The notes under the pieces were generated by a model. It worked only from the letters and a program-made list of their open reading frames with translations, did not search any database and was not told where the DNA came from. This document shows, one piece after another, positions 1-64,000 of a stretch of DNA of 64,000 nt; within the stretch, counting starts at the first letter, position 1, and each line of letters opens with the position of its first letter. Location: assembly GCF_003095375.1 (NCBI RefSeq), contig NZ_QEHR01000001.1, positions 434,001 through 498,000 on the forward strand, in the 5' to 3' direction. This DNA comes from Marixanthomonas spongiae (lineage in GTDB: Bacteria; Bacteroidota; Bacteroidia; Flavobacteriales; Flavobacteriaceae). Made by a program: the position numbers and the translations under genes.

Positions 1-592
1 GAGCAAACTGAATGTTTATCTTATCGTTCTCGAAGTGGTACTGTTGTTCTGCTTCGGCCAACGTAGTGGTCAACCCTCCTTTTACAAGATTAATGTACAT
101 ATCCTGAAGGGCAGCTTCTTTTATGTTTTTAATATAATCTTGCCATTGCCCGTACAATTGAGGATTGTTTTTAATGCTGGCAACGTATTGCTGCACCAAA
201 CCTTCATCGTATTCGCCCAACTCGTTCTGGAAGGTTGGGTTGTTGGCCAATGAGGTGCGCATGGCGTTGTTCAACTGTTCTTTTTCAACGGTAAGGCCTA
301 ATTCCTCGTACTGCTCGCTAAGCAAGGTGTTTCGCAATTCGCGCTCCCAAACCATGTTCATGGCCTGTGCGGTGGTTGCGTTTGGCCCCAAGTTACGCTG
401 TGCGGTCTCTACCTGCTGCATAAAATCTTGTCGGGAGATTTCGTTTCCATTAACTATTGCTACGGTATCTTGGTCTTTGCCAATGCCGGAACCCTTTGTA
501 AGGACGTCACTTAAAATAAAGGCGAAAAGCGCCAATGCGATGATTAAAATAAGGAAAATACCTCTTTTTCTAATGCTGTTTAATATTGCCAT
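1..592 (-). CDS. PpiD/SurA-like peptidylprolyl isomerase, N-terminal part (cut by window edge)
   Basis: Reading leftwards from the ATG at 592-590 the frame stays open to the window edge, giving about 197 residues. The protein opens with a short basic stretch (SIRKRG) and one hydrophobic helix, typical of an inner-membrane anchor, followed by a SurA_N-like helical region with a conserved-looking 'VAIVNGNEISRQDF' segment. This is the membrane-anchored periplasmic foldase type (PpiD) that helps outer-membrane proteins fold. The parvulin isomerase domains would lie beyond the left edge and cannot be seen. It sits upstream of envelope genes on the same strand, which fits. The family call rests on the anchor plus SurA_N pattern only. 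Confidence 0.8.
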   Translation of the reverse strand, partial: MAILNSIRKRGIFLILIIALALFAFILSDVLTKGSGIGKDQDTVAIVNGNEISRQDFMQQVETAQRNLGPNATTAQAMNMVWERELRNTLLSEQYEELGLTVEKEQLNNAMRTSLANNPTFQNELGEYDEGLVQQYVASIKNNPQLYGQWQDYIKNIKEAALQDMYINLVKGGLTTTLAEAEQQYHFENDKINIQFA

Positions 593-768
593 CTGTCAGT
601 CAAATTTATAGAGGGCGAAAATACCATTTTCAACGCATTAATAAAAAACTTTGTTAAAAAAAATTGCCCTTGGGTTTTTTAGCTGCTTTTTTATGATTTT
701 CTTCCTATGAAAAATAGCTGAAGGAACAGTTGCTTTTTGATTTCTTCCATTATTTGAAAAAGAACAGG

Positions 769-2022
769 CTAATCTTCTTCTTTTACAAAAAGTTCAACCA
801 TTTCAATTTTAGTGCTGGACACTTCGAGAATTTTAAAGAGGAAACCTTCAATCTCCACGATTTCGCCTTGGTTGGGGATACCTTCGGTAAAATAGACGAT
901 AAGGCCACCCAGGGTTTCATAATTTTCGTTTTCGGGCAGGTTGAACTTATAAGCTTCATTCAGGTAATCTACTTCATGGCGGGCCGAAAATTTGTAGTGA
1001 TCATCGGCTTGTACTTCTTCGATCAATTGAATGCTGTCGTGTTCGTCTTCAATCTCGCCAAAAAGTTCTTCTATAATATCTTCAACCGTCATGATACCCG
1101 AGGTGCCTCCATATTCGTCAATGACCACTGCAATGCTTTTGTGTTTACGGGCCAATATATTAAGAACGTCTTTTGCGAGCATAGTTTCCGGGACAAAGAC
1201 AACGGGCATCAACACTTTTTTTATGGTCGTTGGTTTTTTAAACAGCTCAAAAGAGTGTACATACCCAACAATATCGTCTATATTTTCTTTGTAAACAATA
1301 ATTTTAGAGAGCCCGGTTTCGGTAAAAAGCTTGCTCAGTTCTTTTGGTGTTGTTTGTATATCGACCGCCACCACTTCGGTTCGGGGTACCATCACTTCGC
1401 GCGATTTCACTTCGGAAAAATCCAGGGCATTCTGAAATATCTGTATCTCGCTGTCCACTTCATCATGGGTCTGGACGGTTTCCATCTGTTCGCTGATGTA
1501 ATTCCCCAGTTCCATTTTACTGAAGGTAAGCTGTATGGTATCGCCTTTGGACTTGAAAAAGAGTTTCAGCACCAAATCTGAAATCCAGATGACAAATTCT
1601 GAAACAATAGAAAACAAGATATAAAAAAAGTAAGCCGGGATGGCAAACACCTTAATGAGCTTGTTGGCATAGATCTGAAAAAACACTTTTGGCAGAAACT
1701 CTGCTGTGAGCAAAATCACCAAGGTTGAGATGACGGTTTGCACCAACAGGCCGGTCATTCCTGTGAGCGGGATAAACTCCATGAGCAAATCGCCCATAAA
1801 CAGACCATAGACCACCAATGCAATGTTGTTGCCCACTAACATGGTGGTGATGAACTTTGACGGCCGGCGGGTTATCTTCTGAAGTATTTTTGCCAGCAAG
1901 TCGTTCTGCTTCTTCTCAATCTCGATGTGGACCTTGTTTGAAGACACGTAAGCGATCTCCATACCGGAAAAAAAAGCCGACAGGATAAGCATGCTGACTA
2001 TAACAAGGATACTGACCTCCAT
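769..2022 (-). CDS. CorC/HlyC (CNNM) family membrane protein
   Basis: 417 residues. Residues about 1-150 form a DUF21/CNNM membrane domain with about four hydrophobic segments. It is followed by a CBS pair (around 200-320, with 'SREVMVPRTEVV' and 'AVVIDEYGGTSGIMTVEDI') and a C-terminal CorC_HlyC domain. Members are implicated in Mg2+/Co2+ handling; the old 'hemolysin' name is not informative. Its ATG overlaps the stop of the small gene upstream by one base (TAATG), so translation is probably coupled. Flavobacterial GldE belongs to the same family, but GldE normally lies beside gldD, which is absent, so I do not call it GldE. Confidence 0.88.
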   Translation of the reverse strand: MEVSILVIVSMLILSAFFSGMEIAYVSSNKVHIEIEKKQNDLLAKILQKITRRPSKFITTMLVGNNIALVVYGLFMGDLLMEFIPLTGMTGLLVQTVISTLVILLTAEFLPKVFFQIYANKLIKVFAIPAYFFYILFSIVSEFVIWISDLVLKLFFKSKGDTIQLTFSKMELGNYISEQMETVQTHDEVDSEIQIFQNALDFSEVKSREVMVPRTEVVAVDIQTTPKELSKLFTETGLSKIIVYKENIDDIVGYVHSFELFKKPTTIKKVLMPVVFVPETMLAKDVLNILARKHKSIAVVIDEYGGTSGIMTVEDIIEELFGEIEDEHDSIQLIEEVQADDHYKFSARHEVDYLNEAYKFNLPENENYETLGGLIVYFTEGIPNQGEIVEIEGFLFKILEVSSTKIEMVELFVKEED

Positions 2023-2222
2023 TAGTGGTTTTTATTGCGCTCTTCCATTTTTCTGCGGAAGTTGCGCTTAAAGAAAAACATAAAGATAGCCACTACGGCA
2101 AAAAAACCAAATAAATAGGCCCGGTTTCGGTTATCGGCCCAATTTTGCCAGACCAGATAGATTGAAAAAGCGGCCATAACCAAGTAAACGTATTCAAAAA
2201 GTTTATATATTGTCTTGTGCAT
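2022..2222 (-). CDS. Small two-helix membrane protein
   Basis: 66 residues. Two hydrophobic stretches (about 8-24 and 35-50) are separated by a polar loop, and the tail is very basic (FFKRNFRRKMEERNK). It overlaps the lptC gene by 20 bases at its start and the CorC gene by one base at its end, so it is embedded in the operon and very likely real. I do not recognise a named family. The order lptC, small membrane protein, CorC suggests an envelope role, which is inference. Confidence 0.75.
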   Translation of the reverse strand: MHKTIYKLFEYVYLVMAAFSIYLVWQNWADNRNRAYLFGFFAVVAIFMFFFKRNFRRKMEERNKNH

Positions 2223-2790
2223 TGTTCTCTTCTTTTTTAGTGTCTATTAATTGCACCCCTTCATTTTTACGGGACAGGAAGGTAGTAAAATCTTGGCTGG
2301 AATCAAACCAAGCACCATCGTTGTAGGAGCCGTCCTTAAATTCAATTTGATAGGGCTGGTTGGTAAAAACCCACTTGTTTTTCTGGTCCCAATACAATTG
2401 GTCTGCCCGCAACACTAAACTATCATGGGTAACCAAAACCACACTGTCCCTTAGGTCAACGATACCGGTATTTTCATACTGTATGGCATAGTTGGAGGTA
2501 ACGGTGCTTTTCTGGTCTTTTTTGTCCCAAAAGTGCACTTCAACGCCTTTTGGAAATTCTTTGTAAGGAAACTTCAGGTTTGAAAAATCCAAGAACAAAG
2601 GAGTAATCACATTGGCAACCACCTTGCCAGAGTCGGTATATTTAAAATTGACATCTTTCCCTATGCCCAATGGCTCGTTGTCTTTTAAGGACAGTTTTTT
2701 TACGTTTTTATAATTTCCTTCACATGAAAAAAACGTGATGGCAAAGAGTATTGCCACCACGCTTTTAATACTATGACTGAAAGTGATCAT
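2203..2790 (-). CDS. lptC: LPS export component LptC (lipoprotein form)
   Basis: 195 residues with a signal peptide ending in a lipobox-like 'TFFSC' (Cys about 23), then an LptC-type beta-jellyroll. The segments 'YAIQYENTGIVDLRDSVVL' and 'LRADQLYWDQ' resemble the LptA/LptC/OstA fold. LptC takes LPS from the LptBFG extractor at the inner membrane and passes it to the periplasmic bridge. In Bacteroidota it is often predicted as a lipoprotein. It lies 2 bases after the TPR gene and overlaps the next gene by 20 bases. Confidence 0.8.
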   Translation of the reverse strand: MITFSHSIKSVVAILFAITFFSCEGNYKNVKKLSLKDNEPLGIGKDVNFKYTDSGKVVANVITPLFLDFSNLKFPYKEFPKGVEVHFWDKKDQKSTVTSNYAIQYENTGIVDLRDSVVLVTHDSLVLRADQLYWDQKNKWVFTNQPYQIEFKDGSYNDGAWFDSSQDFTTFLSRKNEGVQLIDTKKEENNAQDNI

Positions 2791-2792
2791 TC

Positions 2793-4151
2793 TTACAAAT
2801 TAGGTACCCTTACGCTTCCGCCTACCCAACAGCTAAAGGTAACGGTTTTTCCGCCCATACCTTCACTGAAGATATCCTGTTTACTAGGAGCGCGCTGTCT
2901 GTAACTGCTTGCAGCCGATCTTGCCGTAGAAGCAACCGATGCGTCAACACGGGCGGCTTTGTCGGCCATCTCTGCGGCTTTCCAGTTAATCGCTCTTTTT
3001 TCAAACGGAGTAGTACCACAATTGTTTGCGCTTTTTGCATACATAGATGCAATATGCAAATACGATCTACCGTCTGATGGTTTTATCTCAAGTACTTTTC
3101 TATAGTACGTTCTGGCTTGGCTATAGCTTCCTTTTTTACGGAAGTTATCTGCAATTTTTCTAAATATTTTCACTTTTGCAGCAGGCTCTGTTTCAAGATC
3201 GGCAGCTTCGTTATAATACTCCATTGCTTTGCTGGTATTGCCATCTTGATCGGCCAACTGACCTAAGTAGTAAGCAGATTTTGCAGAAGGCTCTAAAGTG
3301 TGCAACTGTTGCACCAATTTAAAGAAAAGTGGGGTATCACATTCTTTAGCACTTAAACGCCCTGCAGCTCTTTTTAACCAATTTACATCGTCTTTCTTGT
3401 TTTCGAAATCTTTTTCGTACAACGGAATCAAGTTAGGACAATCTGCCAAAATACCCAATTTACCGTTCACGCTTCCTTTAACCTGGCCATACGCCTTTAG
3501 GTTATTTTCGTAAGCGCTCATGTACCTTTTCTCTTTAGAAGAAAGATCATTACCGGCATCTTGCTTGTCCATGTACTTGGTAAGCCTTTCTGCCAAAGAA
3601 TTTTCTTCTTTTTCTATTTTTTCGGTTACGGCGTCGTACAGGTCAAACACCTCTTGGATGTCTTTTTTGCCTTCATCGTACAAATCTACCGCCAATGAAA
3701 AGTAGGCGTACAATGCCTTTGGGCTAGTAAAATCTTCCTCATGCTTGGTAAACGCTTCATCAAAAGCATCAAACTGTTCTTGCTTGGTGCCAATGCCGTT
3801 TTCATACTTTAACTTGGCAATGTCCTGCAACACGCTACCTTCTTTGGTTTTCTTCGGAAAGTTTTCCAATCGAAGCTTATACGATTGAATTAAATCCTGA
3901 ATCTTGCTTTTATCGCCCTTATCGATAAAATGCTTGAACATTTTTTCGGCATATTGGTAGGTTGCCAGGTTGTAGTTAGGGCAATCCTTTATAAGTTTTT
4001 CGTAATAGGGCAAAGCAGCCTCATAGTTCTTAGCTTTGGCCGGTTCGACAAACAAGGACAAGTTAAGTTGACAATCGTCCATTTGAGCGAAACTCTTACC
4101 GCCGACCAATAAGGTCAAAGCCGTTAAAATTAAAATCGCTTTCGTTTTCAT
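2793..4151 (-). CDS. Exported tetratricopeptide-repeat protein
   Basis: 452 residues with a signal peptide (cleavage probably after 'GKSFA') and helical repeats throughout. Clear TPR units sit at about 290-370 (for example 'SAYYLGQLADQDGNTSKAMEYY' and 'ARTYYRKVLEIKPSDG', separated by a linker). The C-terminus contains paired Cys-containing segments and ends in a hydrophobic-polar strand. This protein family commonly lies between the barrel protein and lptC in Flavobacteriaceae; its function is not established. It is probably a periplasmic scaffold for the envelope machinery around it, by context only. Confidence 0.78.
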   Translation of the reverse strand: MKTKAILILTALTLLVGGKSFAQMDDCQLNLSLFVEPAKAKNYEAALPYYEKLIKDCPNYNLATYQYAEKMFKHFIDKGDKSKIQDLIQSYKLRLENFPKKTKEGSVLQDIAKLKYENGIGTKQEQFDAFDEAFTKHEEDFTSPKALYAYFSLAVDLYDEGKKDIQEVFDLYDAVTEKIEKEENSLAERLTKYMDKQDAGNDLSSKEKRYMSAYENNLKAYGQVKGSVNGKLGILADCPNLIPLYEKDFENKKDDVNWLKRAAGRLSAKECDTPLFFKLVQQLHTLEPSAKSAYYLGQLADQDGNTSKAMEYYNEAADLETEPAAKVKIFRKIADNFRKKGSYSQARTYYRKVLEIKPSDGRSYLHIASMYAKSANNCGTTPFEKRAINWKAAEMADKAARVDASVASTARSAASSYRQRAPSKQDIFSEGMGGKTVTFSCWVGGSVRVPNL

Positions 4152-4174
4152 AGTTATAGTTTAGTGTTTAATAA

Positions 4175-5431
4175 TTAATCTATCAATCTTTTTTGGAACC
4201 ACCTGTCGTTCAATGAAAGGCTTATAAAGGCGTTGAAGAAATCTTCTTGAATGAGGCCAGCATTTTTGGTTCCGCGCCTTCCTACTTCAAACCCGACATT
4301 AATATTGGAGAATGACTTGCTAACCGGTAAACCTACTCCAAAAGATATGCCAAACTCATTAATATCTTCTCCATTGACGTTGATGCCCGTGCCCTCAAAG
4401 CGCATTCCAGCACGGTAAACCACCCGTTTCCAATAACTGCCAAACCCGTTGTAGTTGGGGATATAAAAACCGCCCAATTTGTATTTTGAAGCGTCTTTAA
4501 ACTCCACGTTGTCCAAGTTTACAGTGCGGTTTGTAAAATTACTGGTTTTTTGGTTGGTATATTCGGCCCCTACGTACCATTTTTTGGGTTTTCCCAACCC
4601 CGCTCCAGTGGTAAATTGCGAAGGAAACGAGAAATCGGTATCTGATACCGGTATGTCCCTACCATCAACAACAGCTTCGGCACCTTCTGAATTTATGATG
4701 ACCGTGGCCAGTTGGCGGGAATTTTCCGAAGTGAAATCGGTTTCTGGGGTATAGCTAACCGATGTGGAAAGTTCTAAATTTTCAGTAATCATGGTTTTGT
4801 AAGCCGCTCCAAAATTAACACTGAAACCTAAAATTTCAGATTCATTGATCTCGCGCGTAGCAAACTGGATATTTTCTTGCACATTTAGGGCTTTGTTCTC
4901 TATATTTCCGAAGTTATAGTTGGCATCGACCCCAACGCTAAGCTTGGGGGTTACTTGGTATGCCAAGGTTAAAAAAGCCTTGTTAATGCCACCGGAACCG
5001 GTATACCTTGTAACAGACCGGCCGGTTTCGGCTTGTTTTTCGGTTTGCAGCTGATACCCGACCGAAGTATAGGGAATCAACCCGAAACTGGCCCCGAATT
5101 TCCCCATGGGAATACCAATGGCCAAATAATCCAAGGAAGTGGTGGCCCCATTTTGCGAATCGCTGTCGGTTTTCAATTTGCTTTCTTTATGGCTGGCGCC
5201 CACGGTAAAGTTTACCAAACGTAGCGATGCCACGTGCGCAGGGTTTTGAAGGTTAAGGTGAATACTATCGGAAAGCACCCCGATGCCGCCCATCATCCTG
5301 TTTTCGGCAGTACCTTTAAACTTTAAAGAACCTATTCCGTAAAAGGAATACGGAGACGTGGTTCCTTCCTGAGCCATAGCAGCACTTGCTATAAATAGTA
5401 CTAAAACCGTTACTATACTTCGTTTTAACAT
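4175..5431 (-). CDS. Outer-membrane beta-barrel protein (FadL/PorV-like)
   Basis: 418 residues. The signal peptide ends 'ASAAMAQ', then 'TSPYSFYGIGSLKFKGTAE' and alternating amphipathic strands run to a C-terminal aromatic-rich end. The opening residues (YSFYGIG, RMMGGIGVLSDS, LNLQNPAH) match the long-chain fatty-acid transporter-like barrels common in Bacteroidota. I use the ATG at 5431, which overlaps the coaX stop by one base (TGATG); a TTG one codon upstream is possible but less likely. It probably shares an operon with coaX and the downstream envelope genes. Confidence 0.8.
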   Translation of the reverse strand: MLKRSIVTVLVLFIASAAMAQEGTTSPYSFYGIGSLKFKGTAENRMMGGIGVLSDSIHLNLQNPAHVASLRLVNFTVGASHKESKLKTDSDSQNGATTSLDYLAIGIPMGKFGASFGLIPYTSVGYQLQTEKQAETGRSVTRYTGSGGINKAFLTLAYQVTPKLSVGVDANYNFGNIENKALNVQENIQFATREINESEILGFSVNFGAAYKTMITENLELSTSVSYTPETDFTSENSRQLATVIINSEGAEAVVDGRDIPVSDTDFSFPSQFTTGAGLGKPKKWYVGAEYTNQKTSNFTNRTVNLDNVEFKDASKYKLGGFYIPNYNGFGSYWKRVVYRAGMRFEGTGINVNGEDINEFGISFGVGLPVSKSFSNINVGFEVGRRGTKNAGLIQEDFFNAFISLSLNDRWFQKRLID

Positions 5432-6159
5432 CAATGTTTGTTATGTTCTAAAATGTGGTTTAACCCCTGCAATAAAAAATTTGAGTTGGCAAAGATGTCA
5501 TTTTTTAAGCGATCTCGCAAAAAAAGGGCGTCGCCTCCTGTTAAAATAACTGTTAAATTCTTGAAATCTGAGGCATAATCGGTTATAAAGCCGTCTATTT
5601 CGTACACCATGCCGTTAACTGCGCCGCTGTGCATGGCCCGGATGGTGGAGTTCCCAATATAGTGCTCAGCCTGCTCTGATTCCAAAAAGGGGAGTTTCTC
5701 GGTAAATTCGTGCATCGCCTTATACCGCATTTGCAAACCGGGCGATATCGCCCCTCCCAAATAATTGTTTTCTTCTGAAATGAAATCGTAAGTCACGCAG
5801 GTGCCCACATCGACCACCAATACATTTTTATTGGGATACTCTTTTGCAGCGGCACTTATTAATGCTATGCGGTCTACACCAAGGGTTTTTGGGGTGGCAT
5901 ACCTATTGTTGAACGGAATAGCAATATTGTGGTCCAACACCAAAAGGGAATATTTTTTTTTGAGTCTGTCAAGTTGCGCCTCACTGATTTTACCTACACT
6001 GGAAACGATACAGTTTTCAATTTGTGGGTATTTGGAATGTGTTTCTGAAAGAATTTCAGGAAAATCACCTTTAATGGCTGTTTTTTTCAGCAGCAATTCT
6101 CCTGCTTTAAAAACCGCAAGCTTTATCAAGGTGTTCCCTACATCTACTATTAAATTCAT
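5431..6159 (-). CDS. coaX: Type III pantothenate kinase
   Basis: 242 residues. Makes 4'-phosphopantothenate, the first committed step of coenzyme A synthesis. The ASKHA-fold signature is clear: 'DVGNTLIKLAVF' at the N-terminus (phosphate loop with the catalytic Asp), 'TLGVDRIA', 'VVDVGTCVTYDF' and 'GGAISPGLQMRY', ending with 'ILTGGDA'. A longer frame runs 31 codons upstream, but the family starts immediately before 'NLIVDVGNT', so I place the start at 6159. It is the first gene of a co-directional run of envelope genes, a common flavobacterial arrangement. Confidence 0.95.
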   Translation of the reverse strand: MNLIVDVGNTLIKLAVFKAGELLLKKTAIKGDFPEILSETHSKYPQIENCIVSSVGKISEAQLDRLKKKYSLLVLDHNIAIPFNNRYATPKTLGVDRIALISAAAKEYPNKNVLVVDVGTCVTYDFISEENNYLGGAISPGLQMRYKAMHEFTEKLPFLESEQAEHYIGNSTIRAMHSGAVNGMVYEIDGFITDYASDFKNLTVILTGGDALFLRDRLKNDIFANSNFLLQGLNHILEHNKH

Positions 6160-6260
6160 TTTTTTTTCAGTAAGTGGATAAAAGTAAACAATGCAGTGGC
6201 ATTTGGTTGTTAACAGGATATTAAATTGAACGTTTATTGAAATATTTTTCACTTTTATGT

Positions 6261-6290
6261 TTTGGGAAAAATAAATAACGTTTATATTTG
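6261..6290 (+). promoter_or_regulatory. Bacteroidota promoter for tRNA-Phe
   Basis: TTTG at 6261-6264, an 18-base spacer and TATATTTG at 6283-6290 match the Bacteroidota -33/-7 consensus (TTTG, N18-19, TAnnTTTG). The tRNA begins 47 bases downstream. Confidence 0.75.
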
Positions 6291-6337
6291 CACCCGCCTA
6301 CGCCAAAGTATTGGCTTCTGGCGAAGATTGAAATACT

Positions 6338-6410
<73 letters not shown>

Positions 6411-6413
6411 CAT

Positions 6414-6443
6414 AAGCCCGAAACGTTTGTTTCGGGCTTTTTG
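6414..6443 (+). terminator. Terminator after tRNA-Phe
   Basis: Perfect 11-bp stem AAGCCCGAAAC / GTTTCGGGCTT with a 4-base loop, followed by a T-run. It starts four bases after the tRNA. Confidence 0.9.
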
Positions 6444-6531
6444 TTTTATTAATGTTTTATCACCAACTATCTTACTTCATTTCCAAAATTCTAAATATCT
6501 TTATACCTCAAGATAAGTTAACGAAAAAGAT

Positions 6532-6548
6532 ACCCGCCTTTGCGGGCA
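6532..6548 (+). repeat. Short CCCGC/GCGGG hairpin at the start of the dioxygenase gene
   Basis: ACCCGC, a short loop and GCGGG form a compact GC-rich hairpin in otherwise AT-rich DNA. It ends six bases before the ATG at 6554. The unit resembles the core of short palindromic repeats scattered in flavobacterial genomes; a related CCCGCC...GGGCAGG block occurs at 23863-23889. It could mask the ribosome entry site. Confidence 0.5.
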
Positions 6549-6553
6549 TTTAT

Positions 6554-7441
6554 ATGAAACAAGAAGACATCATAAAAGCAATAAACGAAAAATATACCGC
6601 CTTGGGCGAAAACCCCGACACTTACCTTAAAGGACTTTTAGAAGCCAAACCCATTAATTATTGGGACTATATTGAGGTGGAAACCTTGCTTTCCCTGCAA
6701 AAACCCCGTACCGATTATAAAGATGAAAAAATCTTTATCATGTACCATCAAGTAATTGAATTATTACTGAAAATGGTTCGGCATGAGGTGATTCAGTTAC
6801 ACGAAATGGACGGGGTGGACGAAGAAATCTGGCTCGATAAGTTTTCCCGATTGAACCGTTATGTGCATATGCTCATCACATCGTTTGATATTATGAAGGA
6901 CGGCATGAGCTATGAAGACTACAACACGTTCCGTGCTACCTTAACACCGGCCAGCGGATTTCAGAGTGCGCAATTTCGGTATATCGAAATTTACTGCACC
7001 AAATTGGAGAACCTGGTAAACGAAGAAGGCAAAAAACGGCTTCCTGATAATCCAACAGTTGAAGACTATTTTAAACATATTTATTGGCGCGATGCCGGTT
7101 ACAACCGCCAGAAAGGCACACGAACCTTGACGCTGCGACAGTTTGAAGAAAAATACCTAGATTCATTTATTGATCTTGCCAAAAAAACAAAAGGACAAAC
7201 CTTGGAAGAAAAGTTCCTTCAAGTAGAGAACCCTTCATCAGCTTTAAAAGACATAATCTTGGAATTCGACAAATTGTATAATGTAGAATGGCCTTTGGTG
7301 CATTTAAACACGGCCAAACACTATCTGGATAAAAAAGGGGAAACAAAAACCGCAACCGGTGGCTCGGAATGGAAAAAATACCTGCACCCTAAATTTCAGC
7401 AACGGAAGTTTTTCCCAACGCTTTGGAACGAAAAATCATGA
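6554..7441 (+). CDS. Tryptophan 2,3-dioxygenase family protein
   Basis: 295 residues. Predicted haem dioxygenase opening the indole ring of tryptophan (N-formylkynurenine formation, kynurenine pathway). The family hallmarks are 'FIMYHQVIELLLKMVRHEV' near residue 60 (equivalent of the substrate-side THQ helix), 'SGFQSAQFR', the haem-side 'LVHLNTAKHYL' and a C-terminal 'TGGSEWKKYL' followed by FFPTLW. An in-frame extension reaches 6452 but crosses the hairpin and has no family support, so I start at the Met before 'KQEDII'. The stop overlaps the next gene's ATG by four bases (ATGA). It could differ in substrate from true KynA. Confidence 0.85.
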   Translation: MKQEDIIKAINEKYTALGENPDTYLKGLLEAKPINYWDYIEVETLLSLQKPRTDYKDEKIFIMYHQVIELLLKMVRHEVIQLHEMDGVDEEIWLDKFSRLNRYVHMLITSFDIMKDGMSYEDYNTFRATLTPASGFQSAQFRYIEIYCTKLENLVNEEGKKRLPDNPTVEDYFKHIYWRDAGYNRQKGTRTLTLRQFEEKYLDSFIDLAKKTKGQTLEEKFLQVENPSSALKDIILEFDKLYNVEWPLVHLNTAKHYLDKKGETKTATGGSEWKKYLHPKFQQRKFFPTLWNEKS

Positions 7442-7788
7442 AAATACAAATAAAACGCATATACGAAGATGCCGCAAACCGGGACGGTCACCGTGTGTTG
7501 GTAGATCGCGTATGGCCCCGTGGCGTGAGCAAAGAGGATGCACGGTTAGACGACTGGAACAAAGAAATTGCCCCAACGAGTGATCTGCGAAAATGGTTTG
7601 ACCACAAAGAAGAACGCTTTTCAGAATTCAAGAAAAAATACAAAAAGGAGCTTTCAAACCATACCGAGGACCTTAAGGAAATCGCTGAAATTGCGAAAGA
7701 GAAACAGGTGACCTTATTGTTCGGCGCAAAAGACGAAGAGCACAATCAAGCGGTTGTGCTAAAAGAATATCTTGAAAGCAATTTTTAA
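7438..7788 (+). CDS. DUF488 family protein
   Basis: 116 residues. DUF488 signature: 'IKRIYEDAANRDGHRVLVD' is followed by 'RVWPRGVSKE' and ends with 'TLLFGAKDEEHNQAVVL'. Family members are small cytosolic proteins of uncertain function, several next to redox or haem genes. It overlaps the dioxygenase stop by four bases (ATGA), so co-translation is likely. An upstream TTG in frame is less convincing than this ATG. Confidence 0.88.
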   Translation: MKIQIKRIYEDAANRDGHRVLVDRVWPRGVSKEDARLDDWNKEIAPTSDLRKWFDHKEERFSEFKKKYKKELSNHTEDLKEIAEIAKEKQVTLLFGAKDEEHNQAVVLKEYLESNF

Positions 7789-8006
7789 ATCACGATTTTC
7801 GCCTTGATGCGTTTTTCGGCCTTCTTTTTAATCGCTGTAAGCCGTTTCATAATGTCCATCAATTTGGCATCTTTGGTTTTTTTGTAGCGCTCGTTCAAGG
7901 CCAAAATGAGCTCTTTGGCCTTTTTGGAAGCAATAATACGTTCGTTTGTTGATTTAAAACTTGAAGTTTCTTCTTCAAATTGTAAAGCTTCATTTACAAC
8001 ATCCAT
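7785..8006 (-). CDS. Small charged helical protein, unknown
   Basis: 73 residues from the Met before 'DVVNEALQFEEE'. A 14-codon upstream extension to 8048 exists, but AAAGAAATTACT lies just before the inner ATG. The sequence is helical and very basic at its end ('KKKAEKRIKAKIVI'). Its stop overlaps the convergent DUF488 stop by four bases. No family recognised; the residue mix and short length suggest a cytosolic nucleic-acid or partner-binding protein at best. Confidence 0.55.
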   Translation of the reverse strand: MDVVNEALQFEEETSSFKSTNERIIASKKAKELILALNERYKKTKDAKLMDIMKRLTAIKKKAEKRIKAKIVI

Positions 8007-8177
8007 AGTAATTTCTTTTTTATTTGTCAGTTTTTTTTGAAAACGCATTAAAAAACGAACCTGTTTTTATACTCTGCATTTTGGCGGTTAAATGTAATAG
8101 CTTCTATCATCTCTGAATAATTTTAAACAATACTTTAACACACTTCCATAATTAATGAAATTATGGTTGTAAACCGT

Positions 8178-8185
8178 TATTTTTG
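8178..8185 (+). promoter_or_regulatory. Candidate -7 box TATTTTTG
   Basis: TATTTTTG fits TAnnTTTG and lies 34 bases before the ATG at 8220. No good TTTG is seen at the expected upstream distance, so support is partial. Confidence 0.4.
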
Positions 8186-8219
8186 TATCGATTGTGCTTA
8201 TTGGCAAAAGATAAAATTT

Positions 8220-8991
8220 ATGACATTACGTTTTTTTTCTCGCTATCAGTATGGTTGCGCTACTGTTTTTTTCTTCTGAAACCGCTACTGCTCAAATTCT
8301 AAATGCCGAGTCACTTCGCAAGGTAACCGACACCTCGGGCTTTTCTGGCGCTTTGGCATTGGAGTTTCAGTTAAAACGGAACAAAAACGATTTTTTTACT
8401 GTTTCGAACAACCTCCATCTTCAATATAAAATGAAACGGCACCTCACTATTTTTAAAAACGACATCGATTTTCAGAAAATAGAAGGCAAAAAACTAAGCA
8501 ACAGCTTTATTTCCCATCTTCGGTACAATTACAAACTAAATTCCTGGCTTACTTGGGAAGCCTTTTTACAAGGGCAATACAACAAAGTGAATTTGATAAA
8601 TTTTAGGGGCTTGGCCGGCACAGGGCCCCGATTTAAACTCTCGCAGCTCGAAAACTACAAATTGTACCTCGGCACCTTAGTGATGTACGAACAGGAAGAG
8701 CTGCTGGACGAAGTAACGCCCGTTTCCAGGGACCTGCGGGGCAGTATGTATTTCTCGTTCAGCCTATACCCTACTGAAAACATTAGCATTGTAAGCACCA
8801 CCTATTACCAACCAAAATTGAAGCAATTTAAAAACTACCGCATTTCCAGCCAATCGTCCTTGGTGGTTGGCCTTTTTGAAAATTTTGCCCTAAAAACCAG
8901 CTATACCTTTACGTACGATGCCTTTCCGGCACAGACCATCCCCAATTCGCAATACGATTTTACCACCGGTATTGCTTATACTTTTGACTGA
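8220..8991 (+). CDS. DUF481-like outer-membrane protein with a broken signal peptide
   Basis: The open frame from the ATG at 8251 encodes 246 residues of amphipathic strands ending in an aromatic-rich 'TTGIAYTF', like DUF481-type barrels of Bacteroidota. From that ATG the leader lacks the positive N-region. The ATG at 8220 starts in another frame and stops after 19 codons. If one T is removed from the eight-T run at 8231-8238, the two frames join into a textbook signal peptide (MTLRFFLAISMVALLFFSS then ETATAQ). So this is either a sequencing or homopolymer error, a phase-variable switch, or a true frameshift. Coordinates span the restored gene. Confidence 0.75.
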
Positions 8992-9103
8992 TTTCACAAA
9001 AACTTCCGTAAGCTTTTTGCGTTTCAGAAGACTACTTCCTTATATTTACCAAAGTAAAACCAAAACGGTTTAAATTTCGTAACTATAACAAATACCACCA
9101 ACC

Positions 9104-9436
9104 ATGGCAGATTATTATGACCCTAAAGACCTTCGTAAATTTGGAAAGATCACTGAATGGAGTGAAGAATTAGGAGAGAAATTTTTTGATTACTACGGAA
9201 AAGTCTTCGAAGAGGGCAAGCTCACAGCCCGTGAAAAATCGCTAATCGCATTGGCCGTGGCCCACACCGAACAATGCCCATATTGCATTGATGCCTACAC
9301 AAAAGATGCCTTACAACGCGGTGTTACCAAAGAAGAAATGATGGAAGCCATTCACGCAGGAGCGGCTATTAAAAGCGGGGCTACCTTGGTACACGGCGTG
9401 ATGATGATGAACAAAGTAAACAAACTCGACGGATAA
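9104..9436 (+). CDS. Arsenosugar-associated CMD/peroxidase-like protein
   Basis: 110 residues, carboxymuconolactone decarboxylase/AhpD-like fold. 'TAREKSLIALAVAHTEQCPYC' is split here into helix and CxxC motif: Cys58 and Cys61 form the redox pair, and 'IHAGAAIKSGATLVHGV' is the second conserved helix. This subfamily is typically encoded directly before the radical SAM gene arsS, as here (3-base gap). A peroxide- or thiol-redox role supporting arsenic chemistry is inferred from the CxxC and context. A TATATTTA element at 9051-9058 is a near match to a -7 box. Confidence 0.88.
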   Translation: MADYYDPKDLRKFGKITEWSEELGEKFFDYYGKVFEEGKLTAREKSLIALAVAHTEQCPYCIDAYTKDALQRGVTKEEMMEAIHAGAAIKSGATLVHGVMMMNKVNKLDG

Positions 9437-9439
9437 TCT

Positions 9440-10507
9440 ATGACCAAACTCAAAACACAATCCCTACATAAACGGAATAGCGAACTCGCACAATCCAACA
9501 AACAGCTTGAAATTCTCTCAAACGGAATTTTTGCCAATGGCGAGTTGCCCACATTTGCTGAAAAAATTGAAGAAACCGGGCAATTCCCGATGAAACCAAA
9601 AAAACTGGAAATCCTCCAGATTAATTTAGGGTATATGTGTAACCAAACTTGCGATCACTGTCACGTAGATGCTGGTCCCGACCGAAAGGAAATCATGACC
9701 GTCGAGACTATGAAACAATGTTTGGAAGTTATAAAAAACACCGGTGCCCACACAGTCGATCTTACCGGAGGTGCCCCAGAGATGAACCCGAATTTTAGAT
9801 GGTTTGTAGAAGAAGCCAGCAAAGCAGGGATTGAAGATTTTATAGTACGAAGCAACCTGACCATAATCCGGGCGAATAAAAAGTATTACGACCTACCGCA
9901 GTTTTTTAAAAAGCACAATGTGCACGTGATTAGCTCCATGCCACACTGGACGCGTGGAAAGACCGATAAACAACGTGGTGAAGGTGTTTTCGATATGTCT
10001 ATAAAAGCCTTGCAGGAATTGAACGCCATCGGATACGGAATGCCGGATAGCGATCTTCGATTGGACTTGGTGTACAACCCAAGTGGTGCTTTTTTACCGA
10101 CCAATCAAGAAAATATGAAAAAAGATTTTAAAAAAGCGTTACTGGAAGATTTCGGGATTCATTTCCACGACCTTTTTGCCATCACCAATTTGCCCATTGC
10201 CCGTTTTCTGGATTTTTTAATTGCTTCGGAAAACTATGAGGAATATATGTACCAATTGGTCGAAGCCTACAACCCTGCCGCCGTTAAAAACGTGATGTGC
10301 ACCAATACCATTTCCATTAGTTGGGACGGTTGGCTATACGATTGCGATTTTAACCAAATGCTGGAATTAAAGGTTGATAGCGACGTAAAGCATATTTCAG
10401 AATACAACGAAGACGTATTGAACGACCGAAACATCATCATTTCGCAACATTGCTACGGCTGTACCGCCGGTGCCGGCAGTAGCTGCCAAGGTTCTGTTGC
10501 CGACTAA
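9440..10507 (+). CDS. arsS: Arsenosugar biosynthesis radical SAM protein ArsS
   Basis: 355 residues. The radical SAM cluster motif CxxxCxxC is at Cys67, Cys71 and Cys74 ('GYMCNQTCDHCHVDAGP'). 'DLTGGAPEMNPNFR' follows as the SAM-binding GGE-like segment, and the C-terminus holds a Cys-rich tail (HCYGCTAGAGSSC). That combination defines the ArsS family, which transfers an adenosyl group to dimethylarsenite to give a 5'-dimethylarsinoyl-adenosine, precursor of arsenosugars. Some relatives are selenoproteins in the tail; here ordinary Cys codons are used. It joins the next gene through the same TAATCTATG junction seen before it. Confidence 0.92.
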   Translation: MTKLKTQSLHKRNSELAQSNKQLEILSNGIFANGELPTFAEKIEETGQFPMKPKKLEILQINLGYMCNQTCDHCHVDAGPDRKEIMTVETMKQCLEVIKNTGAHTVDLTGGAPEMNPNFRWFVEEASKAGIEDFIVRSNLTIIRANKKYYDLPQFFKKHNVHVISSMPHWTRGKTDKQRGEGVFDMSIKALQELNAIGYGMPDSDLRLDLVYNPSGAFLPTNQENMKKDFKKALLEDFGIHFHDLFAITNLPIARFLDFLIASENYEEYMYQLVEAYNPAAVKNVMCTNTISISWDGWLYDCDFNQMLELKVDSDVKHISEYNEDVLNDRNIIISQHCYGCTAGAGSSCQGSVAD

Positions 10508-10510
10508 TCT

Positions 10511-11191
10511 ATGAACAACAATACTGCAATATTAATTTTCGCCAATTCGGCTCAGCAAGAAAGGATTGCAAAACCCTTTCGGAAATCGGCGGATTTGTTT
10601 GGCACACTTAATAAGCAGACCCTCGCTAAGGTTAAAAAAACCGGCCTTCCCTATTTTTGTTTTTCTGAAAAAGAGCAAACTGGAAACACTTTTGGCGAAC
10701 GCTACGTCAATGCCATTCAATCGATTTACAACAAAGGTTTTGACAGGATTATAACCCTCGGAAACGATACACCGCATTTACAAACCCGCCACATTGTTGA
10801 AACCGCTAAAAAACTACAAGAGAACCCTATTGTTTTAGGGCCTTCAAAGGATGGCGGTTATTATATGATGGGGTTGCGCAAATCACATTTTGATAGCACA
10901 CTATTTCTGAAACTTCCGTGGCAGACTTCCAATTTAAACCGAAAGATCACACTGTTGTTCCGTTCAAAAAACATTCAAATAGAATGGCTGGAAACATTGA
11001 CGGATATCGACTCGGTTTCCGATGTTGAAATTATTCTGAACAGTTTCAGGAGACTTTCTTATTCATTAAAAAAATTACTTTCCAACCTTCTTATTTCTGA
11101 AAAGATTTTATTTGAGGTAACGCCCTTACCTTTTCAAAAAACACTTCAAAAAACACCTTTCAACAAAGGCTCGCCCAGTATTGCTTTATAA
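10511..11191 (+). CDS. DUF2064-type glycosyltransferase, divergent copy
   Basis: 226 residues. GT-A-like core with 'NTFGERYVNAIQSIYNKG', 'IITLGNDTPHLQ' (metal/nucleotide-binding acidic segment) and 'LGPSKDGGYYMMGL', the last being diagnostic of the arsenosugar-linked DUF2064 glycosyltransferases. Unlike the second copy at 19165-19854 it lacks the 'GKVKTRL' sugar-nucleotide loop near the N-terminus and carries a longer, poorly conserved tail after residue about 180. It may therefore be catalytically altered or use another donor. It lies 3 bases after arsS. Confidence 0.82.
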   Translation: MNNNTAILIFANSAQQERIAKPFRKSADLFGTLNKQTLAKVKKTGLPYFCFSEKEQTGNTFGERYVNAIQSIYNKGFDRIITLGNDTPHLQTRHIVETAKKLQENPIVLGPSKDGGYYMMGLRKSHFDSTLFLKLPWQTSNLNRKITLLFRSKNIQIEWLETLTDIDSVSDVEIILNSFRRLSYSLKKLLSNLLISEKILFEVTPLPFQKTLQKTPFNKGSPSIAL

Positions 11192-11227
11192 CAGAATATC
11201 TGAAAAGTAAAGTTGTTTAACGTGTCT

Positions 11228-11317
11228 GGTTGAGCGCAGTCGAAACCTTCATGATTATAGACAATTTGCAATCCTCGACTTTAGTTTATCCTGAGTGAAA
11301 CCGAAGGGCTCGAACAG
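11228..11317. repeat. Dispersed repeat pieces (TGAGCGCAGTCGAA family)
   Basis: TGAGCGCAGTCGAAACC near 11231-11247 and TATCCTGAGTGAAACCGAAGG near 11287-11307 (given here in pieces of no more than 20 bases: TATCCTGAGTGAAACC, then GAAGG) belong to a family also seen at 31096-31121 and 43210-43256. Non-coding, between the glycosyltransferase and susC-like genes. Confidence 0.55.
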
Positions 11318-11403
11318 ATAGCAAGCACTTTTTAGACATTCCACTCTCGATTGCTGAAATTTTTCAGCAAAGCACATATTTACTTACCAACCAACACAAA
11401 TTT

Positions 11404-14400
11404 ATGAAGCAATTATATATATGCTTATTGCTTTTTAGGACCGCAATAAGCTATTCTCAAATAACTGTTACTGGCACCGTGACAGATGCCGCAAATGGCA
11501 TGACTATCCCGTTTGTAAATGTGATTTCCAGCAATGGGGAAGCCACAACCACCGATAAAACCGGAAAATTCACGATTGAAATTTCAACCAACGAAGCTAT
11601 GTTGACTTTTTCTTCCATAGGATATAGCACTCAAACAGTATCTGTTGGTGATGCCACAGAGTTTTCAATTCGATTAAAAGAATCCACAACAAATTTAGAC
11701 GAGGTGGTCGTCACTGCATTGGGATTAAAACGGGAAACAAAGAAATTAGGCTACACGGTACAAACGTTGGATTCTGAAGGTATTAACGAAGTAAAGGCCG
11801 TCAATTTTTTGGACAATCTTTCCGGAAAATTGGCCGGGGTTACCGTGTCGCAAGGAGCAACGGGCGTGGGTTCGTCTTCAAAAATCACCATTCGGGGCGA
11901 ATCTTCTTTTTCAAACAACAACCCACTGTTTATAGTCGATGGAACACCCATTAACAACGAAACGGTCTTTAATTTTACCAACGAGGCCGCCTCGGGATTT
12001 CAAGAAATAGATTTTGGTAATGGCGCGATGGAAGTAAACCCTGACGATATTGAATCTGTTACGGTATTAAAAGGTCCTAGTGCTGCTGCTTTATATGGAA
12101 CACGTGCCTCAAACGGAGTTATTGTTATTGAAACCAAAGACGGTAGCAAAGCTAAAGGATTAGGTGTTAGTATTAATACGTCGCTTTTTGTGGAAACGCC
12201 TTTTAAACTTCCTGAATTTCAGAACGAATATGGACAAGGTAATGGTGGTGAATTCGCCTACGTAGATGGACTAGGTGGCGGCACAAACGACCTTATTAGT
12301 TATTCTTGGGGCCCACGACTGGATGTTGGTAACTTGATTCCGCAATACGACAGTCCGGTTACGCTGCCCGATGGCACGGTGGTTCGTGGCGGTGACACTT
12401 CGCTGTACAGTGGTTTGCCCATAACGCCAACACCTTTTGTGTCGCATCCAGATAATTTGAAAGATTTTTACCGAACTGGGGTTACCACTATTAACAACGC
12501 ATCGGTTTCCAATGGTTTCTCCACAGGCAGTTACCGTTTGTCCTTTACCGATTTGCGTAGCGAAGGGATTATTCCCGGTGTAAATTTAGATCGGCAAACC
12601 GTGGCTACAAAGCTTGCTTTTAAGCCCACCGATAAAACTAAATTTAACGCCTCTGTAAGTTATGTAAATTCAGGGAGTGACAACCGCCCATCCAATGGTT
12701 ACGGAAGTGAAAATGTAAACTATGCCTTGGTAGCGTGGGGACCACGTTCGTTGAACATCCAAAATATGCGCGATTATTGGCAGCCAGGACTGGAAGGCGT
12801 GCAGCAGTATTCGTTTAATTACACCTATTTTGACAATCCCTATTTTACCTTATTGGAAAACAGAAACTCGTTTGTGCGCGATCGTGTCTTCGGTAATATC
12901 TCTGTAACACAATATTTGACGAAGCATTTAAGTGTTTCGCTTCGTTCGGGAATGGATTACGCTTCTGAAAAACGCCAATTTAGACGTGCCTTTAGTAGCA
13001 ACCGGTTTAAAAATGGCGGCTATGCCGAACACGATGTACTATTTAGGGAAGTGAACACAGACTTCTTGATTAACTACAACACTATTTTTGGTGATATTTC
13101 GCTGGATATTTCCGCAGGGGGAAATCGGCTGGATCAAACGGCTACTACCAAGCAATCGCAAACGGTAAACTTGGCGCAGCCCGGTATTTTCAACCTCAAT
13201 AACGCCGCATCGCCCATTGAAGTATTTCAGTTTGAAAGCAAAAAACGCATTAATTCGTTCTACGGAATTGCAAAACTGGGCTATAAAAACTTTTTGTATT
13301 TAGACCTAACCGGCCGAAACGATTGGTCCAGTGCGCTGGCAACGCCTTTTTCGGTAGATGGTACCTCATTTTTTTATCCATCGGCCTCAGCAAGTTTTAT
13401 TCTTTCAAATGTAACAAAGTTGCCTGACGTATTTTCATTTGCAAAACTACGGGCCAGTGTTGCCCAAGTTGGTAACGACACGGCACCGTATCAAACCTCG
13501 GGAGCTTTTGTTTCGCAAACACCATATTTAGGACAACCTACCTTTAGCGATCAAAATTTTATCCCGAATTCAAACTTAAGACCGGAACAGACCACCTCGT
13601 TTGAATTTGGTGCCGACCTTCGGTTTTTCAAGGATCGCTTGAATTTTGATCTCACCTATTACAATACCTTAACGGAAGACCAAATTATTTCGTTGCCCAT
13701 TGGTATTTCCTCAGGTTACAACCAACAAGTCATAAACGGCGGAAAAGTACGAAACCAAGGGCTCGAAATCATAACTGGAATTACACCAATTAAAACAGCC
13801 GGTTTCCGCTGGAACACGACTTTCAATTTCAGCACAAATAAAGCGGTGGTAGAAGCCCTTCCGCAAAGTGACGGTCGGTTAACACTGGCTTTTAGCCGAA
13901 TTTACGACAGTGCCAACCAAACGGTTTGGTTTCAAGTGGAAGAAGGTGGCGAAGTGGGCGACATCTACGGAACAGGCTACACGAAAAATGAAAACGGCGA
14001 CTTTATCATCGATGAAAACGGCAACTATATTGCCGATAACAATCTCAAAAAAATAGGGAATTATACCCCAGATTTTATGTTGGGCTGGAACAACGATTTT
14101 CAATATAAAAACTGGAGCCTTGGTTTTTTGTTCGATTGGCGACAAGGCGGCGAATTGGTTTCCCGAACCCGTGCATTGGCAACAGTAGGCGGTCAATTGG
14201 CAGAAACCACCCCACGCCCGGAAGCAGGCATCATTGCCGACGGTGTTGTGAATATTGGCACTGAAGCAAATCCAGAATACGTAGCCAACACCACGGCTAT
14301 TTCGGCAGAAAGTTATTACCGCCAGTTTTACGACCGGAATCATGAAGAAAACAACGTGTATGATGCATCGTACTTAAAGCTTCGCCAATTTTCCATTGGA

Positions 14401-14616
14401 TATAGTTTTGAATTGAAAAAAGGCTTTTTAGGTCTGACCGAAGGCGGAAAGGTAAATTTTAACATTATTGGAAGGAATATTTTTGCGGTTTCAGAAATCC
14501 CGCATTTTGATCCCGAGCAACTGGCCGTTCAAGGAAACGGTTTTGTAAGCGGCGTTGAAGACATGAGCTACGCCACCACGAGAAGTATCGGTTTTAAAGC
14601 CGGAATTAATTTTTAA
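11404..14616 (+). CDS. SusC/RagA-type TonB-linked outer-membrane transporter
   Basis: 1070 residues. Signal peptide, then a carboxypeptidase-regulatory beta domain (about 20-100, 'TGTVTDAANGMTIPFVNV'), TonB-box region ('LDEVVVTALG'), plug domain with 'LAGVTVSQG' and 'NPLFIVDGTPI', and a large beta-barrel ending in 'SIGFKAGINF'. SusC proteins pull substrates bound by SusD through the outer membrane using TonB energy. Substrates vary widely and none can be read from sequence. No carbohydrate-active enzymes lie nearby; the gene sits inside an arsenosugar locus, so an arsenic-containing or nucleoside-like substrate is a hypothesis. One base separates it from the SusD gene. Confidence 0.95.
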   Translation: MKQLYICLLLFRTAISYSQITVTGTVTDAANGMTIPFVNVISSNGEATTTDKTGKFTIEISTNEAMLTFSSIGYSTQTVSVGDATEFSIRLKESTTNLDEVVVTALGLKRETKKLGYTVQTLDSEGINEVKAVNFLDNLSGKLAGVTVSQGATGVGSSSKITIRGESSFSNNNPLFIVDGTPINNETVFNFTNEAASGFQEIDFGNGAMEVNPDDIESVTVLKGPSAAALYGTRASNGVIVIETKDGSKAKGLGVSINTSLFVETPFKLPEFQNEYGQGNGGEFAYVDGLGGGTNDLISYSWGPRLDVGNLIPQYDSPVTLPDGTVVRGGDTSLYSGLPITPTPFVSHPDNLKDFYRTGVTTINNASVSNGFSTGSYRLSFTDLRSEGIIPGVNLDRQTVATKLAFKPTDKTKFNASVSYVNSGSDNRPSNGYGSENVNYALVAWGPRSLNIQNMRDYWQPGLEGVQQYSFNYTYFDNPYFTLLENRNSFVRDRVFGNISVTQYLTKHLSVSLRSGMDYASEKRQFRRAFSSNRFKNGGYAEHDVLFREVNTDFLINYNTIFGDISLDISAGGNRLDQTATTKQSQTVNLAQPGIFNLNNAASPIEVFQFESKKRINSFYGIAKLGYKNFLYLDLTGRNDWSSALATPFSVDGTSFFYPSASASFILSNVTKLPDVFSFAKLRASVAQVGNDTAPYQTSGAFVSQTPYLGQPTFSDQNFIPNSNLRPEQTTSFEFGADLRFFKDRLNFDLTYYNTLTEDQIISLPIGISSGYNQQVINGGKVRNQGLEIITGITPIKTAGFRWNTTFNFSTNKAVVEALPQSDGRLTLAFSRIYDSANQTVWFQVEEGGEVGDIYGTGYTKNENGDFIIDENGNYIADNNLKKIGNYTPDFMLGWNNDFQYKNWSLGFLFDWRQGGELVSRTRALATVGGQLAETTPRPEAGIIADGVVNIGTEANPEYVANTTAISAESYYRQFYDRNHEENNVYDASYLKLRQFSIGYSFELKKGFLGLTEGGKVNFNIIGRNIFAVSEIPHFDPEQLAVQGNGFVSGVEDMSYATTRSIGFKAGINF

Positions 14617-14617
14617 G

Positions 14618-16069
14618 ATGAAAACCATGAAAAACACACTCTATATATTCAGCTGTATCTGTTTGCTTGTTGCAAGTGGATGTACCAAAGATTTTAAAGA
14701 AATCAACACCAATCCCAATGCTCCTAATTCGGTACAGCCTTCATTATTGCTCAGACAGGTAATTTACGATTATGGCGAGCAAATGAGTTACGAAGGTTTT
14801 GTGGCTGGCGATTTATTGTCGCAGCACCGCACTGCATTGGATTTTAATTTATTTGATCGCCACGCCTTAAAGTCACCACAATTGGGTGGAAATCCTTGGC
14901 CTATTTTTTACACCAACCTTCGGGATAACCAGATAATAATCGAGCAATCCCAAACCATTGAAACCTTCGCCGTTTACGAAGGTCCAGCCTTGATTTTAAA
15001 AGCCTATATGGCAGCAGGCCTGACCGATTTATTTGGCGATGTCCCCTATTCTGAAGCATTTAATGGCGTAAATGGCACCGTAACCCCCAAATACGATAAA
15101 CAAGAAGATATTTATTTAGCTGAAGGTGGAATTATTGATAACCTCAACAAAGGGATTGCAGCGATTGAAGGGTATGAAGATGTGATTCCGTTAGAAGGCG
15201 ATATTTTATTCGATGGAAATTTAGAGAGCTGGATCACCTTTGCCAACTCCTTAAAGATAAAACAGTTGCTCCGTATTTCGGGAAAAGTAGATGTTTCTTC
15301 AGAATTGCAAACTATTTACAATGAAGGAAATTATTTAAAAACGAACGATCAAAATGCTATTTTCAACTTTACGAATACCGACCCCAATAGTTTCCGGTTG
15401 GCGCAACTTCGGATAGGCGATTTCAATAATTTTGTGCTTTCTGAAACGATGGAGGATATTTTAAAAGAGCTTAATGATGATCGAATTGGCGGATTTTTTC
15501 GTCCGTTTGAAAATTCAGATGCGGGGGAATTCAATGGATTGATCAATGGAATTGACGCCTCAAACACTTCTATTGAACTGGCAGATTATTCCTTGGCAGG
15601 CACTGCTTTTCGGGAAGATACGTCCACATTGGACGCCAACTTTTTAACAGCTTGGGAAACCTATTTCAATTTAGCTGAAGCTGCTGAACGCGGACTCATT
15701 TCAGCAGATGCACAGACGTTATACGAAACGGGTGTAACTCTAGCTTTTGAATATTGGCAAACAGAAATGCCCACAGATTATTTAACAGGATCGGCGGCTT
15801 ATGATGCAGCAGGGACCACACCAATGCAACAAATTATCACGCAAAAATGGATTGCCAATATCATTAACGGCTATGAAGGCTGGGTAGAATGGCGACGCAC
15901 CGGTTTCCCCGAATTTAAACCCGTAGCCGCCAGCTTAAACAATGGGATTATCCCAATACGGATGCCCTACCCAGCTGAAGAAGAAGCGTTGAATGCCGAA
16001 AATTACCAAGAAGCAGCCAACGCCACCGATGGCAATAGTATTAACGTACCGGTTTGGTGGGACGAATAG
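14618..16069 (+). CDS. SusD/RagB-type substrate-binding lipoprotein
   Basis: 483 residues. The signal peptide ends in a lipobox (LVASGC), then 'TKDFKEINTNPNAP' typical of SusD-like family 2 proteins, with helical TPR-like body and 'GWVEWRRTGFPEF' near the C-terminus, a strong SusD marker. It caps the SusC channel on the cell surface. Start is at 14618; a second Met three codons on (14627) is equally usable. Paired with the preceding transporter by a one-base gap. Confidence 0.93.
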   Translation: MKTMKNTLYIFSCICLLVASGCTKDFKEINTNPNAPNSVQPSLLLRQVIYDYGEQMSYEGFVAGDLLSQHRTALDFNLFDRHALKSPQLGGNPWPIFYTNLRDNQIIIEQSQTIETFAVYEGPALILKAYMAAGLTDLFGDVPYSEAFNGVNGTVTPKYDKQEDIYLAEGGIIDNLNKGIAAIEGYEDVIPLEGDILFDGNLESWITFANSLKIKQLLRISGKVDVSSELQTIYNEGNYLKTNDQNAIFNFTNTDPNSFRLAQLRIGDFNNFVLSETMEDILKELNDDRIGGFFRPFENSDAGEFNGLINGIDASNTSIELADYSLAGTAFREDTSTLDANFLTAWETYFNLAEAAERGLISADAQTLYETGVTLAFEYWQTEMPTDYLTGSAAYDAAGTTPMQQIITQKWIANIINGYEGWVEWRRTGFPEFKPVAASLNNGIIPIRMPYPAEEEALNAENYQEAANATDGNSINVPVWWDE

Positions 16070-16102
16070 TCCCCACTTTAAAAATAGAAATTATTCATCA
16101 GT

Positions 16103-16136
16103 TCCCCTCCCTTTTGGGGAGGGGTTAGGGGTGGGG
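16103..16136. repeat. Dispersed CCCCTCC repeat with a G-quadruplex motif
   Basis: CCCCTCC, a short loop and GGGGAGGGG form an inverted repeat. It continues into four G4 tracts (16116-16136: G4, A, G4, TTA, G4, T, G4), a textbook quadruplex-forming pattern on the plus strand. The same consensus is scattered in many flavobacterial genomes. Located between the SusD and symporter genes. Confidence 0.7.
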
Positions 16137-16203
16137 ACTCTTAAAAACAACAAAGGGGGTTGGGCTTGCCTGCCGCCAAGGCAGAGAGGACTTTTAAGAA
16201 TAT

Positions 16204-16230
16204 CCTGCAAGGTTTTTAAAACCTTGTAGG
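16204..16230. repeat. Inverted repeat CCTGCAAGG/CCTTGTAGG
   Basis: CCTGCAAGGTTTT faces TAAAACCTTGTAGG, near-perfect 13-bp arms. It ends 15 bases before the symporter ATG, so transcripts from the SusCD genes would carry a strong hairpin here. The pattern is another dispersed flavobacterial palindrome. Confidence 0.65.
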
Positions 16231-16245
16231 TCTAAAGAAAAGATT

Positions 16246-17580
16246 ATGAACGTAACAATCTGGCAATGGGGACTGATAATCGTATCGAGTTTGATACTGT
16301 TTTTTCTATCGCCTTTGGCAAAATCCACCGACCAATTTTTTAAGGCGACCCACCGCAAAAAAGCACCCTCTGCATTATGGTTAACGGGAAGCTTGATTAT
16401 CTCTTGGATTTTTGCCAAAAGCATTACCAATGCAGCAAATCTGGGGTTGGATTTTGGTATTGTTGGGGGTGTCGCCTATGCCGGTTATTACCTGTCATTT
16501 GCCGTTGCCGGGGTTTTAATTTACCAACTTAGGGTTCAAGGAGGGTTTAAAAGCATCCACGATTTTTTAACCAACCGTTTTGGCAAAGGAGCGATGGCTT
16601 TGTTCTCTATTTTGATTGCCATTCGGCTTTTTAACGAAGTGTGGAGCAATACCATTGTAATTGGAACTTATTTTGGCGACCAAGGCAGCACACCGTATTA
16701 TTGGGCAATTTTAGTTTTTACCACCTTGACCTTGGCGTATGCCATAAAAGGCGGGTTGAGCAGTTCGATTTTTACCGATGTGATTCAAATGGGGCTTTTT
16801 GCCATTTTACTTGTTGTTATTTTAGGGGCTATTTTTTCTACGGAAGATTTTACAGTTCAAGAAGTAGCAACATCCGGCTCTTGGACATTTGAACTAGGTC
16901 TGAATTTATTTTTTGCCGCCATTATTCAATCGTTCAGCTATCCGTTTCACGATCCGGTATTGACCGACCGGGCTTTTTTAAGTTCGCCAAAAGTGACGCG
17001 GCGTAGTTTTTTATGGGCCAGTTTATTGGGCGGGATTTGTATTGTACTGTTTAGCGTTATTGGCGTGTATGCCCAATCGCAAGGAATGAAAGGACAAGCA
17101 GCGGTTGAAGTAGGCAAGGCATTTGGCGTCGTGATATTATTGGTCATAAATTTTATCATGATCACCTCGGCCGCTTCCACATTGGATTCTACGTTTTCAT
17201 CCTTTTCAAAACTATTGGCAGTCGATTTAAAAATGGGCATCGACCTTACCTTCGGAAGAGCATCTATGGCAGCAATTGCCATTTTAGGCACAATTCCCGT
17301 GTTTTTAAATGCTGAAATATTATCGGCTACCACCATTTCGGGCACTATGGTCATCGGCTTGACGCCCGTATTCTTGTTCTGGAAACTTCCAGCACCTAAA
17401 ATCAGTTTTTATTTAAGTGTTATTTGCGGATTGGTCTTTGGTTTTTTATTGGTTTTTGAACTTTTCCCGCAACAACTTATTTTTACCAAAGGAAAATATG
17501 CCGACTTACTTTGGGTGAACGTTTGGGGCATTTTAAGCTGTTTCATTTTATATTTGACACCTACATGGATAAAAAAATAG
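16246..17580 (+). CDS. Sodium:solute symporter family permease
   Basis: 444 residues with about 12 hydrophobic helices, SSS (LeuT-fold) type. Recognisable segments are 'LTGSLIISWIFAKSITNAANLG', 'AYAIKGGLSSSIFTDVIQM' (the classical SSS signature GG...TD..Q) and a PFHDPVLTDRAF stretch. Some positions are given in parts to stay short. It imports a small solute with Na+. Which solute is unknown; location between SusCD and a metallophosphatase makes import of the same substrate across the inner membrane a reasonable inference. It overlaps the next gene by 16 bases. Confidence 0.85.
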   Translation: MNVTIWQWGLIIVSSLILFFLSPLAKSTDQFFKATHRKKAPSALWLTGSLIISWIFAKSITNAANLGLDFGIVGGVAYAGYYLSFAVAGVLIYQLRVQGGFKSIHDFLTNRFGKGAMALFSILIAIRLFNEVWSNTIVIGTYFGDQGSTPYYWAILVFTTLTLAYAIKGGLSSSIFTDVIQMGLFAILLVVILGAIFSTEDFTVQEVATSGSWTFELGLNLFFAAIIQSFSYPFHDPVLTDRAFLSSPKVTRRSFLWASLLGGICIVLFSVIGVYAQSQGMKGQAAVEVGKAFGVVILLVINFIMITSAASTLDSTFSSFSKLLAVDLKMGIDLTFGRASMAAIAILGTIPVFLNAEILSATTISGTMVIGLTPVFLFWKLPAPKISFYLSVICGLVFGFLLVFELFPQQLIFTKGKYADLLWVNVWGILSCFILYLTPTWIKK

Positions 17581-18389
17581 AACATATAAACATACAAGGC
17601 AAAGTGCTGCTTTTTGGCGGCGTTTACAGCAATTTGCAAGCGCTTGAAAAACTGAAAAACATTGCCGAAAAAAACAATATCCCGCCTGAAAATTGCATTT
17701 GTACGGGAGATATTGTGGGGTACTGTGCGCAACCTGAAGAAACTGTTCAACTATTTAAGTTATGGGGCGCCAAAAGTATTGCCGGGAACGTAGAAATACA
17801 ATTGCGGGAAGGTGCTGAAGACTGTGGTTGCGATTTTAAAAAAGGATCTCGCTGCGATGGGTTTTCGCAATTGTGGTACCCGTATGCGCAAAGTAAACTT
17901 TCAAAAAGCTCATTGGATTTTATAAAAGAATTACCCGACCATATTCGGTTTACGCACGCCGGAAAAAAGACAACGGTTGTTCATGGTTCGTGGTTTAATA
18001 TTTCAGAATTCATCTTTAAATCAACACCTTGGAAGGTAAAACAGCCCAATTTTGAAGCCTCAAATAGCGATATAATTATCGCCGGACATTGTGGATTGCC
18101 GTTTCATCAAACCGAAAACAAAAAAACATGGATAAACCCTGGGGTTATCGGTATGCCCGCAAATGATGGGAACCCGCAGGTTTGGTACGCCATTTTGGAT
18201 GATACTGACGGAAAACCATCGATTACACACCGTACTATGGATTATAACCACAAATTAACCAGCAACCTCATGCGCAATGGCTTATTGCCCGAAGAATACG
18301 CCCGAACGATCATTACCGGAATTTGGGACAATACTGAAATTTTACCTCCAGTAGAAAGCGGATTGCAAGGGTTTGGCGTTCAACTGTAA
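17565..18389 (+). CDS. Calcineurin-like metallophosphatase
   Basis: 274 residues starting at the Met before 'DKKIEHINIQGKV'; an earlier TTG at 17511 is not needed. 'LLFGGVYSNLQALEKL', 'CTGDIVGYCAQPEETV', 'SIAGNVE', 'GHCGLPFHQ' and 'WINPGVIGMPANDGNPQ' are the metal-binding GD, GN, GH and NPG blocks of the family, with the first Asp block altered (GGVYSN instead of DxHGN). In this locus it could remove phosphate from a ribose phosphate produced by the phosphorylase. That role is inference. The 16-base overlap implies coupling to the symporter. Confidence 0.83.
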   Translation: MDKKIEHINIQGKVLLFGGVYSNLQALEKLKNIAEKNNIPPENCICTGDIVGYCAQPEETVQLFKLWGAKSIAGNVEIQLREGAEDCGCDFKKGSRCDGFSQLWYPYAQSKLSKSSLDFIKELPDHIRFTHAGKKTTVVHGSWFNISEFIFKSTPWKVKQPNFEASNSDIIIAGHCGLPFHQTENKKTWINPGVIGMPANDGNPQVWYAILDDTDGKPSITHRTMDYNHKLTSNLMRNGLLPEEYARTIITGIWDNTEILPPVESGLQGFGVQL

Positions 18390-18460
18390 TTCATAGCATT
18401 TTAACATCAAAACAACGGGCAAGCAATTTGATATTATGTAATTTTAACGTCCCAAACAAT

Positions 18461-18964
18461 ATGAAGCATTTACTTTATTTTTTCCTGCTCTTAATTTCCA
18501 TAAGCGGATTTTCACAACAACGGTCATTGGAAGACCTTTTACAGCAGTACAACACCCGTAGCATTCCTTATATTTCGGTGGAAGAACTTCGTATGAAGCA
18601 AATGAACGATTCTGTAGTGATTCTGGATGCTAGGGAACAAAAAGAATACAATGTAAGCCATATTGCTTCAGCAAAATATGTAGGGTTTTCAAAATTTTCG
18701 ATTGATTCGGTTGCCAATAGAATTCCTAATAAAAATACTCCCATTGTGGTGTATTGTTCGTTGGGGATCCGTTCTGAAGAAATTTCAGAAAAACTGAAAA
18801 AAGCCGGATATACCAACATAGAAAACCTCTACGGTGGTATTTTTGAGTGGAAAAACAAGGACTATCCAACTGTAAACAATCAAGGGAAAGAAACAGACAG
18901 CATCCACGGTTTTTCGAAAAACTGGAGCAAATGGCTGGACAAAGGGCCTATAATTATTAAATAA
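18461..18964 (+). CDS. Exported rhodanese-like protein
   Basis: 167 residues from the Met before 'KHLLYFFLLLISISGFSQ'; the signal peptide ends at 'SGFSQ'. Rhodanese domain follows with 'VVILDAREQKEYNVSHI' and the active-site loop 'VYCSLGIRSEE', whose Cys would carry persulfide or bind the substrate. An earlier ATG-frame start at 18428 would hide the signal peptide. Arsenate reductases also use a rhodanese-like fold, but nothing here proves an arsenic role. It is periplasmic by the signal. It lies in the arsenosugar locus, 71 bases after the metallophosphatase. Confidence 0.88.
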   Translation: MKHLLYFFLLLISISGFSQQRSLEDLLQQYNTRSIPYISVEELRMKQMNDSVVILDAREQKEYNVSHIASAKYVGFSKFSIDSVANRIPNKNTPIVVYCSLGIRSEEISEKLKKAGYTNIENLYGGIFEWKNKDYPTVNNQGKETDSIHGFSKNWSKWLDKGPIIIK

Positions 18965-19013
18965 CTAATGTAAATCAAAATAGTAAAGGGTGAAAAGTAT
19001 TGAAACTATATAA

Positions 19014-19087
19014 AGTTACTGAGTTACTAAGTTATTGTGTTATTGGATTGTCTCTAACTAACCTAATAACTCAATAAACAATAACTT
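19014..19087. repeat. Degenerate GTTACT/GTTATTG tandem and inverted repeat
   Basis: AGTTACTG, AGTTACTA, AGTTATTG and TGTTATTG run in tandem from about 19014. AAGTTATTGTGTTATTG at 19029-19045 is nearly inverted by CAATAAACAATAACTT at 19072-19087. It fills most of the 200-base gap between the rhodanese and glycosyltransferase genes. Confidence 0.6.
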
Positions 19088-19164
19088 GTAAGCAGCCTTA
19101 TTTGAAAGAAAGCAGCACAGGTTATATTACTATAAATAATTTTAAAATCATTAAATAGAGTCCA

Positions 19165-19854
19165 ATGGGTTTATTCACAAAAAATAACGTTGGCGGCGAT
19201 GAAGACTTGGCCAAAGATTTTCATTTTCCCACTTCAAAAAAAGCACTTATTATTTTTACCCGAAATCCAGAGCTGGGAAAGGTAAAAACACGTTTGGCCA
19301 CCAGTGTGGGTGACGAATCTGCTTTAAAAATCTATAAATTTTTAGTGCAACACACGGCAGAGATCACAGCAAATGTACAAGCAGATAAGTTTGTATATTA
19401 TAGTGAAGGCATTCAAAAAGAAGACAGTTGGGACAACAATACTTACAGTAAAAAATTACAACAAGGTGACGACTTAGGCATTCGTATGTACAATGCGTTT
19501 ACTGAAGTTTTTTCGCTTGGTTATGACCAAGCCATCATCATTGGCAGCGATATGTACGATTTGACCACGGAAGACCTCAACAATGCTTTTACGGCATTAA
19601 AAGACCACGACTATGTAATTGGCCCTGCCAAAGATGGCGGTTATTATCTTCTGGGCATGAAGCAACCCAACCAAGCCATTTTCAGTAAAAAAGAATGGGG
19701 AAAGGATTCGGTATTGCAAGCCACGCTTGACGATTTAAAAAATGAAACCGTAAAAAAACTGGAAGAACGAAACGATGTCGATTTTTATGGTGATATTAGA
19801 GACAATGAGGCTTTTCAAGAGTTTTTACCCGATTATCTCGACACTGATTTTTAA
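19165..19854 (+). CDS. Arsenosugar-associated glycosyltransferase (DUF2064)
   Basis: 229 residues. 'ALIIFTRNPELGKVKTRLAT' is the nucleotide-sugar loop, then 'AIIIGSDMYDLT' (metal-binding) and 'IGPAKDGGYYLLGMK'. This is the full-motif member of the family found beside arsS genes; these are annotated as glycosyltransferases linked to arsenosugar formation, acting on the ribosyl-arsenic unit. It has a 20-residue N-terminal extension before the core. It stops 15 bases before the nucleoside phosphorylase gene. Confidence 0.88.
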   Translation: MGLFTKNNVGGDEDLAKDFHFPTSKKALIIFTRNPELGKVKTRLATSVGDESALKIYKFLVQHTAEITANVQADKFVYYSEGIQKEDSWDNNTYSKKLQQGDDLGIRMYNAFTEVFSLGYDQAIIIGSDMYDLTTEDLNNAFTALKDHDYVIGPAKDGGYYLLGMKQPNQAIFSKKEWGKDSVLQATLDDLKNETVKKLEERNDVDFYGDIRDNEAFQEFLPDYLDTDF

Positions 19855-19869
19855 TTTTAAAAGTAAATT

Positions 19870-20682
19870 ATGTTTGAATATATAAAAGAATCTGCCGACT
19901 ATTTAAAGGATAAAGGATTTGACAAACCTGAAATTGGCATTATTCTCGGCACTGGCCTCGGCAAATTGTTAGAAGATGTTGAAGTACAAAGCGAAGTTAG
20001 TTACAATCACATTCCCAATTTCCCGACTGCTACCGTAGAATTTCATAAAGGGAAACTCATTTTCGGGATGTTGGGCGGCAAAAAAGTGATGGTCATGCAA
20101 GGCCGTTTTCATATTTACGAAGGCTACTCGTTGCAGGATGTTACCTTTCCCGTGCGGGTAATGCACGAGTTGGGCATTAAAAAACTGCTAATTAGCAATG
20201 CTTCTGGAGCAGTGAACCTCAACTTCAAAAAAGGGGAAATTATGCTGATCGATGATCATATTAACCTGCAAGGAAGTTCGCCATTGGCCGTTCGCGGTAT
20301 TGAAAAAATGGGCGAACGCTTTGTCGATATGAGCGCACCTTATGATGCTGAAATGAACAGCCTGATAGAGCAAATCGCTTCAGAAAAAAACATCAGTATT
20401 CACAAAGGCGTCTATGCCAGTGTGGTGGGACCACAACTGGAAACCCGTGCCGAGTACCGCTATTTAAAAATTATCGGTGCCGATGCCGTAGGGATGAGCA
20501 CCGTTCCTGAAATTATTGTTGCCAACCATTTGGGGTTGCCCGTTTCGGCCGTTTCGGTGTTGACAGACGAATGTGACCCAGATAATTTAAACCCGGTTGA
20601 TATTGCTGATATTCTGGCCATGGCAGCAAAAGCCGAGCCCGATATGATTACTTTGTTTACGGAGTTGATAAAGAAATTATAA
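19870..20682 (+). CDS. Purine nucleoside phosphorylase (trimeric PNP-I type)
   Basis: 270 residues. Splits purine nucleosides with phosphate into base and ribose 1-phosphate. Motifs: 'GIILGTGLGKLLEDV', 'VMQGRFHIYEGYSLQDVTFP', 'LISNASGAVNLNF', 'VVGPQLETRAEYRYLK' and 'IGADAVGMSTVPE' for the substrate Glu/Met/Asn region. Length equals the usual 270-290. The gene lies 15 bases after the glycosyltransferase, so here it may cleave adenine from dimethylarsinoyl-adenosine as well as serve purine salvage. It ends three bases before the convergent fusion gene without a visible terminator. Confidence 0.93.
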   Translation: MFEYIKESADYLKDKGFDKPEIGIILGTGLGKLLEDVEVQSEVSYNHIPNFPTATVEFHKGKLIFGMLGGKKVMVMQGRFHIYEGYSLQDVTFPVRVMHELGIKKLLISNASGAVNLNFKKGEIMLIDDHINLQGSSPLAVRGIEKMGERFVDMSAPYDAEMNSLIEQIASEKNISIHKGVYASVVGPQLETRAEYRYLKIIGADAVGMSTVPEIIVANHLGLPVSAVSVLTDECDPDNLNPVDIADILAMAAKAEPDMITLFTELIKKL

Positions 20683-20685
20683 CAA

Positions 20686-23600
20686 CTAATAAGCTTTCAT
20701 AAAATCTTCTCCAAAAACAATCCGCAACTTATCAATAAGCTCTTGGGCGTGCTCCTTGTTAAAAACCACGGGAGGTTTTATTTTTAATACATTGTAGTCG
20801 GGACCATCGGTGCTCATTAAAACGCCCAAAGTTTTCATTCGGTCAGAAAGGTACGCAGCGTGTTCGGCCAAGGGATTTTTATTGTTGTCTGTGAGTTCAA
20901 ACCCTAAAAAAAGGCCTTCCCCCCTAACATCGCCAATGATCGGGGATTCTTTTTGAAGCTGAAGCAATCCGGATTTTAAAAATGCGCCAGTTTCCAAGGC
21001 ATTTTGTTGCAGGTTTTCTTCTTCAATTACTTCCAACACTGTTCGCCCGATGGCACATGAAACGGGATTGCCGCCAAACGTATTGAAAAACTCCATCCCA
21101 GTATGGAATTTCTCCGATATTTCTTTTGTACACGCTACCACTGCCAGTGGATGCCCGTTACCCGCCGGTTTGCCCATCGTTACAATATCGGGCACCACGT
21201 CGAACAATTCAAAAGCCCAGAATGTTTTTCCCATCCGGCCAAAACCTGTTTGTACCTCATCGGCAATGCAAATTCCTCCAGCTTCCCGAACCGTTTTATA
21301 TACTTTCTTAAAGTAATTTTTGGGCGGAACAATCTGTCCGCCGCAACTTATCATCGATTCTCCTATAAAACCAGCGATACCTTTATCCATTCCCCTTAAA
21401 TGCTCAATATGCCTTGTGGCATAATTAGCATATTCTGTTCCAGCGTTTTTGCCACAGTGTTTTCCTCGAAAGATATCGGGCAATGGTAAAATATGGGTGT
21501 TTGCAGGTTGTGGAAAGCCGCCTTTACCATCAAATTTATAAGAGCTCACGTCCATAACCGCATTGGTGTTGCCGTGGTACCCAACTTCGATGGCCAACAT
21601 ATTTTCCTGTCCGGTTACTGTTTTTGCCATGCGTAACGCAAGTTCATTGGCCTCACTACCGGAATTGACGAAATGAAGCACCGAAAGTTCCTTGGGTAGC
21701 TTTTTCAGTAATGCTTCAGCATAATTTATTATTTCTTTGTGCAAATAGCGCGTATTGGTATTCAACACTGCCATTTGTTGTTGCCCGGCCGCTACTACTT
21801 TGGGGTGTTGATGCCCTACGTGATTTACATTATTAGCGGTATCGATGTATTTTTTTCCGTCGGAATCTATTAAATATACGCCTTCACCTCTTACAATATG
21901 TAAGGGTTCAGAATAGGAAAGACTCAAGCTTTTTCCTAAATGCTCTTTTCTGAAATCAATGATTTCTTCATCTGAGATTTTCTCTGGTGTATCTTGTGTT
22001 TCTTCGGTAAACAACAGACCGGGGTTTTGACAAATGCTTTTCCAAACCTGTTGTTCCGAAGGAAAAGCCACACCTGGAAAATTTTCGGTGTTTCCCAGCA
22101 AATCGAGCATCACTTGAAAATGAAGGTGTGGTGTCCAAATTCCGTTTTCCGAAGCATCGCCAATATAGCCTATCAATTCGCCTTGTTTGACTTCTTGGCC
22201 AATTTTGGTCAACTCCAACGAAGAAAGTGTTAAATGACCGTACAGGGTGTAAAATGGATTACCTTCAAATTCGTGTTCCAAAACCATTAAAGGACCATAG
22301 TCTTTTAAGTAGTTATTGTGGTGAAGGATGACCACTTTTCCGTCATACGCGGCGTGGAGCGGTGTTTTGGCAGCGACCCAAAAGTCGGTGCCCAAGTGTA
22401 CTGTTCGGTATTGCGGGCCGTTGTTACCGTCCATTCTAAAGGCTTTGGTGGTGTAAAAAGGACGGACTTCCATATATCCATTCGCTAAAATGCTTTCAGG
22501 GTTTTCTGCTTCAATTTGTTTCAGTTTATATGCGGTGATATCGGTATCGCTGTACTCTTCTTTATTCCCTAACCACGTACTGCCAATACTCATATCGACA
22601 TGGGTAACATTCTTAAACTTCAAAGAAGGAAAAAGCGTGTTCAACGATATTTTATTATTTACAACCCACTCTTTAAATTCGTATTCTTTTGGGTGTGGTG
22701 TATAATCGCAGGCATTTCTGAAATTATACAACACAAAGCTCTCATACGTACCATACCAATGTTTCAACAATTGCCACGCATCGTGTTCACTGATAAAATG
22801 ATATACATTTTGGGAAACATCTGCCCTTCGCAAGGCCGCTTTTGTAACCGTTATTACCAAGCGCATACCAACAAGTGTATAGAGGCATTCCAATTCTTTT
22901 TCGGAAAGCTTGTATTTTGAATGGTAGCCTTGAACGATTTCCACGGCTGCTGCCAATGGATCTGGCGTATTCATAATGGCATAGGCAATCGTGATGGCCA
23001 AATCGTTTATGGTTTGGGTATAAACGGCATCCCCAAAGTCAATAATCCCGGTAACCTCAGGGTTTTTTAAATTAGATGAAACGATGATGTTATGGTCGTT
23101 CACATCGTTATGCACCACGCTCTTCGGAAGGGATTGATAAACCAGTTGAATTTCCTGAAACCGCTCCTGAAAAAACGAGACCATATCCTTTTCAATATCC
23201 TTAAAAAGGTCGGTGTATTTTTCGGTCCAAAGCGCATCGGCCAAATTCCAGTCAAACGATCTATTGGCTTGGGGATGTTGAAAATTCTGTAATGCTGTTG
23301 TGATTTCGCCGGCCTTTTCCCCTAAACTAAATCGCAGTTTTGAGGTTTTTGGGTTTACATGGGCCCAAAGCCTTCCGGGAAGCCACGTAAGCAAACGTGC
23401 TGTTCTTTTCTCTTCGGAAATGATAGCTGAAGTTAATGGCTTCCCTTCCTTGTTTAAGAGTATTTCGGAAAATTGACAGCTTGTTTTTTTAGAAGCCAAA
23501 TGCTCCAAAACCGCTGTTTGAAATTGTAAAAAACGGTCATCTGTTTCAGTAACGGCAACCTTTAAAAGATATGTGTTGCCGTTTTCTGAAACCACTTTAA

Positions 23601-23691
23601 AGTTTTCGTCCTCATCGCCTTGTAGGGCCGAAGCTTTAACGGTAAACCCATAGTGTTCCAGTACTATTTGAGAGGCAATTTCCGCAGTCAT
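20686..23691 (-). CDS. Three-domain fusion: APH-like kinase, M23-like domain, class III aminotransferase-fold phospho-lyase
   Basis: 1001 residues. Domain 1 (about 1-320) is an aminoglycoside/hydroxylysine-kinase fold with 'HNDVNDHN' at 194-201 and the DFG at 218-220. Domain 2 (about 425-535) is an M23-like LytM fold with HxxxD at 432-436 and HxH at 522-524, so the zinc ligands are present. Domain 3 (about 590-1001) is a class III PLP enzyme with '[13 protein letters not shown]' and the lysine segment '[11 protein letters not shown]', the form seen in ethanolamine-phosphate and phosphohydroxylysine phospho-lyases. The kinase plus lyase logic implies phosphorylation then elimination of an amino alcohol; the role of the middle domain is unknown. 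Confidence 0.9.
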
Positions 23692-23731
23692 TTCGGTTTA
23701 AAATTTGACTAACAATATTATGAAAAATTAC

Positions 23732-23842
23732 AGTCATTTCGAGGAGGAACGACGAGAAATCACACATGGGTGAAAGCCAACTTTTTCTTAAAATGTTATC
23801 ATATAAAATAGGGTGTGATTTCTCCCTACGGTCGAAATGACT
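23732..23842. repeat. Palindromic MITE-like repeat, copy 1
   Basis: Outer arms AGTCATTTCGA (23732-23742) and TCGAAATGACT (23832-23842) are perfect inverted repeats of 11 bp. Inner arms GAGAAATCACAC (23754-23765) and GTGTGATTTCTC (23813-23824) are perfect over 12 bp. The 303-base gap between genes consists almost wholly of this and copy 2. No ORF inside. Confidence 0.75.
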
Positions 23843-23848
23843 ATTGCC

Positions 23849-23996
23849 AGTCATTTCGAGGAGGCCCGCCTGAATGACGAGTCGGGCAGGAACGACGAGA
23901 AATCCCACCTGAGTAGAAGGCAAATTGTTTTTCGAAAAGCAGCACGTGAAATGTGGGATGTGATTTCTCTCCCGTACTTACGGGATCGAAATGATT
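23849..23996. repeat. Palindromic MITE-like repeat, copy 2
   Basis: Same outer arms (AGTCATTTCGA at 23849-23859 and TCGAAATGATT at 23986-23996, one mismatch), and inner GAGAAATCCCAC faces a GTGGGAT...TTTCTC strand. It differs from copy 1 by an inserted CCCGCC...GGGCAGG palindrome near 23863-23889. The right arm runs two bases into the stop codon of the DUF4407 gene. Confidence 0.72.
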
Positions 23997-25095
23997 ATAG
24001 CGCGCTTTTCTGCTTTTTATAAAACGCATCGGCCTGCAGTTGCATGAGCTCGCGGGCTTTTTTGCGTTTGTAGTCGTACAGCTCTTGTTCTTCGGCAATA
24101 TCGGCATAGACGCGATTGTTAATATCGCGGTCAGTAGTGACCAATACATCGCGTTGCGCTTGTTGCTGTGTAACCCACGATTTTAATGCGCTTTCCTGTT
24201 CTTCCAATTTTAAGTCATAAGCACCTTTTGGGGATAACAATTTGGCGATGATGGGTGCGGTTTCAATGGCCAAGAACAATAAAAAGATAAAGAACGATGG
24301 CAACCACGGCAGTTTGCCAAGAGCGTTTACACGGGCCATCAATCCATCAAATCCGTCGATTACCGGTTGGGTTTCGGCGACTTTGGTTTGGTATTCTGAG
24401 CTCATCGTTGCTATTTGACTTTCTAAAGCAGCTATTTTTTCAGTATTGGTCGTTCTTAATTGTTGTAAAGCGGCCAATTCGGCATTGTGTTTTTCACGTT
24501 TTTCTTTATAAACAGGACCTTTACCTATGAGTTCGGTTCCTTTTCTACCTTCGGCTTCGGCGATGTAGGTTTCATACAAGGCGTTTACTTCGGCTTCTTT
24601 ATCGGTTACTTCTGTTTTAAGGGCATCGATTTCGGCATTCAATGCCTCGATGGACGGGGTGTATTGCAACGCCAATTGGTCTTTGTTGGCGAGGGTCATA
24701 TCGTTTTTTTCTTCAAGCAGGACTTGATTGATTTCCTTTTCAAAAATTTTCATTTCCAAGGGCTTCGATATGACAATCGCGATAATGATTGCCAAAAGAA
24801 TACGGGGCGAAGCCTGTATCATTTCGTCAAGAAAGTTCTTTCGTTTTTTAATGGTTGAAACGATAAAGCGGTCAAGGTTAAAAATGAGCAATCCCCAAAC
24901 CATTCCGAAGAAAATAGCGGTAAATAGATTATCGAAAACCGTGTACAACGCATACGATCCTGCGATGGCGGCCATAACAGCGGTAAAAAACACAGTGGCG
25001 CCAATGCCAGCGTATTTGGTGCGTTCGCCGGGAGAGCAATCTTCGAGAATGGCCGTATCGGCACCGGAACAGAAAATAAAGAAACGTTGTAGCAT
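23995..25095 (-). CDS. DUF4407 membrane protein
   Basis: 366 residues. Opens with the DUF4407 signature 'FFIFCSGADTAILEDCSPGE', then two to three membrane helices, 'LIFNLDRFIVSTIKKR', a third helix near 90-115, a long coiled coil (about 140-255) and a final hydrophobic helix near 260-280 with a charged tail. Family function is unknown; it is frequent in Bacteroidota and Actinobacteria. Its stop codon abuts a palindromic repeat. Single-gene unit by appearance. Confidence 0.85.
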   Translation of the reverse strand: MLQRFFIFCSGADTAILEDCSPGERTKYAGIGATVFFTAVMAAIAGSYALYTVFDNLFTAIFFGMVWGLLIFNLDRFIVSTIKKRKNFLDEMIQASPRILLAIIIAIVISKPLEMKIFEKEINQVLLEEKNDMTLANKDQLALQYTPSIEALNAEIDALKTEVTDKEAEVNALYETYIAEAEGRKGTELIGKGPVYKEKREKHNAELAALQQLRTTNTEKIAALESQIATMSSEYQTKVAETQPVIDGFDGLMARVNALGKLPWLPSFFIFLLFLAIETAPIIAKLLSPKGAYDLKLEEQESALKSWVTQQQAQRDVLVTTDRDINNRVYADIAEEQELYDYKRKKARELMQLQADAFYKKQKSAL

Positions 25096-25168
25096 AGGTT
25101 GATTGATTTTTGATTGATGAATACTTACAACGCTGAAAATCGGGGTTTTGTTGTGCTTTGGAACAAGA

Positions 25169-25233
25169 AGACCTCACAGGTTTTCCTCCTACGCTAAAAA
25201 GCTTCGGCGGACAAGTAGAAACCTGTGAGGTCT
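25169..25233. repeat. GACCTCACAGGTTT palindrome with embedded repeat
   Basis: AGACCTCACAGGTTT (25169-25183) and AAACCTGTGAGGTCT (25219-25233) are perfect 15-bp inverted arms around a second dispersed unit (TCCTCCTACGCT...CTTCGGCGGA) that also occurs near 45704-45730. It lies between the M56 stop and the DUF4407 start; as RNA it would fold strongly and could stop transcription. Confidence 0.75.
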
Positions 25234-25288
25234 GTTGAAAATTGTATTATGGAATTTTTTATCTAAAACTAAAAGTTTCTGGTAAAAA

Positions 25289-27007
25289 TCAACACCCGTT
25301 TAATCTCACAATTGGATATTCGCTTACATCAATAGATGCGTCCTTGCTTTTTTTAACCATTTTAATAGCTTCATCCGCACTGTATTCATGAGGGCCTATA
25401 TAAAATGTTGCTCCTTTTTTTTCCAACTCTTTTATATATTCTTCTGGGTTTGGATTTGGTGGCGGAGGTGCTGGTGCTGGAAAGATTTTATTCCCATCTA
25501 CTTTTGGAGCAGGAGGTGGCGGTGGTGGGGGCGGTATGTTTGCTTCGCTATCATTAACGCCTTTAATTACTTTTTTAGGGGGTTTTGGAACATCAGGAGC
25601 TGGTGGCGGTGGCGGTGGCGGAATTTGCAACGTCGCCCCTTTTTTATGTTGTGCATAGTCTGTTTTCTGAAATTCCACTTCCAGTTTTTTTAAGAAATGT
25701 TCACTGTTTTTTGAAATTAGAATAGAAGGAAGGGCCTCGTTAAAATCAGTCTTAGTCCAATCTTCGGTTATAGCATTTAAATCATCTTTAAATGTTTTAA
25801 TGCTCGACGGTTTTCCGTTCAGGGTGACATTGTTCATACTAATCATAACTACAAATGTCTTTTCGCCATTTCTCGCTGCTCCTTCCATAAAATCTTCTGC
25901 ATAGGTATCATACCGGCCTATTTTGTTCTCCAAATAACATTCGGGAAAAGGTTGTGCGGTCTTTTTTTGCTCAGTCGTCATCAACCCGTAAATATATTCT
26001 AACTTTTCAAGATCGGCCAAAGGGATTTTACGGTTTTCAATGGCTATGGCATTGTACCTTTTGGCTAATTTGTTGTACTGCGCCAGTTGTTTTTTAGTGG
26101 CTTTTTCAGTGTTTATTTCTAAAATCTGTTCGGTTTGCGAGCTTTGTTTTACAACTGTTTCTTTGCTACTAAAACCATACAACATCAGTGCTACTAATGG
26201 AACCAACAACAAGCTTCGGAGCCAAACTACTTTTTTTGAGGTGTGTGTTTTCATAACTGTAAATCGTTTTTTGAAGGATGAATAATTTATTGAATGCGCC
26301 AATTGTGGTGTGACGGCATGTGATGAGTATGCCAAAACCAAATTTTGATACGCCGATGTTTCTGCACCGTGCCTTAACACTGCCTTATCTGCCAAAAATT
26401 CGTGATTGAGCCTTATACTTCTTTTCAGAAACAGAAACAACGGGTTAAACCAAAACAGGACATGGAGCAGTTCTATAAAAAGGATATCAAGCGTGTGTTT
26501 TTGTTTTACATGAGCGTGTTCGTGAAGCAATACTTCCTTAGGAATCGAATTGGCTCCGTATTGTTGCTTATTCAAAAAAATATAGTTGAGAAAAGAATGT
26601 GGCACCACGTGCTTTTGGAGCAATACATAAAAAAACCCTTGTTTTTTCAGCAATGGATGTTGTTGAAGCTGTTTCCAAATTCCGAAAAGATTTCTGCAAA
26701 AACGAAAACCGAAAAATGAAACGCCTAATCCATAAATAGACCATAAAATGTATGGCAAATAATCAATGTTTTCTTTAACAGGGATTGTTCCATCTACTGA
26801 AACAGCCCTATAAGCTGGGTGGTTGGTAATGCCCGCCATTTCAACATAATTGGTAAATGTTACCAACGGAATTGATAAAGAAACCGCAACCGAACCCAAC
26901 AAATAGAACCGCTTAAAGGTGTGCGCACTTATGTTTTCTAAAAAAGCCTTATAGAAAACAAAGAAAATCAATAGACAAGCGGCCGATTTAAATAGGTACC
27001 CTTCCAT
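25289..27007 (-). CDS. BlaR1/M56-like membrane zinc metallopeptidase
   Basis: 572 residues from the Met before 'EGYLFKSAA'. About four N-terminal helices flank the zinc motif 'LLHEHAHVKQKHTLD' (HExxH), with 'HEFLADKAVL' supplying the third ligand. A long C-terminal region includes repeated proline-rich blocks (PPPPPPPAPDVP and similar) and ends without the TonB domain many relatives have. Works with the BlaI repressor encoded one base upstream: the peptidase senses a signal and destroys the repressor. The activating signal is not inferable. Confidence 0.87.
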   Translation of the reverse strand: MEGYLFKSAACLLIFFVFYKAFLENISAHTFKRFYLLGSVAVSLSIPLVTFTNYVEMAGITNHPAYRAVSVDGTIPVKENIDYLPYILWSIYGLGVSFFGFRFCRNLFGIWKQLQQHPLLKKQGFFYVLLQKHVVPHSFLNYIFLNKQQYGANSIPKEVLLHEHAHVKQKHTLDILFIELLHVLFWFNPLFLFLKRSIRLNHEFLADKAVLRHGAETSAYQNLVLAYSSHAVTPQLAHSINYSSFKKRFTVMKTHTSKKVVWLRSLLLVPLVALMLYGFSSKETVVKQSSQTEQILEINTEKATKKQLAQYNKLAKRYNAIAIENRKIPLADLEKLEYIYGLMTTEQKKTAQPFPECYLENKIGRYDTYAEDFMEGAARNGEKTFVVMISMNNVTLNGKPSSIKTFKDDLNAITEDWTKTDFNEALPSILISKNSEHFLKKLEVEFQKTDYAQHKKGATLQIPPPPPPPAPDVPKPPKKVIKGVNDSEANIPPPPPPPPAPKVDGNKIFPAPAPPPPNPNPEEYIKELEKKGATFYIGPHEYSADEAIKMVKKSKDASIDVSEYPIVRLNGC

Positions 27008-27008
27008 A

Positions 27009-27374
27009 TCACTTTTCTTTAAGTTGTTGGTCAATCAGTTTTTTTAAATCTTCCAATTCTTCTTTACTCAAATCGGTTTCTTGTGTAAAAAACGAAGCAA
27101 ATTGCGAGGCGCTATCGTTAAAAAAGTCTTTGATCATGCCATTCATTTGCTTGGAAAAATAGTCCTTCTTTTTTACCAACGGAAAATATTCCCTAGACCG
27201 CCCCAGTTGTTTGTAATCCACAAATTTTTTGTCCTGCATACGTTTCAATAACGTAGCCACCGTGGTTGGTGCCGGTTTGGGTTCTGGATAGGCCTCGATT
27301 AAGTCTTTCATAAATGCTTTTTGCTGTTTCCAGAGCAATTGCATGAGTTGTTCTTCGGAATTGGACAGTGCCAT
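27009..27374 (-). CDS. BlaI/MecI/CopY family repressor
   Basis: 121 residues, winged-helix N-terminus ('EEQLMQLLWKQQKAFMKDLI', 'TTVATLLKRMQDKKFVDYKQLGR') and a dimerising C-terminal helix. It would repress itself and the M56 gene; the three palindromic sites directly upstream are the obvious targets. Its stop (27009-27011) is one base before the M56 ATG. A cleavable Asn/Thr region is expected but not proven here. Confidence 0.9.
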   Translation of the reverse strand: MALSNSEEQLMQLLWKQQKAFMKDLIEAYPEPKPAPTTVATLLKRMQDKKFVDYKQLGRSREYFPLVKKKDYFSKQMNGMIKDFFNDSASQFASFFTQETDLSKEELEDLKKLIDQQLKEK

Positions 27375-27376
27375 GT

Positions 27377-27440
27377 TTCTACAAAATTAGAATTAACTCT
27401 ACAAATATAGAATAATATTTTGTATTCTACAAACATAGAA
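27377..27440 (-). promoter_or_regulatory. Three BlaI operators overlapping -7 boxes
   Basis: Sites at 27377-27392, 27397-27412 and 27425-27440 read on the minus strand TTCTAATTTTGTAGAA, TTCTATATTTGTAGAG and TTCTATGTTTGTAGAA. Each is a TTCTA-N6-TAGAA palindrome, and each contains TAnnTTTG, the Bacteroidota -7 element. Spacing is 20 and 28 bases. So each operator coincides with a possible promoter of the blaI-M56 operon. Confidence 0.75.
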
Positions 27441-27514
27441 TAGACTTTTTTTCAGAAAAAATTAAAATTTCAATGGAGATTGAATTAAAGTATCTTTACC
27501 GAAAATTAAAAATT

Positions 27515-28090
27515 ATGAGCCTGGAACGCGACCTATACAAACGAGCTGAAAACAAATGTGAATTGTGTACTTCTACAGAAAATCTATCTGTTTTTGCAGT
27601 TCCTGATTCCCCTAAAGAAGGTGTGGAAGCCAGCATCTTACTTTGCTCAACGTGTAAAGAACAAATTGAAGATGAGTCCAAGCGCGACCCCAACCATTGG
27701 CGTTGCCTCAACGACAGTATGTGGAGCACCGTCCCAGCAGTGCAGGTTATGGCTTGGCGTATGTTGCAACGCTTGAAAAATGAGGGTTGGCCACAAGATT
27801 TGTTGGATATGATGTATATGGAAGACGACATCAAGGAATGGGCCAAGGCAGGGCTCGCAGAAAACAAGGAAAAAGCAATTGTGCATCGCGACAGCAACGG
27901 CAATGTTCTGGAAGCGGGCGATTCGGTAGTTCTAATCAAAGATTTAAAAGTAAAGGGAAGCAGCATGGTTGCTAAACAGGGTACAGCCGTTCGCCGTATT
28001 TCTTTGGATCACGACAACGAAAAGTATATTGAAGGCAAGGTTGACGGGCAACAAATTGTAATCATTACCGATTTTGTAAAGAAGATGTAA
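27515..28090 (+). CDS. PhnA-family zinc protein
   Basis: 191 residues from the Met before 'SLERDLYKRAENKCELC'. Two CxxC pairs (near 15 and 55: 'CELCTS', 'LCSTCKEQ') make a zinc ribbon; the C-terminal 'DSNGNVLEAGDSVVLIKDLKVKG' is the PhnA/YjdM domain. Despite the name, no direct phosphonate cleavage role is shown for most members. A 14-codon upstream extension has no support. Divergent from the BlaI operon; its promoter region would overlap the operators. Confidence 0.85.
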   Translation: MSLERDLYKRAENKCELCTSTENLSVFAVPDSPKEGVEASILLCSTCKEQIEDESKRDPNHWRCLNDSMWSTVPAVQVMAWRMLQRLKNEGWPQDLLDMMYMEDDIKEWAKAGLAENKEKAIVHRDSNGNVLEAGDSVVLIKDLKVKGSSMVAKQGTAVRRISLDHDNEKYIEGKVDGQQIVIITDFVKKM

Positions 28091-28231
28091 CTTACCTAAA
28101 CGCAAAGTGCACCAAGTTTGCAGCCTTTTTAAAATTTCAAACTAACTCTTTGAATAGGTTACCGGTTTTTTTTCTGAAATTTTTGTAAATCCGTTAAGAT
28201 AAATTAATACTTTTTACCGCTATTTTTAAAG

Positions 28232-29305
28232 ATGGCAAAAAAAATACCCGATCTTAAAAAAATACTGAAAAAACCTGAAAAGGCCGCCGCATTGGCAGAT
28301 TTGGTGTATGTTACCGAAAAAAAACTCACCATACAAAGGCACCGCCACGGCCGTGGTTTCTATTACACCGAAGCAGGTAAAAAGATTAAAAGCAAATCGG
28401 CCATTAAGCGTTTTAAAAGTTTGGTCATCCCTCCCGCTTGGACCGATGTCTTTATCACCCCCTTAAAAAACGGTCATTTGCAAGTAGTAGGACGGGACGA
28501 AAAAAACCGCAAACAATACCGCTACCATCCACATTGGTCAAAAATACGCAACAGGACCAAGTTTTTTAAGATGGCTGCTTTTGGCAAAATACTCCCTAAG
28601 ATAAGAAAGCAAATTGAAGAAGACCTGAAACGCCCAAAAATGGACCAGCGAAAATGTTTGGCGGTCGTCTTGCATTTAATGGAAGAAACCCACATCAGGA
28701 TAGGGAATTCCTATTACGCCAAGAACAACAAATCGTACGGGCTTTCCACGTTGCGAACCAAGCACGTAGCGGTCATGGACAACAAATTGTTGTTTGAGTT
28801 TACAGGGAAAAAAGGCAAAAAACACCGCATCCCCTTAAAGGACAAACGCTTGCAGAAATTGGTGTTACAGTGCGAAGAAATTCCCGGTTGGGAACTGTTT
28901 CAGTACTACGACGAAGATGGCGATCACCACAGCATTGACAGTGGTATGGTAAACGAGTACATCAAGGATATTTCGGGAGATATTTTTTCGGCTAAGGATT
29001 TTAGAACGTGGGCAGCCAGCAAGATCGTTTTTGAGACCCTTTATCAATTAGGCATCGAAGAAAACAAGAAACAGAACAAAAAGAACATCCTCACGGCCAT
29101 AGATGCCGCTGCCGAAGGTTTAGGCAACACCCGTTCCGTTTGTCGAAATTATTACGTGCACCCTGTTATAGTTGAAAAATACGAGGACAGTTCTATCCAG
29201 ACCTATTTCGAAGAACTGGATACCATGAAAAATACGACTAAATTTTTATCGACTACTGAAACCGTACTTTTAAAATTGCTCCATGAATTTGAAGTTACTA
29301 TTTAA
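28232..29305 (+). CDS. DNA topoisomerase IB (poxvirus-like)
   Basis: 357 residues. Nicks one DNA strand and forms a 3'-phosphotyrosine to relax supercoils. Contains 'GRGFYYTEAGKKIKSKSAIKRF' N-terminal sheet, 'IPPAWTDVFITPLKNGHLQ', a KRPKMDQRKCLAVV segment and the catalytic Tyr region 'GNTRSVCRNYYVHP' with 'KDFRTWAASKI'. Length fits bacterial TopIB (300-370). No neighbour suggests a special role. A bidirectional terminator follows. Confidence 0.93.
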   Translation: MAKKIPDLKKILKKPEKAAALADLVYVTEKKLTIQRHRHGRGFYYTEAGKKIKSKSAIKRFKSLVIPPAWTDVFITPLKNGHLQVVGRDEKNRKQYRYHPHWSKIRNRTKFFKMAAFGKILPKIRKQIEEDLKRPKMDQRKCLAVVLHLMEETHIRIGNSYYAKNNKSYGLSTLRTKHVAVMDNKLLFEFTGKKGKKHRIPLKDKRLQKLVLQCEEIPGWELFQYYDEDGDHHSIDSGMVNEYIKDISGDIFSAKDFRTWAASKIVFETLYQLGIEENKKQNKKNILTAIDAAAEGLGNTRSVCRNYYVHPVIVEKYEDSSIQTYFEELDTMKNTTKFLSTTETVLLKLLHEFEVTI

Positions 29306-29362
29306 TAGTTGAAAAAAATGAATTTCTTCGCCATAAAAAGGTTGAAGGCTACAAGTCTATAG

Positions 29363-29403
29363 AAAAAGACCTGCACATTAGGCTAACTTGCAGGTCTTTT
29401 TTA
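29363..29403. terminator. Bidirectional terminator between convergent genes
   Basis: AAAGACCTGCA (29365-29375) pairs with TGCAGGTCTTT (29389-29399), with A-run before and T-run after, so it works for both the topoisomerase and the dipeptidase. Confidence 0.9.
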
Positions 29404-29410
29404 TGAACTG

Positions 29411-30799
29411 TTATTTACTCATCTCAGTAAAATAATGATAAAACTGCGGGATGGTTTCAATTCCTTTTAGATAATTCCATATCCCGAAATGTTCATTAGG
29501 GGAATGGATGGCATCGGTATCCAACCCAAAGCCCATTAAAATGGTCTTGCTTTTCAGTTCGTTTTCAAACAAGGCCACAATCGGGATGCTGCCACCGCTA
29601 CGTTGCGGGATTGGAGTTTTCCCAAAGGTTTCTTCGTACGCTTTACTGGCGGCTTTATATCCCGTATTATCGATTGGCGTTACATACGCTTGGCCGCCGT
29701 GATGTGGCTTCACTTCTACGGTAACGGCTTTGGGTGCTATGCTTTCAAAATGATCTTTGAACAATTGGCTTATTTTCTTCCAGTCTTGGTTAGGCACCAA
29801 TCGCATGCTTATTTTAGCGTAGGCCTTGCTGGGAATTACCGTTTTGGCCCCTTCGCCAGTGTAACCACCCCAAATACCGTTGACATCCAAGGTTGGGCGT
29901 ATGGAATTGCGTTCATTAGTGGTATATCCCGCTTCGCCATACACATCACCAATACCGATTGCTTTTTTGTAGGCTTCTTTGTCAAAAGGAGCTTCGGCCA
30001 TTTTAGCACGCTCCTCTTCTGAAAGATTCTCAACATCGTCATAAAACCCGGGAATGGTAATATGGTTGTTTTCATCTTGAAGCGAGGCGATCATTTTTGC
30101 CAAAATATTTATGGGGTTGGCCACTGCTCCACCGTACAAGCCACTGTGCAAATCGCGATTGGGACCGGTCACTTCAACCTCAACGTAACTAAGGCCACGC
30201 AAGCCGGTGGTGATAGATGGCGTGCCTTTAGCGATCATCCCAGTATCGCTGATTAAAATAACATCGTTGGCCAGTTTTTCCCTGTTGCGGGTAACAAACC
30301 ATTCCAGACTGGCGCTGCCCACTTCCTCTTCACCCTCGATCATAAATTTTACGTTACAGGGCAGTTGGTTGGTTTCGGTCATATATTCCAAGGCCTTTAC
30401 GTGCATGTACATCTGTCCTTTATCGTCGCAGCTGCCACGGGCAAAGATGGCTCCGTTGGGATGAATTTCGGTTTTTTCAATAACCGGATCAAATGGCGGA
30501 CTGTTCCAAAGATCCATCGGGTCTGGTGGTTGCACATCGTAATGGCCATACACGAGAACCGTTGGCAAGTTTTTATCGATTGTTTTTTCGCCATAGACAA
30601 TGGGATAGCCGGGCGTTTCGCAAATTTCAACGGTGTCGCAACCTGCTTTTTTAAGGCTGTCTTTTACGGCTTCGGCTGTGTTGAACACATCGTCTTTATA
30701 TGCTGGGTCGGCACTAATGCTCGGAATTTTAAGCAGTTCGATCAACTCGTCAATAAATCGTTGTTTGTGTTCTTCAATATATGGTTTTGCACTTTTCAT
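29411..30799 (-). CDS. M20 family dipeptidase
   Basis: 462 residues, zinc dipeptidase. 'VLVYGHYDVQPPDPMDLWNSPPF' (given for orientation in two parts: VLVYGHYDVQPP, DLWNSPPF) has the first metal His/Asp; 'SCDDKGQMYMHVKALEY' the bridging Asp; 'MIEGEEEVGSASLEWF' the catalytic Glu pair; 'DLHSGLYGGAVANP' the dimerisation-domain His. The C-terminal 'DAIHSPNEHFGIWNY' completes the site. Cytosolic peptide hydrolysis. Standard start at 30799. Confidence 0.93.
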   Translation of the reverse strand: MKSAKPYIEEHKQRFIDELIELLKIPSISADPAYKDDVFNTAEAVKDSLKKAGCDTVEICETPGYPIVYGEKTIDKNLPTVLVYGHYDVQPPDPMDLWNSPPFDPVIEKTEIHPNGAIFARGSCDDKGQMYMHVKALEYMTETNQLPCNVKFMIEGEEEVGSASLEWFVTRNREKLANDVILISDTGMIAKGTPSITTGLRGLSYVEVEVTGPNRDLHSGLYGGAVANPINILAKMIASLQDENNHITIPGFYDDVENLSEEERAKMAEAPFDKEAYKKAIGIGDVYGEAGYTTNERNSIRPTLDVNGIWGGYTGEGAKTVIPSKAYAKISMRLVPNQDWKKISQLFKDHFESIAPKAVTVEVKPHHGGQAYVTPIDNTGYKAASKAYEETFGKTPIPQRSGGSIPIVALFENELKSKTILMGFGLDTDAIHSPNEHFGIWNYLKGIETIPQFYHYFTEMSK

Positions 30800-30868
30800 A
30801 GGAATGTATCGTATTTTTTTACTGAAAAGCTAAAGGTACCAAAAACAAAATTTTATCTAAAAAATTTG

Positions 30869-30898
30869 TTTGCCAATTATCAAGTTTATGTATATTTG
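30869..30898 (+). promoter_or_regulatory. Bacteroidota promoter for tRNA-Leu
   Basis: TTTG (30869-30872), 18 bases, TATATTTG (30891-30898). Same sequence and spacing as the tRNA-Phe promoter. tRNA starts 36 bases later. Confidence 0.75.
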
Positions 30899-30933
30899 CA
30901 CTCCTTTTGAAACAAAAAGGAATGTATTGAAAT

Positions 30934-31015
30934 GCGGGCGTGGTGGAATTGGTAGACACGCTAGACTTAGGATCTAGTGCCGCAAGGTGTGAGAGTTCGA
31001 GTCTCTCCGCCCGCA
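30934..31015 (+). tRNA. tRNA-Leu (UAG)
   Basis: 82-base class II tRNA. GCGGGCG/CGCCCGC acceptor, anticodon stem CTAGA/TCTAG with loop CTTAGGA (anticodon TAG), a variable arm (TGCCGCAAGGTG) and T-arm with GTTCGAGTC. CCA is not encoded. Confidence 0.97.
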
Positions 31016-31024
31016 CTTAATAAG

Positions 31025-31057
31025 AAAGCTAACTTTAACGAGTTGGCTTTTTTTGTT
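31025..31057 (+). terminator. Terminator after tRNA-Leu
   Basis: AAAGCTAACT (31025-31034) pairs with AGTTGGCTTT (31041-31050, one G-U), followed by a T-run. Confidence 0.8.
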
Positions 31058-31121
31058 TTTAAACATAACGAAACTTTAATGGAGACGAGAAGTTTATCCT
31101 GAGCGAGGAACGAGCCGAAGG

Positions 31122-31139
31122 GAGTCTCTCCGCCCGCAC
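31122..31139 (+). pseudogene. Duplicated 3' end of tRNA-Leu
   Basis: GAGTCTCTCCGCCCGCAC repeats exactly 30999-31016, the T-arm 3' half and acceptor of tRNA-Leu, 123 bases downstream. Nothing resembling the 5' half precedes it; instead a TATCCTGAGCG...GAAGGG dispersed repeat abuts it. It has its own terminator, so it looks like the scar of a lost second tRNA or of a site-specific insertion. Confidence 0.75.
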
Positions 31140-31145
31140 ATTATA

Positions 31146-31177
31146 AAGCTTCTCTTTTACAGAGGAGCTTTTTTTAT
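31146..31177 (+). terminator. Terminator after the tRNA-Leu scar
   Basis: AAGCTTCTCT (31146-31155) pairs with AGAGGAGCTT (31161-31170), then a seven-T run. Confidence 0.8.
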
Positions 31178-31252
31178 TTAGCCCATTCTTTAACACAACC
31201 TTTAAATCTTTCCCCCCGATCTTTTTTACCTTTATGGTAAATAATCTCCAAG

Positions 31253-32983
31253 ATGTCAAAAAAACTAAACCAATTGGAGGCTACTGCAATTTCGGGCAAC
31301 GATATCAGCTCTTCTTGTTTATATGTTTCAGCCCTGGCCATATTCTACGCAGGGCAATACGCTTGGGTTTCCCTTTTAATAGTTGCCGTTGTTCTTTTTT
31401 TATTCCGAAAAATATATGGGGAAGTCGTTGGCGCCCTGCCATTGAACGGCGGAGCCTACAATGCATTGCTCAATACCACCAAAAAATCGACCGCCTCGCT
31501 CGCTGCAGCCTTGACGGTGTTATCGTATATGGCAACCGCCGTGCTTTCGGGTAGTGAGGCCGTAAAATACGCCGCCAGCATATGGGATGGCATCCCGGTG
31601 TTTCCGGTAACCATTGGGGTGCTTTTTGTTTTCATGTGTTTGGTTATTTTAGGTATCGGGGAATCTTCAAAAGTGGCCATTGCCATATTTTTGTTTCATT
31701 TAACTTCTTTGACCTTGCTTTGCGGTTTCTGTATCTACCATTTTTTTACCAGCGGGTTCGACATATTGACGGCAAATTTTAACACCCCTATTCAAGGAAG
31801 CATCGTAACGGCCTTGTTTTTCGGCTTTTCTGCGGCTATGCTTGGTATTAGCGGGTTTGAAAGCTCTGCCAATTTTGTAGAAGAACAGAAAAAAGGCGTC
31901 TTCCCCAAAACCTTGCGGAATATGTGGGTTATTGTGAGCATTTTCAATCCGCTTATCGCCTTTTTGGCTTTGGCCATCATCCCCATTGAAACTGTAAATG
32001 CGAATCAAGATGCTTTGTTATCGTTTTTAGGGAAGGCTTCTGGCGGAAATTGGCTTTCGTTTTTAATTGGGCTGGATGCCGCATTGGTGTTGAGCGGGGC
32101 GGTATTGACATCGTTCGTTGGGGTTGGCGGATTGATGGAACGCATGGCTTTAGACCGTATTTTGCCAAAATTTTTACTGAAAAAGAGCAAACGGAACACC
32201 TCTTACCCCATTTTTATCTTGTTTTTTGTGCTCTGTACCTCCATTTTATTTGTAACCGAAGGCGATCTCGCCAAACTTGCTGGGGTTTACACCATTGCTT
32301 TTTTATTGGTCATGGTGCTTTTTGGCATTGGCAATATTTTGCTGAAAGTAAACCGAAAAACCCTTCCCAGGCCCGAACGCGCCAGTTGGACTGGACTTTT
32401 AATAGCCATCACCGCCGTGGCCGCTGCCATTGTGGGCAATATTGTATTAAACCCACCCTACCTTGCTATTTTTATCGAGTATTTAATCCCTACGCTTATG
32501 GTCGTGTTTTTTATGTTGTACCGTACGTATATTATGAAAGCTGTTTTATCGATGGCAAAATATATTTTTCCCGAAAACCACAAGTTTTTACGGCTGTTGC
32601 ACAGAAAAACCGTCAAAGAACTGGCGCAGATTAATAATCAGGAATTTGTGTTTTTCACCAACCATGAAAATGTTGAAATGCTCAACAAGGTCATGCTCTA
32701 TGTAAAGAAAAATGAACCAACCCGAAAAATAAAAATAGTTGCCGTACTGGAAGAAGGCGCCACGGTTGAAGGCGAGCTCAAAAAAGACATTGAAGTGCTC
32801 AACAGGGCCTATCCAGATATCCAGATCGATTTTGTAGAAGAACCCGGAACATTCAACCCAGAAAAAATAAAAGAACTTTCCAAACGATGGAACATCCCTA
32901 CCAATTTTATGTTCATTGGCGCCCCAGGAGAGCATTTTCCTTACCGGATACAAGAATTGGGCGAAGTGCGGCTTATTATTTAA
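31253..32983 (+). CDS. APC-superfamily amino-acid permease
   Basis: 576 residues. About 12 membrane helices over the first 430 residues, with 'GALPLNGGAYNALLNTT' as the helix 1-2 signature and 'GISGFESSANFVEE' in a later helix. The last 140 residues form a soluble alpha/beta domain ('KIVAVLEEGATVEG', 'IQIDFVEEPGTF') of universal-stress-like appearance, as in several Bacteroidota permeases. Imports or exchanges amino acids; the specific one is not clear. The next gene is convergent, 22 bases away. Confidence 0.85.
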   Translation: MSKKLNQLEATAISGNDISSSCLYVSALAIFYAGQYAWVSLLIVAVVLFLFRKIYGEVVGALPLNGGAYNALLNTTKKSTASLAAALTVLSYMATAVLSGSEAVKYAASIWDGIPVFPVTIGVLFVFMCLVILGIGESSKVAIAIFLFHLTSLTLLCGFCIYHFFTSGFDILTANFNTPIQGSIVTALFFGFSAAMLGISGFESSANFVEEQKKGVFPKTLRNMWVIVSIFNPLIAFLALAIIPIETVNANQDALLSFLGKASGGNWLSFLIGLDAALVLSGAVLTSFVGVGGLMERMALDRILPKFLLKKSKRNTSYPIFILFFVLCTSILFVTEGDLAKLAGVYTIAFLLVMVLFGIGNILLKVNRKTLPRPERASWTGLLIAITAVAAAIVGNIVLNPPYLAIFIEYLIPTLMVVFFMLYRTYIMKAVLSMAKYIFPENHKFLRLLHRKTVKELAQINNQEFVFFTNHENVEMLNKVMLYVKKNEPTRKIKIVAVLEEGATVEGELKKDIEVLNRAYPDIQIDFVEEPGTFNPEKIKELSKRWNIPTNFMFIGAPGEHFPYRIQELGEVRLII

Positions 32984-33005
32984 AATTTCGGTTTCTAGTC
33001 AAACA

Positions 33006-34037
33006 CTATTTTCCCTCCTCGATTTTCTCATTAACCTCTTCTTTCTCCTCGCCATTCAGGTTTCCTTTGGTTTTCGGTTTTTTGCCGTTTTTGTGATGTA
33101 TCTCATAGTACATGGCAAAATGGTCGCTGCCAAAGTTTTTGGTTCTTACCATTTTTTTTACAAACAGATCCTTGGTATGGAACAAATGGTCCAAAGGAAA
33201 ACGCATCAACCAGTATCCAGCATGATAGGTAGGAAAAAAACCACGGCCAATGCGCGGATCGATCATGGCGGTCATTTTTTTGAACAAACGCGTGGTGCGG
33301 CTCCAAACCACATCGTTCATATCGCCACAGACCACTACCGGCTTGTCGAGCTTCCTTATTTTTTTGCCCACTACCATCAATTCGGCATCGCGTTCTTTAG
33401 AGGTTTCGTTTTCGGTGGGACTTGGCGGCGCAGGATGTAAACAAGCGAAAAACACGGTTCGGTTTCCTGAGAGCGGATAATCAAAAAGTATGGAAGGCAC
33501 CCCTTCTTCTACAAAGTAATGCGTTTCCACGTTTTTCAATTCGGTTTTGGAATACAACAACATTCCATAATAATTATCCAAAGGTATTTTGACGCTATAA
33601 GGATAGGTTGCTTCTATTTCAGAAAGGCCTGCCTCCCAAGATTTGTCGGTTTCCATGGCAAGGACAAGGTCTGGATCGTAATGTTTTATTTCAGCTTTAA
33701 ACAAATGGTACTCCTTATTGTCCTGTAACACATTCCCCGCCAATATAGAAACACAGCCATCACTGGGGAAATCTGGCTTACGGCGCGGATAAAATTGACT
33801 GTACGGAAACACTTTAACCACTTGATATGCAATGGTCGCGATAAGCGCACCTAATAATACCCAACTAAAAATTGTAAACGGATCTTCAAAAATCAAGAAA
33901 AGAACAAGCAAAACCAACTGTATGGCAATAGACTGCAACCTGATGAAATCGGGTATCCTAAAAAACCAGTGCGGGTTTTCAGTAGCCGGGAAAAAAGGAC
34001 TTATAATGAAGATAATGATAGCAACATATAAAACCAT
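33006..34037 (-). CDS. Membrane-anchored endonuclease/exonuclease/phosphatase family protein
   Basis: 343 residues. Three N-terminal helices (about 1-85) carry a cytosolic or periplasmic EEP domain with 'LAGNVLQDNKEY', 'DLVLAMETD' (metal Glu), 'CLHPAPPSP', 'VVVCGDMND' (catalytic Asp/Asn) and 'NFGSDHFAMY' (terminal SDH). The tail is acidic-basic and low complexity. Could cleave nucleic acid or phospholipid head groups; family alone does not decide. Confidence 0.85.
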   Translation of the reverse strand: MVLYVAIIIFIISPFFPATENPHWFFRIPDFIRLQSIAIQLVLLVLFLIFEDPFTIFSWVLLGALIATIAYQVVKVFPYSQFYPRRKPDFPSDGCVSILAGNVLQDNKEYHLFKAEIKHYDPDLVLAMETDKSWEAGLSEIEATYPYSVKIPLDNYYGMLLYSKTELKNVETHYFVEEGVPSILFDYPLSGNRTVFFACLHPAPPSPTENETSKERDAELMVVGKKIRKLDKPVVVCGDMNDVVWSRTTRLFKKMTAMIDPRIGRGFFPTYHAGYWLMRFPLDHLFHTKDLFVKKMVRTKNFGSDHFAMYYEIHHKNGKKPKTKGNLNGEEKEEVNEKIEEGK

Positions 34038-34100
34038 GCTATAAATGTAGTGTTTTTAATTGATTGTTTTCTTCAGAAAAAAAACAGAAAAATTTTAAAA

Positions 34101-34120
34101 TTTTAAGGCACACCTTAAAA
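34101..34120. promoter_or_regulatory. Palindrome TTTTAAGG-N4-CCTTAAAA upstream of the T9SS gene
   Basis: Perfect 8-bp inverted repeat centred on CACA, 15 bases upstream of the -7 box at 34136, where a -33 element would lie. A regulator site is plausible but unproven. Confidence 0.45.
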
Positions 34121-34135
34121 CCGGCTGCTTATTTG

Positions 34136-34143
34136 TATTTTTG
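34136..34143 (+). promoter_or_regulatory. -7 box TATTTTTG of the T9SS cargo gene
   Basis: TATTTTTG fits TAnnTTTG and lies 24 bases before the ATG. It lies directly after the palindrome. Confidence 0.6.
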
Positions 34144-34167
34144 GGCATAGAAACAAAAAATACTATC

Positions 34168-35643
34168 ATGAAAAAAATTACCCTATCGTGTTTACTTGTT
34201 GTATTCACTTTTTCAGCATTAATCGCCCAAACCTACACAACGCCCAATGATGGCGGCACTTACACTTTGGATGATATCGCCACGCTAAGCCCTACCACTG
34301 TTACAGTATCGGGAACCGATTACACACTATTGGAAAATCTTGTCATTGCCCAAACCGATACTTTTTTAATAGATACCGACCTTACGCTCTCAATCGATGC
34401 AGCTTTGTTGATTACCGTTGAAGGAACCTTTAATGTAACCGCTACTGCTGTTACCGTTACCGCAACCGATACGTCACAACCTTACGACGGCTTCCGTTTT
34501 GAGGAATCTTCAAGCATCGACATTCAAAACACAACCATAGAATATGGAGGCGGGTTAAAGGTTATAACTGCCGATTTCACCATTAACAACTGTACGCTGA
34601 CCAATAATGTTTCGGGCGCTGCTACAGGCAGTGTTATTTCCTTGTCAAATGGAACACCGCAAATTACCAATAATACCATTACATTTAATGAGTTGCCGGC
34701 AATCAGCTCGGGTGCAAACAGTGAGGTATCCCCTTATATTTTCAACAATTTCTTAGAAGGCAATAACCAGTCCAACTCTAACCGTCCGCAAATTAATCTA
34801 GGCATTACAAAACCAGCCGATACCCTTAGGATAATGCAAAACACCATTATCGGCGACCGAAGTCTGGATCAAGTGGGTGGAATCGCCATAGCCAACTTTT
34901 TTGGGGGAAGCGGACAGATACTGGCTCGCATAGACGATAACACGATTGTTGATAACCGCTACGGAATGACTGTCGTGGGGTCCAACTCTTTCGCTTACGT
35001 AACCAACAATATAATTGAAGACAACGACACGCAAGGCAACCCAGCATTGGGCGGAAGCGGAATTTCGCTCAACAGCGCATCTGCGGGGATGGAGGTAATC
35101 GCTTCTGGCAATGAAATTAGACGAAACCTTTGGGGCATCACCGTGATTGACCAAGCTTCCATCAATCTGGGAGATGGCGCAGACAACATAGGCGAAAATG
35201 TCTTTTCTGAAAATGGAAACAATGGACAGACCTTTGCCTTGTACAACAACACCCCCAACACCCTGCAAGCCATTAACAATTGCTGGATAGAAGGACAGGA
35301 AAGCACCGAGCAACAGGTTGAGGATGTTATTTTTCACGTGGTGGATGATGCATCTTTGGGCGAAGTGATTTTTGATCCTTTTCTATGTGGTGTTTTAAGT
35401 ATTGATGAAAACACCATTGAAAATTTCAGTTTTTATCCAAACCCTGCCACAAACCAAATTCAGTTTGACAATCGTTTTTCTTTTTCTGAAATAACTGTTT
35501 ATGATGTTACAGGAAAATTGATTGTTGCCAAATCGCTTTCCGAAGGGAAAAACACGGTACCGTTGAACATTCCATCTGGGGTTTATTTTGCAACCTTCAG
35601 CAACGGGAAAGCTTCAACTACCGAAAAATTAGTGATTCAATAA
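34168..35643 (+). CDS. T9SS type A sorting-domain protein with parallel beta-helix repeats
   Basis: 491 residues from the Met before 'KKITLSCLLVVFTFS'. Signal peptide, then many N-rich repeats ('NTTIEYGGGLK', 'ITNNTITFNELP', 'RIDDNTIVDNRYGM', 'VTNNIIEDND') that fit a right-handed beta-helix. The end (about 415-491, 'FYPNPATNQIQFDN', 'VYDVTGKLIVAKSL', 'SGVYFATF') is the type A sorting domain read by the PorSS/T9SS machinery, which attaches or releases the protein at the cell surface. Substrate unknown; adhesin or polysaccharide-related roles are common for such repeats. Confidence 0.9.
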   Translation: MKKITLSCLLVVFTFSALIAQTYTTPNDGGTYTLDDIATLSPTTVTVSGTDYTLLENLVIAQTDTFLIDTDLTLSIDAALLITVEGTFNVTATAVTVTATDTSQPYDGFRFEESSSIDIQNTTIEYGGGLKVITADFTINNCTLTNNVSGAATGSVISLSNGTPQITNNTITFNELPAISSGANSEVSPYIFNNFLEGNNQSNSNRPQINLGITKPADTLRIMQNTIIGDRSLDQVGGIAIANFFGGSGQILARIDDNTIVDNRYGMTVVGSNSFAYVTNNIIEDNDTQGNPALGGSGISLNSASAGMEVIASGNEIRRNLWGITVIDQASINLGDGADNIGENVFSENGNNGQTFALYNNTPNTLQAINNCWIEGQESTEQQVEDVIFHVVDDASLGEVIFDPFLCGVLSIDENTIENFSFYPNPATNQIQFDNRFSFSEITVYDVTGKLIVAKSLSEGKNTVPLNIPSGVYFATFSNGKASTTEKLVIQ

Positions 35644-35666
35644 AACATCACTTTAATATATTTTTA

Positions 35667-35702
35667 AAAGCACGTTGGTTTAATTATCAACGTGTTTTTT
35701 TA
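35667..35702 (+). terminator. Terminator after the T9SS cargo gene
   Basis: CACGTTG (35671-35677) pairs with CAACGTG (35688-35694), then a seven-T run; flanking A and T tracts extend the stem. Confidence 0.85.
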
Positions 35703-35732
35703 TTTAATGCTCCCTATCTACTGTTAAAACCG

Positions 35733-35740
35733 TAATTTTG
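35733..35740 (+). promoter_or_regulatory. -7 box TAATTTTG of the decarboxylase gene
   Basis: TAATTTTG fits TAnnTTTG, 31 bases before the GTG start. Confidence 0.5.
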
Positions 35741-35770
35741 CACTTCTAAAAACCTCGTAACAAAAAAGAA

Positions 35771-37210
35771 GTGAAGCTGGATAAAAACGCAAAATTAGAG
35801 TTGGATAAAGCCGAAATGAAAAAATACGGCTACGAAGTAGTTGATGCCATAGTAGAACATTTTGACACCCAAAATGAAAAACACCCCGTAGCTCTGGCCT
35901 CCAGAAAAGAAATGGACAATCTTTTCTTGGAACAAGCCCCTGAAAACCCAGAAGACGCCCATAAAGTACTCGATTTTGTGTTGAAAAATGTGATGACCAA
36001 AAGTAACATCGTATCACACCCAAAATCGTATTCCTTTGTTCCAGGTCCCAGTAATTATATCAGTGCGATGGCTGATACCTTGGCAACTGGATTTAATATA
36101 TTTTCCGGTGGTTGGGCGGCTTCACCTGCTGCGGCAGAACTTGAAATCGTAACCTTAAACTGGTTACTTAAGATTTTTGGCTTTCCATTGAAAAAAGGAG
36201 GCGGAATTTTCACTAGTGGTGGTTCTATGGCCAACTTAACAGCAATTGTAACAGCACGGCGCATTAAATGCGGTGATAACTTTTCAAAAGCCGTGATTTA
36301 TCTATCAGACCAAGCGCATTCTTCAAATATAAAGGCAATTCGGATATTAGGGTTTAAAAAGGAACAAATACGTATTATCCCTACGGATATCGAATTTAAG
36401 TTATCACTCAACAAACTGCGAAACGCCATTGCCAAAGACCGTTTGGAAGGTCTGCAGCCTTTTTGTATGATCGCCACGGCGGGAACCACCAACACTGGAA
36501 CGGTCGATCCGCTTTCCGAACTTTCAAAAATCTGTAAAAAAGAAGATATCTGGTTCCATATTGATGGTGCGTACGGTGGAGCCGCTATTTTGGCTAAAAA
36601 CGGCAAAAAATTATTGAAAGGCATTGAAAAAGCAGATTCGCTCACCGTAGATCCACACAAATGGTTTTTCCAACCATACGAAATGGGATGCTTGTTGGTG
36701 CGTAACAGTAAATGGCTTAAAAACACTTTTACTGAAACGCCAGAATATTTACGCGATGTAGAAGGCAACGAAAGTGAAATCAACTTTTACGATCACGGTG
36801 TGCAATTGACCCGTCGTTTCCGAGCGTTAAAGTTTTACATGTCTATCAAAACATTTGGCTTAAAAGCGTTTAGAGATGCTATAACATACAACATTCAATT
36901 AGCTGAAAAAGTAGAAGATTTACTTCGGAAAAGTGCCAATTGGGAAATTATTTCGCCTGCAACATTGGCGGTTATCAACTTCCGGTACAACCCCATTGGC
37001 AACAAGCTCTCTGAAGATGAACTCGATGAATTGAACCAATACATTTCAGAAAAAATTGTGGGCTCTCGCAAAGCATTACTGGTTACCACCGTTTTAAACG
37101 GACAAACTGTTTTACGCATGTGCTTGATTAATCCCCGTACTACACTTGAAGATGTAAAAGAAACCATCCTGTTGTGCAATGATTTTGCCAAAGAGAAATA
37201 TTCAAATTGA
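35771..37210 (+). CDS. Group II PLP-dependent amino-acid decarboxylase
   Basis: 479 residues with a GTG start (the only in-frame start before conserved residues; preceded by A-rich AAAAAAGAA). 'VPGPSNYISAMADTLATGFN', 'TSGGSMANLTAIVTARR' and 'HIDGAYGGAA' lead to the PLP lysine 'SLTVDPHKWFFQPYEMG'. Acts on an acidic, aromatic or diamino acid; sequence alone does not choose between aromatic, glutamate and aspartate types. Overlaps the next gene by four bases. Confidence 0.88.
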   Translation: MKLDKNAKLELDKAEMKKYGYEVVDAIVEHFDTQNEKHPVALASRKEMDNLFLEQAPENPEDAHKVLDFVLKNVMTKSNIVSHPKSYSFVPGPSNYISAMADTLATGFNIFSGGWAASPAAAELEIVTLNWLLKIFGFPLKKGGGIFTSGGSMANLTAIVTARRIKCGDNFSKAVIYLSDQAHSSNIKAIRILGFKKEQIRIIPTDIEFKLSLNKLRNAIAKDRLEGLQPFCMIATAGTTNTGTVDPLSELSKICKKEDIWFHIDGAYGGAAILAKNGKKLLKGIEKADSLTVDPHKWFFQPYEMGCLLVRNSKWLKNTFTETPEYLRDVEGNESEINFYDHGVQLTRRFRALKFYMSIKTFGLKAFRDAITYNIQLAEKVEDLLRKSANWEIISPATLAVINFRYNPIGNKLSEDELDELNQYISEKIVGSRKALLVTTVLNGQTVLRMCLINPRTTLEDVKETILLCNDFAKEKYSN

Positions 37211-38430
37211 TATATGCTGATGTCATAATAATTGGCGGCGGAGCAGCCGGTTTTTTTACAGCTATCAATGCTGCGGAAAGAAATCCGGAATTAAAAATAA
37301 TCATTCTCGAACGCGGAAAAGAAGTACTTACCAAAGTAAAAGTTTCCGGTGGCGGACGTTGCAACGTGACGCACGCCGAGTTTTTGCCAAAAGAGCTCAC
37401 CCAAAACTACCCAAGGGGCGAAAAAGAGCTGTTGGGCCCTTTCCACAGTTTTATGACGGGTGACACTATCGGGTGGTTTTCAAAAAGAGGTGTAGAACTA
37501 AAAATTGAAGAAGACGGCCGGATGTTTCCGGTAAGCGACAGCTCACAAACCATCATTGATTGTTTTGTTTCAGAAACCGAACGGTTGGGGATTGAAGTAT
37601 TGAAGGGACAAGCGGTGAAGGTTATAAACAAACAAGATGAGTTTTGGAACATCGAAACGGCTTCCGAAACATTTTCAGCAGAAAAATTAGTGGTTGCAAC
37701 CGGCAGTAACCCCAAAATATGGAAATTATTGGAAGGGTTAGACCATACTATAATTCCGCCAGTTCCCTCTTTATTTACTTTTAATATTGATGATGAGCGG
37801 ATAAAAAACTTACCAGGTATTAGCACGGAAGCTTCCGTTAAAGTGTTAAATAAAAATGCAAAAACAATCCTCGAAAGTGAAGGCCCTTTGCTTATCACGC
37901 ACTGGGGCGTGAGCGGGCCGGCCATTTTAAAGCTTTCGGCGTGGGGCGCCCGATTGTTAGAGCCAACGAATTATCACTTTTCGATTCAAGTTAATTGGCT
38001 GCTGGATGCTTTAAAAGAAGACACTTCAGAAATGCTTAAAGACCTTAAAGTGCAACTTGCTAAAAAAACCGTTTTAAAAAACGCCCAATTCGACCTTCCC
38101 AAACGGTTATGGCAAAGTTTGGTAACTGCTTCAGGCATTTCAGAAACCCTCACTTGGGCCGATATTTCAAAAGAACAAATTGTTGCGTTAGCGTCACAAC
38201 TTACCGAAAGCCGTTTTAACGTTCACGGAAAAAGCACCTTTAAAGAAGAGTTTGTGACCGCGGGTGGGATTGAACTGAAAGAAGTGGACTTTAAAACCTT
38301 TGCAAGCAAAAAACACAAAAACCTCTATTTTGCAGGCGAAGTATTGAATATCGATGCTATTACTGGCGGTTTTAACTTCCAAAATGCGTGGACAGGCGGT
38401 TTTATAGCTGCCCAAAGTGTTGCAGATTAG
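37207..38430 (+). CDS. BaiN/HI0933-like FAD-dependent oxidoreductase
   Basis: 407 residues. 'ADVIIIGGGAAGFFTAINAA' is the dinucleotide-binding loop, 'VKVSGGGRCNVTHA' the family signature, then 'LVVATGSNP' and 'NIDAITGGFNFQNAWTGGF' at the C-terminus. No ATG lies in frame before the loop, so the start is the TTG at 37207 overlapping the preceding TGA (TTGA). Flavoprotein reductase of unknown substrate; these are common, widespread housekeeping enzymes. Confidence 0.88.
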   Translation: MIYADVIIIGGGAAGFFTAINAAERNPELKIIILERGKEVLTKVKVSGGGRCNVTHAEFLPKELTQNYPRGEKELLGPFHSFMTGDTIGWFSKRGVELKIEEDGRMFPVSDSSQTIIDCFVSETERLGIEVLKGQAVKVINKQDEFWNIETASETFSAEKLVVATGSNPKIWKLLEGLDHTIIPPVPSLFTFNIDDERIKNLPGISTEASVKVLNKNAKTILESEGPLLITHWGVSGPAILKLSAWGARLLEPTNYHFSIQVNWLLDALKEDTSEMLKDLKVQLAKKTVLKNAQFDLPKRLWQSLVTASGISETLTWADISKEQIVALASQLTESRFNVHGKSTFKEEFVTAGGIELKEVDFKTFASKKHKNLYFAGEVLNIDAITGGFNFQNAWTGGFIAAQSVAD

Positions 38431-38447
38431 ATATATAAAGTATATAT
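38431..38447. promoter_or_regulatory. AT palindrome, likely toxin-antitoxin operator
   Basis: ATATATA (38431-38437) and TATATAT (38441-38447) flank AAG, directly after the oxidoreductase stop and 22 bases before the antitoxin ATG. Autoregulation by the antitoxin at such a site is usual. Confidence 0.45.
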
Positions 38448-38468
38448 TTACTATATAAAAAATATATC

Positions 38469-38732
38469 ATGGCGAAAAAGAAAAAATTGATCGAACTGGA
38501 CGAAAAGACCTTGGAAATACTTGAAAAAGAGGCGAAAGCTAACAATAGGTCTTTGAAAAATTATATTGAAAATCATTTTGAAAACTTAGCACGTCAATTA
38601 GCAGAACCATCTGTGGAATATAAAGCGATGATGGACGATCTCTTGGAACGTCAAGAAAAAGGCACTTTAAAAACTATTCCAATAGACGAAATAAGAAAGA
38701 AGTATGGCATTTCTCGTAATATTGTCGATTGA
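38469..38732 (+). CDS. Type II antitoxin (RHH-like)
   Basis: 87 residues, charged. The N-terminus 'KKLIELDEKTLEILEKEAK' reads as a ribbon-helix-helix, 'NNRSLKNYIENHFENLA' as its helix. The C-terminal part would bind the toxin. It overlaps the toxin gene by 29 bases, typical of such pairs. Confidence 0.8.
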   Translation: MAKKKKLIELDEKTLEILEKEAKANNRSLKNYIENHFENLARQLAEPSVEYKAMMDDLLERQEKGTLKTIPIDEIRKKYGISRNIVD

Positions 38733-38973
38733 TGCAGAACGAGAGTTGAAAAAGGCAGAATGCTTTTACGATGCTATGGACAAGAAAATGGAGTTTTTCT
38801 TTGATTTTGATGAGCATATTCAGTTTTTAGAGCAAAATCCTTATCTTTTTCAAATTAGATATAGGAATGTACGCATTGTTCATTTCAAAATATTTCCATA
38901 TTCACTTCACTATAATGTTATTGGCAACAAAGTTACCATCTTGAACATTTTGGGTCAATACCAAGACTTTTAA
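38704..38973 (+). CDS. ParE/RelE-type toxin
   Basis: 89 residues. RelE/ParE fold: N-terminal 'IDAERELKKAECFYDAMDK', then 'IQFLEQNPYLFQIRYRNVRI' and the C-terminal 'FSLHYNVIGNKVTILNILG'-like strands (the sequence reads PYSLHYNVIGNKVTILN). Targets gyrase if ParE-like or mRNA on the ribosome if RelE-like; the residues do not settle which. Partner is the overlapping gene. Confidence 0.82.
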   Translation: MAFLVILSIDAERELKKAECFYDAMDKKMEFFFDFDEHIQFLEQNPYLFQIRYRNVRIVHFKIFPYSLHYNVIGNKVTILNILGQYQDF

Positions 38974-38975
38974 TC

Positions 38976-39497
38976 ATGCAAGCCCACATCGCATTTTTAC
39001 GGGGCATCAATGTAGCTGGGAAGAAAAAATTTCCAAAAGCCGAGCAGGTTGCTACGCTAAATAAGTTAGGTTTTAAAAAACCTAAAGTGTACCTCCACAC
39101 AGGGAATTGGATTTTTGACACTTCGGAAAAAGATGTGGCTTCAAAAATTTCTGAGGCTATTACCAAAAAATACGGCTGGGACGTACCGGTATTGGTCAAA
39201 ACCGCTTCAGAAATTGAAACCATTGTACAAAATTGTCCTTTTTCCGAAGAAAAGAAAATCAAAAGCTATTTTACATTATTACACCAACCACCCCAACAAG
39301 AGCTCATAAAAGCAATTGATCCTAAAGCCTATCCCAATGAAGAATTCCACATCACTCCATATTGTGTGTATTTTTACAGTGAAACCGGATACGGTAGGAC
39401 CAAATGCAACAACAATTTTTTTGAAACCAAACTAAAAGTCTCCGCCACCACACGGAATTATAAAACCATGATGAAAGTGCTTGAATTGACCACCTGA
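38976..39497 (+). CDS. DUF1697 family protein
   Basis: 173 residues. 'HIAFLRGINVAGKKK' with 'NKLGFKKPKVYLHTGNWIF' defines DUF1697, a widespread cytosolic family of unknown role. It starts two bases after the toxin stop, but probably does not belong to the toxin-antitoxin unit. Faces the macrodomain gene tail to tail. Confidence 0.88.
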   Translation: MQAHIAFLRGINVAGKKKFPKAEQVATLNKLGFKKPKVYLHTGNWIFDTSEKDVASKISEAITKKYGWDVPVLVKTASEIETIVQNCPFSEEKKIKSYFTLLHQPPQQELIKAIDPKAYPNEEFHITPYCVYFYSETGYGRTKCNNNFFETKLKVSATTRNYKTMMKVLELTT

Positions 39498-39512
39498 TTT
39501 TTTAATCTGATT

Positions 39513-40022
39513 TTAGAGTTCGTTTTTTGTCAGGTTGAAGTTTTCTTCATCAAAACACACAAAAACAACTTTTTCGATTGTATTGTTTCTTTCTGAAAAC
39601 ATTTTCATGGTCTTAACGGCAATTTCAGCTGCTTTATCTTTTGGAAAATCGTATACTCCCGTACTTATATTGGGAAAAGCAATGGTTTTGCAGTTGTTTT
39701 CCACCGCAAGAGCTAAGGAGTTTTTATAACAATTGGCAAGTTTTTGCACTTCATCCTTGTTGCCTCCTTTCCATACCGGGCCTACAGTGTGAATTACATA
39801 GTTTGATGGCAGTTTTCCTGCTGTGGTTACAACGGCTTCACCCGTTTTGCATTTACCTTGTTTGGCAACGATTTTTTTACATTCTTCTAAAATTTCCGGT
39901 CCGCCCGCTCTATGAATAGCTCCGTCCACACCGCCGCCACCCATAAGTGAGGCGTTAGCAACGTTAACTATGGCATCTGCTTCAATGGTCGTAATATCAC
40001 CTTTTATTGCTTTCAAATCCAT
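39513..40022 (-). CDS. Macrodomain ADP-ribosyl hydrolase (YmdB-like)
   Basis: 169 residues from the Met before '[10 protein letters not shown]'; a 21-codon extension upstream overlaps the neighbour and is rejected. '[21 protein letters not shown]' and '[12 protein letters not shown]' are the ADP-ribose loops. Members remove O-acetyl-ADP-ribose or ADP-ribose from proteins. It follows the DUF2945 gene by seven bases, with AAAGGG as a possible ribosome site. Confidence 0.9.
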
Positions 40023-40029
40023 ATACCCT

Positions 40030-40236
40030 TTATGCTTTTGAAAGTGCAAAGCCCTTGTGCGCAGCGATATGATCGGTTTTGTCACTTTTTATCTCGTATT
40101 GAGGATCATCCTTGCTGCCATGATGGGTATGGCCTTTGTAATCAAAATCGGAATGATGCACCTTGATTATTTTGCCGCTTACTTCCCCTGCTTCGGAATT
40201 CCATTTTACGTGATCGCCTTTTTTGAAATTTTTCAT
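40030..40236 (-). CDS. DUF2945 (Tudor-like) small protein
   Basis: 68 residues. '[22 protein letters not shown]' followed by '[19 protein letters not shown]' matches the DUF2945/hypervirulence-associated Tudor family, a single SH3-like domain. Function unclear. Probably co-transcribed with the macrodomain gene. Confidence 0.88.
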
Positions 40237-40349
40237 AACATTAGATTTTAAAAATCAATTTCTCTATTCTAAAGTTAGTGAAAGCTTCAGAAAGAATGTT
40301 ATAACGCTATGTTAAACAGCTAAAGATGAGTTGTTTTTAATTTTTATGT

Positions 40350-41129
40350 TCATTCAAAAAACAAATACATGCTTTCTTTTTCACTGTGAATAATGGGTTC
40401 TAACCGATACGCAGTTTTAATATTTTCCTTGGTCAACACCTCTTCTTTAGAGCCAGCGGCCAACAACTTTCCGTGATCTAGCAATACAATGTGGTCTGCA
40501 AATTTAGCTGCCAAATTAAGGTCGTGCACCACACCAACTACCACAATGTCCTTTTGGTTTAACAATTCGAGCAGTTTGTGCATAAAGTGAAACTGATAAT
40601 GCACATCCAAAAAAGTAAGGGGTTCGTCCAACACCAAATAGCGTCCCATATTATTTTCAGGCGGATACCATATTTGCGCCACCACCCGGGCAAAATGGAC
40701 ACGTTGTTTTTCGCCTCCGCTCAGCGTCATATAATCCCGGTTGGCCATCTCCCAAACATCAAAAAAGCGCATGGCTTCTTCGCATGCGGTTTTGTCTTTT
40801 TCCGTGGGTTTAACCGAAAAGTGCGGGTACCGTCCCATCATCACCACTTCAGAAACTTGCAATGGGAAGGCCAATTCAATGTTCTGGGACAATACCGCAC
40901 GTATTTTTGCCAATTGGGAAACCGTCATGTCAGCTAAATTTTCACTTCCATACTGCACCCATCCTTCTTTAGCTTTAATTTGATTGCAGATCACTTTTAC
41001 CAATGTGGATTTTCCGGCACCGTTGGGGCCAATAATCAAGTTGAGGTTTCCAGGGTTGAACGTGACCGAAATATCGTCAAGGATTATTTTGTCCCCAATT
41101 GTATAGGTTATGTTTTGTGTTTGAATCAT
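40350..41129 (-). CDS. Haem/siderophore ABC transporter ATPase
   Basis: 259 residues from the Met before 'IQTQNITYTIG'. Walker A 'GPNGAGKST', signature 'LSGGEKQR', Walker B 'YLVLDEPL' and the H-loop 'VVGVVHDLNLAAKFADH'. HmuV/BtuD type. It lies two bases after the permease gene. A longer in-frame start near 41258 lies inside the permease and lacks support. The substrate is assigned by context to haem or a siderophore. Confidence 0.87.
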   Translation of the reverse strand: MIQTQNITYTIGDKIILDDISVTFNPGNLNLIIGPNGAGKSTLVKVICNQIKAKEGWVQYGSENLADMTVSQLAKIRAVLSQNIELAFPLQVSEVVMMGRYPHFSVKPTEKDKTACEEAMRFFDVWEMANRDYMTLSGGEKQRVHFARVVAQIWYPPENNMGRYLVLDEPLTFLDVHYQFHFMHKLLELLNQKDIVVVGVVHDLNLAAKFADHIVLLDHGKLLAAGSKEEVLTKENIKTAYRLEPIIHSEKESMYLFFE

Positions 41130-41131
41130 CT

Positions 41132-42166
41132 TTAGAAGAAATAATTTTTCTTTCGTAACAGGATTATAAAAATAGGCACGCCCACTACCGAAGTTACAAT
41201 CCCAATAGGAAGTTCGGCTGGGCGCAAGAGCATTCGGGACAATAAATCGGCCAGGCACAGTAACACACCGCCCAAAACGGCGCTATTCAGAATAAGAAAA
41301 CGGTTGTCCGATCCTTTTAATATCCGCAACAAGTGTGGCACAATAAGCCCCACAAAACTGATAACCCCTACAAAAGCCGTTGCTACCGCTACCATAATGA
41401 CATTGATAAGCAAGATTTTCCATTTTAGGCTTTTGAGGTTGACACCAATAAACTGGGCTTCCTCCTCGCCTATCATCAAAGCGTTCAAATGTTTCGCATA
41501 CCGCAATGAAATCACCAAGCAAGTGATGGTAGAAATTCCCACGATTATGACGGCTGGCCAATTGGCACCGGAAAGGGTACCCAAGTTCCAAAAAATGATG
41601 GACCGTGCTTGTGGATCACGCGCAATGTAGGATAAAAAACCAACGCCGCTCAAAAACAAGGCGTTGATGGCAATACCGACCAACAATAAGGTTACGACAG
41701 AGCTTTTACCGGTTTGTTTGGATTGCGACAGGAAGAACACCAACGCTGTGGAACAGATCGCGCCCAAACAAGCGGCTAATGGGAGCGTATATTCCCCAAC
41801 ATTAAAATTGAACGTGGCTCCCAATGCAAAATACAATGCAGCACCAAAAGCCGCCCCGCACGACGTACCTACCAAACCAGGTTCGACAATTGGATTTCGA
41901 AACAAGGCTTGCAACAAAGCCCCACCAACCGCAAGACTGGCCCCAACAAAAATACAGAGGATGGCCCGTGGCAAACGGATTTCCATAAAAATACGTTCGG
42001 TGAGGTTTAAGCCTTGTTCTCCTGAGAGATGTTTTTGAAATGCCGAAACCATATCCTCCAACGTGATCGAAACCGCTCCATACCGGATTGAAAGCAATAC
42101 AATAATCAGCAGTACCACGCTCAATACTGGAAAAATACCTTTATAGCGACTACTGGCTTTTTCCAT
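41132..42166 (-). CDS. FecCD-type ABC permease
   Basis: 344 residues, about ten helices. 'LPRAILCIFVGASLAVGGALLQ', 'NPIVEPGLVGTSCGAAFGAAL' and 'VVGVPIFIILLRKK' are standard for FecCD/BtuC/HmuU permeases. Overlaps the substrate-binding gene by 17 bases. Haem or Fe-siderophore or cobalamin possible. Confidence 0.9.
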   Translation of the reverse strand: MEKASSRYKGIFPVLSVVLLIIVLLSIRYGAVSITLEDMVSAFQKHLSGEQGLNLTERIFMEIRLPRAILCIFVGASLAVGGALLQALFRNPIVEPGLVGTSCGAAFGAALYFALGATFNFNVGEYTLPLAACLGAICSTALVFFLSQSKQTGKSSVVTLLLVGIAINALFLSGVGFLSYIARDPQARSIIFWNLGTLSGANWPAVIIVGISTITCLVISLRYAKHLNALMIGEEEAQFIGVNLKSLKWKILLINVIMVAVATAFVGVISFVGLIVPHLLRILKGSDNRFLILNSAVLGGVLLCLADLLSRMLLRPAELPIGIVTSVVGVPIFIILLRKKNYFF

Positions 42167-43028
42167 CTTGATGTATCAGGTTTTGAAGTTTTAATACCAC
42201 TTCGCCGGTTCGCGGCCCAAAATAGACCATATCGTGTTCTTCCACCCGATAGACCCGTTTGTTTTTAAAAGCCCTGGTACTGGAAACACCGGGAAGATCG
42301 GCTATTCCTTCCATAGAGCCCAAACGGTCGTATCCATAATCGGTGAGCAAAATAACGTCTGGATCTGATTTTGCAATTACCTCTGGTGAAAATTGCTTCA
42401 TGCCACGTTCGCCCTCCACGGCCATTTCGCCTCCGGCCCATTCCATCAGTTTTCCGGCTGTGCTGTTTTTGGTCATGACCAAGTAAATATTGGAAGCCCT
42501 TCCGAAGTGAATCATCAATACTTTTGGTTTTTCTTTATAGCTATCGGTGTTTTCCAATGCTATTTTCATATCACTGTCCAGTTTTTTGCAGAGCTCTTCG
42601 GCTTTAGATTCTTTTTCAAAATACCGTCCCATTTCGTGCATTAACGAATCGGTGCCGGCAATGGTATGCTCGTATTTCCCAAATTGTTTCATCGGAATTT
42701 TTAGCTTTTTTAACTGGGTGATCACGTGTTCGGGACCTATATTATTGTCTTCCAATATTAAGGTTGGTTTCATGGCCAATATGGCTTCGGCACTCAATGC
42801 GCGGTGATAGCCTACGTTTGGCAGTTCTTTTATTTCTGGTGGATAGGTGCTCGAAACATCGACTGCAACCACGTTTTCTTCCGCGCCAAGCGCATAAATA
42901 ATTTCGTTGTATTGTTTTGAAATAACAACAAGGCGTTCTTTATGGTCTTTCTTTTTATCCTCATTTCCAAAACGACCGCAAGCTGAAACCGAAAGTACCA
43001 ATACCGTATATATAATTATTTTTTTCAT
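42150..43028 (-). CDS. Haem/siderophore-type substrate-binding lipoprotein
   Basis: 292 residues. The lipobox-like 'SVSACGRF' makes it a lipoprotein; 'YNEIIYALGAEENVVAVD', 'VGYHRALSAEAILAMKPT' and 'DLPGVSSTRAFKNKRV' resemble HmuT/FhuD folds. It hands substrate to the permease. The YHRALSAEAIL segment is the strongest hint for a hemin-type member. Confidence 0.85.
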   Translation of the reverse strand: MKKIIIYTVLVLSVSACGRFGNEDKKKDHKERLVVISKQYNEIIYALGAEENVVAVDVSSTYPPEIKELPNVGYHRALSAEAILAMKPTLILEDNNIGPEHVITQLKKLKIPMKQFGKYEHTIAGTDSLMHEMGRYFEKESKAEELCKKLDSDMKIALENTDSYKEKPKVLMIHFGRASNIYLVMTKNSTAGKLMEWAGGEMAVEGERGMKQFSPEVIAKSDPDVILLTDYGYDRLGSMEGIADLPGVSSTRAFKNKRVYRVEEHDMVYFGPRTGEVVLKLQNLIHQDGKSQ

Positions 43029-43209
43029 TCATTTAATTTTTTAAAAAAGAAGGTTGAAAAGAGCTTTCATTTAATAAAGCCCTATTAAGAAACGATTCAA
43101 CTAAAAAAGTGTTGGCCCTAAAAACATGCAAAGCGCCTTTTCAATACCTTCTTCTTGTTCTATGTTTATATGTTATACCTATTTCCAAAGCAAATTATTC
43201 TTATCTGTC

Positions 43210-43256
43210 GCCTCGAGCGCAGTCAAGATGTTTAACCCTTCGACTGCGCTCAGGGA
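43210..43256. repeat. Dispersed inverted repeat in the gap before the TonB receptor
   Basis: CCTCGAGCGCAGTC and GACTGCGCTCAGGG face each other across about 20 bases (TCAAGATGTTTAACCC region). Same family as 11231-11247 and 31096-31121. The 292-base gap 43029-43320 contains nothing else recognisable. Confidence 0.6.
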
Positions 43257-43320
43257 AACAGAATCATTAAAACCTAATTTAACTTTAAACTGCTTTAATT
43301 GCATTTAATCATATTATTTC

Positions 43321-45690
43321 TTAGAAATTATATTTCAGGTTTACACCCCCAAAATAATTGGTGTCCAATGGTGCTGGAATGTAGGCATCGTCCAATTGGT
43401 TCAAGAAGAGCATATAGTAATATTGCGTGCCCGTAATGTTGTTGGCACCAAAAAATGCATCTAAGTCAAACTGCCCAAAGCTGGTTCTATAGCCTATTTT
43501 TCCATTAAGCAAGCTGTACGAATCGGCTACATTCAGTCCGTCCGAAGTAAAAGGGACAGCATCACGGTACATATACGTAATATTTCCGTAGAACCCAAGG
43601 TTTGTATTTACATCTACCCCTGCATTAATCACCCAAGGTGCAACCCCGGCAACGTCATTACCGCTGTAATCTTGTGAAATGAGTTCGCCATCCCTGCTTA
43701 CGGCTTCATATTGGAAATCCTCATATTTAAAATCGGAATACGTTACATTTAGATACGGATTCACGCTTCGGAAAAAACCTGTTGCAGATTCATAAGCGTT
43801 GTATTTCAGCAGGGCTTCAACACCTTTGTGATCCTGTTTTCCTCCATTGGCTAAATAGGAATACAATGTTGTGCCATCGCCAGCGGGAACTGCCACTGAG
43901 GTAAATTTATTTTTGAACGTTGCCTGAAACAACGCCAGTTGATAATATAATTTGTTTTGCAGCAAATTACCTTTAGAACCTATTTCAAATTGATTGCCTT
44001 CTTCAGGTACCAAACCGGTATTTAAACCGCCCGTGGCAGAGATGATGATGTTTCCGCTCACCGGTGCTTTATACCCGCTGCTATAAGAGGCATAAACCGA
44101 AATGTTATCGTTGAACACCTTATTCAAGGCGAAATGCGGCGAAACCAAATCGTCATAATTTGCCGAAACCACCCTCGGTTTACCCCTAGCAGGATCGTAT
44201 AATCGATCTTCAAGATCTATAAAAAGCGAGCTCTTGCCCACTCCAGCCGTCAATGAAAAATCATACGGCATTTTCAGTACCCATTCGGTAAACAACAAAT
44301 GGATTTTTGATGTGGCAAACTGATTGCTCCTCGTTGCTCCAATAATATTGTAGCCGTCTGGATCGCTGGGGTTTTCAACCATTTTATAGCTCAATGCCTG
44401 TGAGCGTTTCTCTTGAAATTCGAGTCCGGCCTGTCCTGAAAGGCTAAAATCACCACCAAGGTCAAAATCAAGGTCAAAAACCGAGCGTGTACCGTAATTG
44501 AGCGGTGCCTCCTCACTCCATCCCGCCGCAGAGCTGCTATTGGAGCTTGTTCCGGTGCCGAAGACGGTTGTGGTATTGCTCAACCAATTAGTGAACGAAT
44601 ACGTATGGCTCAATCCCGCACGAAAGCTAATTATTTCGCTATGGGCATTGTTTTTAATATATCGCTGACTCCCGCTGTAATCTTCATTTTCATACTGTTC
44701 AATGGTCAGTTCGCCGCCACGCTCGTCATAGCTGTTACTAAAGCCAAAGTACGTGCTGATTTGTTGTTTTTCACTTGGTCGGAAATCAAAAACCAAATTC
44801 ATAAAATCTTTAGTGGAATTGTTATGGTCCATAAATCCATCGGAAATCTGGTGGCCGTAATTCAACAATAACGACGTTTTTTCTCGCCCCATTTGAAATT
44901 GAGTAGTAAAACGTGCCAAACCATAATTGCCCACGGTCACTTTTTGTGAAAGGGACGTTTCCCCATTTTTGGGGCGGATGGTCCTTAAATTTACCGCCCC
45001 TGCAATGGCAAAACCATATTTACTGGCTGCGGGGCCTTTTATAACGTCAACACTCCCAATGGACGCAAAGTCAATATCATCCAATAGGGTTACGTTTTCA
45101 GCAGCGGTAATCGGGATGTTATTAAGGTACACCTTATAGCCTTGCCCGTCAAAGTTATTGCTGATGCCTTTAAAACCAACACCATTCCCATAGCCGCGGA
45201 TGTTAAATTGTTGCCCAGAAGAAACCCCACGCCGTGTCATGATAACCCCAGGCACGTTGGCATTAATGGCATCGTCCAAAAACAGGCCGGTACCGCGGTT
45301 TAACTCGACAGGGTTCAGTTTTACTTCAGAAACCGGTTTTTTTAGCGATTCTTGCCTGTAACTATTTGCTGAAAGTTGCACCTCATCCAAGCTGCTGGTC
45401 GATGGGACCATCAAAATTTGAAGGTTCTTGCTGCAATCGGTTACTTCGGCTGTATAAGGTTTGTAGCCAATATAGGTTACTGTCAAAGCCATTCCATTAT
45501 TATTGCATGGTAATGAAAATGCCCCATTGGCATCTGTGGTGGTTGTTTCGATTCCATTTTTTTTAATGGTGGCTCCCGAAAGAGGGTTGTTATTGGTGGC
45601 ATCCAAGACTTTCCCGTTCAATTGGGATTGTGCAAAGACAGATGCGCACATAAGTATCCCACAAAGGGATAAAAGTAATTTTTTCATCAT
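43321..45690 (-). CDS. TonB-dependent receptor with carboxypeptidase-regulatory domain
   Basis: 789 residues. Signal peptide ('LMCASVFAQ'), beta-sandwich domain ('GKVLDATNNNPLSGATIKKNG'), TonB box ('SLDEVQLSAN'), plug with 'LDDAINANVPGVIM' and 'NIRGYGNGVGFKGI', then barrel ending in 'YFGGVNLKYNF'. It precedes the FecCD importer genes on the same strand, so it most likely imports the same iron-containing compound. Upstream lies a dispersed TCCTCC...CGGCGGA repeat. Specificity residues are not recognisable. Confidence 0.92.
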   Translation of the reverse strand: MMKKLLLSLCGILMCASVFAQSQLNGKVLDATNNNPLSGATIKKNGIETTTTDANGAFSLPCNNNGMALTVTYIGYKPYTAEVTDCSKNLQILMVPSTSSLDEVQLSANSYRQESLKKPVSEVKLNPVELNRGTGLFLDDAINANVPGVIMTRRGVSSGQQFNIRGYGNGVGFKGISNNFDGQGYKVYLNNIPITAAENVTLLDDIDFASIGSVDVIKGPAASKYGFAIAGAVNLRTIRPKNGETSLSQKVTVGNYGLARFTTQFQMGREKTSLLLNYGHQISDGFMDHNNSTKDFMNLVFDFRPSEKQQISTYFGFSNSYDERGGELTIEQYENEDYSGSQRYIKNNAHSEIISFRAGLSHTYSFTNWLSNTTTVFGTGTSSNSSSAAGWSEEAPLNYGTRSVFDLDFDLGGDFSLSGQAGLEFQEKRSQALSYKMVENPSDPDGYNIIGATRSNQFATSKIHLLFTEWVLKMPYDFSLTAGVGKSSLFIDLEDRLYDPARGKPRVVSANYDDLVSPHFALNKVFNDNISVYASYSSGYKAPVSGNIIISATGGLNTGLVPEEGNQFEIGSKGNLLQNKLYYQLALFQATFKNKFTSVAVPAGDGTTLYSYLANGGKQDHKGVEALLKYNAYESATGFFRSVNPYLNVTYSDFKYEDFQYEAVSRDGELISQDYSGNDVAGVAPWVINAGVDVNTNLGFYGNITYMYRDAVPFTSDGLNVADSYSLLNGKIGYRTSFGQFDLDAFFGANNITGTQYYYMLFLNQLDDAYIPAPLDTNYFGGVNLKYNF

Positions 45691-45703
45691 TTTGAAAGTT
45701 TAA

Positions 45704-45730
45704 TCCTCCTTCGCGTTTCGCTACGGCGGA
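45704..45730. repeat. Dispersed TCCTCC...GGCGGA repeat
   Basis: TCCTCCTTCGC and GCTACGGCGGA are imperfect arms around GTTTC. A related unit sits inside the palindrome at 25169-25233. Confidence 0.55.
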
Positions 45731-45894
45731 CGAGAAAAATGTATAATTTCCCGATGCGCTGCGACGCAAAATTGGTTCCAGGGTTCTATCCTTGGGTTAT
45801 TAGTTTAATAGTTGTATAAATACGAATGGGCAGGCATAGTGGCTATGTTGCCTAATTTAAAGCGAAAGCAAGAGGTGCTTTCTATAATAAACCA

Positions 45895-46422
45895 TCAAAC
45901 TTTTTTGGGTGGAGGACTTGAAATATCAAGTTTGGGCGGGTTGTAATAATTTACATAGTGGAAATTAACCTCTGGGGTAGGTTCAAAAATTGCTATCCCT
46001 TGTTTTTGAAATTGAGGGGGAATTTTATTTAAAACCTTGAAGAATGTTTTTACTGGATTCTTCCTATTGTTTTTCGTTTTTTTGTTCTTTTTAATAAGAT
46101 CTTGAAGTTCTGCGAGCAAATTGGTTTCTTGCGTGTCGGTAAGGCAATGATAAACGGTGGTTTTGTGGTCAACTTTTTCGGTGTGCACCACATCGTACAT
46201 GATCCCTTTGTAACGGAATTCTTCCCCATCTTCCCAAATAAGTTGATCTTCGTTTTCTGGAGTGATTCTTATTTGGGTCAAATCTGCATCAGCAACACCT
46301 GCTTTAATCTGCTGGATCATTTCCCTTTTTACCTGATGTTGTTGAAATTTCAGAATAATATAACACCCTCCAAAGTTAAAGAGGAACGTTATTAGCAAAA
46401 ATGTGGCAACCGCACTTTTCAA
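45895..46422 (-). CDS. Membrane-anchored protein of unknown function
   Basis: 175 residues. One N-terminal helix (about 5-25, ends 'FNFGGCYIILKF', where the Cys could act as a lipobox-like residue), then a polar domain with 'ENEDQLIWEDGEEFRYKGIMYDV' and a lysine-rich loop, ending in the proline-rich 'DISSPPPKKV'. The segment 'EDGEEFRYKGIMYDVVH' resembles a small conserved domain seen upstream of TonB receptor genes in Bacteroidota. A partner of the receptor is possible; nothing firmer. Confidence 0.6.
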   Translation of the reverse strand: MKSAVATFLLITFLFNFGGCYIILKFQQHQVKREMIQQIKAGVADADLTQIRITPENEDQLIWEDGEEFRYKGIMYDVVHTEKVDHKTTVYHCLTDTQETNLLAELQDLIKKNKKTKNNRKNPVKTFFKVLNKIPPQFQKQGIAIFEPTPEVNFHYVNYYNPPKLDISSPPPKKV

Positions 46423-46739
46423 AATAGTGTAATAAACAAGATTTTCACGAAAGTAAAAAAAAAATGTGGAGCCATGGGGTTATTGGTTCTTATTTAACTA
46501 ATAGAATTAATCGTGTCCGACTAAGATTTAAGACCGCTTCGCTTTTAGACATATGACGTAAGACGAAATCAATAATAGATTGTATTCGCGTCTTTTTATA
46601 AATTAAAACAAATCAAATTATTCCTTTGAAAGGAACCTTTAAAAAAGGATAAAATCAGCCTTAAATCAGTAAAATTAGTCATTTCAGTGTATTTCGAATT
46701 ATTTACAGGCCGCTCAAAGAGCGGAATAAAAAACCCAGA
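46423..46739. other. Gap without gene
   Basis: AT-rich. Contains a CCGCTC-AAA-GAGCGG hairpin at 46710-46724 next to the CHAT gene stop; the T-run lies on the wrong side for a normal terminator of that gene. No ORF or RNA gene recognised. Confidence 0.5.
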
Positions 46740-49700
46740 CTACAACCATTTCAACAGAAAGAAAAACAGACAAAAAGCCAGTACGGCAATACCGGCATAT
46801 ATGTACCACGAAAATCCGTTTTGCGGAAGTTCTATAGTCGCCGTATTACCCATAATTGCCAATCCGCCCCAATAAAGCGGCGCCAACGTGCGCCCTTCTG
46901 CTTTTGAAAGATAGGCTAATTTTGCTTCTTTTAAAGCCTGGTCTTTAGCAAGGCCATTTTGCAAATTGTCGTAAAATGCCGCGATAATTTCTGCACTTGA
47001 TTGCTCGTCTATTTTCCAAAGGCTGGTCAAAATGCTCTCGCTCCCGGCATAGGCAAAGGCGTGTGCCAGAGAAATCATCCCTTCGCCGGCTTGATAGGAA
47101 GGTTTTCCCGTTTCGCAAGCGGTAAGAATGGCAAGGTCTGAAGACAAGTCGCAATTGTAAATTTGATAGGTGTATAAAAAATTTTCATCCTTTTTTTCTT
47201 CTGAAGTGGTTTTGGCAAAAATCAGCCGGGACAGCTCGGGACTTATATTGTTGGACTCTGCGTGCGTGCCAATATGAATGATTTTATGGTTTTTGGCATA
47301 GTTTACAAATGCATCTTTTGAAGCGTTTTCGTTAACATACGCCATCCCGTCCAGCTTTTTAGCATATTTATCGACCAAATCAATACTGAACGGTTGCGGC
47401 AACAGGGTTAAGTATCCTTGATCCATTAACAGGGAATCTGTTACGGTACTTGCATAATTGGTTTTCATTTCTGAAGAAAATTGGGGTGCGAAAGCAATAA
47501 AGTTTTCAGAAAAATCAGTTTGTTTTTTTTGATTTTCCAGAATCAGAAAACTGAAATTGTACGAAATGGTATGCTTTGCCAACAAACTGTTTGTTGCTAA
47601 TTCTTTGAACGAAGCAATCCGTTTTGGCGTCAAGGTTTCAAAACTGACATTGTACAATTCGCCGTCTGGAATGATAATGACTTTTTCCGTTTCTATTTCA
47701 TTTTCAAAAGGTTTCCATAAAGCATCATATAGGTTCTTTAGTTTTGGCGCTATTTCAGCAACGTTAAAAGGGTTTTCATTTATCTGGGCAATGTCCTGCT
47801 GCACGTTTTTAAAAGGTAATTTACGGAGACTTTTTTCAGTATTCGTAAGGACCAGAGCGTACAGGTTTTCTTCAATAAAAACATACCGCACAACCGTTGT
47901 GCTGGCAGGAATAAATTGTTTTAGATTTTTTAATGTAGGGGCTATTTTAGCATAGCGCATTTGGTAATATTTGGGATAGTTTGCTTTTAATGAATCTTTA
48001 AATGCCTGCCATTGATCTGAAATTTCAAAATAATTGCTCAGCCCTTCTTTTGAAAGTGCTGTCGAAAGTTTTTCCTTCAACCTTTTTTCCCGAATTAAAA
48101 CAGTTTTTGGCACATTGGGGACATTGATTTGCTCCCTTAAATTCAACCGGGAACGTATTCGGTTATAAAGTGATGTTTCGTGCAAGGAAAGCACGTTTGT
48201 TAGATAGGTTTTATTTTGGGTTTTTTCATACAATGCTATATTCAGTTTCTTTGCAAAGTCGTATAGTTGGTTGTTTTCTTCAATAAGCGCTTTTATATTC
48301 TCGGGGGCGGCAACAAATTGTTTGCGCCGTTTTAATATCGAAGTAGCTTCCTGCAAATTGCCAAGAAGACCTTTTAAAAAAACCGAATCCCTTCCTTTCT
48401 TCAATTCATATTTGGCTTGGGATTGCACCAAAATCGCAGCTGGCTTGTTAAATTCCACTTGAATGGAATCCAACGTGTTTTTACGTTGAAAGGCTTGGTC
48501 TTCAAAAGTTCTTAACGCATTGGTGCTATACTCCAACGCCTTTTCTGTTTCGCCTATTTCAAGATAAACAGCGGCTAAATTCACGGTTTGCAAAAAGGCT
48601 GGAAGGGTGTTTTTCCCTTGATGCTTTGTAACATATTCATAAGCGTTTTCAGCCAATTGCAACGCTTTTCCCTTTTGGTTGTTTTTGGCGTAAAACTGTG
48701 AGGCATCTTCAAAAAATGTAAGCACAATGGGGTCGTAATAGTCTTGTGAAGAGCGGCTGAAATCTGTCGCGGCTTTTTTATAAAATTGTTTTGCCTTTTC
48801 CGTCTGTCTATTTTCGGCATAAATTTTTGCCAACCCATAATGGGCACTTGCGCTCCAATCATAAAACGTACTGGGAAGTTTTTCTATGGCCGCAATGCCT
48901 TCGCTAAAGTGTTTTTCGGCTTCTTTAAAATTCAAAAGGTTTAATTGCGCATTGCCCAACAAAATTTTCGATTTGAACAACTCTGGATGCCCGGCTTCAA
49001 AAGCTTGCTGTTTTCCACGGCTGGAATACATCAGTAAATCCAGTTGTTTGTTATAATCGCCCAGTTTTTCGTAAATCCCCGCCAAGTTATCTATGTATTG
49101 AAAATGTGCTTTTTGCGCATCGGTCTTTTTATAGGCTTCGGCGTCAGATTTCAGAAACTTTTCATTGTAAGCAATGCTTTTTTTCATCGCTTCAAGGCTT
49201 TGTGCGGTGTTACCTTGAAAACTATATAAACCCGCAATATTGTTGAGCAACAGAGCTGGGCGATAATACGAATTCATTGGTGAGTCTTCCAGTTGCGCTA
49301 CATTATCCACCGCTTTTTCATAAAAATAAATGGCGCTGTCTATTTTTGAGGCATAATACATAGACGTGCCCATGCCTGAATAGCTGAAATAATAATCCAG
49401 AAAATTGGTTCCTGGGTCGCTTTTATAATATCGCAATGCCTTCTTGTAATTGTCGATCGCTTGGCTTACGTTACCTTCGCGCAATTCTCCTGTCGCCAAA
49501 TTGTAATAGCCTTTGCCAATTTTTTTTCCGGGCTTTCCGGGAATTTTCAATGCATATTCCAGTGCGGTTTTATGACTTTTGGTTTCCTCTTCATGAAGCC
49601 CTATGGATTGATAAAAGGAACCTATTTCGGCATATAGGTCTTGAAGAAATATCGGATTGGCGGTTCGTTCTTTAAAATCGGCCACGAACGTGTTTATTTC

Positions 49701-49952
49701 TTGAATCGCTTGCTGCCGATCGCTATTTTCCAATGTTATTTTACCCACATAATAAGGATAGCCGGAAAGCGTACTGTAATCGTTGCTTTTTTTTAATTGG
49801 TCTATTTGTGCATAAAGTTCGGCTTGGGCCTTTTCGTATTTTTTTTCTGAAAGCAAGCTGTCCAGAAGCGAAGTGCCCTTTTTTTGTTGCGCCAAACCGA
49901 ATTGTGATATAAAAACCACAAAAAAAACGAATGATACAACAATAGGCTTCAT
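46740..49952 (-). CDS. Exported TPR-CHAT (caspase-like) protease with C-terminal anchor
   Basis: 1070 residues. Signal peptide ('FVVFISQFGLAQQ'), about 650 residues of TPR units, then a CHAT domain with the dyad His897 ('HIGTHAES') and Cys946 ('LTACETGKPS'), and 'AYAGSESILTSLWKID' as the family turn. A hydrophobic helix near 1050-1065 ends in 'LLKWL', so the protein would be anchored with its catalytic part outside the cytoplasm. CHAT proteases cleave at specific sites in bacterial signalling and defence. Encoded two bases after a TPR anti-sigma-like gene and an ECF sigma gene. Confidence 0.85.
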   Translation of the reverse strand: MKPIVVSFVFFVVFISQFGLAQQKKGTSLLDSLLSEKKYEKAQAELYAQIDQLKKSNDYSTLSGYPYYVGKITLENSDRQQAIQEINTFVADFKERTANPIFLQDLYAEIGSFYQSIGLHEEETKSHKTALEYALKIPGKPGKKIGKGYYNLATGELREGNVSQAIDNYKKALRYYKSDPGTNFLDYYFSYSGMGTSMYYASKIDSAIYFYEKAVDNVAQLEDSPMNSYYRPALLLNNIAGLYSFQGNTAQSLEAMKKSIAYNEKFLKSDAEAYKKTDAQKAHFQYIDNLAGIYEKLGDYNKQLDLLMYSSRGKQQAFEAGHPELFKSKILLGNAQLNLLNFKEAEKHFSEGIAAIEKLPSTFYDWSASAHYGLAKIYAENRQTEKAKQFYKKAATDFSRSSQDYYDPIVLTFFEDASQFYAKNNQKGKALQLAENAYEYVTKHQGKNTLPAFLQTVNLAAVYLEIGETEKALEYSTNALRTFEDQAFQRKNTLDSIQVEFNKPAAILVQSQAKYELKKGRDSVFLKGLLGNLQEATSILKRRKQFVAAPENIKALIEENNQLYDFAKKLNIALYEKTQNKTYLTNVLSLHETSLYNRIRSRLNLREQINVPNVPKTVLIREKRLKEKLSTALSKEGLSNYFEISDQWQAFKDSLKANYPKYYQMRYAKIAPTLKNLKQFIPASTTVVRYVFIEENLYALVLTNTEKSLRKLPFKNVQQDIAQINENPFNVAEIAPKLKNLYDALWKPFENEIETEKVIIIPDGELYNVSFETLTPKRIASFKELATNSLLAKHTISYNFSFLILENQKKQTDFSENFIAFAPQFSSEMKTNYASTVTDSLLMDQGYLTLLPQPFSIDLVDKYAKKLDGMAYVNENASKDAFVNYAKNHKIIHIGTHAESNNISPELSRLIFAKTTSEEKKDENFLYTYQIYNCDLSSDLAILTACETGKPSYQAGEGMISLAHAFAYAGSESILTSLWKIDEQSSAEIIAAFYDNLQNGLAKDQALKEAKLAYLSKAEGRTLAPLYWGGLAIMGNTATIELPQNGFSWYIYAGIAVLAFCLFFFLLKWL

Positions 49953-49953
49953 C

Positions 49954-50706
49954 TTATTTTTTCAGTTCTTTTAAGAGTGTTTGGCTTTCTTTAGTATTGC
50001 TTTTTTCAAAATTTGTCTTGGCTTTTTCAATTTCGCCGTTTTTCAAAAAGGCCAACCCTAAATAATAATAGCTTTCCTGAAGGAACATACTCGATTGGAT
50101 TTTTGAAACTTCGCGAAGGTATTCAATGGCTTCCTTTTCATTTTTTTCAGCAAGGTAGGCTACGCCCAAAAAATAATTGAGCGTGTCATTTTCTGGTTTT
50201 TCGCTCAATAACGGTTTCCATTTTTCGATGGCTGTTTTATAGTTTTGCTGTTTGTAATCTACCATGCCATCAAAAAAAGTATAGTTATTTGTTGTGCTCA
50301 TGGTGGTGGGCAAACCGGGATCTGGCGTAAAATGCTGGGCAAACAGTTTTTCGTTTGGATCGGACGAATTGTAAAACCACAAAATACCAAAAATAACCAC
50401 CAACACAGCTGCGATGGCATATAAGGGCATTTTGGACCGTTTTGGTTTTTGGATCAGTTCCCCTTTATTAACTACCTTGGAATGTGTTTGTGGCAACTCT
50501 TTATGAAAATCGTCCAGTTTATCTTTTAAAGCCGAAGCTTCCACGCCATCGATAAGCGTGCGCACTTCGTTTACTTTTTGCTGTAAGGATGGGTCGTTGG
50601 AGAGGCTATCGACAAATTGTTTTTGCTCTTCAGCAGACATTTTATTTGTGATGTAGCGTTCTATTTTTTCAAATTCTGCTTGTGTTATGTTTAGTTTTTC
50701 TGTCAT
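49954..50706 (-). CDS. Membrane TPR protein, candidate anti-sigma factor
   Basis: 250 residues. N-terminal helical region (about 1-90, 'EFEKIERYITNKMSAEEQKQF') facing the cytoplasm, one helix (about 94-112, 'MPLYAIAAVLVVIFGILWF'), then TPR units outside ('FDGMVDYKQQNYKTAIEKW', 'LGVAYLAEKNEKEAIEYL', 'YYLGLAFLKNGEIEKA'). The N-terminal short helical start is similar to zinc-less anti-sigma domains. Its ATG overlaps the sigma stop by four bases (ATGA). Confidence 0.7.
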   Translation of the reverse strand: MTEKLNITQAEFEKIERYITNKMSAEEQKQFVDSLSNDPSLQQKVNEVRTLIDGVEASALKDKLDDFHKELPQTHSKVVNKGELIQKPKRSKMPLYAIAAVLVVIFGILWFYNSSDPNEKLFAQHFTPDPGLPTTMSTTNNYTFFDGMVDYKQQNYKTAIEKWKPLLSEKPENDTLNYFLGVAYLAEKNEKEAIEYLREVSKIQSSMFLQESYYYLGLAFLKNGEIEKAKTNFEKSNTKESQTLLKELKK

Positions 50707-51278
50707 GATTTTGTTGGGGATAAAGTAAGTTCTCTCAATTTATTGATGCAACGGTATTTTTTGTTGCGGGCCGAGGCTTCTTCAATTTCAAATTGTGAAG
50801 CAATCTCGCGCATGGATTTTTTGTTGTAATAAAAATCGGTTAATAGTTTTTTACATTCCGTGCCTAACTTTTCAAAAGCAAGCATGGTCTGTTTGCGTTT
50901 TGTTTCAGTTTCCGTATCAATGGTTTCTGAAATTGCCATATCCTTGTTGTTTTCCAAAGGTTCAAAAGGCGTAGTTTTTTTATAGCGCGACGACCGAAGA
51001 AAATCGAGCCATTTATATTTCGCTATTTGATACAGGTACCCTTGTACGGCCGTTTCATTTTCAGGAACAAATTTCCCGTCTTTGATGTTTCGCCAAACCG
51101 TAATAAAAGCTTCTTGGTATGTGTCTTTTGCTTGGGGCATGGTGCCGTTGTTTTTTAAAATATACTGTTCGGTCTTGTAAAAATTTTCGATATATAATTT
51201 TTGCAAAGCCCTTTCGTTATTGGCTTTTATGGCGCTTATCAGTTCAAATTGCTGTTCTATGTGTTTGATTTCCCCCAT
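50703..51278 (-). CDS. ECF-type sigma factor
   Basis: 191 residues. Region 2 contains 'DTYQEAFITVWRNIKDG' and 'YLYQIAKYKWLDFLR'; region 4 'LLTDFYYNKKSMREIASQF' with 'EIEEASARNKKYRCINKL'. Directs transcription of a small regulon. It starts an operon with the membrane TPR and TPR-CHAT genes, which suggests signal-dependent control. Spacing to the preceding lipoprotein gene is 38 bases. Confidence 0.88.
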   Translation of the reverse strand: MGEIKHIEQQFELISAIKANNERALQKLYIENFYKTEQYILKNNGTMPQAKDTYQEAFITVWRNIKDGKFVPENETAVQGYLYQIAKYKWLDFLRSSRYKKTTPFEPLENNKDMAISETIDTETETKRKQTMLAFEKLGTECKKLLTDFYYNKKSMREIASQFEIEEASARNKKYRCINKLRELTLSPTKS

Positions 51279-51316
51279 CTTGTAGATATAGGAAAGTTAC
51301 ACATTTTTTTGCTTTC

Positions 51317-52459
51317 TTAATTTTCTTTTTCAAATTTTACCCATTCGGTTCCGTTGATTTTATTGTCAATACGCGGATCGAACAGCGAATTGTCCGTCCC
51401 AAAATATTCGCCATTGTTGTTTACCCAATAGTATTTGCTTCCGGCCTGTACGTTGTAATGTTCTCCCGTATTATGATTGCCTATAACCGTACGCTCTCCG
51501 ATTGTATTGATAGTTTTTGAATGTCCGTTGCTATTAATGTTACTTCGTTTAAGGAATCCTGCGTGACTGATGTCGGATATTTCACTATAGGTTTTAGCAA
51601 TTGATTGAGAGGCATTGCCCCGTGCTTTGATTGCTGCCATACGTTGTTGATGGGCTGTGTTTCTAATATTGGCGCGGTTTATCTCATTTTGATTATGGAC
51701 AGCTATATATTTTGGATTGTATTCCATATTTTCCAATCCATATAAAAAAGCTTTTTTGGCTCGTTGGAAATCTTGAGAAGGGGCTTGCAAAAATTTTCCA
51801 TAAAATCCCCAATTACTGCCTAATTGAGATTGATCATTAAACACATTCAATACTGTTATATACTTCATCCCTTTCGTATCTTGCCACTCCATGGCATAGG
51901 CCTTTGTGGATTGTTGGGAAGGGGCATATTGCCACAATCGGGTGCGAAATCCGTGTGTGGTTTGGGCAACCTTCGGCACCTCATAGGTGGTAAGCAAGCT
52001 GCGGTTTGTTTGTTGTGCAACAGGCATAAAAAACTCGTCTATAATTTGTTGCAATTCCATTGGGTTGCGTGTATTGCCGCTATATTGCCCATAAGGGGTC
52101 CCGTACATAAAATGTTTGCCAAACTCACCGCTAACCTTAATATCATTAGAGCCTTTGAAAGTCCATTCGCGATCGTTATAGATTTGTTGCCAATCACTTG
52201 GAAACGGGATGGTGGCCGAAACCATTCCGGTTTTGGGGTCACGTATCTCAAAGAGGCGAATGTCTTGTTGAATACTTTTCGGGTCACTTGGGTTTTCAGC
52301 TTTCTTAGAAGCCGTGCCTTTTCTCCTGTTCAATTTTGTTTGTTTGGGCTCATGCTGTTTCTCTAAGGCGACCTCGTTTACCGGTTCATCGGTTTTTGAA
52401 GTATCCAACAGGCAAGATGAAAGAAAAAAGGCGACAACGAGTACAAGTAGTGTTTTCAT
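51317..52459 (-). CDS. Lipoprotein of unknown function
   Basis: 380 residues from the Met before 'KTLLVLVVAFFLSSC'; a lipobox ends at SSC. The next 300 residues include 'RDPKTGMVSATIPFPSDWQQIY', 'GEFGKHFMYGTPYGQYSGNT' and a C-terminal 'GNHNTGEHYNVQAGSKYYWVNNNGE', which look like repeats of a surface-domain family with unknown role. An earlier frame start would lose the lipobox. It precedes the sigma gene on the same strand and may share its transcript. Confidence 0.7.
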   Translation of the reverse strand: MKTLLVLVVAFFLSSCLLDTSKTDEPVNEVALEKQHEPKQTKLNRRKGTASKKAENPSDPKSIQQDIRLFEIRDPKTGMVSATIPFPSDWQQIYNDREWTFKGSNDIKVSGEFGKHFMYGTPYGQYSGNTRNPMELQQIIDEFFMPVAQQTNRSLLTTYEVPKVAQTTHGFRTRLWQYAPSQQSTKAYAMEWQDTKGMKYITVLNVFNDQSQLGSNWGFYGKFLQAPSQDFQRAKKAFLYGLENMEYNPKYIAVHNQNEINRANIRNTAHQQRMAAIKARGNASQSIAKTYSEISDISHAGFLKRSNINSNGHSKTINTIGERTVIGNHNTGEHYNVQAGSKYYWVNNNGEYFGTDNSLFDPRIDNKINGTEWVKFEKEN

Positions 52460-52545
52460 ATCAAGCTTATTTGTTTCTAATGAATCATCGTAAACAAATT
52501 GATTTGTCATCACAAAATGAGCGGCAGTTTTTTACGATATACTAA

Positions 52546-52572
52546 AAAACGCCCCTAATAGCAGGGCGTTTT
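52546..52572 (-). terminator. Terminator-like hairpin between divergent genes
   Basis: AAAACGCCC (52546-52554) pairs with GGGCGTTTT (52564-52572). Read on the minus strand it is followed by a six-T run; on the plus strand by four. It lies between a minus-strand gene start and a plus-strand gene start, where no terminator is expected. It could end a short minus-strand RNA from about 52700. Confidence 0.65.
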
Positions 52573-52691
52573 CGAACCACTCCAATTCTCCTCACAACAG
52601 GAAATGGCTTTTTAAGTATTGTTGAAACATCGTTTTGTTTACAATATGTCATCACATATTTTTTATTCTTTTATCACATAGTGCATTTACC

Positions 52692-52699
52692 TATATTTG
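52692..52699 (+). promoter_or_regulatory. -7 box TATATTTG of the mvaD gene
   Basis: Perfect TAnnTTTG, 20 bases before the ATG. No clean TTTG found upstream. Confidence 0.6.
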
Positions 52700-52719
52700 T
52701 TTTCTGAAAAATCATTTTG

Positions 52720-53817
52720 ATGACCGAAGCCGATTTCATCCCAAAACCTTACACCAAAACCCTTGAAAAAGGCAGTGTATCCTACCAAAGCCCAAGCAAT
52801 ATTGCTTTGGTAAAATACTGGGGAAAATATGGCGAACAGTTGCCTAAAAATGCTTCCATCAGTTTTACATTGAGTAATTGCTATACGAAAACAACACTTT
52901 CCTATCAAAAACGCTCTTTGGCTGAAACTTCGGAGCATAAGGATTTTGATTTTGAAGTTTTTTTAGACGGAAAAAGGGAAGAAAGCTTTGAACCAAAAAT
53001 TGAAAAGTTTTTTGAACGGATTGAAAAATACGTCCCATTTCTGAAGGATTACAAATTTAAAATCGAAACCACCAACAGTTTTCCGCACAGTAGCGGAATT
53101 GCCTCTTCGGCCAGCGGGATGAGTACATTGGCGTTGTGTTTGCTTTCCATTGAAAAACAACTGGTTTCAGAAAAAATACCGCAACAACTTTTCAACAAAA
53201 AAGCTTCCTTTTTGGCTCGTTTGGGTTCCGGCAGTGCGTGCAGGAGCATTGCAGGCCCGCTAATGGTTTGGGGGGAACACCCAGACATTGACGGAAGCAC
53301 TAATTTATTCGGAACAAATTATCCTTTTGAAGTTCACGATACTTTCAAAAATTATCAGGATACCATCTTGTTGGTCGATAAAGGTGAAAAGCAAGTGAGC
53401 AGTACTGTTGGGCATAATTTAATGCACGACCATCCGTTTGCCGAACAACGTTTTAAGCAAGCCAATGACAATCTTTCAAAACTCATCCCGATTTTAAAAG
53501 AAGGTACTATTTCAGAATTTATTAAAATCGTAGAAAGTGAAGCCTTGTCCTTGCACGCAATGATGATGACGTCGATGCCTTATTTTATTTTAATGAAACC
53601 CAATACGCTCGAAATTATAAACCGTATTTGGAATTTCAGAAAAGAAACAGAAAGCAACGTTTGTTTTACGCTGGATGCAGGCGCCAATGTTCACGTTTTA
53701 TATCCTGAACCCGAAAAAGAAGCTGTTTCAACGTTTATTGAAACGGACTTAAAACAATTTTGTAAAAACGGGGAATACATTCATGATCACACTGGCGAAG
53801 GAGCAATTGCGCTGTAA
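52720..53817 (+). CDS. mvaD: Diphosphomevalonate decarboxylase
   Basis: 365 residues. Converts mevalonate 5-diphosphate to isopentenyl diphosphate. 'IALVKYWGKYGEQLPKNASIS', 'SSGIASSASGMSTLAL' (GHMP glycine-rich loop), 'GSGSACRSIAGPLMVWG' and 'CFTLDAGANVHVLY' are the family signatures. ATG at 52720; the preceding TTG codon is not preferred. The first gene of an isoprenoid run with the GHMP kinase. Confidence 0.94.
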   Translation: MTEADFIPKPYTKTLEKGSVSYQSPSNIALVKYWGKYGEQLPKNASISFTLSNCYTKTTLSYQKRSLAETSEHKDFDFEVFLDGKREESFEPKIEKFFERIEKYVPFLKDYKFKIETTNSFPHSSGIASSASGMSTLALCLLSIEKQLVSEKIPQQLFNKKASFLARLGSGSACRSIAGPLMVWGEHPDIDGSTNLFGTNYPFEVHDTFKNYQDTILLVDKGEKQVSSTVGHNLMHDHPFAEQRFKQANDNLSKLIPILKEGTISEFIKIVESEALSLHAMMMTSMPYFILMKPNTLEIINRIWNFRKETESNVCFTLDAGANVHVLYPEPEKEAVSTFIETDLKQFCKNGEYIHDHTGEGAIAL

Positions 53818-53885
53818 AAACCACTGTAATTGTTTGATAAAGCATATTTTATAAAAAAATTCAGAAAATATTAACGCTCCCTTTA

Positions 53886-53893
53886 TATATTTG
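53886..53893 (+). promoter_or_regulatory. -7 box TATATTTG before the GHMP kinase
   Basis: Perfect TAnnTTTG, 45 bases before the ATG, so this gene may have its own promoter despite following mvaD. Confidence 0.55.
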
Positions 53894-53938
53894 CATGACC
53901 GAATTGAAATCGGTACATTTAACCATTAACGAAACCTT

Positions 53939-54877
53939 ATGCACGGTCCCCTGTTTTATTCAAAAATCCTATTGTTCGGTGAGTATGGAATTATAAAAGA
54001 TTCTAAAGGCTTGTCCATCCCGTATAACTTTTACAATGGCGCCCTTAAAATCGATGAACACAAAACCATCCACACCAAAAAGAGCAACGATGGTTTATTG
54101 CGGTTTGCCAAATATCTGGAAACGCTTCAAAACGAGAATCCAGAGCTGGTAACCTTCGATATTGAAAAATTAAAAGCCGATGTGGCAAATGGACTGTATT
54201 TTGACAGCAGTATTCCGCAAGGTTACGGCGTAGGCAGCAGTGGTGCTTTGGTTGCGGCCATCTACGATAAGTACGCAAACAATAAAATTACCGTTCTTGA
54301 AAACTTAACCCGCGACAAACTGTTGCAGTTAAAAGCCATTTTTGCCGAAATGGAGTCGTTTTTCCACGGAAAATCGTCTGGGCTGGACCCTTTGAACAGT
54401 TATTTAAGCCTACCTATTTTGATTAACAGCAAAGACAATATCGAGCCGGCGGGCATCCCTTCGCAAACCGAAGACGGTAAAGGAGCTGTTTTTCTGTTGG
54501 ATAGTGGCAGTACGGGAGAAACCGCACCCATGGTTCAGATTTTTATGGAAAACATGAAGCAAGAGGGTTTTAGGAGTATGGTAAAAGACCAGTTTGTAAA
54601 ACATACCGATGCTTGCGTACACGACTTTTTAAAAGGCGACGTAAAATCCCTCTTCGGAAATGTAAAACAGCTTTCAAAAGTGGTGCTGGACAACTTTAAG
54701 CCGATGATCCCAAAACAATTTCACACCTTGTGGAAAAAAGGGATCGACACCAACGCTTACTACCTAAAACTTTGTGGCTCTGGCGGTGGCGGTTATATGT
54801 TAGGTTTTACCCAAGACATCGATAAGGCGCGCCAAGCCTTGAAAGACTATAGATTGGAAGTGGTGTATAACTTCTAA
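53939..54877 (+). CDS. Mevalonate kinase-like GHMP kinase
   Basis: 312 residues. GHMP signature 'PQGYGVGSSGALVAAIYDKY', 'SKILLFGEYGIIKDSKGLS' at the N-terminus, and 'KLCGSGGGGYMLGF' near the end. Mevalonate kinase phosphorylates mevalonate; a phosphomevalonate kinase is less likely given the motifs. Together with mvaD it gives two steps of the mevalonate pathway. Confidence 0.85.
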   Translation: MHGPLFYSKILLFGEYGIIKDSKGLSIPYNFYNGALKIDEHKTIHTKKSNDGLLRFAKYLETLQNENPELVTFDIEKLKADVANGLYFDSSIPQGYGVGSSGALVAAIYDKYANNKITVLENLTRDKLLQLKAIFAEMESFFHGKSSGLDPLNSYLSLPILINSKDNIEPAGIPSQTEDGKGAVFLLDSGSTGETAPMVQIFMENMKQEGFRSMVKDQFVKHTDACVHDFLKGDVKSLFGNVKQLSKVVLDNFKPMIPKQFHTLWKKGIDTNAYYLKLCGSGGGGYMLGFTQDIDKARQALKDYRLEVVYNF

Positions 54878-54899
54878 ATATATTCAACCCACATACCTT

Positions 54900-55814
54900 A
54901 TGTTAAGTCGAAAACAAAAACATTTTCTACTAAAGGTTTTCAGTTTGTTTTCGGTGGTTCGTGGTTATAACATTCTTATAATCATAATTGCACAATACTT
55001 AACTTCCATCTACATTTTGGCGCCCAATTTACCGGTAAAACAGGTTTTACTGGATGTTAATTTGTTGATGCTGGTATTGGCTTCGGCGGCCGCAATTGCG
55101 TCTGGCTACATCATCAACAGTTTTTACGATAGCGAAAAAGACTTAATAAACCGGCCACGAAAAACCATGCTCGATCGGTTGGTGAGCCAACGCACCAAAC
55201 TTTCGGTGTATTTTATATTGAATTTTTTTTCGGTCATTTTTGCCAGTTACGTTTCGTTTAGGGCCGTACTATTTTTCTCCATGTATATTTTTGTGCTTTG
55301 GCTGTATTCGCACAAGCTGAAAAAGTATCCCTTTATCGGCAACATTACGGCAGCGATCTTGGCGGTTATCCCTTTCTTTGCCGTATTTATTTACTATCGA
55401 AATTTCGATTTGGTGATTTTTGTGCACGCCACCTTCTTGTTCCTGCTCATTTCCATGCGCGAACTGGTAAAAGACCTCGAAAACATTAAAGGTGACTTGG
55501 CACAGAATTATCATACCATCCCTGTAGTGTATGGTGAAACCATATCGAAACGAATGTTGACCCTCATGTGTCTTATTGCTTTTATCCCCGCGCTGTTGCT
55601 TATTTTTAAATTTCCAATTGGGTACATGAATTATTTTTTCTTCGGAAGCATTCTGGCACTGTTGTTTTTTTTGTTCATCCTTTGGAAATCGAAACGAAAA
55701 CTACACTACATCGTGCTGCACAATATTCTTAAATTCATTATTGTAATCGGTGTGTTCAGCATTGTGTTGATCGATGTCGATTTATTGCTCAACCGCTTCC
55801 TTTTGAAAATTTAA
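54900..55814 (+). CDS. UbiA-family prenyltransferase (GGGP geranylgeranyltransferase-like)
   Basis: 304 residues, about eight helices. 'INSFYDSEKDLINRPRK' is the first Asp-rich motif in the archaeal-type form and 'RELVKDLENIKGDLAQNY' the second. In Bacteroidota these are often annotated as digeranylgeranylglyceryl phosphate synthase relatives; the true acceptor is not known. Located directly after two mevalonate genes, which supply its donor. Start at 54900. Confidence 0.78.
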   Translation: MLSRKQKHFLLKVFSLFSVVRGYNILIIIIAQYLTSIYILAPNLPVKQVLLDVNLLMLVLASAAAIASGYIINSFYDSEKDLINRPRKTMLDRLVSQRTKLSVYFILNFFSVIFASYVSFRAVLFFSMYIFVLWLYSHKLKKYPFIGNITAAILAVIPFFAVFIYYRNFDLVIFVHATFLFLLISMRELVKDLENIKGDLAQNYHTIPVVYGETISKRMLTLMCLIAFIPALLLIFKFPIGYMNYFFFGSILALLFFLFILWKSKRKLHYIVLHNILKFIIVIGVFSIVLIDVDLLLNRFLLKI

Positions 55815-55839
55815 CACCACGGATTTTTGGCTATTGTTA

Positions 55840-55869
55840 TTTGAAAACCAAAGCCTTTGCCTACCTTTG
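55840..55869 (+). promoter_or_regulatory. Promoter for the RluB-like gene
   Basis: TTTG (55840-55843), 18 bases, TACCTTTG (55862-55869). It lies inside the longer frame that begins at 55857, which argues that translation starts downstream at 55932. Confidence 0.7.
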
Positions 55870-55931
55870 CAAAAAATTTGAGAACCTCGCCTTTATCACA
55901 GGCATTAAAAAATTCTAGATTAAATCTGGAA

Positions 55932-56819
55932 ATGAATATGAGCAGAAAAGACAATAGCGGAAAAGGAAAAACTACCAATAAAACAGGCAAACCTTCTGGA
56001 CGCGGTGCCGGAAACACCCGAAAACGAAGCAGTGCACGAGGAAACGCCCCTTTAAGTAGAAAAAAGCCTACCGTTAAAAAAGAAAGTAAAGATGGTAAAA
56101 CCAACCATCAGAAAAACCCCGATGGCATCCGTTTAAACAAATACATTGCCAACAGCGGCATTTGTTCGCGAAGGGAAGCAGACACCTACATTAAAACCGG
56201 CTTGGTATCGGTGAACGGAAAAATCATCAACCAGATGGGCCATAAAGTTCAGTTAAACGATGATGTTCGTTTCGATGGTCGCCGCATCAACCCAGAACCA
56301 GACACGTATATTTTATTGAACAAACCTAAATCGGTCGCTACAACAACCAGCCAAAGCAAAGGCCTGACCGTAATGGATTTAATCTCAAACGCTACTACAG
56401 CTAGCGTAAAACCAATTGGTCGCTTGGGCAGAAATGCAACCGGCCTATTGCTGTTTACCAACGACGATAAACTGGTTAAAAAACTGCACAGCAAAGGAAT
56501 GCCACGACTATTTCACATAGAATTGGACAAAAATCTTAAAGCTTTTGATCTTCAAAAAATAGAAGAAGGCTTAACCATTAACGGCAAAACCGTCGAAGTA
56601 GAAGAAATTAGCTATGTTGAAAATTCGCCCAAAAAGGAAGTAGGTTTAAAAATTAAAAATATGGGCAACAGCATTATCCGTGATATTTTTGATCACTTAG
56701 GATACGATGTAGTGAAGGTAGATTGTGTAACTATTGCACACCTAACTAAAAAAGACCTACCGAGAGGCCGCTGGAAAATATTGACCAAAAAAGAGGTTGA
56801 GCTTTTTAGCATGATGTAG
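55932..56819 (+). CDS. RluB/RsuA-like pseudouridine synthase fold lacking the catalytic Asp
   Basis: 295 residues from ATG 55932. A basic, disordered N-terminus (about 1-62) leads to an S4 domain ('IRLNKYIANSGICSRREAD') and then the synthase core. The usual GRLD motif reads GRLG here (Gly166, codon GGC at 56427-56429), so the catalytic Asp is missing. The usual GRNR-IVRR element is MGNS-IIRD. 'LTKKDLPRGRWKILT' is well kept. It may therefore bind RNA without modifying it. A single A-to-G change would explain the codon, but the second altered motif suggests a long-standing pseudoenzyme rather than a chance error. Confidence 0.85.
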   Translation: MNMSRKDNSGKGKTTNKTGKPSGRGAGNTRKRSSARGNAPLSRKKPTVKKESKDGKTNHQKNPDGIRLNKYIANSGICSRREADTYIKTGLVSVNGKIINQMGHKVQLNDDVRFDGRRINPEPDTYILLNKPKSVATTTSQSKGLTVMDLISNATTASVKPIGRLGRNATGLLLFTNDDKLVKKLHSKGMPRLFHIELDKNLKAFDLQKIEEGLTINGKTVEVEEISYVENSPKKEVGLKIKNMGNSIIRDIFDHLGYDVVKVDCVTIAHLTKKDLPRGRWKILTKKEVELFSMM

Positions 56820-56842
56820 TAAATTACTGATAATTAAAATAT

Positions 56843-56870
56843 AGCACCTCTTTTTACAGAGGTGTTTTTT
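56843..56870 (+). terminator. Terminator after the RluB-like gene
   Basis: CACCTCT (56845-56851) pairs with AGAGGTG (56858-56864), followed by six T. Confidence 0.85.
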
Positions 56871-56915
56871 ATGTTAAATTTTTACTGAAATAATTTCACA
56901 TATTAAAAAATAAAT

Positions 56916-56923
56916 TACATTTG
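56916..56923 (+). promoter_or_regulatory. -7 box TACATTTG of the polyamine operon
   Basis: Perfect TAnnTTTG, so transcription should start near 56930, about 270 bases before the arginine decarboxylase gene. Confidence 0.55.
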
Positions 56924-56929
56924 CCGCGC

Positions 56930-57203
56930 ATTTAGCTGAACAAATTGAACCGTGTTTCTGTGTTCGGGTTTTTGAAAATTAGGAAGTCATATTCAAAAAC
57001 AGGTTGCCAGGCAACCAACCGAAATTTAAAGCTAGCTTCCGCTCTACCTTTAAAACCTATAACAGGTTTCTCACAACGTTTGGCCTACTGGCTCAACCCC
57101 ATCCGTATTTGAAAATTCCGTTAATTTTTTGTTATAACGCTCATTTTTAGAGCATTTCAACTAATTGATTTATAATTTTCATGTCTAAACGTTACAAACT
57201 AAG
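56930..57203 (+). promoter_or_regulatory. Long structured leader of the polyamine operon
   Basis: The 384-base gap between genes holds a terminator and this leader. In order: AACCG/CGGGTT stem near 56948-56970, GTTTTTGAA (56968-56976) with TTCAAAAAC (56992-57000), perfect GGTTGCC-A-GGCAACC (57002-57016), and AAACCT (57053-57058) with AGGTTT (57064-57069). No ORF or known riboswitch recognised. It may sense polyamine or arginine levels. Confidence 0.5.
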
Positions 57204-58604
57204 ATGAATACCAAATACATCGATCTTATCGATCAGACCTATTATTTCCCACAGGAAGAGTTCGCTTTAAACGATAACAAAACGCTTAATTTTCATGATA
57301 TTGACTTAATGAAGTTGGTTTCAGAATACGGCGCGCCTTTAAAGTTCACCTATCTTCCTAAAATTTCAGAAAACATACAACGCGCCAAAAAATGGTTTGG
57401 CGAAGCTATTGAAAAACACAACTATCAAGGCAATTACAACTATTGTTATTGCACAAAAAGTTCGCATTTTAAGCATGTTTTGCACGAAGCGTTGAAAAAC
57501 GACATCCATATAGAAACTTCATCGGCTTTCGACATCGATATTGTTGAAAATTTAAAAGCCGAAGGGAAAATCAATGACAACACTTATGTAATCTGCAACG
57601 GTTTTAAGCGGGAACAATATATCCTCAACATCGCACGATTGATCAATGAAGGGCATAAAAACTGTATTCCCGTAATCGATAATTATGAGGAAATTGGGTT
57701 GCTATCAGAGCAAATCGATGGCAAATACAAAGTGGGCATTCGCATCGCTTCGGAAGAAGAACCCAAGTTCGAATTTTACACCTCTCGTTTGGGCATAGGC
57801 TATAAAAACATTGTCCCCTTTTACGAAAAACAGATTAAAGACAACAAAAATGTTGAGCTTAAAATGCTTCATTTTTTCATCAACACCGGAATTCGCGACA
57901 ACGCTTATTATTGGAACGAATTGCTTAAATGCTTGACCGTTTATACCAAGCTGAAAAAAATCTGTCCAACCTTGGACAGCTTAAACATTGGCGGCGGATT
58001 TCCTATAAAAAACTCCTTGGCTTTTGAGTACGACTATCAATATATGATTGATGAAATAATCAACCAAATAAATAAAACTTGCGCTGAAGCCGATGTGCCC
58101 GTTCCTAATATATTTACAGAGTTTGGCAGCTTTACAGTAGGTGAAAGTGGCGGCGCTATTTATGAAGTGTTGTATCAAAAACAACAGAACGATCGTGAAA
58201 AGTGGAACATGATTAACTCCTCTTTCATTACCACCTTGCCCGATACTTGGGCCATTAGCAAACGTTTTATCATGCTGGCCATTAACCGTTGGAACGACGA
58301 ATACGAACGCGTGTTATTGGGTGGATTAACTTGCGACAGCGACGACTATTACAACAGCGAACAACATATGAATGCTATTTATTTACCAAAATTCAAAAAA
58401 GAAAAACCATTGTATATCGGTTTTTTTAACACCGGAGCTTACCAAGAAACCATTGGCGGGTTTGGAGGCCTGCAACACTGTTTGATCCCTTCGCCAAAAC
58501 ATATTTTAATTGACAAAGATGAAGATGGAAACATCACGTCTAAATTATTTTCACAACAACAAACAAGCGAACAATTGCTAAACATTTTAGGTTATGAGCA
58601 CTAA
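57204..58604 (+). CDS. speA: Arginine decarboxylase (PLP, fold III)
   Basis: 466 residues, about 150 shorter than E. coli SpeA and typical of the Bacteroidota type. Makes agmatine from arginine. 'NYNYCYCTKSSHFKHVLHEAL' carries the PLP lysine, 'FEFYTSRLGIGYKN' and 'LNIGGGFPIKN' the phosphate loop, 'EFGSFTVGESGG' (given short) the substrate end. Overlaps speB by 11 bases. Behind a long leader. Confidence 0.92.
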   Translation: MNTKYIDLIDQTYYFPQEEFALNDNKTLNFHDIDLMKLVSEYGAPLKFTYLPKISENIQRAKKWFGEAIEKHNYQGNYNYCYCTKSSHFKHVLHEALKNDIHIETSSAFDIDIVENLKAEGKINDNTYVICNGFKREQYILNIARLINEGHKNCIPVIDNYEEIGLLSEQIDGKYKVGIRIASEEEPKFEFYTSRLGIGYKNIVPFYEKQIKDNKNVELKMLHFFINTGIRDNAYYWNELLKCLTVYTKLKKICPTLDSLNIGGGFPIKNSLAFEYDYQYMIDEIINQINKTCAEADVPVPNIFTEFGSFTVGESGGAIYEVLYQKQQNDREKWNMINSSFITTLPDTWAISKRFIMLAINRWNDEYERVLLGGLTCDSDDYYNSEQHMNAIYLPKFKKEKPLYIGFFNTGAYQETIGGFGGLQHCLIPSPKHILIDKDEDGNITSKLFSQQQTSEQLLNILGYEH

Positions 58605-59529
58605 AACGTATGCCGGGATCCCACAAAAATATGCGGCCCTGGAAACTTCAAAAATCGTATTAATTCCTGTTCCTTACGATGGGACCAGTACGTGGCAAAA
58701 AGGAGCCGATAAAGGCCCTGAAGCATTTTTACATGCTTCGGAAAATATGGAATTGTATGATATTGAAACCGAAACTGAAGTCTATAAACAAGGAATCTAT
58801 TTAAGCGAACCCATTACAGAAAACGCTTCCCCTGAAGCCGTAGTGAAGGCAGTTCACAAAAAAACGAAAGATTATATCCTTCGGAATAAATTTGTAACGG
58901 TTTTCGGTGGTGAACATAGCATCTCGATCGGCACCATCCGTGCGTTTAACGAATGTTTTGACGATTTGACCGTGCTTCATATCGATGCACACGCCGACCT
59001 TCGAAAAGAATATGAAGGTTCAAGCTGCAACCACGCTTGTGCGGTGTACGAAGCCAGCCAGACTACCAATTTGGTGCAAGTAGGCATTCGCAGTATGGAT
59101 GTTGCCGAAACAACGGTAATGGACCGCGAGAAAACGTGGTTTGCCCATGAAATGGCCACAGACGAATATTGGATGGACAACGTAATGGAAGCATTGGGCG
59201 AAAACGTATTTATTACCTTCGATTTGGATGCGTTTGATCCTTCCATCCTACCTTCAACCGGGACACCGGAACCAGGCGGACTGTTCTTCTATGAAACGCT
59301 GGAGTTTTTAAAGCAAGTATTTGCAGAGCGCAATGTAGTTGGGTTTGATATTGTAGAGTTATGCCCAAATCCAGAAGAGAAATCTTCCGACTTTTTAGCG
59401 GCTAAATTATATTACAAAATGCTTAGCTATAAATTTGAAGGAACAGAACAAGAAGACGAATTTGAAAGTAATTTCACCGACTCAAAAAAAGGAATTTCAA
59501 AATTTAACAACACCGAAGATGAGTACTAA
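58594..59529 (+). CDS. speB: Agmatinase/ureohydrolase
   Basis: 311 residues. Hydrolyses agmatine to putrescine and urea with a binuclear Mn site. 'VFGGEHSISIG', 'LHIDAHADLRKEYEG' and 'FITFDLDAFDPSILP' are the ureohydrolase metal motifs. A C-terminal charged tail of about 25 residues follows the core. It overlaps speA by 11 bases and the next gene by 11 bases. Confidence 0.92.
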   Translation: MSTKTYAGIPQKYAALETSKIVLIPVPYDGTSTWQKGADKGPEAFLHASENMELYDIETETEVYKQGIYLSEPITENASPEAVVKAVHKKTKDYILRNKFVTVFGGEHSISIGTIRAFNECFDDLTVLHIDAHADLRKEYEGSSCNHACAVYEASQTTNLVQVGIRSMDVAETTVMDREKTWFAHEMATDEYWMDNVMEALGENVFITFDLDAFDPSILPSTGTPEPGGLFFYETLEFLKQVFAERNVVGFDIVELCPNPEEKSSDFLAAKLYYKMLSYKFEGTEQEDEFESNFTDSKKGISKFNNTEDEY

Positions 59530-60496
59530 TAAAGGAGCGATTTCAGAATTTATTCAAAAATATTATTTGCATTTCAACGCTGCAGCTTTGGTAGATGCCG
59601 CCAAAGGCTACGAAGATCAATTGAACAACGGTGCTAAAATGTTGGTATCGCTGGCCGGGGCGATGAGCACAGCCGAATTGGGCAAAATATTTGCTGAAAT
59701 GATCCGCCAGGATAAAGTGCATATCATTTCTTGCACCGGTGCAAACTTAGAAGAAGATATTATGAATTTAGTGGCGCACAGTCACTACAAACGCGTACCG
59801 AATTACCGTGATTTAACCCCAAAAGATGAGTGGGATTTACTGGAAAAAGGACTTAACCGAGTAACCGACACATGTATTCCTGAAGAAGAAGCTTTTCGAA
59901 GAATTCAAGAACACATAGTGAAGATTTGGAAAGAAGCCGAAGCCAATGGCGAACGCTATTTACCGCACGAATATATGTACAAATTACTTTTAAGTGGCGT
60001 GTTAGAAGAACATTACGAAATCGATTTAAAAGATTCTTGGATGTATGCTGCTGCAGAAAAAAACCTGCCTATTGTTTGCCCAGGTTGGGAAGACAGCACC
60101 ATGGGGAATATTTTTGCCAGTTACGTTTTAAAAGGTGAGCTGAAAGCTTCCACAATGAAAAGTGGTATTGAGTATATGACCTTTTTGGCAGATTGGTACA
60201 CCGATAATTCAGAAAAAGGGATTGGTTTCTTCCAAATAGGCGGTGGTATTGCCGGTGATTTCCCTATTTGTGTCGTACCGATGTTGTATCAAGATATGGA
60301 ACGCACCAACACGCCATTTTGGAGTTATTTTTGTCAAATTTCAGATTCTACAACCAGCTACGGAAGCTACTCAGGAGCGGTCCCAAACGAAAAAATCACA
60401 TGGGGAAAACTGGATATTGACACACCAAAATTCATTATAGAAAGTGACGCTACTATTGTCGCCCCTTTAATTTTCGCATACCTGTTGGATATGTAA
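59519..60496 (+). CDS. Deoxyhypusine synthase-like protein
   Basis: 325 residues from the Met before 'STNKGAISEF'. 'ISCTGANLEEDIMN', 'TMGNIFASYV', 'IGFFQIGGGIAGDFPICVVP' for NAD binding and 'NEKITWGKLDID' with the lysine that carries the aminobutyl group in eukaryotic enzymes. Bacteria lack eIF5A; homologues are thought to make homospermidine or spermidine-like polyamines. Position after speA and speB is consistent with that. Confidence 0.88.
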   Translation: MSTNKGAISEFIQKYYLHFNAAALVDAAKGYEDQLNNGAKMLVSLAGAMSTAELGKIFAEMIRQDKVHIISCTGANLEEDIMNLVAHSHYKRVPNYRDLTPKDEWDLLEKGLNRVTDTCIPEEEAFRRIQEHIVKIWKEAEANGERYLPHEYMYKLLLSGVLEEHYEIDLKDSWMYAAAEKNLPIVCPGWEDSTMGNIFASYVLKGELKASTMKSGIEYMTFLADWYTDNSEKGIGFFQIGGGIAGDFPICVVPMLYQDMERTNTPFWSYFCQISDSTTSYGSYSGAVPNEKITWGKLDIDTPKFIIESDATIVAPLIFAYLLDM

Positions 60497-60499
60497 TCT

Positions 60500-62029
60500 A
60501 TGGAAAACAAAATTGAAAATATAGAATTAAAATTCTTAACGCTTAAAGATTATGAAGCGTTAAAAAAGGCAACACTCCAGTCGTATGGCGGGTTGCCAAA
60601 TTCCTATTGGAAAATTGAAGAAATTGGCAACTTAATTTCCCTTTTCCCCGAAGGCCAAGTGGTCATTATGGCCGATGGTGAAATTGCAGGTTGTGCCCTC
60701 TCGATTATTGTAGATTATGATACCATTGAAGACAATCACACCTACGATGACATCACCAAAGACCCCACATTTAAAATTCATGACCCCAACGGCGATGTGC
60801 TTTACGGAATCGACGTATTTATCCATCCCGATTACCGCGGACTTCGCTTAGGCCGCAGATTGTACGATTACCGAAAAGAACTGTGCGAAAACTTAAACCT
60901 GAAAAGCATTGTATTTGGTGGCCGAATGCCCAATTATCACAAACACGCCGACACTATTTCGCCTAAAAAATATTTGGAAAAAGTACGGAGCAAAGAAATT
61001 GAAGATCCAGTACTTAACTTTCAATTGTCGAACGATTTCCATCCGCTTCGGGTATTAAAAGGCTATTTGGAAGGCGACGCTGCATCGGGCGAATATGCGG
61101 TCTTAATGAAATGGGACAACATCTATTACACCAAACCCGAAAAAAAGCCCACCACAACCAAAAGCGTGGTGCGTTTAGGGCTTATACAGTGGCAAATGCG
61201 CTCGTATAACGGTATGGAAGACCTTATGCACCAAGTAGAATATTTCATTGACAGTGTAGCTGGCTACCGAAGCGATTTTGCCGTGTTCCCCGAGTTTTTC
61301 AACGCTCCGCTTATGGCAGAATACAACCATTTGAGCGAACCGGAAGCCATACGGGAACTGGCCACCCACACTGCTGAAATCACCGAACGGTTATCAAAAC
61401 TTTCCATTTCGTACAACATTAATATCATTTCCGGAAGTATGCCAGAAGTGGTAAACGACAAACTGTATAACGCAGGCTATTTATGCCGTCGCGACGGAAG
61501 CGTGGAACGCTATGAAAAACTGCACGTGACCCCTGATGAAGCAAAAGTTTGGGGCATGCAACAAGGCAGCACGCTTAAAACATTCGATACCGATTGCGGA
61601 AAAGTTGGAATACTGATCTGTTACGATTCTGAATTTCCTGAACTTTCACGGCTTTTGGCCGATGAAGGCATGGACATCTTATTTGTCCCTTTTTTAACCG
61701 ATACCCAAAATGGTTATTCCAGAGTACGATTGTGTGCTCAAGCGCGTGCTATTGAAAACGAATGCTACGTGGCCATTGCCGGTAGTGTGGGTAACTTACC
61801 GAAAGTACACAATATGGACATTCAATATGCGCAATCGGCTGTGTTTACGCCTTGTGATTTTGCTTTTCCCAATAACGGTGTTAAAGCCGAAACCACCCCA
61901 AATACCGAAATGATCTTGGTTGCTGATGTAAATCTGGATTTATTACGGGAACTGCACACTTTTGGAGCTGTAAGAAATTTAAAGGATAGACGGAAGGATT
62001 TTTACATTCTAGATCGGGTAACCAAGTAA
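60500..62029 (+). CDS. GNAT acetyltransferase-nitrilase (carbon-nitrogen hydrolase) fusion
   Basis: 509 residues. Residues about 1-215 are a GNAT domain ('YGIDVFIHPDYRGLRLGRRLYD', acetyl-CoA loop). Residues about 225-505 are a nitrilase domain with Glu ('FAVFPEFFNAP'), Lys ('RYEKLHVTPDE') and Cys ('ILICYDSEFPEL') as catalytic triad. A two-domain form known in Bacteroidota and others; the acceptor is not established, but polyamine context suggests an N-acyl or carbamoyl polyamine. Joined by the TAATCTATG junction. Confidence 0.88.
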   Translation: MENKIENIELKFLTLKDYEALKKATLQSYGGLPNSYWKIEEIGNLISLFPEGQVVIMADGEIAGCALSIIVDYDTIEDNHTYDDITKDPTFKIHDPNGDVLYGIDVFIHPDYRGLRLGRRLYDYRKELCENLNLKSIVFGGRMPNYHKHADTISPKKYLEKVRSKEIEDPVLNFQLSNDFHPLRVLKGYLEGDAASGEYAVLMKWDNIYYTKPEKKPTTTKSVVRLGLIQWQMRSYNGMEDLMHQVEYFIDSVAGYRSDFAVFPEFFNAPLMAEYNHLSEPEAIRELATHTAEITERLSKLSISYNINIISGSMPEVVNDKLYNAGYLCRRDGSVERYEKLHVTPDEAKVWGMQQGSTLKTFDTDCGKVGILICYDSEFPELSRLLADEGMDILFVPFLTDTQNGYSRVRLCAQARAIENECYVAIAGSVGNLPKVHNMDIQYAQSAVFTPCDFAFPNNGVKAETTPNTEMILVADVNLDLLRELHTFGAVRNLKDRRKDFYILDRVTK

Positions 62030-62329
62030 ACCCTAAAAGACTAAAATATTAAACTTCTATACATCCACTACAAAAAACCACAAAATTATTCCTTGGATAA
62101 ATCGAGAATAAAATCCTTCGATGTTAGGCAATATCCTATGAGAACCAAGAGAACGCAATAAAAGCAGATGGCTATAACGCCTATTAGCCCAGCGGAAATT
62201 ATCGAGTAATTATATGGGTAAATATAGTAGTCTACTAAACTTTTTAAGCTGGCCCGTGCTCAACTAAAAACTTATCTTTAATTTGTGCACCACAAGCCAA
62301 ACACAAAACCGTAACCCATAAAAGACCTT
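62030..62329. other. 300-base gap, no gene seen
   Basis: Contains TATCTTTA and AATTTG near 62272-62286 that partly resemble a -7 box for the next gene. No terminator, repeat or RNA gene recognised. Confidence 0.45.
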
Positions 62330-63892
62330 ATGAGCCAAAAAATATCGCTTTTAATAGCAGTTCTCCTCTTGTTTTCGTGCCAAAAAAATGATGATGACGC
62401 AGATCAAACCATAGCTTTAGATGATATTGAAGTTCAGATCCAGAACCCTTTAAATTTTGAAAATGTTTTTCCGGGAGAAGAAGTGTATTTCAGAGGGGTT
62501 GTAAGTACAGATAAATCTTCAGACCTTACAAATTTAAAAGCCAGTTGGACCAGTGATAAAGACGGGTTGATTTTTGAAGATAATATAACTGAAGATGGTG
62601 AAACTTCATTTACTACTTCGACATTAAGCAAAAACATCCATCATATTAAATTAAATATATTCAATGAGGTTGACTCCAGTATAAGTGATTCCATTGAAAT
62701 TTACAACGCAATTAAGCTGTTCCCTATTGAAAAAACAGATCATTCTTCTACCTTAACGTGGTCTTCCCTGAAAGACCCTCAATTTCAATCTTTCAAATTG
62801 TACAGGTCCAGGTATAAAAGCAACATATTACAAGGTGAGCCTATTTTTGTGACCACCAATATCGAGGATACTACATTTGTAGATACCACCGCTTTGTTAG
62901 GCGAAAAACACTTTTATAAAGTAGTCTTAAATAGAGCATCTCAAGCACCCGATAAATTTGAAAGCAATATAGAGTCCATCCAAACCGGAAAGTTTATAAA
63001 AAAAGATTATCCTATTCTTAAAATCGTAACAGATACAACTAGGAATTATGCTTATGGAATTGTAAACCTTCAAAGTATATATGACACCAATGGAACAGGA
63101 TATGGGTTGATTTTTATTAACCTAAAAAACTTTTCTGTTGAAAACAGAATACTTCAAAATATTAGATTCAGTGATTTAGATATAGCGTCATCGGGAAATT
63201 ATTTATATCTGGCAGCCAGAAGCAATACTGTATATAAAGTGAATTTAAACACTAAAAATTTAGAATCCACAATCACGTTGGCTAGAAGCGCCCATAAAAT
63301 TGAAGTTGGTAACAACGGTAAATTGTATTATCACGTTACACCACCTACAAGCGGTGCTACTGTGTTTAGAATTTATGATCTCGATAATAACATAAACCTG
63401 CCTTACCGTACCACTATTCCTGACGCTGACGCAAGTTTTAGTCATGGTGATTTTGAAATAGATGAAAACAACATCCTCTACCACGGTGAAAGCAACTCTT
63501 CTAGTTCAAAATTGTCAAAAATTGGCACAACAGACAATACTTTCTCCCTTATTAATCAATGGGACAGCAATGATTATCAATCTGCCAAGATTGTTCTAAA
63601 TAACAATAAATTGTACTGGAATCAATATTTGCTGGATTTAGATTTAAATATTCAAGGGACTTTTCAAAATAATTCCGGTGATATAAACATACAAGATGTT
63701 TCTCCAAATGGAGACACTGTGTTGGGGTGGCGAAATTTATTTAATAGTAGCGACCAATCAATCATCAAAGAAATTCCAGCCATTTTTAACAGTGGTGTAT
63801 TTATTAACAACTCGCAATTATTGCTTTATAAAATCGACGACCCTCTTTATCAGCAGTATGAGAGCACTATTTATCTGTACAGCTTTGATTAA
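62330..63892 (+). CDS. Lipoprotein with predicted beta-rich fold
   Basis: 520 residues. Lipobox 'LLLFSCQKND', then an acidic spacer, a fibronectin/PKD-like region (about 40-220, 'TSTLSKNIHHIKLNIFNEVD') and a stretch of regular strands ('NNGKLYYHVTPPTSGATVFR', 'ENNILYHGESNSSSSKLSK') that fits a beta-propeller. Surface lipoprotein of unknown ligand. No operon partner in the window. Confidence 0.8.
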   Translation: MSQKISLLIAVLLLFSCQKNDDDADQTIALDDIEVQIQNPLNFENVFPGEEVYFRGVVSTDKSSDLTNLKASWTSDKDGLIFEDNITEDGETSFTTSTLSKNIHHIKLNIFNEVDSSISDSIEIYNAIKLFPIEKTDHSSTLTWSSLKDPQFQSFKLYRSRYKSNILQGEPIFVTTNIEDTTFVDTTALLGEKHFYKVVLNRASQAPDKFESNIESIQTGKFIKKDYPILKIVTDTTRNYAYGIVNLQSIYDTNGTGYGLIFINLKNFSVENRILQNIRFSDLDIASSGNYLYLAARSNTVYKVNLNTKNLESTITLARSAHKIEVGNNGKLYYHVTPPTSGATVFRIYDLDNNINLPYRTTIPDADASFSHGDFEIDENNILYHGESNSSSSKLSKIGTTDNTFSLINQWDSNDYQSAKIVLNNNKLYWNQYLLDLDLNIQGTFQNNSGDINIQDVSPNGDTVLGWRNLFNSSDQSIIKEIPAIFNSGVFINNSQLLLYKIDDPLYQQYESTIYLYSFD

Positions 63893-64000
63893 TTGAATAG
63901 ATTCCTAAAACGAGACATTTTATTTAGATTCAGTTACAAAATAACACCTTGAACAAGAACCATCTACAACTTCAGCTTATTGGCATTAAATTTATTTTCC

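Follow-up and report, generated by a model that had tools for sequence, protein, structure and literature searches.

A transport and metallophosphoesterase cassette inserted in a flavobacterial arsenosugar operon, with a possible role in scavenging methylated arsenic

The arsenosugar locus of Marixanthomonas spongiae is made up of two parts, a common arsenosugar operon and a discrete cassette inserted into it. The cassette carries GT1-SusC-SusD-symporter-MPE, MPE being a metallophosphoesterase-fold protein. We propose, with about an even chance of being right, that it brings a methylated As(V) compound into the cell, which MPE would reduce for ArsS, thereby bypassing ArsM; the substrate, the way in which it is moved, the activity of MPE as a reductase and the final product are all inferred.

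Locus and gene order

The window is a stretch of 64,000 nt (assembly GCF_003095375.1, contig NZ_QEHR01000001.1, 434,001-498,000 of the forward strand), and positions are numbered within it. Genes were identified by NCBIfam and Pfam profile searches, with scores compared with the curated cut-offs (Table 1). Between 9104 and 20682 there are ten intact genes, all on the plus strand, in the order CMD-ArsS-GT1-SusC-SusD-symporter-MPE-rhodanese-GT2-PNP. A first-pass annotation had described this ten-gene arsenosugar locus, and every gene from CMD to PNP was found as described. Its details also hold: 15 bases separate GT2 from PNP, the symporter gene (stop at 17580) overlaps the MPE start codon at 17565, and the association with arsenosugars is borne out by ArsS, CMD and GT2, which score above their NCBIfam cut-offs. 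The identical order is seen again in named genomes, for example Aequorivita lipolytica (L152), and is therefore not due to chance.

Table 1. Features of the arsenosugar locus, with positions in the window
Feature	Position	Strand	Evidence
CMD/AhpD-like arsenosugar-associated protein, CPYC thiol motif	9104..9436	+	TIGR04169, 187.4 bits (cut-off 120)
ArsS, arsenosugar radical SAM enzyme	9440..10507	+	TIGR04167, 435.2 bits (cut-off 300)
Cassette insertion	10508..18437	+	blastn: 7930 bases between ArsS and rhodanese, against 26 in L135
GT1, divergent DUF2064/TIGR04282-like protein without KTRL motif	10511..11191	+	Pfam DUF2064, 71.8 (cut-off 25.8)
SusC/RagA TonB-dependent outer-membrane transporter	11404..14616	+	TIGR04056, 594.8 bits (cut-off 368)
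SusD-like_2 lipoprotein	14618..16069	+	PF12771, 300.7 bits
Divergent Na+/solute symporter-like permease	16246..17580	+	distant SSS relative
MPE, metallophosphoesterase-fold protein, putative methylated-arsenate reductase	17565..18389	+	Pfam PF12850, 41.0 (cut-off 27)
Rhodanese NF045521 'rhoda_near_glyco'	18458..18964	+	204 bits (cut-off 145)
GT2, TIGR04282 arsenosugar glycosyltransferase	19165..19854	+	216.6 bits (cut-off 134)
PNP, purine-nucleoside phosphorylase	19870..20682	+	NF006054, 344 bits (cut-off 218)
Missing-arsM site after PNP	20682..20686		arsM present there in L134, L135 and L138

Comparison of loci shows that the common flavobacterial arsenosugar operon is CMD-ArsS-rhodanese-GT2-PNP, often with arsM. 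Its CMD has the motif CPYCIDA in 202 of 207 matched ORFs. The two glycosyltransferase-like proteins differ: a KTRL-type motif is found in 137/164 GT2 and in 0/76 cassette GT1 sequences, and the M. spongiae GT1 falls under the TIGR04282 cut-off (99 bits against 134).

Three genomes of the same genus (L134, L135 and L138) have no cassette, and have arsM after PNP. At the cassette site blastn finds 19 bases in L134 and 141 in L138, with similarity resuming at window positions 18444 and 18454, respectively. At the other end of the operon, window 19165-20684 corresponds to L135 10951-12467 and window 20680-22989 to L135 13436-15745, with the L135 ArsM ORF at 12455-13438; against L135 only, this is an exact loss of about 970 bases from the window. 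The stretch between PNP and the next shared gene, which includes arsM, is about 4.3 kb long in both L134 and L138.

The lack of arsM in the window, already noted in the first-pass annotation, extends to the whole M. spongiae genome as far as it was searched: the best PRK11873 match reached 50.6 bits of 263, an ArsM protein query gave no match at E<=1e-8, and NF038099 gave none at E<=1e-20. The earlier deduction that methylation must come from elsewhere thus found no ArsM to support it. The PRK11873 search returned four genes, three of them being UbiE/MenG, PrmA and RlmD, and the fourth a methyltransferase-like protein (L013, 257 aa) whose best NCBIfam match, to an ArsM-fusion model, is weak (43.9 bits of 575). 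That the genome yielded no ArsM at all is the more telling clue. The genome also encodes Acr3.

Distribution of the cassette, ArsS and ArsM

Two sets of genomes, both including M. spongiae, were compared: a family draw of 397, of which 288 have ArsS, and a phylum draw of 395, of which 156 have it. ArsS is present in every genome with the cassette, both in the family draw (51/51, against 288/397 overall; hypergeometric 2e-8) and in the phylum draw (9/9, against 156/395; 2e-4), and likewise in all 58 genomes in which the cassette MPE was found. The two need not be neighbours: the 20 kb fetched for the cassette of L230 contain no ArsS, and in three genomes cassette and ArsS lie on different contigs.

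ArsM is rarer where the cassette is present, being found in 20 of the 49 counted cassette genomes of the family draw compared with 201/232 cassette-free ArsS genomes (Fisher 9e-11). Twelve genera have both cassette states; in six of them ArsM is absent with the cassette, in six there is no difference, and in none is the relation reversed. As 20/49 cassette genomes keep ArsM, the cassette is no simple substitute for it. ArsM directly follows MPE in G531 and G707, it occurs in G776 together with some or all of the cassette, and 12 of the 24 genera that always carry the cassette have ArsM in a member. Fourteen ArsS genomes lack the cassette and also have no match to ArsM at E<=1e-20 (31 less 17 with weak matches). 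When phylogeny was controlled for by means of the ArsS tree, tests that count local ArsM only gave nine supported pairs with a median p of 0.0625, and six pairs with a median p of 0.25 after removal of the 80 cassette-chosen loci; this support for a relation between cassette and ArsM is only suggestive.

The recurrence of these genes at other arsS loci, on which the first-pass annotation had staked its reading, holds only in part. Among 80 arsS neighbourhoods from the family, the rhodanese is found in 48/80 and PNP in 59/80; SusC, SusD, the symporter and MPE occur in only 3/80, and are therefore an optional module, not part of the core pathway.

The metallophosphoesterase-fold protein

MPE passes no NCBIfam model (at best 25 of 117), and its AlphaFold2 model (pLDDT 87) has the metallophosphoesterase fold, the best PDB match being 3qfm (E 5e-14). 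Metal site 1 is lost and site 2 kept in 94/94 orthologues. Compared with the DxH, GD, GNHD, H and GHxH motifs of active dinuclear metallophosphatases, the D, the H, the His of GNHD and the final His are replaced in all 94, and D49, N75, H140 and H175 are kept in all 94. A Cys-Gly-Cys pair (C87 and C89) is equally invariant, as are two further cysteines, C54 and C97.

The same pair occurs in the three relatives examined, from Paraclostridium, Hymenobacter and Pedobacter, all located in ars operons. In the alignment, C87 and C89 match residues 74 and 76 of the ars-operon proteins: the DCGC of MPE aligns with D73-C74-G75-C76 of the first Pedobacter protein and of L102, and the CGC of Paraclostridium and Hymenobacter falls in the same columns. 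The GNHD His is Tyr in these Cys-Gly-Cys relatives also. Cys74 and Cys76 are reported to be essential in Car1 (PMC12124457, in excerpt), an arsenate reductase of the metallophosphoesterase type from Rufibacter tibetensis (Shen et al. 2024, cited in PMC12124457). Given the loss of metal site 1 and the retention of the Car1-type pair, the supposed metallophosphatase is probably no phosphatase. The phosphate removal first assigned to MPE thus gives way to a resemblance to arsenate reductases of the Car1 type. MPE differs from the ars-operon type at the three metal-site-1 residues, and a Car1-like activity may for this reason not carry over to it.

The ars-operon setting of these relatives, together with the arsenate reduction reported for Car1 (PMC12124457, in excerpt), would suit a reading in which MPE is one more arsenate reductase and nothing else, in a cassette that handles arsenate or phosphate. 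This is very unlikely, since the cassette MPE is confined to ArsS genomes among those in which it was found, and its metal-site-1 residues depart from the ars-operon type. We also know of no reason for arsenate to be imported through SusCD. It should be added that the same type of MPE lies downstream of a phosphonate-type ABC importer in Roseomonas, in an operon that also has a TIGR04282 gene; no true ArsS was found in that locus (61 bits, cut-off 300).

Transport genes of the cassette

The symporter is, by its scores, only a distant relative of the sodium/solute symporter (SSS) family, and is below the family cut-offs (TIGR00813, 38.1 of 184 bits; PF00474, 20.6 of 22.8 bits). It adjoins MPE in 80/80 cassette loci, including seven without SusCD and GT1, and GT1 and SusC are present or absent jointly in these loci, with the exceptions of L151, L172 and L206. 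None of the ten genes was assigned to a degradative CAZyme family by the NCBIfam and Pfam searches, and in this respect they do not form a polysaccharide utilization locus. The earlier suggestion that SusCD and the symporter provide dedicated transport is supported, in that they form a conserved unit whose MPE is always accompanied by ArsS in the genome (58/58).

The nearest solved chain to SusC is 5fq6_B (BT_2264; 417 bits), a peptide importer that is not known as the SusC of a glycan locus. Together with the presence or absence of the glycosyltransferase-like GT1 alongside SusC, this would be expected if the imported partner contains no arsenic, being for instance a peptide or a molecule that accepts the sugar, and if the relation of the cassette to ArsM is indirect. 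We regard this as unlikely, because it leaves unexplained both the rarity of ArsM with the cassette and the Car1-like cysteines of MPE. Somewhat less unlikely is the import of algal arsenosugars in finished form, or of fragments of algal arsenolipids; MPE would reduce these and the cell recycle them. SusCD systems usually serve larger solutes, many of the 80 named cassette hosts are of marine genera (Polaribacter and Algibacter among them), and action on As(V) has been reported for one MPE of this family (PMC12124457, in excerpt). However, import of the finished product would make ArsS unneeded, yet all 51 cassette genomes of the family draw have kept it.

Purine-nucleoside phosphorylase

The first-pass annotation proposed a complete nucleoside-to-arsenosugar pathway, in which PNP splits dimethylarsinoyl-adenosine and MPE removes the phosphate. 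PNP is indeed frequent at family arsS loci (the 59/80 given above), and has Asp where the human enzyme has Asn243, a difference that could suit it to 6-amino purines. However, this is the only PNP match in the M. spongiae genome, PNP is kept in 10/10 ArsS-lacking family genomes examined, and the Asp is the same with and without ArsS, all of which speaks against PNP as an arsenosugar enzyme. With MPE lacking metal site 1 and absent from 77/80 family arsS loci, the complete pathway is scarcely credible.

Proposed function

In the scheme that we prefer, import of a methylated arsenical, the core block of CMD, ArsS, rhodanese and GT2 would build an arsenosugar, as in most flavobacteria having such an operon, and the inserted cassette would feed it from outside. 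SusCD, driven by TonB, would carry the arsenical across the outer membrane, most simply as dimethylarsinate or a compound yielding it, and the Na+ symporter would carry it across the inner membrane. MPE, as a Car1-like thiol reductase of metallophosphoesterase fold, would then convert As(V) to As(III), for which CMD may serve as thiol partner (MPE and CMD are fused in L098, L234 and L235), and ArsS would adenosylate the reduced arsenical. Imported dimethylarsinate is pentavalent and needs reduction, while ArsM yields the trivalent form directly; this would explain why MPE travels with a permease and why ArsM is dispensable. Dimethylarsinate is small for a SusCD system, which speaks against the scheme. 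In its favour, dimethylarsinate is dissolved in seawater at 3.2 nmol per litre, a central Atlantic average as quoted in PMC6426599 (in excerpt).

More generally, and with somewhat less than an even chance of being right, many marine flavobacteria, along with certain more distant Bacteroidota, may scavenge methylated arsenic. They would do so with an importer dedicated to it and powered by TonB and Na+, and with a novel type of reductase, an MPE that has given up one of its two metal sites and reduces dimethylarsinate by means of cysteines. Such bacteria could lose their arsenic methyltransferase without losing arsenosugar synthesis, which would then be divided between methylating and scavenging organisms. 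If true, a methylated arsenical would have an importer of its own, SusCD would have a role beyond nutrition, and a metallophosphoesterase would have become a reductase of organoarsenicals. The proposal would also predict which genomes depend on the methylated arsenic of their neighbours, and would connect phytoplankton with flavobacteria in marine arsenic cycling in a way that can be tested. The proposal bears on why bacteria make arsenosugars and where heterotrophs obtain methylated arsenic, and related strains with and without the cassette and arsM make it directly testable.

Comparison with known systems

The locus shares ArsS, CMD and a TIGR04282 glycosyltransferase, all above cut-offs, with the arsenosugar biosynthesis locus (TIGR04167, TIGR04169, TIGR04282, NF038099). 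It differs in the inserted 7.9 kb of transport and MPE genes, and in that arsM (NF038099) was not found in the M. spongiae locus or genome. Like the SusCD of polysaccharide utilization loci, the cassette has a SusC/RagA and SusD-like_2 pair together with an inner-membrane permease; unlike them, its operon has no degradative carbohydrate enzyme, and its nearest solved SusC is BT_2264.

Compared with Car1, as described in the excerpted text of PMC12124457, MPE has the same fold, a Cys-Gly-Cys pair at the matching place (matched through the ars-operon relatives, not by alignment to Car1 itself) and relatives in an arsenic gene context. It differs in having lost the metal-site-1 residues in 94/94 orthologues, in the extra invariant C54 and C97, and in travelling with an importer and sometimes being fused to CMD.

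A further comparison is with SAR11, likewise a marine heterotroph using dimethylarsinate released by phytoplankton, according to the excerpted text of PMC6426599. SAR11 oxidises the methyl groups, whereas a bacterium with the cassette would retain the arsenical and incorporate it into a sugar.

Organisation of the operon

The operon consists of ten intact genes, whose positions and family assignments are collected in the table below. It lies in a genome of 3.4 Mb that is 99.7% complete, the window being G000:C1:434001-498000. The arsenosugar core (CMD, ArsS, rhodanese, GT2 and PNP) is already covered by NCBIfam families, including the rhodanese, which is named 'rhoda_near_glyco'. Into this core is inserted a cassette of GT1, SusC, SusD, a symporter and a metallophosphoesterase-like protein (MPE), whose start codon overlaps the symporter stop at 17580. 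The symporter sequence has no match in the PDB at E<=1, and its AlphaFold2 model has a pLDDT of 40.6. The genome also encodes an Acr3 arsenite exporter (434 bits). Among the best 80 of 454 MPE relatives in named genomes, the closest is L151, also from Marixanthomonas (89%). Among the open-licence papers listed, we found no SusCD, TonB transporter or metallophosphoesterase tied to arsenosugar synthesis (a weak absence), and no description of the transport cassette, of its relation to ArsM (arsenic methyltransferase) or of a Car1-like MPE in arsenosugar loci.

Features of the operon and its surroundings in the window
Feature	Position	Strand	Assignment
Upstream gene	6452-7441	+	Distantly related to tryptophan 2,3-dioxygenase; 93 bits against a cut-off of 390.7
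Operon	9104-20682	+	Ten genes
CMD		+	TIGR04169
ArsS		+	TIGR04167
Cassette	10508-18437	+	GT1 to MPE
GT1		+	TIGR04282 relative, under cut-off
SusC		+	Operon gene preceding SusD-like_2
SusD-like_2		+	Operon gene
Na+/solute symporter		+	Distant family relative
MPE	start codon 17565	+	Metallophosphoesterase-like; passes Pfam PF12850 and no NCBIfam model
Rhodanese		+	NF045521
GT2		+	TIGR04282
PNP	ends 20682	+	Purine-nucleoside phosphorylase
1001-aa protein	20686-23691	-	PRK06148-like, 1096 bits, just under cut-off (1128)
1070-aa protein	46740-49952	-	No NCBIfam match at E<=1e-10
250-aa protein	49954-50706	-	No NCBIfam match at E<=1e-10

The gene for the 1001-aa protein is convergent with the operon and lies at the junction where arsM is missing (see below). 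Residues 574-990 form a class III aminotransferase region, and we read the protein as a predicted fusion with phosphotransferase and M23-peptidase parts. The 1070-aa and 250-aa proteins are encoded by adjacent genes.

Distribution of the core and the cassette

ArsS is found above cut-off in 288 of 397 genomes drawn from the family, 156 of 395 drawn from the phylum, and all seven of the genus. A total of 137 arsS neighbourhoods were fetched, 80 of them family loci outside the genus; these 80 are a non-random set, chosen manually, in most cases with a single locus for each genus, among about 150 of the best-scoring ArsS places listed. The first-pass annotation had suggested comparing arsS neighbourhoods for co-occurrence of the operon genes. 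CMD is in 78 of the 80 loci, GT2 in 61, PNP in 59, ArsM in 55 and rhodanese in 48; SusC, SusD, the symporter and MPE occur in only 3 each, and a GT1-like gene in 20. There is also a second family operon type, GT1-CMD-ArsS, in which rhodanese-GT2-PNP is absent from the fetched span (L022, L024, L030, L051, L053 and others). As in the GT1 of the cassette, the KTRL motif is missing from the GT1 of cassette-free loci (0 of 18).

Where SusC-SusD-symporter-MPE is found, it is a single block, headed by GT1 and sited between ArsS and rhodanese (loci L054, L079, L080, L136 and L139, and the window; at L137 the contig ends inside SusC). At two loci from other families (L098 and L099) the block adjoins ArsS without GT1. 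Named genomes were also scanned with eight MPEs (A1), giving at least 454 relatives, of which the best 80, a set leaning to the window's own type, were inspected. The symporter adjoins MPE in all 80 of these; ArsS and CMD are inside the fetched span in 77, SusC and SusD in 73 and GT1 in 70. Of the three loci without ArsS and CMD, two (L151 and L206) are truncated where their contigs end, and L230 is uncut. Since seven of these best 80 loci retain symporter-MPE without GT1, SusC and SusD, this pair is the heart of the cassette.

Exchange of arsM and the cassette within the genus

Three loci of the same genus (L134, L135 and L138) have no cassette and the gene order ArsS, rhodanese, GT2, PNP, ArsM. 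Alignment with L135 gives 88.9% identity over window 9003-10507, after which the 7930 bases of the cassette stand against 26 bases in L135, and homology returns at 18438. The same site is 19 bases in L134 (homology back at 18444) and 141 bases in L138 (back at 18454). Beyond PNP, position 20680 of the window rejoins L135 at 13436, directly past arsM, so that relative to L135 the window lacks the methyltransferase gene alone. Only the comparison with L135 shows this exact loss: between PNP and the next shared gene, L134 and L138 carry about 4.3 kb that starts with arsM, and relative to them the window lacks arsM plus about 3.3 kb more.

The methyltransferase concerned is of the type NF038099, 'arsenosugar biosynthesis arsenite methyltransferase' (562 bits for L015). 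Over whole genomes, ArsM matches were obtained for G445, G773 and G774, whose loci are cassette-free, and for G776, where GT1 and some of SusC, at the least, are present; none was obtained for the window's own genome, G654 or G775, all cassette-bearing. The first-pass annotation had looked to the rest of the genome for arsM, and no canonical ArsM was found there; a Methyltransf_25 survey gave 20 matches, and there was none among the six genes scanned further.

Association with ArsS and ArsM

The family draw contains MPE (A1, E<=1e-40) in 51 of its 397 genomes, and the phylum draw in 9 of 395. These give 58 distinct genomes, including the window's own, and ArsS is present in all 58 (by script for the 51, by hand comparison for the whole). 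Where places were printed for both, MPE and ArsS lie within about 10 kb on the same contig in 18 of 21. In G320, G371 and G072 the cassette is free-standing, on a contig other than that of ArsS, and in G403 ArsS is not within the 15 kb fetched.

ArsM was scored in a draw of 388 genomes, those not printed as matches being taken as drawn and negative. Seven genomes (G765, G766 and G768-G772) were dropped as presumably outside this draw, two of them cassette genomes, leaving 281 ArsS genomes and 49 of the 51 with the cassette. With the cassette, 20 of 49 genomes have ArsM above cut-off; among those lacking it the figure is 201 of 232, which gives an odds ratio of 0.11 (Fisher 9e-11). Neither is present in 31 ArsS genomes, 17 of which have a weaker methyltransferase match. 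Within 12 mixed genera, six have ArsM only in the cassette-free member, six have it in both, and none shows the reverse; ArsM occurs in at least one member of 12 of 24 always-cassette genera versus 132 of 147 never-cassette genera. In a tree of ArsS from 175 loci, where ArsM was scored only if local, nine independent pairs with support gave on average 4.9 as predicted versus 0.2 opposite (median p 0.0625); with the 80 loci selected for having the cassette removed, six pairs gave 2.9 versus 0.0 (median p 0.25). These phylogenetic tests favour a relation between the cassette and local ArsM, at a level that is suggestive only. Several Polaribacter and Leeuwenhoekiella loci have ArsM directly after MPE, and in L236 it sits before GT1. 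Aequorivita lipolytica (L152), Psychroserpens algicola (L157) and Polaribacter aestuariivivens (L163) are examples of strains that have the cassette and, within the locus fetched, no arsM. With the cassette present, ArsM seems to become dispensable, though not excluded.

The phosphorylase

A complete nucleoside-to-arsenosugar pathway had been proposed for the operon in the first-pass annotation, with PNP as a dedicated enzyme that could split dimethylarsinoyl-adenosine and the metallophosphatase removing the resulting phosphate. However, PNP is the sole one found in the genome and is kept in all ten ArsS-lacking genomes examined. At what we take to be the position of human Asn243 it has Asp, as do 138 of 141 PNPs from genomes with ArsS (three unread), 10 of 10 from genomes without, and two of three solved PNPs with printed alignments; this residue was considered as a sign of adenosine use and is not diagnostic. 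Because of these three features, PNP is not supported as a dedicated pathway enzyme, and its place in the operon may reflect conserved gene order only.

The metallophosphoesterase-like protein

MPE is unlikely to supply the phosphatase half of that pathway. All 94 MPE orthologues have other residues at what we take to be the two site-1 ligands of motif I (D and H), the GNHD His and the final His of GHxH, and the phosphatase reading was rejected on the loss of these metal ligands. The presumed site-2 ligands D49, N75, H140 and H175 are retained in all 94, as are C54, C87, C89 and C97. Conservation as tight as this argues for changed function rather than decay. The AlphaFold2 model shows the metallophosphoesterase fold with good confidence (pLDDT 87, pTM 0.89), and the structures closest to it are 3qfm and 3rqz. 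L098, L234 and L235 encode MPE as a fusion with CMD, and seven further genomes have open frames of the fusion length, which are candidates by length. The CPYC motif of CMD suggests that it could be a thiol-redox partner of MPE.

A Roseomonas haemaphysalidis plasmid (NZ_CP061178.1) carries an MPE with 39% identity over 96% and the same motif pattern save C54, as the last gene of an operon (L252 2862-9822). It is preceded by TIGR04282, DUF547, two radical SAM proteins, neither of which reaches the curated cut-off for ArsS (at best 61 versus 300 bits), and a PhnD/PhnE/PhnC-type ABC importer (PhnE above cut-off, the substrate-binding protein above TIGR01098 and under PhnD, the ATPase under PhnC). 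Importers of this type serve phosphonate uptake, and methylated arsenates are phosphonate analogues. Since the operon joins a different importer to an MPE lacking site 1, the pairing is an independent hint of a link between MPE and transport; the operon perhaps encodes another arsenic or other oxyanion natural-product pathway.

A possible function for the cassette, and comparison with Car1

The simplest account is that the cassette would import a methylated arsenical, which would be reduced and then supplied to ArsS; here the genes present, the boundaries, the co-occurrence and the conserved residues are observed, and from them we infer the substrate, the direction of transport, the reductase activity and the product. 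The form that ArsM yields is trivalent from the start, but an arsenical taken from sea water is pentavalent, so that a reductase is required. This fits the fact that permease and MPE always occur together and that ArsM is often lost. SAR11 uses dimethylarsinate, which phytoplankton release (PMC6426599), and PMC12159101 cites arsenic adenosylation of the ArsS type as part of arsenosugar synthesis. Two points count against this account. Two in five cassette genomes retain ArsM, and SusCD systems usually carry larger solutes. The substrate may instead be an arsenosugar or another organoarsenical.

Relatives of MPE occur on 39 plasmid records, and in three of the four whose surroundings were examined (the fourth being that of Roseomonas) the relative (25-29% identity) is within an ars operon: ArsR-MPE-Acr3-ArsM in Paraclostridium, with Acr3 and ArsC in Hymenobacter, and with Acr3 in Pedobacter. 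Beside Acr3, the Pedobacter plasmid (L256 4998-6509) has tandem MPE genes, one with Cys-Gly-Cys and the other without, possibly an arsenate reductase and a non-redox partner; L102 2726-4172 also has two in tandem, and there the alignment covered the first. A 2025 paper (PMC12124457) reports about 40% identity between an MPE of this ars-operon kind and Car1, a Rufibacter tibetensis arsenate reductase, and that the MPE contains Cys74 and Cys76, which are essential in Car1. The first Pedobacter MPE and L102 have Cys-Gly-Cys at 74-76, which aligns with C87-G88-C89 of the window MPE. Like the cassette MPE, these two relatives lack the GNHD His (Tyr in its place); unlike it, they keep the site-1 ligands.
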